This document shows positions 1 to 64,000 of a stretch of DNA of 64,000 bases, one piece after another. Both the position numbers and the translations under genes were made by a program. Within the stretch, counting starts at the first letter, position 1, and every line of letters begins with the position of its first letter. The notes under the pieces were generated by a model. That model was not told the DNA's origin. It saw only the letters and a list, made by a program, of their open reading frames with translations, and did not search any database. Source of the stretch: Chaetoderma sp. LZ-2023a. Its lineage: Eukaryota; Mollusca; Caudofoveata; Chaetodermatida; Chaetodermatidae. The stretch spans positions 76,280,833 through 76,344,832 of the forward strand of contig CM067371.1 in the NCBI GenBank assembly GCA_034401795.1. Reading direction: 5' to 3'.

Positions 1-2000
1 TTGGTGGATAACTCGCCAGATCTTCTGGACCATGCTGAAAAGTGGTATCAAACCTCTGCGCAACATATCGCATGTGTTAATTAGCGTTTAGACCACAGTC
101 TGATGGGACTCTGCTCGGTGCGTCACAAGATCTATTCAACATATCCCGCACCGTGTACCCAGTTATTGTACATGCATATTTAATTACAAATATTGCCCTC
201 CTTGTTAATGGGCAACTTTTAAACCACCGTCGCCAGATGGAAACTTTATAACAAACTGTGTAAATTTATGTATCAGTTATTCTGACTATCTAGTGGACAT
301 CTTTCTAACCATTCTTCTTCACCGTCTTGAGAGTGACCCGCATCAACAGTCTGCCTGTGGTTATCTTCCCAGCATTCAGAATCATGCCATCTCACGCTAC
401 TCAACTGTAGCATATCAATTTCCGTGATTTATGAACTATTACTGTACCGATGACCAATAGGTACTCAAGTGACTATAATATTGCAACGTTTATTTTTTCC
501 GTAATAGGCACTGATGACTAATAGGTGGCTTCCCAGTCTTAAGACCGCATTTTTATACTTTCTGTTTCTTACTGTACATATTATCTTGATTTCTGTGCGC
601 TTATAACTAACGAGCACCATAAGGTCCTATGACCTGAGACACTGTTAGGCAAGTAGCCATCCTAGTTATTATGTTTTGTTTCTATGTAAAAACTCTAGGA
701 CGCAGTACGCTAGGCTATACTGTACAGCAACATTATATCCGCATCACTATATTCCCAGCATCAATTTTACACTGAGGTCGCTGATCATACTCCAATTGCT
801 CGAGCCTGACATGTTCTAAACCTGGCGATTCTAGCTCGATAGGATAGGTTTAAAGTAGTTAGGGACAATCTCTCCATAAGAGACACATAGTGTATGCCTC
901 TTTTCCGGTTGTTGTGGATATGTAACACCACACACTGGCTAGGTTGTGTAAAATTGGCCAATTACCTTAGGGTCTCTTATTAACATTGAGTTATTGTCTC
1001 TTTCTATGCTCCTCCAAGCCATAAGGCTTAATAATTGTCTGGAGTCCCAGACGACACGTTAGCAAGATCCGACTCTGGGAAATTATTGGGGTTTCCAAGC
1101 AGTGGTAACTAAAGTGTTGATTTACATAAACTCCCACTGTATCTTCGGATACCAGTTAATTTAGATTCCCCCCCCCCCCCCACACCCACAACCAATGCAT
1201 GAAGCACTGCGAAAATAAAATTATATTATGTGAACCCAGCCTGCAGTGCATCTCTAGGCATTCTGGAACTTAACCCTAATAACAGGTAATATGTTAATTC
1301 TGTAACACACGGTTGACGGACGAGACGCAGATCTCCATCCAACTCGTTGTAGTGTCTGGGTGAGGTCTTGGAACCCAACATGCCCATACAGGAAGGTCAC
1401 TAGCAATGGATATCTGTCTCTTACTTCCCACCATAAATGATATTGCGCTTTCTAAATTGCTTTTATGAACTGTACCTCGTCCTGGTGATGTTATATGTCT
1501 TTGCGGGATGATGGTGGCCAGATCGTCATATCATTCGTAAGCTATTGCTCCGTAACATGTACGCATGCTGTCTTTCTGAGGAAGATGCCATGCGGGGTGA
1601 TATTTGGGAAGCTGGGCATCTTCGCCAGTTAGATATATTTGTCTAAAGATAGGTAGGAATCCTTGCCACTAGCGGCCAAAGCTTGGAATCGTATCTAATA
1701 ACTAAATGGTAGGTTAGAATGTAGCAGAAGGCCTGCAAAAAATAAAGCGGCAACTACCAATGCAGTATCTTTGGACCTACATAAGACGGGGATCTGTGAT
1801 CATTCGACCAGTCTTCACGTAAACCAGTGTGCATCACATTAGTTATGGCTTTACTAGGATTGACCAGCACTTAGCTTTTTGTTTGAACAAAAGAGTGGCC
1901 CTTTTCGCCAGCTCTTTTGCTCCACTTCGGTGTTGAAGGAATTTTCCTGTGACGGAGGCCCGTGCGAGGCACTTTCCTCTCGCAACAACAATGTTTTGTG
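1..2000. other. No gene seen
   Basis: No long open frame, repeat or domain is recognisable in this stretch. The only simple feature is a run of 14 C at 1168-1181. It may be old repeat sequence or intergenic DNA. Confidence 0.5.
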
Positions 2001-2342
2001 TGTGTGTTAAGCGTGTAATCAGTTTATATTAAACTACCAAGTATCCTCGTTGCGATGCTCCCTTGCGGGGATACCTCTGCAGATTTACGAATCTGTGTGG
2101 TACCTTCGGCGAGACCACGTAGAAAGAACACCAAGTGACTCTATGTACTGTATTATTTGCTCATTACTGTCAAACGAGTATCATTGTGTGTATAGTTATT
2201 ATTCTTACTTTTAGTTATATTACAAGTCGAGACTTTTAATTTAGTTAATGGACTGACATACCGGTGACACCATTAATTAGGACGAGACCGTGAGGTTCAA
2301 TCTCGGCGGCAATGGTCGCATGGCCCCACTGGAATGTGAAAG

Positions 2343-2505
2343 TTCCACCGGCTCTAGAAGTTGGTCTTTGTACCTTCCGGAGAGATGCGATATGGGATCC
2401 ATAACCCCGAGAACCATAGCTAACCAGCCCTCCCGGACATCCTGTACATGCGGTGCAACAGAGTGAAGCAACATCACATACCAGCGCATACCCACACAAG
2501 CCACA
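2343..2505 (+). repeat. Right part of the 5' LTR
   Basis: This 163-bp stretch matches 7093-7254 closely and ends in CACA just before the primer-binding-like TGGCGCC. The pair marks the right ends of the two LTRs. The left part of this LTR was not delimited. Confidence 0.7.
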
Positions 2506-2643
2506 GGTGGCGCCCTATGTCGGGCTCGAACGAGAAGAGAACCCACGATAACTCTCAACACACTCGAGTATCAGTCTCTTTCATCAGACAGTCAGTTCTC
2601 CCTAGACATAGAAGTAGCATCATATGACGGATGAACTGCTCGC

Positions 2644-4350
2644 ATGCTCACCGACCATGCTAATAATTTTCCCAGTGCGGAACAACCAGCACCACCATTA
2701 CACAAGTTTTCACTGATCAGCAAGGGGACATTCCGTGATGCCTTGCAGGCGGGAACTCAATATATAATCTTGTCAGATATTCACGATAGGCACCCACCAT
2801 TTATGCATCTTCACAACCATTATGTTCACCAACATCATCACAGGGTGACCAATGGCCGGAACCTCATGTACCATATCCCGCATCTCCACCACTACGTACG
2901 TCGTCACCATATTATCCAACGGTGCCATGATATGAGCTGGAAGATGCGGCAACACCCTTTCAGCAATACACCAGAAGACAATCACACAGCACACACTATC
3001 CCCGTCAGTCACCTGCACCGCCACCATATGAGGAACATCCGTCACAACATCCAGTAGAGCGTCCATGTCGTCTACATAGCATGGTTCCACCAGTTCATAG
3101 ACCAACACCTGTCTATGGACCCGCATCAGGGCGGTATTCTGCGGAACCAACATATCGTGCACAGCACCATCGACGAGAATCTCCCTCACGAACACGGCAT
3201 CATCATCATCATCATCAGGAACATCAATGGGAAATGCCACCAACACCACCACCACCACCAACACGTATACCAGCATCCACGTTTTCAATAGTCTCCCAAG
3301 CACCACCACCTGGATTCGCGCCAATCACTTCTCATCGTGGGCATGGCCGGACGACATTCTCGACACCCCCCACCCCACCCCCACCCCCCACCCCACCCCG
3401 AATTTAGTGGGGAGAATGTTTGGGCTAACTATAAAGTTCAGTTCGAGATAATAAGGCGCACAAATCGGTGAACGAATCACCAAATGGGAGAGTCTCTGGC
3501 CTCAAAGCTGTCCGGGAAAGCACTGCAGGTCCTGGCACATTTGGGCACAGACTGCACACCAACATACATGGAGTTGGCGAGCATGTTGTCAGAAAGATTC
3601 AGCGACACAGTTCTCGGGGTGAAAAATCAGTTGCAACTTAAGGAACTTGCATTGACATTCGGGAGAAACACTTCTGGGGTTGGCTAGTCATATTCGACGA
3701 CTAGTTACCCACACTTACCCAAGCACGAATCATGAGGGCACCACACATTTACATCTGAACATCTTCATCAATGCATTGAGCGGTGAACCCGCTCTAAAAG
3801 TTAAACTATTCCTTACGGAGCACGGTAGTCTTCAACAACTGATGGCAACCGTGGTTCATATTGAGAACATTTTAGAATGGGAAAAGAATAATCGCCGACA
3901 ACTACACCCCATCAACGAAGTAAACGATGTGAATCTCGCCACCACTACCGACAACAGCACTGCATCAGCACCAACGCAAGCATCAGACTCGCAAACACAA
4001 TCTGATAACCTACCGGTCAAAATTTATGTCTAGAGGAAGAGGGCATGGCCAATCCCATCGCGGAGGCCACAACAACACCCCAGGATGCGGGAACCAGCAC
4101 AACAACAACAACAATAGGGAAAACATGCATGCTAGGTTAGAAGAGATCACCAAGCAAATCTCAGCACTCACTCACTAACTTAGTCACCCCCATAAGCACT
4201 ACAGTAGCCACGCAATCAACAACATGCCCAGCAACCACTATGATTTTTGCCAGCAAACACATGTTTTGGATGTGGTCAGCCGGGCCACTGGAAGGAGTGA
4301 TGTCCACATCGCTCCCCGTCAACAACTCCAACCGCTGACCGACATACCCC
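2644..4350 (+). mobile_element. Gag-like region of the Gypsy fossil
   Basis: The stretch is rich in His, Pro and Gln. It includes proline runs near 3240-3405 and a segment resembling a retrotransposon capsid (LSGKALQVLAHLGTDCTPTY near 3505). A zinc-knuckle-like motif near 4264 is typical of gag nucleocapsid. Assignment rests on position before the protease and on the knuckle. The region is broken. Confidence 0.55.
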
Positions 4351-5102
4351 ACAGCCTGAGACCCTGTTAAACCAATGAGGGCACCGATTACAGAGTTACG
4401 TCAGTGCCCATTCCCACAACCCGACTCAACTGCAGCGCCTGAATGACAACATCAGGTGGCCAACACAACAATTCATTCTCCTATGACAGCATGCATACAC
4501 ACGCACTGGCTTCTTATATGTCAGTACCAACGATGCGTACTGCATCCGCAGCACTGACATCTCCCCCTGTCAGAAATTGTGACCCCGCAAGTTCCGCATC
4601 TAACCAACCTTCTTTCCTATGTAAAATGGCAGTGGTAGGTTGTAGCACCTCTGCTGAAACAACGTTTATACAAGCACTACGACCCGCTGCCAAGGCACTT
4701 AACACTCTGTGTCCCTTGGTGGTTTGCAATTCACAAGTTCTCACAGCATCACCTACTGCATCCAGCAGCAGCAACAGTGATACGGATGGAAGTCAACATT
4801 CGGCATCATGGACTCGCAAGAAGAAGCGTCGTTCAAAGGATGGGAAAACTCCATGCCATCATTGTTTCCTCTGCACAACAACTAAACATCCCATGATGCA
4901 TTGTCCAAAATGGCTCATGTAAGTAGCCCTCAGCCATGATCGTGATAATCCTATCCGCACTGCTGTATAGACTAACTCTCAATTCACAGAAACGACATCA
5001 TCACCACCACCATTGCTACCCCCAGCTCCGTCATCGCCTAAGCACTCGCAGCAGGAGCAATGACATGTTGGCCCTTTCCTCACTCAGCCACAAACTGCAC
5101 CC

Positions 5103-5525
5103 ATGGAAGCTATCCAGAAACAAGCCGACTATATACAAGATGATATTGCACCAAAAACACTCCCACCGACAGTATCATTGGAAACTCTTCCACAGGCACA
5201 CCGTAAAGTTATATATAAGTGTGCTTGTCTGTTTAGCGGTGTTTGCACCAGTGCCACTGTGGACACTGGAGCTTCCATCACTGTATTTAACAAGCGCTTG
5301 TATGAGAGCATCCCATCTCATAAGAAGCCACCCCTTAAACCTACAAACATATTTTTGCAAACTGCTATGGGAGCCGATGTTCCCGTGGCTGGTACAGTAA
5401 ACCGTGTGATACAGATAGAGGAGATGCACTCCATCCAGCGAGTTGTCATTGCCTCTATTCAAAATGATGCCCTGCTTGGTTCTGATTTCCTCAGTGCCAG
5501 CGAAGCTGTCATACATTGCAGATAA
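5103..5525 (+). mobile_element. Aspartic protease of the Gypsy fossil
   Basis: The translation carries ATVDTGASITVF, the active-site signature of retropepsins, followed about 60 residues on by ALLGSDFLS, matching the second conserved hydrophobic-G-D segment (LLG.D.L). In life it would cleave the element's own polyprotein. It lies between the gag-like and RT parts, the normal Gypsy order. Confidence 0.75.
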
Positions 5526-6134
5526 CAGGAACTGGACATACACGGCCGATGTATATCCCTTGGACCAGAATCAACACTGTACGACACTTGTGCAGTAATA
5601 TTAGCATCTGCAGCCACAGTTGAGCCAGGGAAAATCTTTTGGGCCACAGCACCACAGTTAAGAAACAACACACACATAGCCATGCTGGAACCCGACCCTG
5701 AGCACATAATCGCCTCACAATGCGCCAGTCCCCGAATGATCGTGGACACCACCAGTAAGGATCACATACCATTTCGCATATTCAATGGTACAACAGACCC
5801 AATAACTCTTGAACCAGGAGTTTGTTGTGGCCATCTGGTGGATGTGATATCACTGGAGACACCCCCTACTACGCCTATACCAGCAATAACTTCTGATGAT
5901 TTGTCAGAACATTTACATGACATATATTTGCATGCCACAGTTGGATTGATGCAATCTCATAAACATGAGATACGGAAACTCTTATATAAATACTGCATTA
6001 GTTTCTCGGCCGGAGACATGGACATCAGAGAAACTCATCTCGTGCGACACTCCATCGACACTGGAAACAACTGACCCATTCAACAACCCATTCAACATCT
6101 TCCCATTCACAAGGAGGCGGAAGCACATCAACAA

Positions 6135-7090
6135 GTGAGCGACATGTTGTGGACAGGCATAATAGAGCCATCAGCATCCCCGTGGGCCAGTCCCATTGTC
6201 CTAGTGGGCAAAAAGGATGGCTCTTTGCGGTTTTGTATCGACTACCACCGGGTTAATGATCTAAGCGTCAAAGACGTGTATCCGTTACCTAGAATAGATC
6301 AGGCCTTAAATTCTTTGTCCGGAGCCAAGTGGTTTTGTACCCTTGATTTAGCTAGTAGGTACTGGCAGGTAGCCATGGATGAGGCTGACATGGAGAAGAC
6401 CGCGTTTCCATGTACAGATGGTCTTTTCCAGTTCCGCAAGATGCCCTACGGATTGTGCAACGCTCCTGGAACATTCGAGCATCTCATTGAGCAGGTATTA
6501 TCCACCCTGCAATGGAAATCTGTCTTTCTTACATCGACGACATAATCGTCTTTGGCTCCTCGTTTGAGCAGACTTTCTCCTACCTGGACAAAGTTCTAAT
6601 GTGTTTTCATACGGCAAATCTAAAGCTCAAACCGAAAAAGTGTCATCTCTTTAGACAGAGCATCAAGTTCCTGGGACACGTCATATCCAGCGATGGAGTG
6701 GCTACTCAGCCTTCAAAAACAAAAGCAGTAGCAGAGTGGCAGACCCTGACTTCAGTCATGGACACCCAGAGTTTCCTTGGTCTTTGCCTGTACTATCGTC
6801 GATACATCCATCATTTTAGTGAGATTGCATCACCATTATTCAGGATCACCAAGAAGGATCGACCATTCGAGTGGACGAGTGAGTGTGAAGGTTCCTTCAG
6901 GTCACTGAAGGAACTCTTACCGACCACCCCAATTCTTGCTCATCCTAACCAAAACCTCGATTTCATCTTAGACACTGATGCATCAGCTTATGCCATTGGT
7001 GCAGTTCTATCTCAGGTCACAGAAGATGGAACAGAGCAGGTACTGGGTTATGGTTCGCATACACTGAACAAGACGGAGAAACGTTATTAC
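6135..7090 (+). mobile_element. Reverse transcriptase and RNase H of the Gypsy fossil
   Basis: RT signatures are clear: LVGKKDGSLRFCIDYHRVND, CTLDLASRYWQVAMDE, FRKMPYGLCNAPGTFE and YIDDIIVFG. The thumb/connection segment follows (SFLGLCLYYRRYIHHFSEIA), then RNase H (ILDTDASAYAIGAVLSQ, GYGSHTLNKTEKRYY). These are textbook Ty3/Gypsy sequences. The part belongs to a broken element. Confidence 0.9.
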
Positions 7091-7092
7091 AT

Positions 7093-7254
7093 TCCACCAG
7101 CTGTAGAAGTCGGTCTTTGTACCTTCCGGAGAGATGCGATACGGGATCTGTAACACCGAGAATCGTAACTAACCATCCCTCCTGTGAATCCTGTACATGT
7201 GGTGCAATGGAGTGGAGCAACATCACGGACCAGTGCATACCCCCGCGAGCTACA
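7093..7254 (+). repeat. 3' LTR segment matching 2343-2505
   Basis: About 160 bp closely matching the right part of the 5' LTR and ending in CTACA. It lies directly after the RNase H coding sequence. It closes the Gypsy fossil on the right. Confidence 0.7.
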
Positions 7255-7640
7255 GTATATCATCAATACTGGCCAAGATGGATCCCGGAAGAATGGAATT
7301 TACAAATGTAAAACACACACTGTTTATGGCTTATGAATAGTGATTATCATCCCCCATTATCAGACAAATCCTGATTAATGATGACAAGGCTATGACGCAT
7401 AGGCTGGCAAGGTAGTTCAGCGCATAGGGCTTAAACTATCGGGAAATAGACTGTAATTGTTTCCGTTTGGCTAGTCACTAATAATACGAAATTGGCAATG
7501 ATAATACAAGATAGGTCACCTACGTGACAATACGCTCTGATAGTGTAAATAGTAGATGTTGGATGGCAGCACTGCCGACAGTACATCCAAGATGCCATAA
7601 CTGAAGCCTGTAAGAAGCCGCCTATCTAAAAATGTGGATG
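7255..7640. other. No gene seen
   Basis: AT-rich DNA between the Gypsy fossil and the LINE. Nothing recognisable is present. Confidence 0.4.
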
Positions 7641-7730
7641 GCAGCATCACCAACAAGAGTGAGTATCACCACTATCAACAAAATAAAGGTTGTTAGTAAG
7701 TCACATGAGAAAAATTGAGGTAGTGGATTT

Positions 7731-9540
7731 ATGGCCAGTGATAGTACCAGTGTTGCAGTAGCTAACCCATTGTGCACGTGTGGCCAAAGGATTGAAGAGA
7801 TCCGGAAGAGCTCGAGAGTTAAAAATCCAAAAGAATGCAAAGGAGATCGAAAAAATGGGAAAGGGGGTTACAAAGAGAGAGAGAGAGGGGGGAGCATGAT
7901 GATGAGAGGGAAAGGCTGGCCGCCACCTATGCCCTAGTTTCCCAACAGAACAAGATAATTGAGGATCTGGAATGCAGCAATAGAGTTAAGATGGAGAGCT
8001 ACAACTGATCAGGCTTCTTCAGAAACATCGAGAAGAGAATCATGTGACACGAGCAATCATTGCATATGTAGACATGGGAAGGATGGTGAAACTGTTAGAT
8101 CTGATCTGAGGTATATTCTGAATGCCCTTGAGATAGAATACCTAAAGGAGAAGGTCCACAAACTTGAAAGGCAAGGGCAAGCTTGTGAGAGAAAATTATT
8201 TCCAAGGCATAGCCACAGCCGTTCATTGAGGCAAGAAAGACTAGACACAAAAGGCACTATATAGAGTGACCAAGACAGTCTCATAGTCCACCAGGGTGAA
8301 CAAGAGAGCGAATCACTTATGATCATTATTCCTGCTGCCCATGTGAGAGCCAATCCAACCATAGAAATTAAGATGTAGTCGCAGCCGATTAAACAATATA
8401 ACAGAACACCAATATTCAAGGCATTATGCAAACCAAATGCGCCGGTCATCTAGCCATCCAGCACATGCAAGAGGAGAAGCCTCTACACGCTAGTATGGGA
8501 ACCAGTCTGACACAAGCAATGCAAGGCTTTCCGAAGTACAATATAGAGGAACCCAAATCTGGAAAGACAGGGTCACTCATGCAGACAAGAGACAGCATGT
8601 ACATCAGCTAATAAACAACAATGTGAGCGTCAGAGAGCCAATACTGGTGGCCACACAACAACAGATACCTCGTCAACAACAGCCCAATAAAGTGCAGCAA
8701 AATCTCCTAACAAAAGCACAACCGCATGTTAACCATCTACCAGTAACACCGAGACAGGCACGTCTACCAGCAGGATTCCAAGCCCAACCGACCGGTCAGC
8801 AGCTGATCCAAACCCAACACAGCATTCCATTTACCAGTGCAATGGCCCTGCCAGGTTTCCAACCGAAATGAAACCACCAGCAAGTGACCAGCAAGTGACC
8901 ACCAAAGATAGCCAGGATGTCCCTCAAAAGATACTGCAGCAAAAACACATACATTTCCTAATCATCAACCTCAGCCATACATTGTGCATGTACAACCAAT
9001 GATCTTGCTTGAACAGTCAAACCTTCCACTTAGTCCAACCAGTAGCTGCCAACAACCAGTCCACTAGCACTATCAAGTACCAATACCACATGTGGCACAA
9101 GAGCAAGTATTGCAGCAGTCACCAGCAAGTGGCCATGCGTCAACCTATAGATAGACGTATGGGCAAGGCAAGAGCAGCATTCTCTACCAAATGACCATGC
9201 ACCAGAGCAGATAAGTCCCCAGGCAATGTTGACAGAAGTCACAGAACAGTTCCAGCTAAGGCAGTGCCAGCAGTCTCTTCTGGAAAATGTCCATGCATCA
9301 GAAGGACTATCCCATCAGACAGCTTTGAAGGAACGAACAACTCAGTGCCAGCAGGATTTTTAGTGAATGGCCGGCCAGGCGTCAGAGCAGATAAATCACA
9401 AACCTTTACCAGAAGAGCAAGATTTGCCGTCCCAGCAGTATTCGAAGAGGGAAGACCAAGCAATAGACCAAATATGTCACCAGCAAAGGACCAGGTAGTG
9501 TGTCTCAACCAAGGCTGTCTAAAGAGCAGTCTATTACTAT
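7731..9540 (+). pseudogene. ORF1-like region of the LINE
   Basis: A string of broken frames upstream of the endonuclease. It encodes a short Cys-containing N-terminus, a charged coiled-coil-like stretch (YLKEKVHKLERQGQACERKL near 8130-8195) and a long Gln/Pro-rich part (8640-9540). Position and composition fit a LINE ORF1 nucleic-acid chaperone, but no specific domain is recognised. Confidence 0.45.
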
Positions 9541-10480
9541 AGTAGACGAACCAACCAGAAGCCAACAGAATAGACAGCGTATGCTCAGAGTGGGCACATT
9601 TAATGTAAAAGACGTAAGAAGTAACAACGTGTATCTTAGTGAATTACTAGAAAAGTTTGATCTTTTATGCCTGCAAGAGACATGGTTATTTGACTTTGAA
9701 GAAAGTGGGATTCTGCAATTGAACAAGGAATATGCAGATAAGGCAGTTGATAGGGGGAATCCAGTGTCACACATGCAACGGCCCCCATGGATATGGTGAA
9801 GCGGCAATACTTTGGCACAGTAGCATCACCCACAGAATCAAACAGCGTCAAGATGGCAGTGAACGCATTCTTGTCATAACCATCGACTTGACACCACTAC
9901 CGTTATGCCTGATAACTGTATATATGCCGGCAAGAGGGTATAGCACGTCGAACAAAGATTTCTTAGACACCATTGCAGAACTGAACGAAATCATCATAAA
10001 ATTCAAAGATCGACACGTAATAATAGCAGGTGGAGATTTTAACTCATCCCTGTGATGAGATTTACCAGAGCTCCGAGACAGACATCTGCTTCAGCTCCTG
10101 GAAGAACATAGCATGCTGCATTCTCATCAGTATCCAAGTACAGACACATTCTACCATGAAAACGTACCATTTCTTCTATGACTGCAAGCTCCAGGACAAA
10201 GTTGCAAGCTTAAGTGTAATGGATCTACACCATGTGAATGTCTCCGACCATGCACCTGTCAGTCTTACAATAGAATGCCCCCTGGAAAACGTTGCTGATG
10301 CTGATATAGCAATAAAAGCAAAAACCAGAGGCCAATCCAGGCAAATGGGAAATTGTAAAAAGCTGCCCAGAAGCAGGCATAGAAGCTGCCACCCAGCATT
10401 TGGCATAAACCCTGCATACAGCGGCCCACATCAGTGGTGGTCAGGGATCATGGAAGCGAAGCAAACACACCAGGTTTAGG
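9500..10480 (+). pseudogene. LINE endonuclease (APE type)
   Basis: The exonuclease/endonuclease/phosphatase fold is shown by LRVGTFNVKDV at the start, LCLQETWL (catalytic Glu) near 9666, GGDFNSSL near 10027 and VSDHAPVSL near 10240 (catalytic Asp-His pair). It nicks target DNA to prime reverse transcription. The domain is split over three frames (9500-9799, 9732-10055, 10030-10479), so this copy carries at least two frameshifts here. It overlaps the end of the ORF1-like region, as is common in LINEs. Confidence 0.8.
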
Positions 10481-10989
10481 CTGTGGACACCAGAAATTGC
10501 TACTGCAGTGAAGTCTTCTAAAGAGGCACACCACAAATGGGTCATAGGTGGGTCAACACATGACCAATCTAATACACTTTACAAAAATAAACTCCTGTAC
10601 AGGAGAAGGCTAAGACGGGTCAAACGCATGTCAAATACAGTTCAGCAGAATAAGCAGTACAAACAGATCATGGAAGCAGATAGGAATGACAAGAAACTTT
10701 TTTCCACCTTATTAACAAACAACGCAGACCTACAGTTACATCAATGAAGGAGCTCGTGATCATTGAACAGAAGCTAACCGAACCAGACCAGATATGTGAG
10801 GGCTGGGGAACATAATTTCAGGAGCTGGCCATGCCCAAAGAGTGTCCAGAGTTTGATGAGCAATACAGACAGAGGATTACACTCGGCAATTCCATCATCA
10901 AAAGAAAAATGGTGGGAAACATGTCCAGTGAAATTTCCATGAAAGGAGTGAGCCCTAATCAATACACACAATAAGGAAAAGGCCTCTGA

Positions 10990-11900
10990 CTCCATGGGTC
11001 TAACAGCTGAGCATTCACAATATGCGGTGGAAGCAGTTATCCCACACCTTACTGCAATAATGAATCATGTCTTCAGAACAAACTGTATTCCAGATAACAT
11101 TAAAGAAGGGCGAATTACACCTGTACTGAAGAAAGGCAAATCTCCAGCACTGCCAGGCATTCATCGGGGCATTACCATTTTAACAGGCATGGAAAAGCTA
11201 ATTGAGACGATATGGCTCAACAGGGCCAATGACACTCTCGATATGCATTAATCTGAACTTCAATGAGGTTTCAGAGAAGGGAGGTCTTGCATGAATGTGT
11301 CACTTCTGGTCACAGAAGCGATATTAGAAGCTAAAGATAAGAAGGAACAGCTCTATATAATGTCATTAGATGCAGAGAAGGCTTTCGACGTTGTATGGAC
11401 CCAAGGCCTATTGAACAAAATGTACAAGATTGGACTGCCAGGCAACCTCTGGAACCTCCTGGAAGAACTGTACCAAACACCAAAGTCACGGAGATAAAGT
11501 GGGATGGAAACCTATCAGAGCCAGTCGAGTTATAACCAACCCACCTTTAGACATGCATGTGCTACTGAACAGTGCAAAGCAATACATGAGTAAGGAACGG
11601 TTCCTTCATAATGGAAGCAAATGTACAAGCATCACATTTAATAGAAGCGATAGTGCCCCCACTTTCTGACTTGGGCAAGAAGAAGTTCCCTCAAAAGACA
11701 GACTGGTTCATCTTGGAATAACGAGGACGGACAATGGCAGGGTAGATATTGAACCTCTGATAAACAGTGCCTGCCGAACGATGTATGCCCTTCTCGGTGC
11801 AGGCATGCATGGTAAACGAGGCCTAAACTTGGAGGTAATCTATAGGATATGTCAAATGTACATTAGTTCAAGCGTATAGTCTAGAGGCATGCTCCATTAG
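10990..11900 (+). pseudogene. LINE reverse transcriptase, internally deleted
   Basis: Seen are EGRITPVLKKGK (fingers), MSLDAEKAFDVVWTQGLLNK (motif A with its catalytic Asp) and, further on, LGITRTDNGRVDIEPLINSA followed by YALLGAGMHGKRGLNLEVIY. The expected stretch with the RQGGILS-type motif B and the YADD or ADD box C is absent between about 11515 and 11550. The copy therefore lost that part by internal deletion and could not encode a working polymerase. Confidence 0.7.
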
Positions 11901-11919
11901 CTGTACTGAAGTCAGTCAG

Positions 11920-12672
11920 TTGGAAAGAATACAACGACAAAAGCCAAAACAGATCCAATCCTTGCCAGACAGGAGTGCAGATGTCGCAGTCTACTCACTC
12001 CTGGGAGCAGATCCTATAGAAGCTGTGATCGACAAAAAGATTCTGTCCCTGTACAGAAATATATGTAGGAGCCCAAACTCTAAAGAGCACCAGTTAACAA
12101 GATACCAAATAGCAGCTCAGGCAATCAGAGCCACTAGCTGGTATTCACAGGTGAAGAGAGTTGTGGTAAATTACAACCTACCTTCAGCATGGCAGCTACT
12201 AGAGAGTCTGCTGCGCAAGGAATGCTGGAAAAATACAGTGAAGAATGCACTAAAGAAATACTGGACAGAGAAATGGCGTGCAGAGATCCACAGCAAAGTC
12301 TCACTGAAATTCCTGAATTCCCAGGCAATCCAGATGGGAAAAGCTCACCATGTCTGGACCACTCTACATGATGATCCACGAGAGGTAGAGAATGCTGCAG
12401 TGAAGGTGAAATTTTTGACAGGGTCATACATGCTTCAAGGCAATCGAGCTAGATTTAATACATTTCAGATTGACCTTATATGCCCCTTATGTAGTGATGA
12501 AGCAGAAGATCGATGCCCCCTGGTCGTGAAATGCCGACTGTACTCTAAACTGCGGCAAAACTACCTGTCAAGATTCAGTAGAAACCTTCAGACAGCATAT
12601 AAGATGGTTGACATCGATAAAATGATCAGCGAACCAGCGGTCTTGTTGCAAATAACACTAGACAGCTCATGA
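11920..12672 (+). pseudogene. LINE ORF2 C-terminal region with Cys/His cluster
   Basis: A 250-codon open frame. It includes KVKFLTGSYMLQGNRARFN followed by CPLCSDEAEDRCPLVVKC, the zinc-binding-like cluster at the end of many Jockey/CR1-type ORF2 proteins; the usual His (HFLLRC pattern) is replaced here. It is the best-preserved part of this LINE and ends at a stop followed by a 3' UTR-like tail. It has no start codon of its own in the living element. Confidence 0.7.
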
Positions 12673-13141
12673 GTCCTGATTGATGCAACCAACCAATCAT
12701 CGATAGATGCTTACAATGGTATAATCCAGAAAATCGAAAAGTGCAGCCATGATTTCCTGTTTAAAACCCACCTCAGGCGACCCCATCTACTAGACTTGAG
12801 ACCCTGAGTTCATTTGAATTGTTAGAAGACTATCTGGTTAGACTCAAATCCCAACAACTGCAAATAGATAATTCCTAAGAAGCAGGCATTCCGTATATAA
12901 TTCTACCTTTCAGTACTTGTGTACATAGTAATGCATGTATATAATTAAGTTTCCAATTGTGCATTGCCATCATAGATTTGTGATCGTACACAAACTTTAT
13001 AAATATTCACATTTAGAATAATCGTGGATTAACTAATTGATGTATATATCTTACCAGGGCAACATGGGTGCGCCTAATGTAAAGGCGGGATTTCCGAAAC
13101 TGAACTGAACTGATGGTACAAATGTGAACAGACTGGACTTC
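12673..13141 (+). other. LINE 3' untranslated tail
   Basis: AT-rich non-coding sequence after the LINE stop. It ends in a short ACTGA repeat near 13100-13112, probably the 3' end used for retrotransposition. No TSD was fixed for this LINE. Confidence 0.45.
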
Positions 13142-13233
13142 ACTATGCAGTATAAGCTTATGATCATGTCAATAGTCACTTACAGGACTGGCGGTATGAT
13201 CAGCGAACGAAAAGAAGAAGACTATGCAGTATA
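13142..13233 (+). mobile_element. 66-bp truncated SINE-like insertion with 13-bp TSD
   Basis: The 13-mer ACTATGCAGTATA occurs at 13142-13154 and again at 13221-13233. The 66 bp between them (13155-13220) end in AAAGAAGAAG and match the last 63 bp of the 224-bp insertion at 16801-17024. This is a strongly 5'-truncated copy made by target-primed reverse transcription. Confidence 0.85.
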
Positions 13234-13560
13234 ATTGGCACCTGCTCTAACCAACCTATGTCACAGCTGTCAGCGACTGGTTCACTAACTAGACTGTCTA
13301 TAAATATGTTACAAATAATTGTAGAAACACCCCACAGGGTGTGGATATGTGACCAAGAACCTCACTGATCAGTGATGCTGTCAGTCTGAGCGGTGCTCCT
13401 ATATAAAGGAGGAAACTATGAAATACAATACAATATTCACTGGCAGTGGCAACCGTTAATTCAGCCGTCATATTATAATATGCTCTCAGATAGTGTAAAT
13501 AATGTAAAATGTGGTGAATACTCTGTAAATAAATTCGCAGCCACCAGGCTGGTAGTAGAG
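13234..13560. other. No gene recognised
   Basis: Mixed sequence with one 62-codon frame at 13393-13581 that resembles nothing known to me. It may belong to the decayed element to its right. Confidence 0.3.
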
Positions 13561-14830
13561 CTCCTCAAGACAGAAGGTTGATGAACTCTCAGATCTCATT
13601 ACTCACATCGATTCCTGTTCTGTCTCGCACAGCTTGGGCAAACTCTAGACAGATGAACAGATGGTCATCATTCATATGACCATCGCTGAACACCTCAAAC
13701 ACCTGAAAACACTGTCATCTAATCTCTGCTGGATCCTCAGGGAAAGGCAACTCATCGACAAAGCCTCGCATGTTAAGAGTCTTGACCAGAGAGCACAGAG
13801 ACGTCATACTATATAGCATGTGTTAAATGATCGCTAGCCCATATGAGTCTCGTCTCGGGTTGCCACACATAATGCCTAGACAACTGTTTTCTTCACCGTG
13901 CCACCGGTAGTCCGAGTAGGCGCTGAACTCTTGCTGTTATCTACTAGCCTCTGCGAGCCAGCAGCTGTTGAGCTGTGGGTTGGTCATTTGTATCAGGCAG
14001 GCTTGTGCCCAGCTCATGGAGGATTCGTCTCGCCGTGTAGTACAATTGAAATTTGAGATGGCTGGCAACGAGCACAACGTCAGTGGTACTGGAATAGGAG
14101 TGAAGCAAACCAGCGCCGATTCCACATAATGTCATGGCGGCCCAGACAGCAAAGTTAAGCTGTTGGTTCCGATGATCCAAGCGTGAGCTTTCTTCGCATA
14201 CTTCATGGTGATCGCCAGGTTGGTAAGTTGCCATGGTTTGATGGAGAAGCTAGTGCGGCGCCACCCATGGACTGTGATGGAGATCAGTGTTAGGTCCGGG
14301 ACATCATCCAGCAGGCCATGTAGTCGGCCAGTCCAGTGTACCCAGGAGGGGCGGTTGCCTCCGGATGTCGTAGGTTCACTGGGAAGGCCATCTATAGCAG
14401 TTGTCTTAAAGCAGCACACTATTTGACATCGTAGAGACCAGAGATCATGTCTCGCCGAATCATTTTTTAGCTCATCCATGTTCACATGCCCATTGGGAGC
14501 CTTTGAGGTATTGCTGGTGCACTTTAGGACTCATGGTGCGGTACAGCTTTGGAGCTTCAGCACATGGTGGTACGCTTCATCACTGACCTGTCCATCCTCG
14601 AGAGCTGTACTGACACAGCTTCGTGATGGTCTGTCGCTGTCCTACAGCCAGTACACTAGCAGCTAGTGTCACTCTACCAAGTTGTATAGCGACTATCGCA
14701 CCCACGCCTGTAGCAAGGGTGGCCACACCAGCACTGCCTGCAATCGCACCCACGCCTGTAGCAAGGGTGGCCACACCAGCACTGCCTGCAATCACACCCG
14801 CAGTTGTTGATACCGCCACTCCTGCTGTAG
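13560..14830 (-). other. Decayed minus-strand genes of an unidentified selfish, possibly virus-like, element
   Basis: Several minus-strand reading stretches look like former protein genes: one around 13944-14485 and one around 14496-14819 with a Gly/Ala-rich hydrophobic segment. The second carries a short ALEDGQVSDEAYHHVL segment, which resembles proteins often found in multicopy selfish elements of corals and molluscs. Identity is uncertain; a Polinton-like relation is a guess. The region is broken and looks old. Confidence 0.3.
14695..14790. repeat. 48-bp tandem duplication
   Basis: Two nearly identical 48-bp units, 14695-14742 and 14743-14790. They encode a repeated Gly/Ala-rich hydrophobic segment on the minus strand. 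Confidence 0.8.
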
Positions 14831-15203
14831 TCTCTCACCTTATTGGCAAATTGTGCTCTGCTCGTTCAGCAACTTTATCTCCTCAGGGGGCATGGAGGGT
14901 CAGGCCTTTATTCACTTATCCAGCATTTCGGCAAAGGACAGATATGTCTACTATGTCGTCATGTTGATAGGTCAATGAGTAGCAGCAGCATAAACTTTAA
15001 ATGGGCATCTGACAGCCCATCTGCGCTGGCGCATAGGTTAATAGTGGAGCTGCCAATCAGGTGGATTGCGGGCATGAACAGATTGGGCCTGATTGCTTTC
15101 TACAGGTTGCTGTTCGCTTGTGGCAGATATTCAAAATTCAGACATGAAAGACACTTCTGTGAACTGTGATAGGCACTGCCTGGGGTGGATGTAAGATATT
15201 AAC

Positions 15204-16130
15204 ATGTATGGCGGTGGGATGTTGAGCCACATCGATGAGGATCCATTCTACACGGTACTGTACCAACCGTCTACTCGCCTGATCACACTCGCCACTTTGG
15301 AACCGCAGTCGGACAATCATCATGGCTATATGCTCCGTTTAAACCCAATATATAAGATGCAGCCAATATATGCTCACCCGACAGGTCTTGCTGACCTGGT
15401 GGTTGTGTACGATGTTGATGCAGCCAAGGTTAAAGAAAACGTTGGCGAGTCGTTTGGCCTACAATATGGGGCAGACTCAGACTTTCTCGCTCCATCCCAT
15501 CGGTGATGGGGTAGAGCTGCTTACTGTCTTGAAGGATGTCTTCAAGGAGCATCACAAGACAGGAATGGAAAAGATTGTTTTCCACTATGATTTCCTGAAT
15601 AAGCGATTCATCCTCAGGGCCCCTGATTGAGGTGTCGGAGATGAAGGTGGCAGACATCAACAACCTGGATGCTGACCTCGGCTTTTATCTGATCGAGCAA
15701 ACTGTGAACCATGCCCCATCGACGACACATCAGGGTGTACTGTTAACCGTGGCAAAGGATCTACAGATCAGGTTCGAGAATGATAAAGCGTGTGGTATCG
15801 TGCTGGCCCTTGAGGCAAGTGGCAACCATGTTGCCACTATATAGAACCCCAACCCCCCCCACCCAGCAGTTATTAACCTTGTAGTCACACCACTCTCCAC
15901 TGTTGTGAAGAAGGATGGCAAGGTCTGAAAGCATCACAAATGTGGGTTGTCATTCCTAACATATATAGGGCAGGATGGCACAACTCTAGTCGGGGTGGGT
16001 GATAGGGTTGCCATTCCTAGAGGAAAGCTCCTGCTGCGTCGTCCCTTTAATGGACCAGCAGAAGCCATTAACCTTCAGGGCTTCCTGAAGATAGAAGGGT
16101 TGTCACATGCCTCCAAGATAGAGCCCTGAA
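15204..16130 (+). other. Decayed plus-strand gene of the same unidentified element
   Basis: The plus-strand translation has a protein-like texture over about 900 bp, for example LITLATLEPQSDNHHGYMLR, ELLTVLKDVFKEHHKTGMEK and IVFHYDFLNKRFILRAPD. The last resembles capsid-associated proteins of Polinton-like elements only loosely, so the family is not claimed. It points away from the minus-strand remnants at 13560-14830. It is broken. Confidence 0.3.
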
Positions 16131-16789
16131 AAGCTACTCGAGCATGTCGCACTCATCAGTCAGCCGACAACGCCCATTAAGCTAGAGCTGCGGATTGTGC
16201 TACAGCTGCAGGTCCTTGACGACAAAATGAAGCAGTTAGCAACCGTTCCCGAAGCATGAAGATCAGCCTAGAACCCAGTACAAGGCTCGATCTGACACAG
16301 ATTAAGCTTGACAGGTTCACTTTAGTTTAACCCTCCATATATAGGCACAAGATGTTGGTTCTACTTATACATGAGGTGGTTGCCCAGCAGATAGCCATGA
16401 TATTAGATGCTAAGCGAGGACACTTCTGGGATGCACCTCAGTACAATCCCTACAGCAACCATCTGCATAAAAAGATCCATGACTGCTTTCCCCATGTGAC
16501 GGGATGCGAGTCTGTCAGCCACCTGTGCAGAGGGTGGGGCTGGGGGTGTCTGCTGGAGACACCAGCTCAGCACTAGATCTTCTGTGTAACGTGTGAGCTC
16601 GCTAGAGCCTGCCATGGAGCGGACGGTAGACACTTTAGCATTCTGCCAGTTGAAGGCTGTTACGGCAACTAGGGTAGTTCCTTCATGTTGATGCGATATA
16701 GAACGTGATTAGGTGTTTGTGGATCTATAGGTCTTCAGGATATTGTTGCTCTAACTCGAGAGCAGCCTCTACATCAAAGTTGAAGATCA
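16131..16789. other. Unassigned sequence
   Basis: Probably the outer part of the same decayed element. Nothing recognisable was seen. Confidence 0.3.
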
Positions 16790-17035
16790 GTGTTAGCACT
16801 GTAGGTGGGGCTTAGAATACACCTTCCGTATCCTCTGCGTGTCGTAAGAGGCGACTAAAGGATGTAAGGGTGAGGTAACCCTGACAGAAACCTCGAGTGC
16901 TGAAGACCGAGGTTCCAGGCCGCACGGCGCACTCTAATAAACCATGGATCCACGCACTTAACGCTTATGATCATGTCGATAGTCACTTACAGGACTGGCG
17001 GTATGATCAGCGAACGAAAAGAAGGTGTTAGCACT
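16790..17035 (+). mobile_element. SINE-like element, 224 bp, with 11-bp TSD
   Basis: GTGTTAGCACT at 16790-16800 is repeated at 17025-17035. The insert (16801-17024) holds a conserved-looking core (TGTCGTAAGAGGCGACTAAA near 16840), a GGTTCCAGGCC stretch near 16910 that loosely resembles a pol III box B, and a 3' end ending in AAAAGAAG. That 3' end is shared with the truncated copy at 13155-13220. Size, TSD and shared 3' end fit a SINE; a short LINE 3' fragment is the alternative. Confidence 0.75.
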
Positions 17036-17354
17036 TAGATACCCCAGGTCTTATCTGCCCATGCCCTAGGGATAGAGGGCGGTGGGAGCCACTGACCGGC
17101 TACTCTCATATGAAGGGGGTATTTTCTGTAGCCAGTCAAACTACTACTCTAGCAATTTAGTGTACATGTACCGAGCTTATAGCTCCACCATGCTGGTTCT
17201 ATAGTAGTACGTTAGTAAGTAAAATAATACAACCTCAGCGATCGGAGGCTCCCACCGCACTTACCATGCACACTTGTAGTGATGAGTGGGTCTTCTACTG
17301 GGAAGTGGCATGATTTATATACCAGCTGTGTTATCTGCCTATGCCTCAGGGGTA

Positions 17355-17385
<31 letters not shown>
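17355..17385 (+). repeat. 31-G homopolymer run
   Basis: An uninterrupted run of about 31 G. It could fold into G-quadruplexes. Its exact length is also a likely sequencing or assembly weak point. Confidence 0.9.
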
Positions 17386-17387
<2 letters not shown>

Positions 17388-17404
17388 GCCTCCAATCGCT
17401 GAAC

Positions 17405-17690
17405 GATGGCTCACAGAGGGACGTGGTATCATTTTACTTCCAGACTAGAAATATAGAAATCATGGCGATTGGCTAAAATCCAAGACGGCCACCGGTCAAA
17501 TTGGTCGATCGATTTTGTTTGAATAAACTTGGATTCCTATGTCCCAAGGATGGTTCCTGCCAAATAGAATTGAAATCGGTCCAGTGGTTCTTGAGAACTC
17601 ATTTAAAGAACAAGTTGACGGCCGATGGATGGACGGACGGTCGCCACGGCATAATTTCACTTAGCCTTTCAGGCCAGGTGAGCTAATAAT
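17405..17690 (+). repeat. GGCCAGGTGAGC-family repeat copy
   Basis: The copy ends with a GTTGACGG, GGACGGTCGCC, GGCCAGGTGAGCTAA string that also ends copies near 18615, 41040 and 55487. It is non-coding. Its start is not sharply defined. Confidence 0.65.
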
Positions 17691-18615
17691 AATAAGTTAA
17701 AATACTGTCTGTATTTATATCTCAGTCAACAGCTCATGCGGCCAGTGGCTCCATATATCTGAACCCGTAAAATAGCACACTAAGCTAAGGAGATACGTTT
17801 TGACACATTCTGGTAATTTTTTTTATAAAATCAGATTTTCTCCACAAAAATTGAACAATTAAAAATCTGAATAGATTTTATGCAGCCTACCATTGACACT
17901 TTCAGGTGAATTTTTTATACAAAATCTAAGATTAAAAAAATCGACCAATCAAAAATTTGAATAGAAGATCTAGAATCTAAGTCCACAGAATGCTTCAAGC
18001 CAAATTTGGTTGAAATCTCTCTAGAAGCTAAGGACGAAATGCGTTTTGACACGTTCCAGTAATTTTTGTTACAAAATCTAAGGTTTTCACCCAAAAAATT
18101 CACCAATCAAAAATTTGAATAGAAGTTCTAGAACCTACCACTATATGATCCCTCCAGGAAATTTTTTTTTTAATCAGTCAAGAAGCTGAGGACATGAATT
18201 TTGACACTTTCCGGTAAACTTTTTACAAAATCTAAGCTTTTAACCCAAAAAGTTGAGCAATCAAAAATCTGAATAGAAGACCTAGAATCTAAATTCACAG
18301 AATGCTTCAACCCAAATTTGGTTGAAATCTCTCACGAAGCTAAGGAGATGTGTTTTGACACTTCGGTAAATTTTTATAAAATCTAAGATTTTCGACACAA
18401 AAATTGAAAAATCAAATATCTGAATAGATGTTCTAGCTCGATAAGATCTTTCTAGCCAAATTTGATTAACATCTTCCAAGCAGTTTAAGAGGATACATTT
18501 TAAAGCAAAAAGTTGATGGACGGACAAACACACGAACGGATGGATGAGACGGACGGACAATGGATGGTCGCCACAGCATAAGTTCACTTGGCCATTCTGG
18601 CCAGGTGAGCTAAAA
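17690..18615 (+). repeat. GGCCAGGTGAGC-family copy with internal units
   Basis: Contains repeated units of about 150-240 bp, each with GAAGCTAAGGA, TTTTGACAC and AATCTGAATAGA strings (near 17788, 18026, 18187, 18337). It ends in ACTTGGCC, CAGGTGAGCTAAAAA at 18615. It is non-coding and the units are strongly diverged. Confidence 0.6.
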
Positions 18616-19780
18616 ATTACCAATCAAAATTCTGAATAGAAATTCTGGAGCCTAGCACCATAGACTCCTTCCTGCCAGATTTAGTTGAAATCCATCAAGA
18701 GGTTATGGATTTAATACTTAGAATAGACACAAATTTAATTAGTCAATTTACCTGGTGGCAATCTTGAGTATTCTAAAATGAGCAGTAAATCCGGTAAAAC
18801 ACTATTAGTACTCATTAACCTCCTGGTCAATTTTAACCATATTTGGCTGGAAGCATGCTATGTTGCTAGCTTCAAAACATACAGAAATCTGAATGGTCAA
18901 TCTTTCGGCCGACGTATTGGATTTTCCAAAAATTTTGATTGGTCTATTTTTTGGATGAAAATCTTTTTTTATGCCCCAAAATTTACCAGATATTGTCAAA
19001 ACGTATCTCCTCTTTAGAGCGATGCTAATCTCAGCTCAAATGTTGTATTGCACTGATAGAAAAATGGTTTATAGATTCCATATCATTCATATCCTGTCAC
19101 ATTCCATGATCTGTATCGGAATTATCTGCTTTATAATATCGAGCAAATGTTGAACAGTGATTGCCACCATTTTGTCTCCTCAAGCTATAGTGTGTGATGT
19201 CATGTAAGCGTCAATGCATTAGATTCTTTATTACGTAACACTCATCCCATTGTATATTTTACTGCAACAACTTCCAGTCAAATTGGTTTCAAAATATTCA
19301 ACAGCTTACCTGTAGGATTGCTTTTATACCACATTGCCAAACTATAGCTGGCACCTCACCTCTATGACTGAGCACATATACGGAGGCAGACGCACTAGTT
19401 TTTTTTGATTGATTGAAAAGTAAATCATGACAGCCATCATAGGGTGTAGAAATGTACCAACATTTAACTACTAAACCCTGAATAGCTTTCCTTAGCCCAT
19501 TGATAAAAAGCTTAAAATCACCTGGATAGTTTATGAGCGACGTGTTAGATCACCTGAATAACTATCAAGAAATGGGATTAGTTATCCTTTAACCGCTTGA
19601 TGGATTTCAAAGAAATTTGTCTGGAAGCATTATATGGTACTAGGCTTAAAAACTTCTATTCATAATTTTGTTTGCTCAATCTATTGGGTTAAAATCTGAT
19701 TTTATTCAAAATTTACTGGAGCTTGTGCATCTCCTCCTTAACTGCTTGATGGATTTTGACCAAATTTGTCAGGAAGTATT

Positions 19781-20807
19781 GTATGTATGTATGCATTTAT
19801 ATAGCGCCAATTCCAATTGAAGCTCAAAGGCGCTTTACAAGATTATATAAAATTACACAATTATACACAAAAACTTAAATTGAAAATAAATATGTTTTGA
19901 GAGCAGATTTGAAAGGTTCAATTTTACGGCAATTTTGTATATGTGGTGGAAGACTGTTCCAAAGCTTGGGGCCAGCTCTAGAACACGCGCGTTGGCCGAT
20001 TAGTAGATTGGATGGTGGCACTACACAGAGTAAACGACTACTTGATCGGAGAGCCCTTGGCGCTGTCTTCTGTACGATCAACGATGTTAGATATGGCGGG
20101 GCAAGATTATTAAGACATTTGAAAACCAGTAGTGCAAGTTTGTAATTTATGCGCTGTTTAACTGGTAGCCAATGAAGATCTTTCAAAACAGGTGTAATGT
20201 GTTCATATGGCTTAGTCCGTGATAGTAATCTGGCCGCAGTGTTCTGAGCCCTCTGAAGACTGGTAAGCTGTTCTGTTGACATGCCAGCTAGCAAATAATT
20301 CCCGTAATCCAGTCTCGAAGCTATGGTCGCGTGTACAAGCGTTTTTATAGCATTATCATCCAATAGCTTTCTGATCTTGTTAATGGTCCGTAAGTTAAAA
20401 TAAACAGATTTACATATAGAGGTTACTTGATTTTTCATTGACATGGTGTCATCAAAGATTATGCCGATGTTACGGGCAGTTGAGCTAAATGAAATATTGT
20501 CCTCGCCAATCTGAAGAGATTCTATTTTAAGCTGATGTCGCAGGTGACGTGATGTGATTGCCAGTATCTCTGTCTTCTTATCGTTAAGCTGTAGGAGGTT
20601 GTTTAGCATCCACAACTTAACTTCATGAATGACATGTTCTAAAGTTTCACTCGCGTTTAATTGATCAGATGGATAAAAGGCAAGGTATAGTTGCGTATCA
20701 TCTGCGTAGAAGTGGTACTCGACTCCAAGCGAGCGTAACAACCGACCTAACGGCGCTGTGTATATGGTGAACAACAAGGGGCCCAAGACGGATCCTTTCT
20801 ATCTATC
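19781..20807 (-). mobile_element. L2-clade LINE fragment, 5'-truncated
   Basis: The minus strand carries the C-terminal half of an ORF2 followed by a 3' end with AAGCGCCTTTGAG, GGCGCTATATAAATGCAT and short ATAC repeats. This is the classic L2-type 3' end. The 5' side stops at GSVLGP in the RT domain (about 20807). The long open frame suggests a fairly recent insertion. Confidence 0.85.
19875..20786 (-). CDS. L2 reverse transcriptase C-terminal half (partial)
   Basis: A 303-codon frame without a stop. It starts inside the RT domain just before [11 protein letters not shown] (motif B region), with the catalytic box YADD at residues 27-30 ([13 protein letters not shown]). The thumb and C-terminal part follow: [44 protein letters not shown] and [12 protein letters not shown] at the natural end. 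These are hallmarks of L2/CR1-like LINEs. The 5' half (endonuclease, fingers, motif A) is missing by truncation, so it cannot act. The methionine start is only the first in frame. Confidence 0.85.
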
Positions 20808-21084
20808 ATAGTAGGCTCTATTCAAAATTTTGACTGGTGAAAATCTTAGATTTTATGAAGAATTTACCAAAAATTGTCAAAAGGATGGGTTTTGACAATT
20901 TCTGGTAAACGTTTCATTTTTAACAATCTTGGACCCAAGGATGCTTCATGACAAATTTGGTTGAAATCGGCCCAGTTGTTCTTGACAAGTCAATCATAAA
21001 GTTAATAGACACACAGACGATCAATGGAAAGGTGGACGAACAAAGGATGGCCGGGCACTATCGTATCGCAATTCTGGCCAAGTG

Positions 21085-21267
21085 TGATAAAAATCTCCAT
21101 TTGCAGTCAGAGATTTCTGACAATTTATCACTGGAATAACCGGCTTGGTTATTGAGCGTCATTCAAGTGGTAAATTTCTTTAAATTGTATTTTCTTGTTC
21201 TGCAAATGGACATTTCTCAAGACCACTGCCGAAGCCAATTTGGCCGGCTTCAGCGCTAAAGGGTTAA
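21085..21267. repeat. Hairpin MITE of the CACTGGAATGACTGGC family
   Basis: A diverged inverted repeat around 21130-21170 is followed by CAAATGGACATTTCTCAAGA and ends in GCTAAAGGGTTAA. The TTAA at 21264-21267 fits a piggyBac-like end. Confidence 0.55.
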
Positions 21268-22123
21268 ATATGGCCTTACTATTACTTCCAGTTCCAATGG
21301 CTAAACGAATCTACTTTGACTACAATTTAGCATTCTAAATATCTATAGAACGTTTAGACCAATCAAGGATACATGAACAAAATACACGATGCCAGAAACA
21401 AGGTCGACATTTTTGATTTTATCATGAAAAATGTTCAATAATGTCAAGCTGTATACTAATAATATTAATCAATAAATATACAATAGTGCTTATAGATTCT
21501 CTTAATGTTATAATGTGCTACGTATATTAACTATTGTTTGATAAAAATTTCCAATAAAAAGAACACTTCTTGGCTAAATAACAGCAAATTTAATACACAC
21601 TAGTATTAATGCCAGCAAACACTTTAGTGATTACATATGCCAAGGGGCGACAACTCCTGACCTATTAATAAGCAACTAATAGAACAGTTATCTTTAACAC
21701 TTTCCATCCGATGTGACTCATAACATGGAAAGCTTTTCAAAACTGCATTCTTTCATGCATGAAATGATTAGTTTCAATGAGCAAAAAGTAATGTCACATA
21801 GCAGTGTGAATGTTAATGTCCACAGGCAGGAATAATGTTGATGACTAAGTCTTGGGATTTCTTGAACATATGAAATATTTATTAATGAGATGAGTAATTT
21901 ATCCGTAATGCTAACTACTGCAGCATATCTAAATACATTTGTTTGGTAATGAGCACTTTCACATGGTGTTAATACCTTACTGCTACAGCAGCCAGAAATG
22001 GCACTGGTCAAACAATAAGAATTAACAGAAAAGTTTTTAACAAAGGTATTTTATGTATGAAATACTTTTTCTCACATTCAATAACAGATAATCGTAAATC
22101 TTGTAAAATAACACAGTCATTAT
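21268..22123. other. No gene seen downstream of SLC25A3
   Basis: AT-rich sequence. It may include the 3' UTR and flank of SLC25A3, but no coding signal was seen. Confidence 0.4.
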
Positions 22124-22129
22124 TTTATT
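22124..22129 (-). terminator. Candidate SLC25A3 polyadenylation signal
   Basis: AATAAA on the minus strand begins about 20 nt after the stop codon. If used, the 3' UTR would be very short. Other AATAAA hexamers further on (for example near 21880) are alternatives. Confidence 0.35.
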
Positions 22130-22148
22130 ATTCCTAGAATTGATTATG

Positions 22149-22309
22149 TTATTGTATAAGTCCCATCTTTCGCTTGAGTGACTCTGGCATCTCTGGAGGT
22201 GGTGGACGAGGTAATCTATATGTGACCTTTACAAAGTCGTAGATGAACCACTGTGCAGCGGTCAATGTGCCGATCATGATAATTCTGGGCACCAAGCCTT
22301 TCCACATAC
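22149..22309 (-). CDS. SLC25A3: SLC25A3 coding exon 6 (last)
   Basis: Encodes residues 317-369: GMWKGLVPRIIMIGTLTAAQ, then a transmembrane-like stretch WFIYDFVKVTYRLP and the conserved tail RPPPPEMPESLKRKMGLIQ before TAA at 22149-22151. It is preceded by TTTTGCAG and enters in phase 1 (G split). It completes the third carrier repeat, including its last helix. The Pro-rich tail near-matches vertebrate SLC25A3, supporting orthology over other SLC25 members. Confidence 0.96.
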
Positions 22310-25300
22310 CTGCAAAAGAGAGATTACAAAATTTGTCAGTGTACTCTCACACTATGCATACATTATTTACTATGGTTAACATCGAGTAAGCATACGTGAC
22401 TTATGCACAAAGGTTCAATGTTGGATCGATGTATTAATTATTACATATCAAGCTTTCCCCTGCTTCACATGGAGACAAAACAAGAGTCTAGTTATTCTAT
22501 CGTGTCCATGGAAATAATAACAGAATGGATGGCTCCACTTTTAGCTATTCCCCCCCCCCCCCACCCCAACATCTCTAGCAACGCTCTGCCCACTCTTTGT
22601 CAATCTTGGGATCGAAAGAACCATGAATTCCCCGAATCTATGTTGAATATTTTGAAACTAATTCGTCCAGCCGAATTAGTTTCAAAATATTAAACAGTAT
22701 GGTCATTAAATAGTAAAGACATACAGTTCATACAACTGATCATAGACTTTTAAAAGTATTTAAAACGTCCATAGCTATATCATTCACTACATAATTGATT
22801 GCGACGTCAGCTTACGTGTGACGTAATTCATTATGACATCAATGCTTGAGTGACACATTAGATTCATCACGTCACAAGTGGTATGAAGGAAATTTAAATT
22901 TCCCTTTCTCCGAGATCTAACAATACTCACCATTCTGTTACTTCGGATATACAGCTGGCCCTGACAGCTGGCTCTAGGACTATAGACTTAGAAAGCTTTA
23001 CCGACTCCTTGGAACCGAGTACTCGGCTCCCAACTGCCGAGTACCCGTCTACCATAGAGCTCATTGTTTGCATAGCCACAAAACAAGAGAAACCCATGGC
23101 TTGCCTCCGTGGGGCTGGGAGGCTGGGTCCGTAACAAAATGGTGAGTATTGTTAGATCTCGGAGAAAGGGAAATTTAAATTTCCTTCATTCTCCTTCGAT
23201 CAATACTATTCTGTTACTTCTGATATACACCAGATTTGGTCAGTAACCTGGTGGGAAGGGGCAAGCCATAACTGCTACTTTTGCCCCTTGGAGAAAGAGC
23301 TAGACGTAAAAACTTGACCAATGGAGACCTAAAAAGGACCATCAAGTTAACGGAACTGAATCACATTCGCATCACTGCCCCCCCCCCCTTTTCTCCTAAG
23401 AAAAGGGAGAGAACTCACGAACATGCATCTCGCCTGAAAACACAAATATGCCAAGAGGCTTAACTGCTCTTTGCATATACAAATGTATTAGCCTGGGAAT
23501 GAGCATGAATATATAAGATGAATGAACATGATATATAGACATAATACAAAAAACTCAATCTTGAATTACCTCATGATAAATGCATTCCAGACGTACCGCC
23601 TCCAACCATTCACTTGTCCGGCCATCAGTGACACAATCTGGTTGTCATCCTCTCGCTCGACAATGTCTGCTTCTTAATTCCTTCTTACCAAAGTCAAAAA
23701 AGGGAGAAGAGCAGTGTGGTCGCTTAACTATCGTTTCAAAACAGCTAAAGCGAGTGGATTGGCCGAGTCTGACATATCCCTCATATAGTAATCCATGGAT
23801 GAGGACTCACAGTGCCATTGTGCAACGGCCATGATGTCCTCTAACGGAACACCAGTGTAAAGGGCGGTCGAGGCGGCTATTCCTCTAACATCGTGTGCCC
23901 TTGCGCCTTGCACCTGGTGCCCAGTCACCATCTCATGAGTAGTCTGAATGCATTCGACTACCCAACGAGAGATAGTATCCATGGATGCGGCGCCATAAGG
24001 CTTTTTATGGCAGATCCACAGATGTCTATCGTTCGACCGTAACGAGTCAGTCCGTTTTCTGTACTTAGTCAAAGCACGGACCGGGCACCAGACACTGGCA
24101 TTACGATCAAACCTAGTTAACTTCGGTATTATGATCGGTTTGCCGGGATATCTCAAAGATTGATTCTTTGACATAAACTCTGCTCTTGGCAGAAGACGCA
24201 GACCCTCTCCGGAGACAAGAAATCGGTCCCTCTCTGCCGAAAGCGCATGGATCTCACTGCGCCTTCTAGCTGAGGAAGCTGCCAATAGAAAGACCGCCTT
24301 TAGAGTCAAATGCTTTAGACTAGCCGAACGCAACGGTTCGAAAAGGTGCTTGGCCAGTACATTAAGCACTAAAGATAGACTCCAGGCTGGAATGACTACC
24401 GGTTGTCTCGGTCGGAGATTGCTCATTCCCTTCACCATCACATTTAACTGGGCCACCTCTGGACTATCCCTGTTGGCTAGACAAGGGATAACTGATGTCA
24501 AAGCTGACTTGTATCCAGCAATTGTGACTGGAGCTAGTCCTGAAAAGAACAGCTCACAGAGAGTCTGCTATTTGCTGAATAGTGGATTGAAAGGTATCAA
24601 TACCCTTTTCTTCACACCAGTCTGCAAATCTGTTAACCTTGTTGTTATATGACTTGAAGGTTGACCTCCTTCTCGCAGCCGCGATGAAATCAGCAGCTTG
24701 TCGAGAAAAGCCTTCCGACGTGGAACGTTGTTTGATAACATCCACGCAGTCAATTTGAACATTTCGGGACGCTCGTGTAGGAAGCGTCCCTTGGCCTGGG
24801 AGATTATGTTCGGAATCTCGGGTAACTGCACTGGGTTTTCCACTAGCAGATCTAGAAGATCCGTGAACCACGCCCTGCTGGGCCAAAACGGCGCTATTAG
24901 CAGGAACAGGCACGGTTCCTCCCTGATCTTCACCAATACCTTCGGCAGAAGAATGGTGGGTGGGTACGCGTAAGCATGCATCCCTCTCCAGCTTATCGCC
25001 AGAGTGTCTGTATCGAGGGCATTTGGATCTGGAATCGGCGAGACATAAGTCATGATTTGAGCATTTTCCCTTGTGGCGAACAAGCCCACGTTGGGTTTGC
25101 CCCAATGCTCGAAGATCCTTCGTAGAACTGGAGGGTTGAGGGACCATTCTGTTGGCAGAATTCTCTGTCTGCGAGACAAAGCGAGACAAAGCATCCGCCA
25201 GAATATTCAATCGCCCAGGAATGTGAGCCAAGCCTCGACGAAACGCATGAGCCTTCCACCCACTATAGACGCCACGACTATGGGGTTGTCCGGCTCGCAG

Positions 25301-28300
25301 TCCGCTACCCCCACCCCCCCCTCTCTTAACGAGAGAGAACCATTTCGGTCTTGGCTCGGCCGGTCTAACTGGCACCGCTGTTCCTGTCGCACAGGTGCGG
25401 TCCAGGCGGATACGAAGGGAGCTCTCGTACCCTCAGGTACGATCCGCTCCATTCTTTCCGCCCTTTGAGGACTTACCCTTCCCCTTGCCCTTCCCGCCTC
25501 TAGGGCGATCAGGAGCAACAGCTGAGAAAAGCCAGATGAAGCAGCAGCAGCCGCACTAGGCTTAGCTTTCGCCTTGCCTTTATGCTTCTTCTGCTTCTTG
25601 GAAGGTTGCACGGTCAGCGGCTTCCCTACAGCCCCTAGTGCCTGCGCTTGCCGCACCAGCTCTAGCTGTAGGTTCACCGCCAACCGATTCTGCGCAATGC
25701 TAGCCGTGTCCTCTGAGATGGCCCGCGCCTGGCCACCGAAGATGCTAGGGCCTGTCAGGGGCATCCCAAGAAGACGCTCCCTGACGGCCGTAGCCGGAAG
25801 CATATGGTCAAGAACCATTTGCCTCCTGGACTTCGTAACACGCGCCTGCACCCTTGCCAGTGCGTCCATAGACAGCACCAGGCTGTCATTGACGCACGAA
25901 AGCGCCACAGGTGGCACAGGGTGGCCTGCCCCCCCTCTTCAGCCCACACCGACTGAAGAAGGCGATAAGAATGGTTGACAGCACTCATGGCTGCCCTCAC
26001 ACCCTCATCGCAAAGGGACAGGACTTCCTCGTGGTGTGCCTGGGATTTGTCCACCAGTGCCGGGCCGAGGCCACCCGCTCCAGCACTCTGGACACCCAGA
26101 ACCCATCGGTCATCCTCGGTAACCGACGGTACAACACCATACCTGTCGCATTCCCACCGTGGAATACGACACCTCGCCCGCACCTCCCTGGAGGCCGCAA
26201 GGAGCTGGCCCTTGGTCATGAGTTGCTTACTATAAATAGCCTCTAGCAACTCAATAAACCGTGGATCCAGTCCAATGGACTGGATCCGGGCTGCTGGCAA
26301 GATCCCCGTCCTGATCGATGCCACCGATGGACGGGGTGCATCCTCCTCGGCCGTGGTCGAAACCACAGACGGGTCTACCCTGGCTAGCCAAGCCAGCCTC
26401 AGACCAGTCTATTTTCGAGGAGGACACACCCGTGAACACGTCACCCGTTGACATGTTCACGGACCTACCAGCCACGGCCACCTGGCTAGGAGCCGCGGCT
26501 GACACGCCAGGAACTCCGGTACCATATACGGTTCCGCCGCCACCCCATGGAACACACCAGTCCATGGAGTAGGCCCGCACGGAAAACCGTGCGGACCCAT
26601 AGCAGACACGGAACCGTGGCCAGCCACAGGCGCCAACGGCACCCCATGTCTGACCACCGGACCAGGCGAGATAGGCGAGTACCACGCCTGGCCCGGCACA
26701 CCCGTCACCGGGCAAGGAACTTCATCATCATATCAACAGACCACACTGCACATATATTACACCTATTGTCAAGGTTACATAACGTACACGGAAAGCAGAC
26801 ATGGTCCTTAAACAGGACCCGGACGAACTTGTGGCACTCGTCACATGATGGCGGGGCTGGCTTGGCCTATAAATAAGCACAAACCTACAATAAGCAAGCG
26901 GAACGAGACAAAGATGGAAGGCAGAGAATTAATTTTCAAATATATTGACCATAAATTAACTGTAACCCTCCCGCACCCCACCCCGCAACGTTACAGCAAA
27001 GATTGCATTGATTATGACGACAAGAACGAAGTGTGCATAAATACACCCATAAACTGATCCTCAAGGATGTATCACGGAACCAGGAATCATATCGCATAGC
27101 ATTCGGGGTATATTTACTAATAAATATAAATTATACTCCTAACGAAAGCCAAAACGATATGTGAAGAAACAACAAAATGAAAAACTGCTGTAGCACACGG
27201 TAAAACCGCAGACCACACATCTTAATCAAGAATTTTGAAACCACCGATCATTGCACAGATCGTGATAACACGTAAAACTTGAAATTTAGTACGCAGCACC
27301 TAGAATAAGATGCGCGAATTAATGAAAAATTTTCTTCACATAAACATCCGAGCAACACGGGTGTGACGTCACCTGCTCGGATCTTACGGAGAACGATGTC
27401 AGCCGATATTCGTGTTAAAAATACCGTACCAAACACCTATTTTCATATCTGCCGATCGCCTGTTGGGGATTTAAAGGAAGGCGATCATCTGGCATATTTC
27501 GTTGTTAACACACGTCCCAGATTCTTTGGGGTTAGAAATTGGAACATGCGACACACACGAAATTTTAGAGACCTAAGTCTTTTAACTATGGAATAATAAG
27601 GAAATATACAACCTGGTTATCATCGGCGGTATCCATATTAATCCAAATATCCTTGTAGAAACGCACTAGCTATCACAATAAACCACAGACAAAAAGACTT
27701 AGATTTAATTTCTCAAGATCTTTCCAACTGCAAAAGCATGTATTTCTCTTGTTGCTATGCAAACAAGAATGAGCTCTATGGTAGACGGGTACTCGGCAGA
27801 TGGGAGCCGAGTACCCGGTTCCAAGGAGTCGGTAAAGCTTTCTAAGTCTATAGTCCTAGAGCCAGCTGTCAGGGCCAGCTGTATATCCGAAGTAACAGAA
27901 TGGTGAGTATTGATCGAAGGAGAACATGTATCTTTCAGTCCTTTAACCCTTCAATGCTTAACGCTTACCACTCTGATGTCAAAATTTAAAATTTTCAAAT
28001 TAAATTAAAAGAGGAACGGGCATTCATTTTTCAACAAATTTGGTGGACAATGTTGCTGTCGTAGACAGCAACATCGTCCACCAAAATTGTTGGATAATGT
28101 ACACTAGTTTCTTTGCTATTAGCACAGTAAAAGATAAAATACTGACATCAGAGTGGTAAGGGCTAAGTTTGGTCAAGAAAATCTAAATATTTGGTTACTG
28201 AATGTTTATTTGCACGTCAAAAGATTATTTTGGAAAATTTGCCACAGGAATGACTGGCTGTTACTTAGCCAGGCATTACAATAGTAAATTGTCAAAAATA

Positions 28301-31300
28301 GTCTTCTCTTGGTCAGCAAATGGCCATTGAACATATTTCTCTTGGTCTGCAAATGGGCATTGAACATACTAAAGAGAGCTCTGCAGTTGTTTTGAGGAAT
28401 GTCTATTTACATTTCAAAGACAGACTATTCTTTATATTTTACTACTGGAATGACTGGCTCTAACTGAGCCAATTATTACTGGCCGAGCCAGTCATTCAAG
28501 TGGTAATTTTCAAAAATAGTCTAGACATTTACTAGGTAGAAATTTCAATTTTCTTTACAAATCTTCACCATTAAAGGGCTTAATAGAACTAATGTATTAA
28601 AGTATGCACAAAATGAAATTTTGGACAGCACACTGTCTTTTGGCCCTGCGTAATTGAGTCACATTTTATTTGCACTTGGCAATCAACAGGCCCGGTAAAT
28701 ACAGCATCTTGACAGCTAGTGTTGACTTAATTAAGCAGAGTAAATATCTTTAAATCTAACTTGTAGAATTGTCCCAGCTACCAATCACATCACAACATGT
28801 AATATGTCTCCGGAGCAGCTTTGTGCATGGTTCAGAGACAGCTTTGATTGAACGATTAGTAAACTGACGTATATTACTCTCACACACTAATGACTCAAGC
28901 ACTCTCAACTGAACAACCGGTCAAGTTGCTGGACATCGTCAATGCTGCACAAAGGCAGTGTGCAAATCAACACAAGTCCTGAGAGTGGATCTAAGGCAGC
29001 GTGTTATTGTTCCTAACGAGATCAGGACACCGTCATTCAAATTAGAATAGAATCAATATAAACCAAAATTGATCAAGCCTACATGGACCTCCACCATGTC
29101 CAATATCCAAGAAATAATTTGGCTGCAAAGCAATATATTCTATGGCCACGACTGGCAAGTTAGGCAATAAAATATTATGAACATGCACAAGGAGGACACC
29201 TACAAATATCTGTGAGCTGGTCGAGGGTACAGACAACTCAGAATACCTTATCTTGTATCTAGGATTTGCCTATATTGTGAAAAACATATTCAAGTATTTT
29301 TCCAAGCTTTATTGCGATTTTCTATCACTTTTCACAGCAAATTTCAAATGCAGTTTCTTTTAAAGGCTGACATCTAAATTAAAGTGTTTTTCAAATTTGT
29401 ATGAACCCTAAAAGCTGTAATTGAGCAGCACCGAGTGATACATGTATGTGTGCCTATTTCTTATCTTCATCCTGTCTGAGAACAAGTAAGAATTTTATTC
29501 TACCATAAATCGCCGAGTTGCATCTTTAATAGAAGTCGCATGCTAATTCTCGAGGTTGAACTATTTTAATTTCTTAGCAGCTTTAAAAGAGCAAATGTAT
29601 CTAAGAGAAGTCAATTAAACAAGAGGCCCAAGGGGCCTGTATCGCTTATCTGGACCATAAGCATTTCAACTAGAATGGTCATTAACAATAAGTAAAACTC
29701 TAATGAGTTGAGCAGACTTTTACAAGAAAACGGAGGCCATGTTTCTTTATGTATCAACTTCTCTTGAACAAACTTTAATGGTCATTAGTCATCAATATCG
29801 TATCTCCAAAATTCCGACACAATCCGTTCAGTGACTCTGGAGACAAAGTTGCTTTCATGAAAACCAGGCCATCCAAGATGGTCGCCTAACCATTTGGCAA
29901 ATCAAGTTCCCTTGAACAAACTTGGTTCAGCTCGTACCCTCAATGATATTTTATGACTTGAATCAATCGCTCAGTTTCGGCGAAGATTTTTAGACATTTC
30001 TAAAAATCAGCCAAATCCAAGATGTCCGCTGGACAAATTAGCTGATTGGCTTCGTCTGCACAAACTTGAATCTCTACAGCCTAAGGATGCTTCCTCCCAA
30101 ATATAATTGAAATCGGCCCAGTAGTTCTAGAAGACATTTTAAATTTCCCATTGCTTTAGTATGGGAGCTTTTGAGAGGAAAATGATCCAAGATGGCCGTC
30201 AAACCGTTTATTCGACCGTTTTGAAAATTGCAAATGTGTGATCAGAATACCCATAAACATATATAAAACCAATTTCAGCCTCAAAATCCATCAAATAAAA
30301 AAATCCAATGTGCCGCCAAACATCCTGTATTTTGATTAGCCCACTGCGGCCATGTTTTTTACGGATCAACTTCCCTTGAACAAACTTTAATGGCCCTTGG
30401 TCACTAATCATTTCAGCCCAATACCTTCAGCAGTTCTGGAGAAGTTGTTTTCGCTAAAACTAGGTCAACCAAAATGGTCAGCTCTTGCCCTAGATCATAT
30501 TTCATGGGGTTTGCTTGAATCCACCAAGCGAGTTCGGAGATTTTTAAATACATTTCCTAAAAGCTGCCAAAATCCAAAATGGTCACCTGCCAAATTGCCC
30601 GATCGGCTTCGTTTGAACAAACTTGGATCCTATGCCCTAAGGATACTTCCTTCCAAATATAATTGAAATCAGCCCAGTGGTTCTTGAGAAGTCGTTTAAA
30701 GAAAAGTGGACGACAGATAGAATGGCCACGTGAGCTAAAAATTGAATTTATTTTACAATAACATTTCACGAAAATAGCATCAAAACTACGGCACTTCCTT
30801 GTAGTAAAGTTATCAATGAATAATAAGTTATCAAACTGGTACACATTATGCGATTGGATTGAATGTATATTACTCGTCACCACACTATAATAATAGAGTA
30901 ATTTCCGAGTTCCCACATCCAGTATATTCGGAACGTAAATCTCAGACAACTCTGCCAAGTACTCGTTCTAAATACTGTCAAGTTTTTAATTTGTGCGAGT
31001 TTAGGGGCATCACTCTCGTACATGTAGCTACTCGGGTAGGTACTTGACGCTTCCCTCCTATTTATATGATTGGTGAAAGCACCTACCCGGGAACAGATAT
31101 TGGCGTTTTCGTACTATTCGATTAACAGGTTTTTCGCCATGCTCGAGTATGACGACAAACTCACCCTTTGACCTTCACGCTAGCGCATCATTACATGATT
31201 TATATATTTTTGTGACAGTTTATGTCACATCTAGGATTAATTTTGATGTAATAAACAATGTTTATTACACCTTTAATCCCTAAATTTTTTCACAGAAATT

Positions 31301-34300
31301 TCAATTTTCTCATAGAAAATGTAAATTTGCGAACCAAGAGATTAGTTTTGAAAATGTATTACTGGAATGACTGGCTCTGTTATCGAGCCAGTCATTGCAG
31401 CGATAAATTTTCAAAACTAATCTCTTGGTGTGCAAATGGCCGTTTCTCAGAAACACTGCAGAAGCTGTTTTTGCCCGGTTTGAGAACCGGGTTAAAGCAT
31501 TGAATAATTTCACTCCTGGGATCATGGTTATGAGGTATACATTAAGCAGTCGCAAGGCGGCAAGAATCTGTTCCAGGAAATTGTGTTAAATTTTAATGTT
31601 ACTGTTTATTTTTCTAACCATTATAGAGAATTGATAGCTACGTTTTCTTGAAATATAAGTAATAGAAGTTGCCGACACCCCCACCCACCCACCCACCCAG
31701 CCCCCACCCTTGGCAGAGATAACGCGAGATACATGTAGAAAACTAAAATAAATTGGTATGGGTAAGTACTATTTCTGGACTAATCATCCCTATGGGTTAC
31801 AAGTAAAAAGATTGCATCATACCGATTCATAAACCTTACATAGAACTTATATAATAACAATCTAACTCTAACAGAGCAGAAACAACAAATTCTTTATGAT
31901 TTAGAGAATATTCTGTTCAACATTTTGAAACATATTCGACTGGAAGCTGTTGCTCCCATATATGCCGCGAATTTAAGGCAGAGTTTCAAGGTTTAATGCT
32001 TATACGTACCAACTAAGTAGCTGTAAATGATAAGTGATTACAATTTTGAAAACAACAACACTGAGTGATGCGTTTCTATTTCTTATGTTCACCACGATCT
32101 GAGAAATTTTTTTTTTAATCTAACTCGTTGTCCCAGCTACCAATCACATCACAGCATGTAATGTCTCCAGAGCAGCTTTGTGCATGGTCCAGAGATAGCT
32201 ATGATTGAAAGATCAGTAAACTGACGTATATTACTCTCACACACTAATGACTCAAGCACTCTCAACTGAACAACCGGTCAAGTTGCTGGACACGGTAAAT
32301 GCTGCACAAAGGCAGTGTGCAAATCAACACAAGTCCTGAGAGTGGATCTAAGGCAGCGTGTTAGTGTTCCTAACGATATCAGGACACCGTCATTCAAATT
32401 ACAAAAGAATAAACAAACTAAAACTGATCACGCCTACCTCCACTTGCCAAGAAATAATTTAGCTATAAAGCAATATATTCTATGGCCACGACAGGCAATT
32501 AAATATTATGAACACACACACAAGCTGGACTCCTAATCACCAAGGACTGGCCCTGATTTTAGCTTTATATATTCATCTCATTGTAACACATTCTCCTTAC
32601 TTGTGCTAAACTCAGCACAAAGATAACGCGAGATACATGTAGAAACTAAAATAAATTGGTATGGGTAAGTACTATTTCTGGACTAATCATCCCTATGGGT
32701 TACAAGTAAAAAGATTGCATCATACCGATTCATAAACCTTACATAGAACTTATATAATAACAATCTAACTCTAACAGAGCAGAAACAACAAATTCTTTAT
32801 GATTTAGAGAATATTCTGTTGAACATTTTGAAACATATTCGACTGGAAGCTGTTGCTCCCATATATGCCGCAAATTTAAGGCAGAGTTTCAAGGTTTAAT
32901 GGTTATACGTACCAACTAAGTAGCTGTAAATGATAAGTGATTACAATTTTGAAAACAGCAACACTGAGTGATGCGTTTCTATTTCTTATGTTCACCACGA
33001 TCTGAGAAATTTTTTTTTTAATCTAACTCGTTGTCCCAGCTACCAATCACATCACAGCATGTAATGTCTCCAGAGCAGCTTTGTGCATGGTCCAGAGATA
33101 GCTATGATTGAAAGATCAGTAAACTGACGTATATTACTCTCACACACTAATGACTCAAGCACTCTCAACTGAACAACCGGTCAAGTTGCTGGACACGGTA
33201 AATGCTGCACAAAGGCAGTGTGCAAATCAACACAAGTCCTGAGAGTGGATCTAAGGCAGCGTGTTAGTGTTCCTAACGATATCAGGACACCGTCATTCAA
33301 ATTACAAAAGAATAAACAAACTAAAACTGATCAAGCCTACCTCCACTTGCCAAGAAATAATTTAGCTATAAAGCAATATATTCTATGAACACGACAGGCA
33401 ATAAAATATTATGAACACACACACAAGCTGGACTCCTCATCACCAAGGACTGGCCCTGATTTTAGCTTTATATATTCATCTCATTGTAACACATTCTCCT
33501 TACTTGTGCTAAACTCAGCACAAAGATAACGCGAGATACATGTAGAAACTAAAATAAATTGGTATGGGTAAGTACTATTTCTGGACTAATCATCCCTATG
33601 GGTTACAAGTAAAAAGATTGCATCATACCGATTCATAAACCGTACATAGAACTTATATAATAACAATCTAACTCTAACAGAGCAGAAACAACAAATTCTT
33701 TATGATTTAGAGAATATTCTGTTGAACATTCTGAAACATATTCGACTGGAAGCTGTTGCTCCCATATATGCCGCGAATTTAAGGCAGAGTTTCAAGGTTT
33801 AATGCGTATACGTACCAACTAAGTAGCTGTAAATGATAAGTGATTACAATTTTGAAAACAGCAACACTGAGTGATGCGTTTCTATTTCTTATGTTCACCA
33901 CGATCTGAGAAAATTTTTTTTTAATCTAACTCGTTGTCCCAGCTACCAATCACATCACAGCATGTAATGTCTCCAGAGCAGCTTTGTGCATGGTCCAGAG
34001 ATAGCTATGATTGAAAGATCAGTAAACTGACGTATATTACTCTCACACACTAATGACTCAAGCACTCTCAACTGAACAACCGGTCAAGTTGCTGGACAAT
34101 GTCAATGCTGCACAAAGGCAGTGTGCAAATCAACACAAGTCCTGAGAGTGGATCTAAGGCAGCGTGTTATTTTAGTACTTAACTAGACACACATGTATAT
34201 GACACTCATATGTTAACCCTTTGAACCCTGAATTCCCAGAATCATAATTTTAATAAGAGCATACAAGTATGCTGCTGAATATTTTGAACCTAATTTGACA

Positions 34301-37300
34301 GGAACCTCTTGTTGCCATAGGCAGCAACAGCTCCCAGTCAAATTAGTTTCAAAATACTCAAAAGAATGTTTTGCCCTTCGGGTTCAAAGGGTTAAGGTTT
34401 ATTTGACTGAAAGTTGTTGCTGAGTATGAAAGTGTAATGTTTAACAGAAATATCTTCCATGCAAATTCTAAGCAAATGACTAGTCATTATTCATCAGCAT
34501 AATTGTGCTAGGACCTCATTCTGCAATCCAGAAGCTGGGGCACTTTAATAGGGATGACAAGTGTATACCTAATTAAATTGCCGACGAGTCCATAGATTAT
34601 ACAAACGGGCTTTATTTAATGACAAATTCATTTGACCTTGCAGTACCTGCACCGTATTGCTACAGTTGTACAAGATAAATGTGAATGAGAGAAACCTTTC
34701 AGGACTCAAATTATATATGGAAATTATTGAATGATAAACAGATGACACCAGGAACCAGCTTTGTTTGTACACAGGATATGCTCAGTGACATTCAGCAGCA
34801 AATAAACAATTTCATATGAAATCTTGAAAGTTTTTTCATTTGCGACTTGCGACAGATCGCAATGAGCTAAGCTCAAACTCATGAAAACCCATCCATCTGA
34901 AACTATTAATCCAGGGGCTAATACGACAACAAGAACAATACTTGCGACTAGGGCGGCAGCTTTGTTAGAAATCTTTAAAACTTTGACCGACAGACCCGGC
35001 CATAATTTATCTGGTATCGCGTCTCAATTTGCTACACATATTTAAGCAGTTGCTATACATTCTGCAACATACATAGCTGTATCTGCTATGCAAAATGTGT
35101 ACGTGATTGCAATTTATCATTGATTTTCAAAGTTCTATTATCAACCCTTTCAACAACAAATCCCTGAAAAAGTAAACTCTTTACAATGTATGCCATACTT
35201 TGTTGAATATTTTGAAATTAATATGACTGGAAGCCATTGCAGCAATGGCTTCCAGTCAAATTAATTTCAAAATATCAAACAGCTTTCCTGTTTGTTTACT
35301 CTGAGATTGAGATACAGGGAGTTTAGCGGTGAAAGAGTTGATTGCTTTACATTTTTGCCGACCGCTATACAATTTATAGTTTGCGTAGCAATACATGCTA
35401 TGCAAATATCAAATTCTAAATTATGCCCTGCAGACTGACAGACCACTAGCGATCAGTAAAGCTTTGGCTATTAGATCGTCACTGATAATTGCCACCCTTT
35501 CATGTCACCCTTTCATGTAACTGGTTTTCAACCTGTAAACAATGCAGCTGTTAGCTTTCGCAACAACAGGAAATAATTTCGTAATTCAATGGACCGTTCT
35601 AGTTTTAGCTATGCCCCACCGATCTCTAGCTAAGCTCCACACAGACCCTGCTTGTCTTGGGATCAATCGATCCCTGAACTCTCAATTACCAGAAAACTGC
35701 ACAGGTAAGTTGATAAATATTTTGAACCTATTTTGACTGGACGCTGTTGCAGCAACAGCGCCCGGTAAAATTGGTTTCAAAATATTCAACAGAATGTTTA
35801 TTAAATGGTAAATACATAATTCGTACATCATGTCGAACGAACTATTAAGCTCTAACGACAGACTAAATCGAGTTATTCGTGCCATAATTAGTTATGACGT
35901 CATCCTACACATCGCTTAGTTGATTATGACCTCATATGATGTCAGATGATGGATGGATAAACTGGAAAGGTTCATTGTACAGACGTTCGACCAAATCTGT
36001 AATAATTTTAATCTACTGAAATTGTATAATACAAGTGAATTGCTTTAAGAATCGACCCTTATATGGTCATCCCAACCAAAACATCTTCAATTGTCGCAAA
36101 AGTTTCCATCCATAGGCCAGAAAACCATTTTTTTAAATGCATCACTGGAATGAGTGGTCCATGGATTAATTTAACACTTCTCTTGGCCTGCAAATTGGCA
36201 ATTGCTAAGCAGTTGCACCGCCATTGTAACTTGGTGACCGCAAAAGTAGTTTTCATTGCATAAATGAAGCATCCATTTCTAGCTACCATTTTTATTCGAG
36301 AAAAGGACGCTAGCTTGTATTGGACGTAGGCTAAATTTGGCCCAAACCCTCCTCAAAAATCCTTATACTCGTAGACAGCACCCATTGAGAAATTGAAATT
36401 CATTCTCTAAAATGGTTAAAACTCATAGAACCTACCACAAAAATTCAATGCAATTTCCATACACATGCTTACTGTCGTACCACAATGTTTAATGTACACC
36501 TCAAAAATATCATCGTGGAAGTGAAATTATTAATGGGACCGCCTAAATATTGCGCATCTTCAATAAAGATCGTTTATTACATCAAAATCAACGCTACTTT
36601 TCATATAAATTGTTACCGAGAAAATATAGAAATCAGCTGACATTCGGAATGTGGTAAGATCACCAGTTGTGTTAACTAGATTTCTTCTAATATCTGCCAT
36701 TCTCTATTTCCACTGGCTTGTACGGGAAAATTTATCCAATCAGAAAAGATAAAAATTGATAATGGAAGTGTTTTCTCTCATATTACGCATTAATATTGTA
36801 ATGCCGACCAACATTAAATGATCCAAAACGGAATAAAGACATGACAAAAGTTGCTTGAAAGTCTGAGAATTAAAATGAGATAAAGCGCTTCTTATGTTGG
36901 TGAGCCGCTGGCTCTTTTGCGATTGGAAGCGCTGTGTTCTCGCGAGATCTTATACGCTAATGGGAGTTGTTTATCAAACGGGTACGGATCAGCCCTAAAG
37001 TACAATACTTAGTTCTTATCGCGCAATGATAACATATAGTATTCAGAGTTCCGAGTCCACAATATGTTATCAGAGTACTCGCTCTAATTAAAAACAATCT
37101 TTTGAGATTGGAGGTGAATCACATGGTTTATATCTTTTTTCGACGCCATTTTATGTCAAATTCAGGATTAATTTTGATGTAATAAATGATCTTTATTAAT
37201 GGATACATAATATTTAGGTGCTCCAATTTAATAATTTCAATTTAGCGATGATGTTTTGAGGTATACATTAAACATAGTCGTAAGGAGGCGAGAATTTGTA

Positions 37301-40300
37301 ACATGCGAAAATGAGTTCAATTTTCGTGGTATCAGTTAAATTTTTTTTTACGAAACTTGACCCAAAAAAAAGTGCTCAAAGAATGTACTCTATTATAGGG
37401 CATACCCCTTCCTAGAACATACAATATGACAAAAAAACTACATCCTTTCCTCGAATAAAAATGGTATGCAGGGCCGTAAATTTCTGCTCTCAACTTTTTA
37501 CATCTGCTGGAATTGATTTGAAACTGAAACCTGAATTCCCAGAATCAACATCAAGCTAACTATACAGGCAAGTTGTTGAATATTTTGAAAATAATTTGAC
37601 TGGGGATGTAGCTGCCTATGCAAATTAATTCCAAAATATTTAACAGAATGTTTTTTAAATTGTCAATTCATCAGACATACAATTCGTACAGTTTTCGGAG
37701 ACTTTTTGATTTTCCCGATACATGCGTGGCAGACAAAATACAGAGTGTATCCCTCTATTAAAGTAGTATCCCTGGTCACGTACCCAACAAGCCGAGCTTC
37801 TTGGCTACATCGAGAAAGTTGCTTCCTTTATCCTGGTTCAGTTTTGAGACGATCGTGTCCGCTGGATGTGATACAATAGCGCAAAAAATACCAGCTGTAA
37901 AGCAAAACAAACATAGTACTTACATGATGTATATAAATATCCAGATATCTATTAAAAACATTAATCTAATCAGCAAAATGTTTACAAAGACAGGCAGGTG
38001 TGCATCTTCACAACTATGATACTGTTGCCATCCTTAAAGAAAATGAGCAGGCAGGTATTCAGAATTTATTAGATTTAATCTACATGTATCCAGATCTGAG
38101 CAGCCGTTTTCATTATATGACCATTACATTAGAATTAGTGTCAGGGTATCGGAACCTGAAGAATAAGTTTGTCTACTTACCTAGCATCCTAGCCTACAGT
38201 TTTAACTATTTAACACTCATATCAGCCAAAACCGGCTTCTGCAGTGGTCTAGGGAAATGTCCATTTGCAGACCAAGAGAAGACTATTTTTGAAAATTCAT
38301 CACTGGAATGGCTGGCTCAATAACAGTTAAATTTTCAACAAGAATTCTGCGGAATTAAATGTCTCGCCTGTCTCCTGTTTGTCAGTTACCTTTACCTTTA
38401 ACCTTCTGCCCTCAATGCTATTATGCTGCTTCCTAACATTATAGGTAACCATGTATCCAAGTTCGGTTACAATAGGCTTAACCAATCCTGAAATATAAGC
38501 CGAGAAGTTTTGCTAAACGCAAAACCTTAAGGTTTAAATAACAGTTCCATATCAATGTCACAGTGACCTTGACCTTCGGCATTGTGACACCAACATCATC
38601 ATGCTGCTTCCTATCATTATAGGTAACCGTGTATCCAAGTTTGGTTCCAATTGGATCAGGCATTGCTGAGATATAAGGCAATGACTTTTGTTTAATGCAG
38701 ACTTAACGTAAAATATTAACAAAGATTATACCGTGCCCTTTGAACCCCATAACCTTGACATCATGATGTCTGCATCAGCATGCTGCTTCCGTTAAATGTA
38801 AATCACTATGTAACCAAGTTTGGTTCCAATTGGATCAGGCATTGCTGAGATATAAGGCAATAACTTTTGTTTAACTCAAAAACTTCACGTAAAATATTAA
38901 CAAAGATTATACCGTGACCTTTGACCCCTGTAACCTTGAACTCAGGGCCTTTTTATCGGCGGGCTGCTTCCTTTTGATGTATATTACCATGCACCCAAGT
39001 TTGGTTCCAATTGGACCAGGCATTGCTGAGATATAAGCTTAACTTAAGTTTACGCTGCCGCCGTCGCCGGAAAAGTATTACCTATGTCTCGATCCTGCTT
39101 CACATGTGAGACAAAAATGGGCTCTTGGTTCGCAAATTGACATTTTCTAATGAGAAAATTGAAATTTTCTTGAACAAATTTAAGGGCTACAGGGTTAAGG
39201 TATATAGTTAAACAAGAGGCCCAAGGGGCCTGTATCGCTCACCTGCATCATAGGCATTTCAACAAGAAAGGCCATCAACAATAAGTATAACACTACAGAG
39301 TTGAGCAGAATTATAACAAGAAAACAGAAGCCATGTTTCTTTATGTATCAACTACTTTTGAACAAAACTTAACGGCCCTTAGTCCCTTATCATATCTCCC
39401 AAATTTCGGCCCAATCCGTTCAACGATTCTGCATACGAAGTTGTTTTCACAAAAACTAGGTCATCCAAGATGGCCACCAAGCCAATCAGGTTCTCTTGAA
39501 CAAATTGGTTCTCCTCCTGCATTAGATGATGTTTCATGAGTTTTGAATCAACCCCCAAGCCGTTTCGGAGATTTTTAAAGACATTTCTAAAAATTGACTG
39601 GTTTAGCCAGTGGCCATCTTGGATTTTGGCCGATCAGCTTTGTTTGAACAAACTTAGACCTCTATGCCCTAAGGCTGCATTCTGCGAAATATAATTGAAA
39701 TCGGCCAAGTGGTTCTTGAGAAGAAGTCGTTTAAAGAATTCCCCATTGCTTTACTATGGGCCCATTGCTTTACTGTGGGAGCCTATGGTAGGAAAACAAA
39801 CCAAGATCCCAGTCACACCATTTATCCAACAGTCTCGAAAGTGGCATATTTCAACTCGCCACCCTGATAAGCATATATACAGCAATTTTCACCATCAAAA
39901 TACATCAAATACCAAAAAACGCCAATATGACAAAAAGCTAAATTTTGATTGGTTGATGCCGGCCATGTTTTTTAACGTACAAACTTCCTTTGAACAAATT
40001 TGAATGGCCCTTGGTCCCTAAACATATTTACCAAATTTCAGCGCTATCCCTTCAGCGGTTCGGGAGAAGTCGTTTTCGTGAAAACTACGTCATCCAAGAT
40101 GGCCACCAAGCAAATAAGTCAATCAGGTTGCCTTGAATAAACTTGGGTCTAACGTTGCCATAGATGATGTTATGAGTTTTGAATCAATTCCTCCAGCGGT
40201 TTCGGAGATTTTTTACTGGTTCTAAAAATCAGCCATTTTGGATTTTGGCTGATCCGCTTCGTTTGAACAAACTTAGATCTCTATGCCCTATGAATGCTTC

Positions 40301-43300
40301 CTCCCAAATATAATTGAAATCGGCCCAGTGGTTCGTGAGAAGAAGTCGTTTAAAGAATTCCCCATTGCTTTACTATGGGCCCATTGCTTTACTATGGGAG
40401 ACTATGGCGGGAAAATAAACCAAGATGGCAGGAAAACCGTTTATCCAACAGTCTCGAAAGTGGCATATTTGAACTCGCCACACTGATAAGCATATATAAA
40501 GCAATTTTCGCCATCAAAATACATCAAATACAAAAAAAGCCAATATGACCAACAAACGCTAAATTTTTATTTGTTGATGGCGGCCATGTTTTTTAAAGTA
40601 CGAACTTCCCTTGAACACACTTGAATGGACCTTGGTCCCAAAGCATATTTACCAAATTTCAGGTTTATCCCTTCAGCGGTTCGGGAGAAGTCGTTTTTGC
40701 GAAAACTAGGTCATCCAAGATGGCCGCCAGGCAAATCGTCCAATCAGGTTGCCTTGAACAAACTTGGGTCTACCGTTGCACTAGATGTGTTATGAGTTTT
40801 GAATCAATTCCTCCAGTGGTTTCGGAGATTTTTTAGTGTTTCTAAAAATCTGCTATTTTGGCCGGCGGCCATCTTGGATTTTGGCCGATCGGCTTCGTTT
40901 GAACAAACTTTAATCTCTATGCCCTACGGATGAAATCGGCCTAGTGGTTCCTGAGAAGTCGTTTAAAGAAAAAGTTGACGGACGACGGACAGTCGCCATG
41001 GCATAAGCTCACTTGGCCTTTCAGGCCAGGTGAGCTAAAAACCATAAGCTAAACGTCACTTGAAAGATGACCTGCTGTCTATTGTTCAGATACACTATGT
41101 AAAAATAAACACCTGATATATGTACACTGGTGATTGAAGAAGAATTTATCCTTTCATGGGCAAGCCAGACAGAACAGGCCTATGCAGTTGTTTTGCGAAT
41201 GTCCATTGGTAGACCAAGAAGTATTTTTGAAAATGTACAACTGGAATGCCTGGCCCGATAGCGGAGCCAGTCGTTCCAGTGGTAAATTTTCAAAAACACT
41301 CTTCCCTTGCCATGCAAATGAATATTAGTGCTAAAGCATACATTCAATCACAGTCACAATACATTTCAGCACACAATTCAACCACCCTCAGATGGTTCAC
41401 TCACCAATGTAACCTGCAGCAAATGTGACAATCAGCTGCTCGCCCTTTGAACAATCACTGCGAGGCTTTGGTACAACAAACTTGTATATTGCCTCTACTG
41501 TGCGCTCAAAACAGGCAAACTTCATCATTGTGTACGGGATCTGCCGTGCCCACAATGGCACCAAACCCTTGTAAAACCTGCAGCGAATAAAATAATGATA
41601 ACAAGAAGTTTCAATGCAATCCGACAAAGGGTAACAGAGTTATCATTCGGAAACCAATTTTCAAGATGGTCGACGGTGGCTGGCGGTCATCTTGGATTTC
41701 AGATCATCGTCAATTTCGATAGGTTTCTTCCCAAGACCTAGTCCAACCACCCTATGAAGTTTCAATGCGATCCGACAAAGGGTAATGGAGTTATCATTCG
41801 GAAACCAATTTTCAAGATGGCCACCGATAGCTGGCGGCCCTTCTTGGATTTTGGATCAGCGTCGATTTTGATAGGTTTCTTCCCAAGACCTAGTCCAACC
41901 ACCCCATGAAGTTTCAATGCGATCCGCCAACCGGTAACGGAGTTATCATCCGGAAAGCACTCTGCCGCCAGCCCCCTACCCCCCCCCCCCCCACACGGAT
42001 GATGGCATTACATAATAACCCGCCAGATTTTTGCATCTGCTAATCACTGGTTTTACATAAATCTATGTATGGAGATCTCATATACGCAATGATTTAGACA
42101 TGGACAATGGACCGTTCCACTTTTAGCTATGCCCCGCCCACCTCTAGCTAAGCTCCACCCTCCTTCATCCCCGAATGCCCTAACTATCAATTTCCTGAAA
42201 ACTATTCAAGTAAGATGTTGAATATTTTGTAACTAATTTGACTGGGTGCTGTTGCTGCCCATGCCAGCAACAGCGTCCAGTCAGATTAGTTTCAAAATAT
42301 TCAGAATATTTATTAAATAGTAAACATACAATCCATACAACAACGCATCTAGTCCGTCTTCAAATATGCGTTTGTACCGTACTTATCTACATCACTCATG
42401 ATGTCATAATGATGTCATTCATTATGATGTCATTCTACACATCACATAGTTGATTATGATGTCATATGATGGATGGATGGATAAGTGGAAAGGTCCATTT
42501 AGATCTTTCCTACAGATTAGATCTACTGGATTCACGATTACTCGCATTTGCACACAGATAATATGCCTCGTTAAACTAAGTATACTCACCCACCCCATCC
42601 TTCATCTTTCAACATACGTGGAAATCCTTCTCTTAATGTCGTTGACCATCCAGGCTGTGTTTGAATGCGAACCTTAATTGCCTCCATGGGACAAAGAGCA
42701 ATATCTGCAAAGAACTCGGCTGAAGCACTGGCAGCCAGATATAAAGAAGTCCTCCATAAGTATGAATTCTCCTGAAAATAACAAACATCCAGTGCAATCA
42801 GGGCTTGAAATTAACCTGGGGCCTAATGCACCAACGGATCAGTGAAGCGTCAAAGGCTACAGCTCTCATTTAGCAATATAGAACAAGAAGTCAAAGGCCC
42901 TGTAATGCTCACCTAGACAATTAGCATTTGAAACATTTGCATTTAAATAGACATGATCCTTTATAGTCACAGTTAACAAGATAGGCATCGGAAAATATGT
43001 ATGAGCCTAACAGCATAGGGTCCAGATTCAACACAGATCTTATTGAAATCTGTAAATCTATTTAGTAGCGATTTGACGGATGGATGGACATCGCACAATG
43101 GATGGACTGGCCGCCATGGCATAAGATCACTTAGCCAGGTTACCTAATAAAATCTAAGATTTTCACCAAAGAGAATTGACCAATCGAACTTATTTCTGAT
43201 GCCTACGTGTACAACCAAACATTTGATGAATAAAAAATTTGCATGAAAATTCTAGAGCCTACCACCATATATATATGATCTTTCTAGCCAAATTTGGTTG

Positions 43301-46300
43301 AAAGCTGTAAAGCTTTTAACCCTTTGAAACCTGAATTTATTTCTGTGGTCGGCACACCCACCGAGTTTATAGTGATAGCATCGCCAAGTTTCGGAAAATC
43401 GGCTTTCATGTGTATATGCCCATTTTTTTAATGATGTCAGCCTATAATCATAGGGATGTCCAGGCCGGAATTCCAGACTTTTGGGTATATGGAATTTCAG
43501 GCTCAAAGGATTAAGGAGAAAAAGCGATTTTCACCCAAAAAGTTAACTTCTGTATTGCTCCTGCATGTAGATAATTTAATCTAAGCCTAGCACAAAACTC
43601 AGCCATGTCAGCACATAGATTTTCTTAACACTTTAAAAACGGGAAAACTCCCAGGGCTTTAGATTACCCCTTATCTATGACTTTACAAGTCATGCCCAAA
43701 ATGAAATCTGCCCATATTATTGAGCCCAAATTAAAATCCTAGTGGCTGCTATGAACACTAACTGATTTACAGTCAATTAAATACTCAGAGGTGGATTCTG
43801 TGACATTTTAATGGACATTCAGAGATCTAGTGTTATTAAAACTAAAATGGCTCAAAATCCATCTCTCAGATTTGAAAACTAGTTTCTAGGAGCATTGATG
43901 GATCCCGGGCCAGATAGGTGATGAGCCTAAATAATAGCCTAAATATCTAAAGCCATGACTCCCTTTAGAATACAAGCCTAACCAAACCTCACCCCTCCAC
44001 ACCATTTTGATCTTCACACTTTTTCCAAGTATTGACGTGAAATAAATAATCCATCATTCATTGTACATGTATCAAATTGCATGGTTGAAATATGGACTTC
44101 AATAACATGAAGATTGCAGGAAATGTCAATTCCCCTTTCTCCGAGATCTAACAATACTCACCATTCTGTTACTTCTGATATACAGCTGGCCTTGACAGCG
44201 GCTCTAGGATTATAGACTTAGAAAGCTTTACCGACTCCTGGGAACCGGGTACCCGGCTCCCCACTGCCGAGTACCCGTTTACCATAGAGCTCATATTGTT
44301 TGCATAGCCACCAAACAAGAGAAAACTATGGCTTGCCTCCGTGGGGCTGGGAGGCTGGGTCCGTAACAGAATGGTGAGTATTGTTAGATCTCGGAGAAAG
44401 GGAAATTGACATTTCCTGCATTCTCCTTCGATCAATACTCACCATTCTGTTACTTCTGATATACACCAGATTTGATCAGTAACCTGGTGGGAAGGGGCAA
44501 GCCATACATGCTAATTTTGCCCCTTGGAGAAAGATTTTAGACTTCAAACTTGACTAACGGAGACCTAAAAGGACCGTCAAGTTCACGGAACCGAATCACA
44601 TTCGCGTCACAGCCCCCCCCCCCCTTTTTCCTCCTAAGAAAAGGGAGAGAACTAACGAACATGTATCTCGCCTGAAAACACCAATATGCCAAGAGGGTTA
44701 ACTACTCCCTGCATATCGCTTGTATTAGCCTGGGAATGAGCATGAATATATACGATGAATGAACATGATACATATACATAATACAAAAAACTCTCACTTG
44801 TTGAATTACCTTATGATAACAGGACTTCAGACGTACCGCCTACAACCATTCACCGGTTCGGCCATCAGTGACACAATCTGGTTGACATCCTCTCGCCTGA
44901 CCATGCCTGCTTTAGGTTCTTTTCTTACCGAAGTGAGAAAAGGGTGAAAAGCAGTGTGGTCACTAACTATCGTTTCAAAACAGCTAAAGCGAGTGGATTG
45001 GCTGAGTCTGACACATCCCTCATATAGTAATCCGTGAATGAGGACTAACAGTGCCATTGTGCAACGGCCATGATGTCCTATAACGGAACACCATTGTAAA
45101 GGGCGGTTGAGGCGGCTATTCCTCTGACATTGTCTGCCCTTACGCCTTGCACCTGGTGCCCAGTCGCCATCTCGTGAGTAGTCTGAATGCATTCGACCAC
45201 CCAAACGAGAGATAGTATCCATGGATGCGGCGCCATAAGACTTTTTATGGCAGATCCACAGATGTCTATCGTTCGACCGTAACGAGTCAGTCCGTTTCTT
45301 GTACTTAGTCAAAGCACGGACCGGGCACCAGACACTGGCATCACGATCAAACCTAGTTAACTTCGGTATAATGATCGGTTTGCCGGGATATCTCAAAGAT
45401 TGGTTCTTTGACATAACCTCTGCTCTTGGCAGAAGACGCAGACCTTCTCCAGAAACAATAAATCGGTTCCTCTCTGCCGAAAGCGCATGGATCTCACTGC
45501 GCCTTCTAGCTGAGGAAGCTGCCAATAGAAAGACCGCCTTTAGAGTCAAATGCTTTAGACTAGCCGAACGCAACGGTTCGAAAGGGTGCTTGGCCAGTAC
45601 ATTAAGCACTAAAGATAGACTCCAGGCTGGAATGACTACCGGTTGTCTCAGTCGGAGATTGCTCATTCCCTTCAACATCACATATAACCGGGCCACCTCT
45701 GGACTATCCCTGTTGGCTAGACAAGGGATAACTGATGCCAAAGCTGACTTGTATCCAGCAACTGTGACGGGAGCTAGTCCTCAAAAGAACAGCTCACAGA
45801 GAAAGTCTGCTATTTGCTGATAGTGGATTGAAAGGTATCAATACCCTTTTCTTCACACCCATCTGCAAATCTGTTAACCTTGTTGTTATATGACTTGAAG
45901 GTTGACCTCCTTCTCGCAGCCGCGATGAAATCAGCAGCCTGTCGAGAAAAGCCTTCCGACGTGGAACGTTGTTTGATAACATCCACGCAGTCATTGAACA
46001 TTTCGGGACGCTCATGTAGGAAGCGTCCCTTGGCCTGGGAGATTATGTTCGGAATCTCGGGCAACTGCACAGGATTTTCCACCAGCAGATCTAGAAGATC
46101 CGTGAACCACGCCCTGCTCGGCCAATACGGCGCTATTAGCAGGACCAGACACGGTTCCTCCCTGACCTTCACCAATACCTTCGGTAGAAGAATGGTGGGT
46201 GGGTACGCGTAAGCGTGCATCCCTCTCCAGCTTATCGCCAGAGCGTCTGTATCGACGGCATTTGGATCTGTAATCGGCGAGACATATGTCATGATTTGAG

Positions 46301-49300
46301 CATTTTCCTTTGTGGCGAACAAGTCCACGTTGGGTTTGCCCCAATGCTCGAAGATCCGTCGCAGAACTGGAGGGATTAGGGACCATTCTGTTGGCAGGAT
46401 TCTCTGTCTGCGAGACAAAGCATCCGCCAGAATGTTCAATCGGCCAGGAATACGAGCTGCTTTCAAAACAACCGAGTAATTCCTGCACCATTGAATCAAG
46501 TGCCACACCCTGATACACAGAGTGGGCGACCTGGTCCCGCCTTGGCGATTTATATATGATACTACTGTCGAATTGACCGACCGTATCAATATCACCCTGC
46601 CCCTGATCATCGGAAGGAACTCTTCCAACGCCAGTTCCACTGCCATCATTTCCAACAGATTGATATGCAGCTGACTCTCCGGGAGAGTCCATGTGCCCGA
46701 GACCTGGTTCTCCCAGGCAGGCACCACACCCTTCCAGCGATGCATCCGTGTAGACGGACAGCTGGGGGCGGGGTAGGTGCAGCAAAACCCCTAATAGGAG
46801 ATTCTGACGCTGTTTCCACCATAGAAGATGCGATATTATCGGCTCCAAAACTGGCAACAGTTTTGACAGGGGTTCTGTTCTCTGTTTCCACAGAGACATC
46901 AGATACAACTGGATAGGCCTTCGCATTAGAGCATCGTACGGGATAACCTGCTCCATGGAGACCATCATGCCCAGCATCTGAAGGAACCGCCTCGCCTTGA
47001 ATGTGGTTTCCCACTCGAAAACTCTTGAGGATGGCTAACAGACACCACTCTGGGCTCTGACGGGTAAACCCTGCCCTCCTCGAGGTCGAATCGCATCCCC
47101 AAATAAACGAAACGTTGAGTGGGCGTCAACTCGGATTTCTCCTCGTTGACTATGCAGCGTAGATCTGAAAGTAACTTCAGAGTCAGAGCAGTATCCACGT
47201 TCAACCTGGCTGCCGAGTCTGCCTTGAGCAGCCAGTCGTCTATGTAGGTGTGTAGCGCCACATTCTCTTTTCTGAGAAACGCTGTCACCGCAAGGACCAC
47301 TCTTGTGAAAAACCCTCGGAGCTGTCGACAGGCCAAACGGGAGAACTGTAAACTCCCATACTTGATTCTGAAACGCAAATCTCAGAAACCTGTGCCAACT
47401 CCGATTGATCGGAATGTGGAAATATGCATCTTTCAAATCGATCGATACACACCACATTCCTTTCCTCAATCCCGCCATTACCGACCTCGGTGTTTCCATC
47501 TGGAACCGAGGCGTATGGATAAACCAATTTAATGGCCTGAGATTGAGTATGGGTCTCCATCCCCCCGTGCTCTTGGGGACAAGGAACATGTTTGAATAGA
47601 AGCCTGGAGTGTTCCGGTTTGCTGGTTTTATTGCTCCCTTCAGAAGCAAACCCGACACTTCCTTTTGAACGGCTTCTAACTTGTCTGGCTCCCTTGGTAC
47701 GGGTGTCCAGACTGGTGCCAAAGACAGATTTTGTGGCGGAAAGTCCCACCACTCCGGCATGTAACCCTGGGATAACCATCCCAGGACCAGACTGTCTGAC
47801 GTCACACCTCGCCAAACCTCGACGAAACGCATGAGCCTTCCACCCACCATAGACGCCTCGACGTCTAACGGGGTTGTCCGGCTCGCAGTCCGCCCTCCCC
47901 CCCTTTCTTAACGAGAGAGAGTGAGAACCATTTCGTTCTAGGTACGACGGGTATAACTGGCACCGCTGTTCCTGTCGCACAGGTGCGGTCCAGGCGGATA
48001 TGAAGGGAGCTTGCGTACCCTCAGGTACGCTTCGGCCCCTTCTGTCCGCCCTTTGAGGCCTTACCCTTACCCTTCCCCTTACCACCTCTAGGGCGGTCAG
48101 GAGCAACATTGGGGAGGGTAGGCGCCTCTACAGCCCTCCTGGGTTTCTTCGCCGGCGGCGGCTCCGAGAACCCAGCCGAAACAGACGTCGCAATAGGCCT
48201 GGCTTTCGCCTTGCCCTTATGCTTTTTCTGTTTCTTTGAAGGCTGTCCGGTTAGCGGCTTGCCCACAGCCCCTAGTGCGTGCGCTTGCCGCACCAGCTCT
48301 AGCTGGAGATTTACCGCTAACCGATTCTGCGCAATACTGGCGGTGTCCTCTAAGATGGCCCGCGCTTGGCCACCAAAGATGCTAGGCCCTGTCAGGGGCG
48401 TCCCAAGAAGACGCTCCCTGACTGCCGTAGCCGGACGCATATGGTCAATGACCATTTGCCTCCTGGACTTCGTCACACGCGCTTGCACCCTTGCCAATGC
48501 GTCCATTGACAGCACCAAGCCGTCATTAACGCACGATAGCGCCACAGGTGGCACAGGGTGGCCTGCCCCCGCTTCAGCCCACACCGACTGAAGTAGACGA
48601 TAGGAGTGATTGACAGCGCTCATGGCTGCCCTCACACCCTCATCGCATAGGGCCAGGACTTCTTCCTGGACTTCTTCCTGGTGTACCTGGGCCTTATCCA
48701 CTAGTGCCGGACCGGGACCACCCGACCCCGCACTCTGGACGCCCAGTACCCATCGGTCATCCTCCGTGACCGACGGGACTACACCATACCTGTCGTATTC
48801 ACCCCGCGGAATACGGCACCTTGCCCGCACCTCCCTGGAGGCCGCAGGGAGCTGACCCTTGGTCATTAGTTGTTTACTATAAATAGCATCCAACAAATCA
48901 ATGAACCGTGGATCCAGTCCCACTGACTGGATCCGGGCCGCGGGCAAAATCCCCGTCCTAATCGACGCAACCGACGGACGGGGCGCATCTTCATCGGCCG
49001 TGGCCGAAACCACAGACGGGTCAACTCTGGCTAGCCACGCCAGAGCATCAGACCAATCTAACTCCGAAGAAGATACCCCCGCAAACACGTCACCCGTTGA
49101 CCTGCTTACGGGTCTGCCAGCCATGGCCTCCCGGCCAGGAGCCACGGCTGACACGCCAGGCACTCCGCTACCACATGGTTCCGCCGCCACCCCATGAAAC
49201 ACTCCGGTCCATGGGGTAGGTCCGCACGGAAAACCGTACGGACCCGTAACCGTCGCGGAACCATAGCCGGCCACGGGCGCCAACGGCACCCCATGTCCGG

Positions 49301-52300
49301 CTGCCGGACCAGGCGAGATAGGTGAGTACCACGCCTGGCCCGGCACACCGGTTCCCCTGACGGCTGGTGACAAACCAAGCCGTGCGGAACCGGTGCACGG
49401 TAACGGATCGGCCTCAGCCGCAGGCGGAGCCGCTGACCTGGCTTGCGCCAAACCAGACAAATGGAGGCCGGTTCCGTCCAGGACGGAATCAACCTCCATA
49501 TTCTCCACCTGTGGCTTCACGGGCCGCAGCAACCTCTCCTCCTCGGCCTCATCGTCTTCAGACTCCGAAGAGCCGTCACTAGACGAATAAACCGTGGAGC
49601 CGTCCTGGCGGACGGCTCCCACACCTGACGGACCGGCCACCGCTACTGGACCACCCGGAGGTGGCCGCAGAGAGACAGAACCCGTCTGGCTTCGTCCTGG
49701 CGGACGGCTCCCACACCTGACGGACCGGCCACCGCTACTGGACCACCCGGAGGTGGCCGCAGAGAGACAGAACCCGTCTGGCCGAAGCCAGACGGACCCG
49801 CCAGGGGGCCGTACGAGACGGCCCCCTCGGTAACCAGTCCAGAATCCTGTCCGAAGACAGGATCCGTACCAGGCATGGGGAGAAACTGCCCCCCAACCTT
49901 TGGTAGCAGGGACGACACCAGCGTGGGCAGAACGCTATGCAGAAAACCCTGCATAGCCGGACCAAACCACGCCGGCGGTGCCATCTCCGCCACCTCCAGC
50001 TGGGGACGTGGAGCACCCCCACCGGCCGAACCGGGCGCTCCACGATTTCCTCTCGGACCGCCTGACCCCGCGTCAGTCCCAGCCAAGTCCTTCTGGGCAA
50101 GGAACTTAACCATCGTTTCGACGGACCACACTGCACAAACATTACACCTATGATCTATATTACACAGGGCACACCTAAAACAGACATGGTCCTTGAACAT
50201 TACACGGACAAACTTATGGCAGTCGTCACATGATGGCGGGGCTGGCTTGGCCTATAAAATAAGCACAAACCTACAATAAACAAGCGGAACGAGACACGGA
50301 TGGAAGGCAGACAATTAATTTTCAAATATTTTGACTCATAAATTAACCGTAACCTCCCGCACCCCACCCCGCCACGTTACAACAACGATCGCATTGATTA
50401 TGACGACAAGAACGCGGCGGGCACAACACACCCATAATAGATCCTACAGGATGTGTAACGGCTCCAGGTATCATATCGCATAGCATTCAGGGTATATTTA
50501 CTAATCAATATAAATTATACTCCTAACGAACGCAGCACGATATGTGAAGAAAACAACAAAATGTATAACAACTGCTGTCTCACACGGTAAAACCGCAGAC
50601 CACGCATCTACTCAAGAATTTTGAAACCACCGATCATTGCAAACCGATCGTGATCGCACGTAAACTTGATCATTCTAAAGTTTCCGGTACCATTTTTAGT
50701 ACGCAGCACCCAGAACAAGATGCGCGAATTAATGAAAAAAATTTTCTTCACATAAACATCCGAGCGACCGGGTGTGACGTCACCCGCTCGGATTCTACGG
50801 AGAACGACGTCAGCCGATATTCGTGTTAGAAATACCGTAGCAAACACCTATTTTCATATCTGCCGATCGCCTGTTGGGGTTTAAAGAAGGCGATCGTCTG
50901 GCATATATCGTTGCTAGCACACGTCCCAGATTCTATGGGGTTAGAAATTGGAACATGCGACACAACGAAATTTAGAGACCTAAGTCTTTTAACTATGGAT
51001 ATAAAGAACAATACAACCTGGTTGTCTTGGGCGGTATTCTCCATAGTCCTTAGTTATCCTTTCAGAACACACAAACTATCACTGATTAAAGACTTAGATT
51101 CTTTTAAAAAACACTAAAATCCTTAATGCGAAAAGCATGTATTGCACTTGTTGCTATGCAAACAAGAATGAGCTCTATGGTAAACGGGTACTCGGCAGTG
51201 GGGAGCCGGGTACCCGGTTCCCAGGAGTCGGTAAAGCTTTCTAAGTCTATAATCCTAGAGCCGCTGTCAAGGCCAGCTGTATATCAGAAGTAACAGAATG
51301 GTGAGTATTGATCGAAGGAGAAAATTCCATGGTTCACATTCTTTCCGTTATACAACTACGCTTAATACATACATGTCCATCATCATGTGAGTGAAATTAT
51401 GTGGGACCACATAAAGTGTGTTTGGTGTAATAACCATCGTTTATTACATTAAAATTCTGAAAAAAATCTGCAAAACGTTTTCGTGAAAATATGCAAATCG
51501 TGTGATGTCAGAAATATGAACATAGATTCAATATTTAAAGTGAGTTCTCAGCAGATTCATGGACCTGTGGTTTTGTACTCAGAATTCAGAAATTACTACA
51601 TATCATTGCGTGATGGTAACCCAGTACTGTCCATTAGATCCGATCCGCACAACGGTTAAATGTGTTTGATAACATTGGCCGATTCCACAGTAAAGCCCAT
51701 TAGCATACATTTTTCAAAATTCCATTCCAGTTGGAAGTTCTTTGTCTTTATATAACAGATAATCTTTTTTCCCCATATATCTTTAAGTATTTTCAAAGTA
51801 TTTCACCTATTTCCTGTGGAAAAATGCATTTTCCTTCACATGTTGTCCATTTTCTTTGTCACGGGACACATTTATCATAAATTTCCAACTCCCCTATGTT
51901 TTAGCAAAGGAGGACGGAACTTTTAGTTATTAATGGGCACCAAGTCTTAGGCTGCCATGATATAGCACATGATTTGAAATTGTTTCAGGAAATGATTAGG
52001 AAAGAACAAACTGAATGTTGCACAAAGCATTTGGTAAATGTAAATGAGCACGTTATGTATTAAAGAGTGTCAAATTAATTTAAAAGATGAACAGGAGTTC
52101 AGGAAGGCGAATATTCGGCGAATGTTCGCGTTCTACGCAGTACGTAGTGTTCAGTAATGTGTCGTCTACATTACTAAACTGAAGCATATAGTGAATATAC
52201 GACACATTAATGAACACTGTTACGTAACGGAAAACATTTTTCCCCAATCCCGAATGCACACTTGGTGTTCATTTTTCAACAAATTGGATGGAAGATGGAG

Positions 52301-55300
52301 GGGACATATTTTCCCAGAGGAACCGAGTCACTAATATTCTTCTATAAGAAATTAGGTTTTTATCTACTTTTTGAGAAAAATTTGCAGAATAACCAGTTGA
52401 TTTCATAGAAATAATGTCTAAATGGTGAGCACTAAGTTCAATTTAGTAGCCGTTTCCATAATTATGTATTATAGATATGGCTGGAATGCCACTCCATTAT
52501 ATTTCTAGAACTCAAAATAATTTTTGAGCGAATAACGGAGTACTGCACCGCTGTGACTGGTAACTTGCTATTTATAAGTACCCAGTACACTTACTTTAAA
52601 ACACTGTTTCCAATGTGAATTGGCTGCTTTAGGGTGACACATTTGGATGGTCACTCAAAACTCTTATTCCAGAATGTGGTGGCCTCAGTATGGTAGTATT
52701 TGTGTCAACTTAACTTTGTAATGGTCATGCTGGCCAAAACGGCATCTGCAGGTGATTTGAGAAATGTTTATTTGCAGATCAAGAAGACAATTTTTTGAAA
52801 ATTTACTACTGGAATGACTGGCTCGGTTACCGAGCTAGTCATTCTAGTGGTAAATTTTCAAAAATTATCTCTTGGCCTGTAAATTTACACCGATTAAGCA
52901 TTGCCTTTGGTTTTCTTTATCATAAACCTTTTAATAATAAAACCTGCCAAAACTGCCTCTAATTTCAGAGCAACAGGAAGATACCATTTTTTTAATTCGA
53001 GTGGTACATAATTTGCAAAAATTATCTTCTATTGCCCTGTAAATGGGAATTCAATGAGAAAAATGTTAAATTTTCTTTACAAATGTTGAGCATTAAATGG
53101 TTAATGGATATAAGTGGCAATTTGAGCTTTTTGAGGCACTGTTGACACACAAGGGGTTACTGGACATGTTAACCATGTCCTCTTCATGGCACGATCAGGC
53201 CTATGAAAAGAACTAGATGTTAAACCCTTTCACTTATATACATGTATGGATCACCTATGCTTCAAGTTCAGAGAAACCATACAAGAAATATGTTGAATAT
53301 TTTTTAATTAACTTGCCCAGAAGCCACTGCTAAGGCTGAATGTGCAGCACAATACAAAAATAAATATAACGCTTATTAGATTTTCTCAAAACTACCGCAA
53401 CGAATGCGAGTGACATGATTTTGAAACTGACTACGCCACACTAATTTCAGAATTAAACAAGAGGCCCAAGGGGCCTGTATCACTCACCTGGATCATAGGC
53501 ATTTCAACTAGAATGGTCATTAACAATAAGAACTCTTAATGAGTTGAGCAGACTTGTAACAAGAAAACAGAGGCCATGTTTCTCTATGTATTAACCTCTC
53601 TTGAACAAACTTTAATGGCCCATAGTCACCAATATTATGTCTCCCAAATTTCGGCCCAATCCATTCAGTGGCTCGGGAGAAGTCGCTTTCATGAAAACCA
53701 GGCCATCTGATGGCCGGTCAACCATTTGGGAAATCAAGTTCCCTTGAACAAACTTGGTTCAGCTCGTGCTCTAAATGGTATTTTATGAGTTTTCAATCAA
53801 TCGCTCAAACAGTTTTGGCGAAGATTTTTAAAGACATTTCTAAAAATCGACCAAAATCCATGATTGCTGCTGGCTAAATTGGCTTCATTTGAACAAACTT
53901 AAAGGGAAACACCAGACCCTCTATACTACTTTGTATAAAATGAATCTACAGACTGTAGTTTTCAAAAATATAATTGTAAGCTCTGTGCTCAAATTAGAAA
54001 TGTATAACTTCGTTATTTAAACATGTGATACATTAGTTAAATTTCTATTCCCAGATGAGGCGCACGACGTCATAGGTTGAACATTTTTTTCTCGCTGTCA
54101 TCCAATGAAATTGGCAATAAAATTGTGAATTGTGTTTTATAAGTGGGTTCTCTTTAGCGGTGTTAGGAATGTATAAACTATATTTGCGGAATGTTGACGA
54201 ATATATACTGACAGTCCTTTGTCTGATGGTGCAGATTTTGACAATCAAGTTTTGATCTTGAGATAAAAGAATGACAGGATAGAATAGGTACATCAGTACA
54301 AATGTGCAATTGCCACTTTTGAAGCAGCACTCTCACCGACGCTACGGCAGATAATGTTATTAAACTTTCATCTATTAACATGAGAGTTTAAATAGGTCTT
54401 ACATACATCCCAATACATCTTTAGATACTTATATTTTCATACTGGCCTCAAAACTTCACGAGATATTGTAATATTCATGTAATTGACAGGCATCTTCATA
54501 GAAAATGGCCACCTTACGGTTTGGCAACTAACGTATAAAAATAACAAATAAATTCCATAAATTTGCGAGTGTGATAAACGTCTCAATCTATTCAATCTGT
54601 ACATATATAAATGATGTCGATAGCGCTACTACCGATAGAGATATCACCATCCAAATGCATGCACGGATGGGATTCTACCTATGACATCATAGGTTTAATT
54701 AACTCGCAGAAAATTATAGCAACGTAGCATTTTTTAACACCATTTTAATCAGATTTATATATAAATGTCACAGGAAACTTTAAATTTCCCATTGCTTTAG
54801 TATGGGAGCTTTTGGTGGGGGTAAATGATCAAAGATGGTCGCCAAACCGTTCATCCGACAATTTCGAATGGCAAATTTCAAATCATAATACGCAAAAACA
54901 TACTTAAAATCAATTTCGACCTCAAAATCCATCAAATTAAAAAATCCAATATGGCCACCAAACATGCTACATTTTGATTGGCCCATGACGGCCATCTTTT
55001 TTTACGGATCAACTTAACCTTGAACAAACTTTAATGGCCCTTAATCCCTAATCATGTCTCCCCAATTTTGGCCTGATCACTTCTGCGGTTCTGGAGAAGT
55101 CGTTTTCACGAAAACTAGGTCATCCAAGATGGCCACGAAACTATTTGGCCAATCAAGTTTCCTTGAACAAACTTGGTTCAGGCTCTTGCCCTAGATGATA
55201 TTTCATGAGTTCTGAAACAATCCCTCAAGCGGTTTTGGAGATTTTGCCGTATCTAAGAATCGGTTGAAATCCAAGATGACCAACGGCCAAATTGGCCGAT

Positions 55301-58300
55301 CGGCTTCATTTGAACAAACTTGGATCCCTATGGCCTAAGGATGCTTCCTGCCAAACATAATTCAAATCGGCCCAGTGGTTCATGAGAAGTTGTTTAAAGG
55401 AAAGGTTGACGGACGGACGGACACATGGCGGATGGTCGCCATGGCATAAGCTCACTTGGTCTTTCAGGCCAGGTGAGCTAAAAATTATGTGATAACATAG
55501 TTAATATAAATTTCTATATTTTCACTTGGTCTGCCATAGCTGAGAAAGTTGGACAATGACAAATTCAAGGGTTTTCAATTCCGGCTAAATTCAAGGACTT
55601 GAAAATGCAACATTCTTTCAAGGATTTTCAAGGCGTTGGGAACCATGACATATAATTATATATATATATATATATCCCGTTTTTAAATACCAGCCTGAAA
55701 TCAATAACTGTATTGCAAAAAAAGATCTCTGCTGCTAGTGCCATAATAATTGTAGTTAGCCTCCATGCTTACCGGTATTTCGGTTTTTTCACAGCTTTTG
55801 GTGCTCAAACTCGTTACAACGGGTTCAAAATCAGGATGAATATGGCCCTGAACTGCAGTTTAGGATGCCAGGCGTGTGAGACTAGCCAGACTTGTTTGTT
55901 GACATTTTGAGGAAATGGTTGTCGGAAGAATTAGGATTTTAATTTTCCATAAATTTTCCATAGCGGTATCACAAAATATTGAAATTTCCATAGTTTTTCA
56001 AGCCCTGGAAAATAGTTTCTTAATTTTCCATACTTTTTCCAGACTTCCATACTTGCGCATGAATCCTGTAGATGCTATGATAAATTGTCAACATCCCTGA
56101 ATATCAGACAAATATTTCATGATATCACACTTTGAGCCATGTGGATGAGTACAATGTCCCCTCCGCAACAAATGATTCTTAGTTTTACACTCTTGAGCAA
56201 CTGAAGATATATTTGCTATGGGAGACTGAACAGCAATAACAGTCTCTCAATCAGTCTAGACAATGCTAGAAGTTATCACCAACTGCTAGTTCATGTACGC
56301 ATGTCTCCTCCACCATAGGCCAATACTGCTGAATTGGCCCATTACGCATTGAACGGAATCATGTTATACAAGGATGTAAGGATAGCTTACAAGATTTCTG
56401 GAAATTTTTGGGAAAACCTAAGATGGCCACCAAAGAATTGACCAGGCCAAACACCAGTTAGAAATGTTGAAGCCTAGTACCACACCAGAATTATTTCACC
56501 TAAATTTCGTTGAAATCAAGCCATTGACTAAGGTCAGTAAGGAGTAGCATATCAAAGAAATTCAGTTTCAGAAAATCCCAGATGGCCATCAGAAAAATTC
56601 ACTAACCAAAAGCAAAATTTATTTAAAACCTCTCAAGTGGTTTAGGCGATATGTTTAAAGGATTTCCGGATATTTTCTGATCATTCAAGATGGCCACCGG
56701 GAAAAATTGATCAATCAAAATTTAGACGAAGTTCTGAAGCTACATGTACCACCATAAGACCCTTCCAGCTATAATCTGCGGTTTAGATGTACTTCCAAAA
56801 AGAAAATTTATGTACGAAGGCCGGTATGGCATAAACTCAGCGGGTCATTTTGGCCAGGCGAGCAAAAAATCCAAAATGGTCGCTAAAAGCTACATTCTGA
56901 TTGGCCCATATGGCGACATTTACTACCTATCAAATTCCTGTGAACACAATTTGCTATTGATTAAGTTTCTTGAGTTTTGAATCAATCGTTCCAAGTAGCT
57001 TCAGAGAACAAATTTAACCGTAATAAGGAAAAATTAGTTACCTCTCCGGGATGTAGAAATTGTTTGAGTGTAGCTTTCGTGACCATCTCAGTCACTTCAT
57101 CAGCACTAACTGACGGTCACTGGCAACGTCACTCTGGTCAGTTCTTGTGGAGACATGTGACAGTATCTACAAATCTACAAGCATCAACCAACCATGAACA
57201 GATGGTCACTTCATCAGCACTAACTGACGGTCACTGGCAACGTCACTCTGGTCAGTTCTTGTGGAGACATGTGACAGTATCTACAAATCTACAAGCATCA
57301 ACCAACCATGAACAGAGACGAGGGCTACCGTATACCAGCAGTCTACCAGTCCATGCTGTCACGTGACTCCACAAGAACTGCCCAGAGTGACGTTGCCAGC
57401 GACCTCAGTTAGTGCTGAAGAAGTGACCAAGGTGGTCACGAAAGCTACACGCAAACAATTTCTACATCCCGGAGGTAACTAATTTTTCCTTATTATGAAT
57501 CATCCTGGGATCGGGACCAACTTTTTCAGAAATAAATTTAAACGCGTTTATAAAAATAGTGCAAAATCTAAGATGGCTACCTCACAAGTCAACTTCATTT
57601 GAACAACCTTACAATTCAATTCCCTAACCTTTTAATACTCATATCAGCAAAAAACGGCTTCTGAAGTAGTCCTGAGAATAAAGCCAGTCATTCCAGTGGT
57701 AAATTTTCAAAAATAGTCTTCTATTGGTCTGCAAATGTACATTTTCTAATTGAAATTTTCGTGAACAAATTTGAGGGTTAAAGAGCTAATGATGTTTCCT
57801 CATAAATTTGGCCGAAATCAGTCCAGGGGTTTTTGAGTTGTTTAAAGGAAAAGTTGACGGATGACAGTCACCAAGGCATAAGCTTACTTGGCCTATCACT
57901 AAGTACTAGAACATAAATATTAGTCATACTAACCTCTCCTATCACACCACTGTAGAAAACTTTAAAGACTTCATATAATCCAAATTTGCAGAGACCCTGC
58001 ATAGAGTAGCCAAAGAAAGTTGGTGCCCATCCTTTTCCTAAAGCGCGAAACCCTTCTTCTGCAACAGTCAGACGGAAACCAGTACCAATGTTCTTATATT
58101 TAGATGGGTTGACCTGGATTCGACATTTGATCAAATCAAGTGGAACAATTCCGGTATGAGTGATCCCGCAGCTAAGAATACCACCAAAACCGCACAGTAC
58201 AAAGTATTTTGTGGACCCAAATTCACAGCTGTAACCTGCAAATACAAATAATAAACCACATAATGAAATGATCAGGTTTCACAGTGGGTCAAAGAATAGC

Positions 58301-61300
58301 CAGACCTTATTAGAGCAAGAGTTAGTGAATCTCAATACATGCCAGCAAAATATACATGATGGAAGTATGACCAAGTTCTGCGAATAGTTATTCTTACGAA
58401 TATTCAGACAATTTTGTCATAGCACAAAAATGGCGGAGAACCGGTTCACCATGGAACTACTACTAACTCGTACTAAGGTATTATTAATAGGTGGGTTTTT
58501 TTAATTTCACTAATTACTTTTGGTGAGTTAGCCGCTTTCTTTAACCCTTTAACACGCCATTAATTTTAATTTCTCATAGAAAATGTCCATTTACAGACCA
58601 AGAAGACTATTTTTGAAAACTTACCACTGGAATGACTGGCTAGATTATCAAGCCAGTCATTCCAGTGGTAAATTTTCAAAAATAGTCTTCTCTTGGTCTG
58701 TAAATGGACATTTCTCAAGACCAATGCAGACGCCATTCCGGGCACTATGATTGTCACATCGCCATTCCTTATTTTGATTTTGTTTGTAAATAAACAGCTG
58801 TCAGATTTAAAGCGTGACTCAGTATTTGAATTCGAAATGTGTGAAAAATGCATCAAGATTCAAGATTCTTTATTTCCATATAGGTAAATAATTTAACAAT
58901 TCAATACAGGCATCCACCAAAGGCAAAGCCTATGATGCGGTGGACCCTTGACATATAACATAAATTTATAATATTATGTTTACATTTATAAATTGATTTA
59001 TATAACATGTACATGGATATTTGATATTACAAATGACAGAGTACGATACGATACATATATGAATTGTTTACATTTAAACAAATTACATGTGGAGACATGA
59101 CTTATGACAGAAAATTTTACATAACGGCTGGGGGGGGGGGGGGGAAGAGGGGCGGTGGAGGGAGTGGAGTGACCATCTTGCAGAGCATTATTACTATTCA
59201 GTGAAATTAGGATTATTATACTCATTATCCGTTACATTTCTCATCCGTATTACATGTATACTCATGCTGAATAATAATGATAACAACAACAATATCATTA
59301 TTATTACCATTATCATCATTGTCGCATTGTTATTATCATTATGCTCAATAATAATAATATCACTTTTAACACCATTAATATTATTTACATGTATTATTAT
59401 TATTATTATTACTATTATCATTATTATTATTATCATTATTGTCGCATTGTTATTACCATTATGCTCAACAACAATAACAACAAAAATATTATTAACACCA
59501 TTACTATTATTTACATGTATTATTATTGTTATTATTTTTATCAACATCATCATCATCAGTATTATCATTATAATGATTATTATTATTATCATGTGTAATT
59601 ATTGTTGTCACCATTATTATTATTTTTATTATTATTGTCAAATTATTATTATCATTATATTTAATAATAACAATAACAACGACAATACCATTACCATTAT
59701 TTACATTTATTTTTTTCTTTTATATTTTTATTATCATCATTATTACTATCACATTTCTCAAGGCTACTGCAAAGGTCGGTTTTGGCCGTCTTGACCATTA
59801 AAGGGGACAAAATGAGTATGATTGTTTTTAACAAACTTTGTTGGCTGTATAAGTTTATCTAGATATACAGGATCCCTGCAAAGAAAACCAAATAAAAATA
59901 CATCCAGTATAATATTAGGCCTGTAATCAAAGAAATTTTACGAAATTTAGAAATTCGTTGACGGAGCCTGAACATACAGGGTTTTTCACAATATATAATA
60001 CAGGTGTATATATTTTGAATTCAGCAGCAAAATCGAAACATTATGTCAGTATCTTATAGCGCAAGATCTCATCTTTCTAATGGTAAATAACATGACATGT
60101 TGGCACCAAAAGGTCAATGCTTATTATGCACTTGAAACCGCAAACTAAATCTAAATCTGAGACCTGACATGATCTTAAAATCTATCAATTCCATTTCCAA
60201 TTCCGGAATTAACCATGAATAGTTATGTCACTTATGTAGTGTTAAGTTTTTGGGTTGTTTTTTTTATCAGTGTCACTAGAAGCCAGGGTTAATGCGAACA
60301 CGAAGTGCTGGTTGTTGTCCTTAAATTTTTTAATAACTGGTTCTACTGGAGGGATATTCTCCATTTGGCTTCACAGAGGGGGGGGGGGGGGGGGAGAGTT
60401 ACCCCTATGATTGTGGAGTGTAAGGATACGTTTAGACTTGGCCCGGCCTCTGTGTGGTGGGGGTGGGGAATGGGTAAAAAAAATTGATTATAACGTAACT
60501 CCTCCAAAACCATTGGACGGAACTCAACAAATTTGGTATCTGAGGTACCCATATGACTGCAGAGCGCAAAAGGTCATTTACATTTGGCTCGGTCCCCAGG
60601 CATGTCAGGGGTGTTCAGCTGAGGTGAGTTACTATTCTTTTCATTTTACATGGGAACGAATGGATAAGTGAATTATAGGAAGCGATAACCTGGGTTTGTG
60701 TCAAATATTGCCACCAAGGTCGATTAAGAGGCGCGCTACCAAGCAGTGGCGGAGCTCAGCCTCTGCAACAGTTGAACATATAAGGTGCTCTGACTCTTCC
60801 AGCCCTATCAGTGTGTCCAAATATCTGTCACAGGGGTGGGTTGCGTAAGAGCAGACTCGGACTAGTTAGGTGAACATGGAGATTTGCAATGGCACGTCAT
60901 CGACCGAGCATTCTAGTTTTAGAGCATGTTTTATTTCAATGAATGTTAGCTAGTTACTAACATTAAATTGACAGCATTTGTCGAGATAAAATTCCTACGC
61001 TTTTATGCAATCTGCAAAAATGTGCTTACACCCTCCAATGCGATGATAGGTGCACCAATTCACGATACGGAAACTGTATCAGCGATACAGCTGATCCCAC
61101 ATATGTAAAATTTGATGAATACGGTAGGTTACAAATCTTGGGGAATCCCTATTACATTTTACAAACATCGATAGCGAACAAAGAGTCTCAGGAAATCTCG
61201 GCACTCGCGTTACTTTGCATTTCAGCCACCATTGCTGGCAGCCCCTAAAATATGTTTGCCATTAAATTATGATCTACCCAATATAGTATCTTTAACATGA

Positions 61301-61380
61301 CAATTTATCTTTAACGTTAGTGACATCACAGGCCTTTGAATTTTCGTCCATCCATCCCTCTACCACATATTCCCCCTACT

Positions 61381-61459
<79 letters not shown>

Positions 61460-62028
61460 CACAAGGTGTGAAACCTTTATGGAACATAGATGCTTTTTAG
61501 CCTGTGTTCTGCAAATCAATCTTATCTTATCTTCATCTGTGGGCACCATTGTCAGGAAGCTGATTGGTTGGTTCCAGGTTTGTTGTCAAAATCCGCTGAC
61601 ATCACGTTTCTGACTACAAACCAACCAATCAGCTTCCTGACAATGGTGCCCACAGATGAAGGTTTCACACCTTGTGTATATTATATATAGTAGGAGGGAT
61701 ATGTGGTAGAGGGATGGATGGACGAAAATTCAAAGGCCTGTGGAAGTGTGGTGACATTCGTCATTTGGAAATTGGTACAATTTGAAAACTGGTGACAAAC
61801 ACTAATAAACAAGTTAATGATCCTCATGGCAAGTTGTGAATGTGTACCTTCATCAGCTGTTGCAGCTGCTGCTATTGTCCTGGTAGGATTGACAGGGAGA
61901 CCTTGCCCAGGCGATAATGGCTGGGCTGTCAAGTCCGTCACATCATTTGCCTGCGCGCCTTCACACTTGGCGTGGAACGGGTTGTGAAATGGACTGCTTT
62001 GAACGGCCTTGCACATTGATTGAAACAT
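22149..62028 (-). CDS. SLC25A3: Mitochondrial phosphate carrier, whole gene span (six coding exons)
   Basis: Imports inorganic phosphate with protons (or in exchange for hydroxide) across the inner mitochondrial membrane for ATP synthesis. Coding exons in order: 62028-61848, 58235-57934, 42771-42590, 41577-41405, 37894-37784, 22309-22149. All introns are GT-AG and the phases (1,0,2,1,1) match. The sum is 1110 nt, giving 369 residues; human SLC25A3 is about 362. Three carrier repeats carry PLDLIKCR (92-99), PMEAIKVR (189-196) and PADTIVSK (290-297). Diagnostic segments include GKGWAPTFFGYSMQGLCKFG and RQIPYTMMKFACFERTVEA. The frame is intact. Introns total about 39 kb and host most of the repeats described here. 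Confidence 0.97.
22525..22883. repeat. MITE copy, ATGGACC-CCACTTTTAGCT family, beside DIRS 1
   Basis: Starts ATGGATGGCTCCACTTTTAGC and holds an inverted repeat (TATTTTGAAACTAATTCG and its complement, near 22648-22693), like the copies at 35589-35975 and 42107-42498. Its right part runs up to the left end of the DIRS element at 22884. Confidence 0.5.
22884..23235. repeat. Left end of DIRS 1: extension, ITR and internal complementary region
   Basis: 22884-22942 is the left extension running into the ITR. Its reverse complement is at about 23132-23190. 23190-23235 is the reverse complement of the right end at about 27880-27924. The order is that of the DIRS-1 model, where the internal region mirrors the junction of the two joined ends. 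Confidence 0.85.
23728..24501 (-). mobile_element. Tyrosine recombinase of DIRS 1
   Basis: A long reading stretch with AAFLLAASSARRRSEIHAL-like sequence (catalytic Arg region), GHQVQGARAHDVRGIAASTA (His-x-x-Arg box) and a C-terminal DYYMRDMSD with the likely catalytic Tyr. It would insert the circular DNA copy without target duplication. Compare 44827-45741 in copy 2. Confidence 0.8.
24554..25375 (-). mobile_element. RNase H-end and linker region of DIRS 1
   Basis: Contains IPGRLNILADALSR, the end of the RNase H part in DIRS elements. This is followed by a linker with ILRRIFEHWGKPNVGLFATR and YPPTILLPKVLVKIREEPC that precedes the recombinase. Overlapping frames cover the region. It is part of a broken element. 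Confidence 0.6.
25755..26715 (-). mobile_element. Gag-like region of DIRS 1
   Basis: Proline/glycine-rich N-terminal part, then ILPAARIQSIGLDPRFIELL and KGQLLAASREVRARCRIPRW, matching the gag-like protein of copy 2 at 48021-49640. The match to copy 2 and the position upstream of the recombinase give the assignment. Confidence 0.65.
27958..28166. repeat. Palindromic MITE, TTACCACTCTGATGTCA ends
   Basis: Perfect 17-bp inverted ends, TTACCACTCTGATGTCA at 27965-27981 and its complement at 28143-28159. An inner hairpin at about 28037-28093 has arms with TTGGTGGACAATGTTGCTGTC. It begins 34 bp from the right end of DIRS 1. Confidence 0.75.
28195..28585. repeat. Two adjacent hairpin MITE copies, CACTGGAATGACTGGC family
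   Basis: Two diverged palindromic copies, centred near 28265 and 28465, each with GGAATGACTGGCT and complementary GAGCCAGTCATTC-like arms. Their flanks (CTTGGTCTGCAAATGG) match the cleaner copy at 58541-58720. Confidence 0.6.
28750..29260 (+). repeat. Diverged fourth copy of the 904-bp tandem unit (partial)
   Basis: Matches the second half of the units in the array at 31718-34170, for example GTCCCAGCTACCAATCACAT and CTCTCAACTGAACAACCGGT. It differs more from the array units than they do from each other, and lies about 2.5 kb away from them. Confidence 0.75.
29617..30740 (+). repeat. GGCCAGGTGAGC-family repeat, long copy
   Basis: Starts with AACAAGAGGCCCAAGGGGCC and ends in GAATGGCCACGTGAGCTAAA. 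In between are repeated strings such as CTTGAACAAACTT and AAATCGGCCCAGTGGTTC. It is non-coding and lies in intron 5 of SLC25A3. Confidence 0.75.
30950..31620. repeat. Copy of the long-TIR element, with a hairpin MITE inside
   Basis: Shares GGATTAATTTTGATGTAATA and GAGGTATACATTAA with the right arm of the element at 36284-37466. The match is interrupted at about 31265-31503 by a hairpin MITE, a nested insertion. Confidence 0.55.
31265..31503. repeat. Hairpin MITE nested in another repeat
   Basis: Arms with GGAATGACTGGCTCTG and CGAGCCAGTCATTGCAG around a centre near 31383. Outer arms have AACCAAGAGATTAGTTTT and its complement. It belongs to the CACTGGAATGACTGGC family. Confidence 0.7.
31677..31710 (+). 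repeat. CCCA-type microsatellite
   Basis: A short run of CCCA repeats directly left of the 904-bp tandem array. Confidence 0.85.
31718..34170 (+). repeat. Tandem array of three units of about 904 bp (last partial)
   Basis: Units start with GATAACGCGAGATACATGTA at 31718, 32622 and 33525. The periods are 904 and 903 bp, and the third unit stops near 34170 (about 646 bp). The units are nearly identical, so the amplification is recent. No long open frame lies in the unit. It is in intron 5 of SLC25A3. Confidence 0.9.
34213..34395. mobile_element. piggyBac-like MITE with TTAA ends and hairpin
   Basis: TTAA at 34213-34216 and at 34392-34395 bound perfect 12-bp inverted ends, CCCTTTGAACCC and GGGTTCAAAGGG. 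Inside are TATTTTGAACCTAATTTGAC and a near-complementary arm. TTAA targets and CCCTTT ends are typical of piggyBac-type elements. It is non-coding. Confidence 0.8.
35145..35340. repeat. Hairpin MITE, TATTTTGAAATTAAT family
   Basis: Arms with TATTTTGAAATTAATATGAC, GGAAGCCATTGC and their complements meet near 35238. The outer ends are CCCTTTCAAC and GTGAAAGAGTTGA, a worn form of the TTAACCCTTTGAA ends. Confidence 0.65.
35589..35975. repeat. 387-bp MITE, ATGGACC family, copy A
   Basis: Begins ATGGACCGTTCTAGTTTTAG and ends AACTGGAAAGGTTCAT, roughly complementary ends. It contains a central hairpin (GACTGGACGCTGTTGC and complement near 35740). The whole matches 42107-42498. Confidence 0.75.
36284..37466. 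mobile_element. Long-TIR non-autonomous element, about 1.18 kb
   Basis: Ends TACCATTTTTATTCGAG and CTCGAATAAAAATGGTA are exact complements. The inverted arms extend about 350 bp inward, for example TTATTACATCAAAATCAACG on the left and TTGATGTAATAAATGATC on the right. The arms are diverged and there is no open frame. A second, partial copy is at 30950-31620. Confidence 0.75.
37555..37660. repeat. Hairpin MITE remnant, TATTTTGAA family
   Basis: TATTTTGAAAATAATTTGAC faces AATTAATTCCAAAATATT around a centre near 37605. It is a worn copy of the hairpin family seen at 34213 and 42107. Confidence 0.55.
37784..37894 (-). CDS. SLC25A3: SLC25A3 coding exon 5
   Basis: Encodes residues 280-317: (A)GIFCAIVSHPADTIVSKLNQ, then DKGSNFLDVAKKLGLL(G). 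It holds the third carrier signature, P290-A-D292; the usual basic residue of the signature is replaced, as it also is in the human protein (PADSVV). Bounded by TTTACAG and a GT donor (TTGG|GTACGT). Phases are 1 in and 1 out. Confidence 0.96.
38225..38345. repeat. Hairpin MITE fragment
   Basis: Carries TGTCCATTTGCAGACCAAGA and CACTGGAATGGCTGGCTC, the left arm of the CACTGGAATGACTGGC family. Only part of the right arm (AAATTTTCAACA) remains. Confidence 0.55.
38358..39115 (+). repeat. Non-autonomous repeat with about four 179-bp internal units
   Basis: ATGCTGCTTCC or its variant recurs near 38423, 38601, 38780 and 38961 (periods 178-181). Units carry AAGTTTGGTTCCAATTGGA and GCATTGCTGAGATATAAG. 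The element ends in CGCCGGAAAAGTATTACC, then a small hairpin-like TCACATGTGAGACAAAA. The design resembles the GGCCAGGTGAGC family but the sequence differs. Confidence 0.7.
39211..41040 (+). repeat. GGCCAGGTGAGC-family repeat, 1.83 kb, three internal units
   Basis: Starts AACAAGAGGCCCAAGGGGCC and ends CAGGCCAGGTGAGCTAAAA. Internal units of about 620-640 bp begin near 39345, 39984 and 40600, marked by CTTGAACA-type strings and CATCCAAGATGGCC. A doubled CCATTGCTTTACTATGGG string appears near 39750 and 40375. It fills about half of intron 4 of SLC25A3. Confidence 0.8.
41190..41335. repeat. Hairpin MITE, CACTGGAATGACTGGC family
   Basis: Inner arms ACTGGAATGCCTGGC and GAGCCAGTCGTTCCAGT, and outer arms with GTCCATTGGTAGACCAAG. 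It sits 70 bp downstream (3') of exon 4 of SLC25A3, in the intron. Confidence 0.65.
41405..41577 (-). CDS. SLC25A3: SLC25A3 coding exon 4
   Basis: Encodes residues 222-280: (G)FYKGLVPLWARQIPYTMMK, then FACFERTVEAIYKFVVPKPR and SDCSKGEQLIVTFAAGYI(G/A). The RQIPYTMMKFACFE segment is nearly invariant in phosphate carriers and separates SLC25A3 from other SLC25 carriers. Acceptor ATTCGCTGCAG and donor TTG|GTGAGT. Enters in phase 2 and leaves in phase 1. A 151-bp tandem repeat begins only about 28 bp upstream of this acceptor. Confidence 0.97.
41605..41975 (-). repeat. 151-bp tandem repeat beside the exon 4 acceptor
   Basis: GAAGTTTCAATGC starts units at 41605, 41756 and 41908 (periods 151 and 152; last unit partial). 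Units carry TTATCATTCGGAAACCAATT and CCAAGACCTAGTCCAACCAC. The array ends near a C-rich run at 41979. Confidence 0.85.
42107..42498. repeat. 392-bp MITE, ATGGACC family, copy B
   Basis: Ends ATGGACCGTTCCACTT and AAGTGGAAAGGTCCAT are complementary except for one position. The central hairpin has GCTGTTGCTGCC and GGCAGCAACAGC-like arms. It matches 35589-35975 along its length. It lies in intron 3 of SLC25A3, about 90 bp from exon 3. Confidence 0.8.
42590..42771 (-). CDS. SLC25A3: SLC25A3 coding exon 3
   Basis: Encodes residues 162-222: ENSYLWRTSLYLAASASAEF, then FADIALCPMEAIKVRIQTQP and GWSTTLREGFPRMLKDEGWG(G). It holds the second carrier signature, P189-M-E191-AIK. The AASASAEFFADIAL helix is typical of phosphate carriers. 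Acceptor TATTTTCAG, donor GGTGG|GTGAGT. Phase 0 in, phase 2 out. Confidence 0.97.
42886..43150 (+). repeat. Short GGCCAGGTGAGC-family copy
   Basis: Begins GAACAAGAAGTCAAAGGCCC and GCTCACCTAG, and ends GGCATAAGATCACTTAGCC, CAGGTTACC. It is a worn, internally short copy. Confidence 0.55.
43314..43515. repeat. MITE with TTAA-CCTTTGA ends
   Basis: Starts TTTAACCCTTTGAAACCTGA and ends TCAGGCTCAAAGGATTAA, close to complementary. The TTAA at both edges fits the piggyBac-like group seen at 34213-34395. Confidence 0.55.
43520..44110. other. Intron 2 sequence, nothing recognised
   Basis: No gene or repeat was identified here with confidence. Confidence 0.4.
44115..44470. repeat. Left end of DIRS 2: extension, ITR and internal complementary region
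   Basis: The left extension (TGCAGGAAATGTCAATTCCC at 44115) is mirrored near 44400-44419 by GGAAATTGACATTTCCTGCA. The following stretch (ATTCTCCTTCGATCAATAC) mirrors the right end at 51300-51322. Confidence 0.85.
44827..45741 (-). mobile_element. Tyrosine recombinase of DIRS 2
   Basis: Starts near ASVIPCLANRDSPEVARLYV and contains LKAVFLLAASSARRRSEIHA (catalytic Arg region) and CHKKSYGAASMDTISR, matching the recombinase of copy 1. It would catalyse integration of the circular DNA. Part of a broken element. Confidence 0.8.
45810..46977 (-). mobile_element. RNase H and linker of DIRS 2
   Basis: Seen are QLSVYTDASLEGCGACLGE (first catalytic Asp), LHINLLEMMAVELALEEFLP (catalytic Glu) and IPGRLNILADALSRRQRILP (last catalytic Asp region). 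The linker follows, with LLIAPYWPSRAWFTDLLDLL. These are typical of DIRS/Gypsy-related RNase H. Overlapping frames are present. Confidence 0.8.
47035..48109 (-). mobile_element. Reverse transcriptase of DIRS 2
   Basis: Signatures: LLKGAIKPANRNTPGFYSNM, VPKSTGGWRPILNLRPLNWF, MWCVSIDLKDAYFHIPINRS (motif A), VLPFGLSTAPRVFHK (motif B) and, nearby, ALHTYIDDWLLKADS (the YIDD box). This RT style is typical of DIRS elements. Confidence 0.88.
48021..49640 (-). mobile_element. Gag-like protein region of DIRS 2 (539-codon frame)
   Basis: A long open frame. It has an acidic Ser-rich start (SSSDGSSESEDDEAEEERLL), a Pro/Gly-rich middle, a central conserved part (RIQSVGLDPRFIDLLDAIYS, RQMVIDHMRPATAVRERLLG) and a basic Lys/Gly-rich tail (GGKGKGKGKASKGGQKG) that may bind nucleic acid. 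It lies upstream of the RT, where DIRS elements keep their gag-like gene. Confidence 0.75.
49641..51160 (-). other. 5' region of DIRS 2
   Basis: GC-rich sequence at 49641-50150 may hold the first part of the gag-like region. 50180-51160 is leader-like sequence matching copy 1 at about 26750-27760, including CACATGATGGCGGGGCTGGC. Confidence 0.55.
51323..52740. other. Intron 2 sequence, nothing recognised
   Basis: AT-rich intron DNA. GTAATAACCATCGTTTATTA near 51428 recalls the arm of the long-TIR family, but no full element was seen. Confidence 0.35.
52745..53105. repeat. Hairpin MITE, CACTGGAATGACTGGC family
   Basis: Arms ACTGGAATGACTGGCTCGGT and ACCGAGCTAGTCATTCTAGT meet near 52829. Outer arms have TTGCAGATCAAGAAGACAAT and AATTATCTCTTGGCCTG. 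A related stretch follows to about 53105, ending GTTGAGCATTAAATGGTTAA. Confidence 0.75.
53454..55487 (+). repeat. GGCCAGGTGAGC-family copy with an 880-bp insertion
   Basis: Starts AACAAGAGGCCCAAGGGGCC and ends CAGGCCAGGTGAGCTAAAAA. The family sequence is interrupted at about 53899-54780 by unrelated DNA. That insert starts TTAAAGGGAAACACCAGACC and ends TCACAGGAAACTTTAA, with TTAA at both edges. Confidence 0.75.
53899..54784. mobile_element. Possible TTAA-flanked non-autonomous insertion
   Basis: About 880 bp bounded by TTAA with weakly complementary ends. No coding capacity. piggyBac-like by the TTAA alone. The family sequence on the two sides is not contiguous, so a deletion also occurred or this is not a simple insertion. 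Confidence 0.4.
55490..56390. other. Intron 2 sequence with AT microsatellite
   Basis: Contains a short (AT)n run at about 55650-55673. Otherwise nothing recognisable. Confidence 0.4.
56390..56875 (+). repeat. Worn GGCCAGGTGAGC-family fragment
   Basis: Contains AAGATGGCCACC strings and ends GGCATAAACTCAG, TTTTGGCCAGGCGAGCAAAAA near 56868. Strongly diverged. Confidence 0.5.
57021..57495. mobile_element. Fold-back element with 140-bp arms and a tandem repeat
   Basis: The left arm 57021-57161 (TAATAAGGAAAAATTAGTTA at its edge) is complementary to 57358-57495. The left side also holds two tandem 114-bp units (57091-57204, 57205-57318), so the second arm-like copy lies in the loop. There is no domain in the open frame that runs across it. 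Confidence 0.8.
57640..57785. repeat. Half copy of the hairpin MITE
   Basis: AGCCAGTCATTCCAGTGGTA, then AAAATAGTCTTCTATTGGTC and GAGGGTTAAA at the edge. The left arm is missing. It lies about 150 bp downstream of SLC25A3 exon 2. Confidence 0.6.
57934..58235 (-). CDS. SLC25A3: SLC25A3 coding exon 2
   Basis: Encodes residues 61-161: (G)YSCEFGSTKYFVLCGFGGI, LSCGITHTGIVPLDLIKCRI, QVNPSKYKNIGTGFRLTVAE, EGFRALGKGWAPTFFGYSMQ and GLCKFGLYEVFKVFYSGVIGE. It holds the first carrier signature, P92-L-D94-LIK97, the conserved CEFGS entry and the highly diagnostic GKGWAPTFFGYSMQGLCKFG. Bounded by TTTGCAG and GAG|GTTAGT. Enters in phase 1 and leaves in phase 0. In vertebrates this part is served by two alternative exons; only one version is seen here. 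Confidence 0.97.
58541..58720. repeat. Near-perfect hairpin MITE (best copy of the family)
   Basis: Starts TTAACCCTTTAACACGCC. The arms 58579-58641 and 58651-58716 are almost fully complementary over about 63 bp, including GTCCATTTACAGACCAAGA and TACCACTGGAATGACTGGCT, with a loop of only about 9 nt. It lies in intron 1 of SLC25A3. Confidence 0.85.
59129..59143 (+). repeat. G homopolymer run
   Basis: A run of about 15 G within a G-rich stretch ending near 59165. Confidence 0.85.
59200..59755. repeat. ATT/ATC/AAC trinucleotide repeat block
   Basis: About 550 bp of interrupted ATT, ATC and ACA triplets. Two half-length sections (about 59275-59400 and 59455-59530) resemble each other, including TTATTTACATGTATTATTAT. 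Long reading frames across it are products of the low complexity. Confidence 0.85.
59756..61319. other. Intron 1 sequence, nothing recognised
   Basis: Contains a G run of about 17 at 60378-60394. No gene signal. Confidence 0.4.
61327..61750. mobile_element. Fold-back element with AT core, next to SLC25A3 exon 1
   Basis: The outer arms 61327-61385 and 61683-61741 are complementary (CACAGGCCTTTGAATTTTCG and its complement). Inner arms with CACAAGGTGTGAAACCTT and GGAAGCTGATTGGTTGGTTC pair across a centre near 61590. About 70 bp of AT repeats lie near 61385-61455. GTGACAT at 61320-61326 and 61751-61757 may be a target duplication. Confidence 0.75.
61848..62028 (-). CDS. SLC25A3: SLC25A3 coding exon 1 (start codon)
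   Basis: Encodes residues 1-60 plus the first base of 61: MFQSMCKAVQSSPFHNPFHA, KCEGAQANDVTDLTAQPLSP, GQGLPVNPTRTIAAAATADE(G). Human SLC25A3 begins similarly (MFSS...NPFNTPH) and has an Ala-rich AAAAVEE at the same place before the exon junction. The N-terminus likely serves as the mitochondrial presequence. The ATG at 62026-62028 is chosen for this match and because an acceptor (CTTTACAG) ends at 62037, just 8 nt upstream. Donor GAAG|GTACAC. Confidence 0.93.
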
Positions 62029-62153
62029 TTTTACGCCTGTAAAGACAAGAGACGGAAACAATATTAAGGTCTTTCTCAAAAGAAATTTTGTTACCTGTGA
62101 TTTCACAGGGGTTTAGTGTAATTAGTCTTGTAACTAAGAAACAAGTATTTACC
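62029..62153 (-). other. SLC25A3: SLC25A3 5' UTR and short 5' intron (proposed)
   Basis: An acceptor CTTTACAG|GCG at 62036/62037 places an intron in the 5' UTR. The best upstream donor is CCAAGG|GTAAAT, with the first exon ending at 62153 and an intron of 116 nt. A second donor (CACAG|GTAACA near 62097) would make a very short intron. Only the acceptor is well supported. Confidence 0.5.
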
Positions 62154-62160
62154 CTTGGCG

Positions 62161-62262
62161 AAAATGGCGTTAGCTAATAAAAGGCTAAATCCAAGTTCAC
62201 GTGGATAGCGAGCCGGCTGAAGTACTGGCAATGCGGATTGGTTAAAATTATTTATGACGTCA
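62161..62262 (-). promoter_or_regulatory. SLC25A3: Probable SLC25A3 promoter
   Basis: Reading along the gene's strand there are: a perfect CRE TGACGTCA (62255-62262), CCAAT (62237-62241), an E-box CACGTG (62198-62203), a TTTTATTA stretch and a CGCCATTTT motif (62161-62169) like a YY1 site. Such sets are common at housekeeping mitochondrial genes. The start site itself was not determined. Confidence 0.5.
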
Positions 62263-62329
62263 CGGATTCTCGTTTCTATCGTTATCCACGCTCTGCCATT
62301 CGTCGAAGGACAAGTACACTTTAGTCTAC

Positions 62330-62448
62330 TAACAGAACACAGGCACCTTCAGCGTGGAGTCGTACTGGTATGCTACGCTCTATGTATGTATATACATATA
62401 CATAGGAGAGGGTACGACGTCACACTAAAAGTGCCTATGTAACAGAAC
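62330..62448. mobile_element. 101-bp MITE with 9-bp TSD upstream of SLC25A3
   Basis: TAACAGAAC at 62330-62338 and 62440-62448 flanks a 101-bp insert with imperfect inverted ends (ACAGGCACCTT and AAAAGTGCCTATG) and a palindromic TATGTATATACATATACATA centre. An 8-9 bp duplication fits hAT- or Mutator-type MITEs. The right arm carries GACGTCAC, a CRE-like site. Confidence 0.75.
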
Positions 62449-62449
62449 T

Positions 62450-62785
62450 GTACATAGCAAAAGCAAAAACTATTAATTTTGGTGTCGGTGCGGCTAACCA
62501 GTTTAGCATTACCCTGATAACCACTACATCATAGTTGAAGTTGAAGTATACATATTGATACAAGGCATCAATGGCAAATAGCGTGGCCGGAGATTATTAT
62601 AATTCAAGTTGTTTCAAATTCATTTTTATATATAATATACAATTTGCAGTAGCACAACAGGTTGCCACCCAAAGACAGTGACTATATCTAGACCTTGGAC
62701 CCCTATATAGAACAAAAAATAAATTACACATGCAAAAATTACATCGGCACTATATGATAGCGCTGCGCAGTCCAGAATGGCCAGT
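62450..62785. other. Intergenic, nothing recognised
   Basis: AT-rich sequence between the promoter-side MITE and the LINE at the right edge. Confidence 0.4.
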
Positions 62786-64000
62786 TTATTAGCTAACTTA
62801 AAAAATAAAGCATTTAAGAACAGTCAGGAAGGGACAGAAGAAGCAGTAGATGAAATCTGCAATATATTATTTGTTGCTGGACAAGCAAGCCTTAGGATTA
62901 AACACTAGGCAAAAATCTAAACACGTGAAACATAGATCGACATCGAAAAAGAAATGGTTCGATGCTGACTGGATCCATGCATCCTGATGTCCTAAAACTT
63001 TTCCATGAATCCTATGCCCAGCGACACTACAAGTGAAATAAGCCACTGTGACTGGGTAAACCATTTTACTGCCCTGCTTAATGACAAGGAAGTGACGTCG
63101 TCTAAAAAGAAACTTGTTGAACTTGAAAAATCTAATATCCCAACTCTAGATGAACTCAATGGCCCTCTTACTACTACTGAGATCCTTGCAGCAATTAAAC
63201 ATACCAAGACTGGTAAATGCAGCAGTGATGACCTGATCCTAAATGAAATGATAAAAGCTGGAAGTCAAGCACTGCTGTCACACCTAACCAAACCTTCTAA
63301 GATAGTATTTTACAATGGTAACTTCCCTTCACAGTGGAATGATGGTACACTGACACCAATTCATAAAAAGTAAGCCCAGTTGATTGCGATAGCTATAGAG
63401 GAATTTGTATTACTAGCTGCCTAGGTAAACTGTTTAACGGTATCCTAGCCAAGAGACTGATCAATTGCATCAATAAACACAACATACTTAGTACCAATCA
63501 GGCTGGTTTCAGACCCAATTTTAGAACATCTGATCATGCCCAGACATTAATTAGCCTCATCAATAAATATGTTCACTCTGAAAATAACAGATTGTACACC
63601 TGTTTTGTCGACTTTAGTAACGCTTTTGACAAAGTAAATCGTGATCTACTACTGTCTAGGATTATAGAAACCGGGATGGAGGAAAATTCTATGACTTAAT
63701 AAAATCCATGTACTCTAATACTAGGTACAGAGTTAAAACCAGTAGTGGTGTATCTGAATCTTTTCTAAGCAACACTGGTATAAAACAAGGTGATAATCTC
63801 AGTCCCATCCTGTTTGATTTATTTGTAGATGGTATTGGTGACACTTTTGATAAATTTTGTGAACCAGTAACACTAAGTACTGAATGCCTAAATCACCTAC
63901 TATATGCTGACGACCTCCTGTTGTTATCCTAAACTGCTGATGGGATGCAGCGATGTCTTGACAAGCTTCATGCATTCTGTGATAAGATGTCACTGAAGAT
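62786..64000 (+). mobile_element. LINE reverse transcriptase, decayed, running off the right edge
   Basis: Seen in order: a linker before the RT (EGTEEAVDEICNILFVAGQA), AIKHTKTGKCSSDDLILNEM, PSQWNDGTLTPIHKK, SYRGICITSCLGKLFNGILA, FVDFSNAFDKVNRDLLL (motif A), GIKQGDNLSPILFDLFVDGI (motif B) and HLLYADDLLLLS (motif C). There are frameshifts near 63372 and 63680 and a stop after LLLLS near 63930. The clade is not resolved (Jockey/CR1/RTE-like). The endonuclease was not seen, so it may be 5'-truncated. Confidence 0.85.

Follow-up and report, generated by a model that had tools for sequence, protein, structure and literature searches.

Left ends and internal complementary regions vary in step in a DIRS1-like element family of Chaetoderma

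RESULTS

Two DIRS1-like elements in the window

The window, the whole stretch of 64,000 nucleotides analyzed here from Chaetoderma sp. LZ-2023a, holds two DIRS1-like elements, both coding on the minus strand: copy 1 (22884–27924, 5.0 kb) and copy 2 (44115–51322, 7.2 kb). By self-BLAST, the two are 93% identical across the first 2.3 kb and 85 to 86% in three more pieces; copy 1 is internally shorter and lacks parts of copy 2. Elements of this type are marked by inverted terminal repeats, an internal complementary region (ICR) complementary to both ends, a reverse transcriptase, a tyrosine recombinase, and no target site duplication, with a methyltransferase in most. Inverted terminal repeats are present (22921–23081 on the plus strand pairs with 27749–27912 at 96% in copy 1), as are ICRs complementary to both element ends in the window copies. 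A minus-strand frame of copy 2 (47038–47850) matches the reverse transcriptase family RVT_1 (E = 2.5e-10), and a second, overlapping frame (46968–47378, minus strand) matches it below the curated cut-off (E = 4.4e-06). A match to Dam methyltransferase in a further minus-strand frame of copy 2 (45813–46745) is weak and also below the curated cut-off (E = 0.012). No tyrosine recombinase was matched by Pfam in the open reading frames of copy 1 or copy 2, or by a PDB sequence search for copy 1. By eye, a minus-strand frame of copy 1 (23731–24501) has tyrosine-recombinase-like residues, R, HxxR, H, and Y in order, which we take to be the motif of these enzymes. The flanks of the two window copies have no evident common repeat, as judged by eye, that would indicate a target site duplication.

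The first 58 bp of each window copy are complementary to an ICR about 250 bp further in. In copy 1 (plus-strand coordinates throughout for ends and ICRs), the left end in the orientation of the window (22884–22941) is 98% complementary to the left-end-facing half of the ICR (23132–23189); the right-end-facing half (23190–23229) lacks a CACC found in copy 2, and the right end (27880–27924) pairs at 89%, with one gap, with 23189–23229. In copy 2, the left end (44115–44172) pairs with 44363–44420 and the right end (51278–51322) with 44421–44465. With site 1 defined as the left end's first base, copies 1 and 2 differ at three sites that vary family-wide, site 3 (A versus C), site 11 (T versus G), and site 13 (A versus C), and the ICR of each is the complement of its own end version at all three. 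The initial annotation had counted about four co-varying positions; the fourth, site 18, is a change of the left end in copy 2 in which the ICR retains the usual letter, and it accounts for the single base by which that internal region was said to differ. The exact complement claimed for copy 1 holds at sites 3, 11, and 13, but there is one mismatch within sites 1 to 57, at site 52, and a 4-base gap in the right-facing half. The sequence GGAAATTTAAATTTCC of copy 1 is its own reverse complement, so the match in this copy is directional only through the flanking letters. This 16-mer had 10 matches in the window at ≤3 mismatches, against 0.68 expected, and the ends and ICRs of the two copies account for 4 of these. 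Chance pairing of end and ICR is excluded by its length (58 bp in the family) and by the number of cases.

Agreement across the genome

The ICR pattern was matched 7,896 times in the whole genome. At site 3, the left end and ICR read C/G in 4,549 matches, A/T in 3,229, A/G in 104, and C/T in 71, counts that contain loci with readings on both strands (6 of the 100 C/G matches listed, by eye). Agreement was thus 97.8% (7,778/7,953), against 51.4% expected from allele frequencies (phi 0.95). At site 11, with counts restricted to matches having G in the ICR at site 3, the readings were G/C in 3,934, T/A in 618, T/C in 17, and G/A in 16; agreement was 99.3% (4,552/4,585) versus 76.2% expected (phi 0.97). 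Discordance is higher at site 3 (2.2%) than at site 11 (0.7%, 33/4,585).

For a closer look, we used 100 ICR pattern matches listed, all in the first 40 Mb of C1, which correspond to 99 loci (L009–L038 and L069–L137), one row being a second reading of the L106 locus. L069, which repeats the L038 locus, and six loci whose left end is absent or degraded (L080, L084, L095, L105, L130, and L137) were left out; with W1 and W2 added, n = 94. This sample retains three poor left ends (L011, L026, and L035, with 7, 11, and 16 mismatches), six loci of one tandem array (L114–L119), and some nested loci. Complementarity per site is 89 to 100% at sites 1 to 58 and about 1% or less at sites 59 to 62, and 56 of the 94 copies have no mismatch across sites 1 to 57. 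The ICR change at site 58 might have been an inherited mismatch at the boundary of templating; this reading is weakened because four of the six copies that have it (L116–L119) belong to a single tandem array on C1.

Linkage was tested at sites with at least 5 minor copies. The r2 between left end and ICR is 0.95 at both site 3 and site 11, compared with at most 0.47 and 0.66, respectively, for any tested intervening site. All four combinations of sites 3 and 11 are present, each matched between left end and ICR. Haplotypes over seven sites are identical on the two sides in 76 of 94 copies, the maximum in 5,000 permutations being 36. Left end and own ICR agree in 91/94 copies at site 3 and 92/94 at site 11, versus 78/94 at either site when the left end is compared with the ICR of the nearest relative by spacer. 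At sites 45 and 54, the r2 values (1.0 and 0.94) are hardly above the linkage to intervening sites (0.89 and 0.93), and site 13 is poorly matched (r2 0.27, 84/94).

The covariation test covers the left end; the search pattern fixed most letters of the right-facing ICR half, and right ends lie kilobases away. ICRs reading CATTCTCCGAGATCTAAC (46, by eye, among 100 listed of 109 matches) were considered as a variant subfamily of the right extension, a reading we reject: all six fetched (L169–L174) proved to be cases in which one element sits within another element's ICR. Inspection by eye of 100 listed of 153 matches, obtained with a search pattern that omits right ends with a following A, showed no right end matching CATTCTCCGAGATCTAAC at 2 to 8 kb.

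Inherited and private changes

On a tree of element bodies, which has 51 distinct rows among 70 and letters readable on both sides in 45 (site 3) and 46 (site 11), there are three independent changes at site 3 and two at site 11, all in step between left end and ICR. The rows are not random: L001–L008 came via similarity to copy 1, and L039–L068 via the matching pattern. With about five independent inherited changes, a sign test cannot reach 0.05.

One-sided changes between left end and ICR look private. Among the singletons at 35 unconstrained sites (22 in the left end and 14 in the ICR), 0/36 are common to the left end and the facing ICR half; a site 42 singleton in L129 is common to the left end and the other ICR half and absent from the facing half. 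The further a copy is from its nearest relative, the more its left end and ICR mismatch (Spearman 0.47, p = 2e-6). Eleven mismatch types recur in 2 to 4 of the 94 copies. Inherited mismatched lineages were considered as their source, but 8 of the 11 types are in copies outside each other's five nearest relatives by spacer; the other three are common to close relatives, mostly with the degraded copy L035. ICR changes at site 4 were examined as an extra covarying variant, and rejected as such, in 20 rows fetched of 30 (by eye, among the matches listed), three of which (L150, L154, and L163) have no usable left end; the changed letter of the ICR is carried by 0 of the 17 readable left ends, 16 keeping the usual letter and 1 having a third.

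Discordant copies

Judged by eye, the 171 site 3 discordant rows listed (of 175) include 5 reverse readings and 9 cases of an insertion into a left end. Twenty-four discordant copies were read; 5 of them disagree at more than one segregating site, and in L139 the ICR haplotype looks foreign. Among the discordant A/G matches listed, 62 are left A-G-C rows, and 51 of these have one body motif in common (by eye). This cluster of about 51 left-A/ICR-G rows lies in one lineage, and private mutation does not explain its mismatch. The residual discordance is partly concentrated in this one lineage, which strict copying within an element does not predict. As to its parentage, the nearest-relative result favors a C-G-C body, whereas the body motif, found in 8/10 matching A-G-C copies and 19/50 matching C-G-C copies, fits the A-G-C copies better; the spacer has no fixed difference between the groups.

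DISCUSSION

The matching of ends and ICRs within copies, which the initial annotation had noticed in the window, holds genome-wide, and the co-segregation check that it proposed gave agreement far above expectation at sites 3 and 11; many copies with unlike variants do not occur. The DIRS-1 model leads one to expect such a genome-wide match if the ICR rebuilds the ends at each transposition, which supports the templating that had been suggested. The replication scheme of DIRS-1 is decades old and, according to the parts of a 2017 review available to us, experimentally not fully proven (PMC5633606). As outlined there for DIRS-1 of Dictyostelium discoideum, the element has inverted terminal repeats and a noncoding ICR complementary to both ends, missing end sequence is proposed to be rebuilt from the ICR, and new copies insert into existing ones (PMC5633606). 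The Chaetoderma family has the same arrangement and likewise inserts into existing copies, and the proposed ICR-based rebuilding may apply here as well. It differs in host and sequence, and in that the matching is tested across thousands of natural copies.

Resemblance also extends to AcaDIRS1 and AcaDIRS2 of Aplysia californica and the other elements of Piednoel et al. 2011, in which, in the sections available, two ICR halves meet at a short junction, the terminal repeats (ITRs) are partly constrained by their own ICRs, and a short stretch, here AATACTCACCATTCTGTTAC, is common to both ITRs and both ICRs (PMC3266345). Those sections annotate representative elements and contain no within-family covariation that we found. 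Nor did we find a within-family test of end/ICR covariation in the accessible parts of the open-access literature, including PMC3266345, PMC2685390, PMC5633606, PMC9210276, PMC6681497, and PMC3783388. With 7,896 ICR matches in one genome, what was a structural argument can be tested quantitatively: the counts yield which bases of the end follow the ICR (1 to 57–58), how frequently this correspondence breaks down, and whether the breaks come from private mutation or exchange. The same joint count is feasible wherever a DIRS family is abundant in a genome.

We propose that a new copy would be born with an outer left end of 57 to 58 bp identical in complement to its own ICR, because one would be made from the other in replication, and that after insertion the two would diverge through ordinary mutation. 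A match made at each replication, followed by mutational drift, is quite probably the best explanation of our data. Inherited variants match and private ones do not, complementarity stops sharply at site 58/59, and at sites 3 and 11 the linkage skips the intervening sequence. The ICR as donor, a transcript without the ends, and a circle intermediate are taken over from the published DIRS-1 model and would apply here by analogy.

Selection for complementarity, in which a substitution in the end or the ICR is compensated later in its partner since mismatched elements replicate poorly, seems unlikely. Matched haplotypes would result from it too, and the left-A/ICR-G cluster could be a surviving mismatched intermediate. 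However, such intermediates would be expected at every changing site, and site 11 has very few discordant matches; mismatches common to close relatives are also few in the sample.

It is rather improbable that the match reflects plain co-inheritance, with a few subfamilies that happen to have matching ends and ICRs being copied end to end without templating. The independent changes at sites 3 and 11 are few, so that descent accounts for the match in most copies, and sites 45 and 54 are linked almost as tightly to intervening sites. Yet each of the five changes would require two coincident complementary substitutions, and at sites 3 and 11 the linkage of end to ICR exceeds that to the tested intervening sites, with every combination matched. 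Four matched combinations mean more than two subfamilies, and two subfamilies kept in step, the other possibility in the initial annotation, is too simple. Its view that covariation supports the DIRS-1 model stands, but "direct" was too strong a word, given about five independent inherited changes and a covariation that is symmetric and does not tell donor from recipient.

That symmetry fits equally an end that serves as donor, with the ICR rewritten from it. We regard this as very improbable: the DIRS-1 sense transcript, as described in the available parts of the review, is missing portions of the ends, whereas the ICR lies internally (PMC5633606), and nothing in the present data favors the end as donor. 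Least credible is chromosomal gene conversion after insertion keeping the two inverted repeats alike, for which one may cite their spacing of about 250 bp, at which they could pair, the foreign-looking ICR of L139, and the L129 singleton, but against which stand the absence of unconstrained-site singletons common to the left end and facing ICR half and the rise of mismatch with distance.

The roughly 2% of matches that are discordant might include products of templating in trans, an end having been copied from the ICR of another RNA in the same replication complex; we consider this possible but doubtful. Were it true, DIRS complexes would hold two or more RNAs, end joining could be intermolecular, and the rate of intermolecular joining would be readable from genome sequence. 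One can envision that the left-A/ICR-G cluster would then have arisen while two closely related lineages were co-active. The two candidate parent lineages of this cluster are separated by body positions 684 to 707 (copy 2 numbering).

Architecture of the two window copies

Both DIRS1-like elements in the window, copy 1 (22884-27924) and copy 2 (44115-51322), carry their coding frames on the minus strand, so that what we call the left end, the first 58 bp of the element in window orientation, is the 3′ terminus in coding orientation. The copies are 93% identical across their first 2.3 kb by self-BLAST, and inverted terminal repeats are present in both. About 250 bp inside each left end lies an internal complementary region (ICR) with two halves, the first complementary to the left end and the second to the right end. 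In copy 2, the reverse transcriptase occupies two minus-strand frames (RVT_1, E 2.5e-10 and 4.4e-06), and there is a weak Dam match among the coding frames of that strand. Direct repeats of ~900 bp at 31700-33990 lie outside the DIRS copies.

The initial annotation reported that the two outer ends differ and that each ICR matches its own copy. This is indeed the case: the ends differ at sites 3, 11, and 13 (site 1 being the outermost base on the left), all of which are variable family-wide. The one-base mismatch it described in copy 2 is at site 18, with the change located in the left end. Copy 1 has a single left end/ICR mismatch, at site 52, and its other ICR half shows a gap of 4 bases; a 16-base block of this copy is a perfect palindrome, which makes part of the match trivial. 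The observation was a good one on an element of known kind, and its main interpretation, that such matching is what the DIRS-1 replication model predicts, is correct.

Covariation across the family

The two sides were compared in 94 copies, comprising the window pair and the listed ICR loci with a readable left end, all of the latter on the first 40 Mb of sequence C1. Complementarity is 89-100% at each of sites 1-58 and drops to ~1% or less at sites 59-62; 56 of the 94 copies have no mismatch across sites 1-57. Left end and ICR covary, to unequal degrees, at seven segregating sites (3, 11, 13, 45, 52, 53, and 54), most weakly at site 13 (r2 0.27), and the seven-site haplotype is identical on both sides in 76 copies, compared to at most 36 under permutation. 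At sites 45 and 54 there is agreement with the other ICR half as well (r2 1.0); both sites fall in a 20-base stretch that the left end has in common with the two ICR halves, and such a shared stretch has been described in other DIRS elements (PMC3266345).

In the 2.44 Gb genome, an ICR pattern gave 7,896 matches; it fixes most letters of the ICR half for the right extension, so that these counts bear on the left end. Joint patterns, which link the left end and ICR of the same copy, gave at site 3 (left/ICR) 4,549 C/G, 71 C/T, 104 A/G, and 3,229 A/T, an agreement of 7,778/7,953 against 51.4% expected (phi 0.95). With G at ICR site 3, the site 11 counts were 3,934 G/C, 618 T/A, 17 T/C, and 16 G/A, an agreement of 4,552/4,585 against 76.2% expected (phi 0.97). 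Some loci, where a left end adjoins right-end-like sequence, are counted on both strands (by eye, 6 of the 100 C/G site-3 matches listed; among sampled left ends, 4 of 92).

These thousands of copies mostly reflect descent from few events. On a tree of body sequences, some of whose rows had been picked up through similarity to copy 1 or through a matching pattern, there are three changes at site 3 (45 rows) and two at site 11 (46 rows). The end and the ICR shift the same way in all independent pairs, which are so few that significance is out of reach; the case draws its strength from both sides having changed in each event.

Linkage, probable templating, and timing

The match at sites 3 and 11 is more than mere linkage. 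Left site 3 and ICR site 3 are correlated at r2 0.95, compared to 0.47 for the best tested intervening site; for site 11, the values are 0.95 and 0.66. All four combinations of the two sites are found, all matched. Agreement of the left end with the ICR of the same copy is seen in 91/94 copies at site 3 and 92/94 at site 11, compared to 78/94 at either site with the ICR of the nearest relative by spacer. Sites 45 and 54 are uninformative here, since intervening sites reach 0.89 and 0.93.

In the DIRS-1 model, as given in a 2017 review, a transcript without the end sequence has it restored by copying from the ICR, and a circle is then formed and inserted by a recombinase; the review calls the scheme "experimentally not fully proven" (PMC5633606). 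That each new copy is made with its left end and ICR matched in this way is, we think, likely. Our data fit the scheme and place the tied tract at about sites 1-58; they are compatible with either side as donor, and the circle belongs to the model only. No quantitative within-family covariation test was found in the open-access literature searched, key reviews lying outside it.

Private changes are unmatched, and hence the matching was mostly set when each copy was made rather than maintained later. At 35 unconstrained sites, there were 22 left-end and 14 ICR singletons, none common to the left end and the facing ICR half; one, at site 42 of locus L129, links the left end with the non-facing ICR half alone. 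A change at ICR site 4 appeared in the left end of 0/17 readable copies (20 fetched). The more distant a copy's nearest relative, the more mismatch it shows (Spearman 0.47). Eleven mismatch types occur in more than one copy: eight in copies without close kinship, as would follow if the same mutation arose independently more than once, and three in near relatives.

Discordant copies

Of the 24 discordant copies that were read, 19 have site 3 as their sole discordant segregating site, and four of these 19 carry further differences at non-segregating sites. The other five (loci L139, L144, L146, L178, and L182) are discordant at no fewer than two segregating sites, a pattern that single mutations do not produce. 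Private mutation at the site-11 rate does not explain the copies with left A and ICR G. Of these, 100 of 104 were listed, at least 62 having the left haplotype A-G-C; by eye, the body motif in the 62 is CCTTG in at least 51 and CCCTG in at least 4. The same two body letters stand at 19 to 31 in matching C-G-C copies and at 8 to 2 in matching A-G-C copies, a skew that places this discordance largely in one lineage. Its source may be templating on a different RNA, a lineage of recombinant origin, or inheritance bypassing the ICR.

Integration sites and nested copies

Just outside the left end, 88 sampled copies show a target preference of A G A N: position -4 is A in 63 of them, -3 is G in 67, -2 is A in 81, and -1 is G in just 3. 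These letters are similar to the right terminus of the element itself, GGAGAA. All six loci read of an element inserted in another element's ICR (L169-L174) have it at GGAGAA|A, again resembling that terminus. Insertion there yields palindromic ICRs, a form seen by eye in at least 46 of 100 rows listed from a separate set of 109 ICR matches. In at least nine discordant site-3 rows, an element was seen by eye to have inserted after GAAAT within the left end of another copy (TGAAGGAAAT|TGCAGG and reverse). Finally, six ICRs that share a strand and follow each other at intervals of 2.6 to 3.2 kb (G000:C1:33178105-33192764, L114-L119) apparently form a tandem array of shortened copies.
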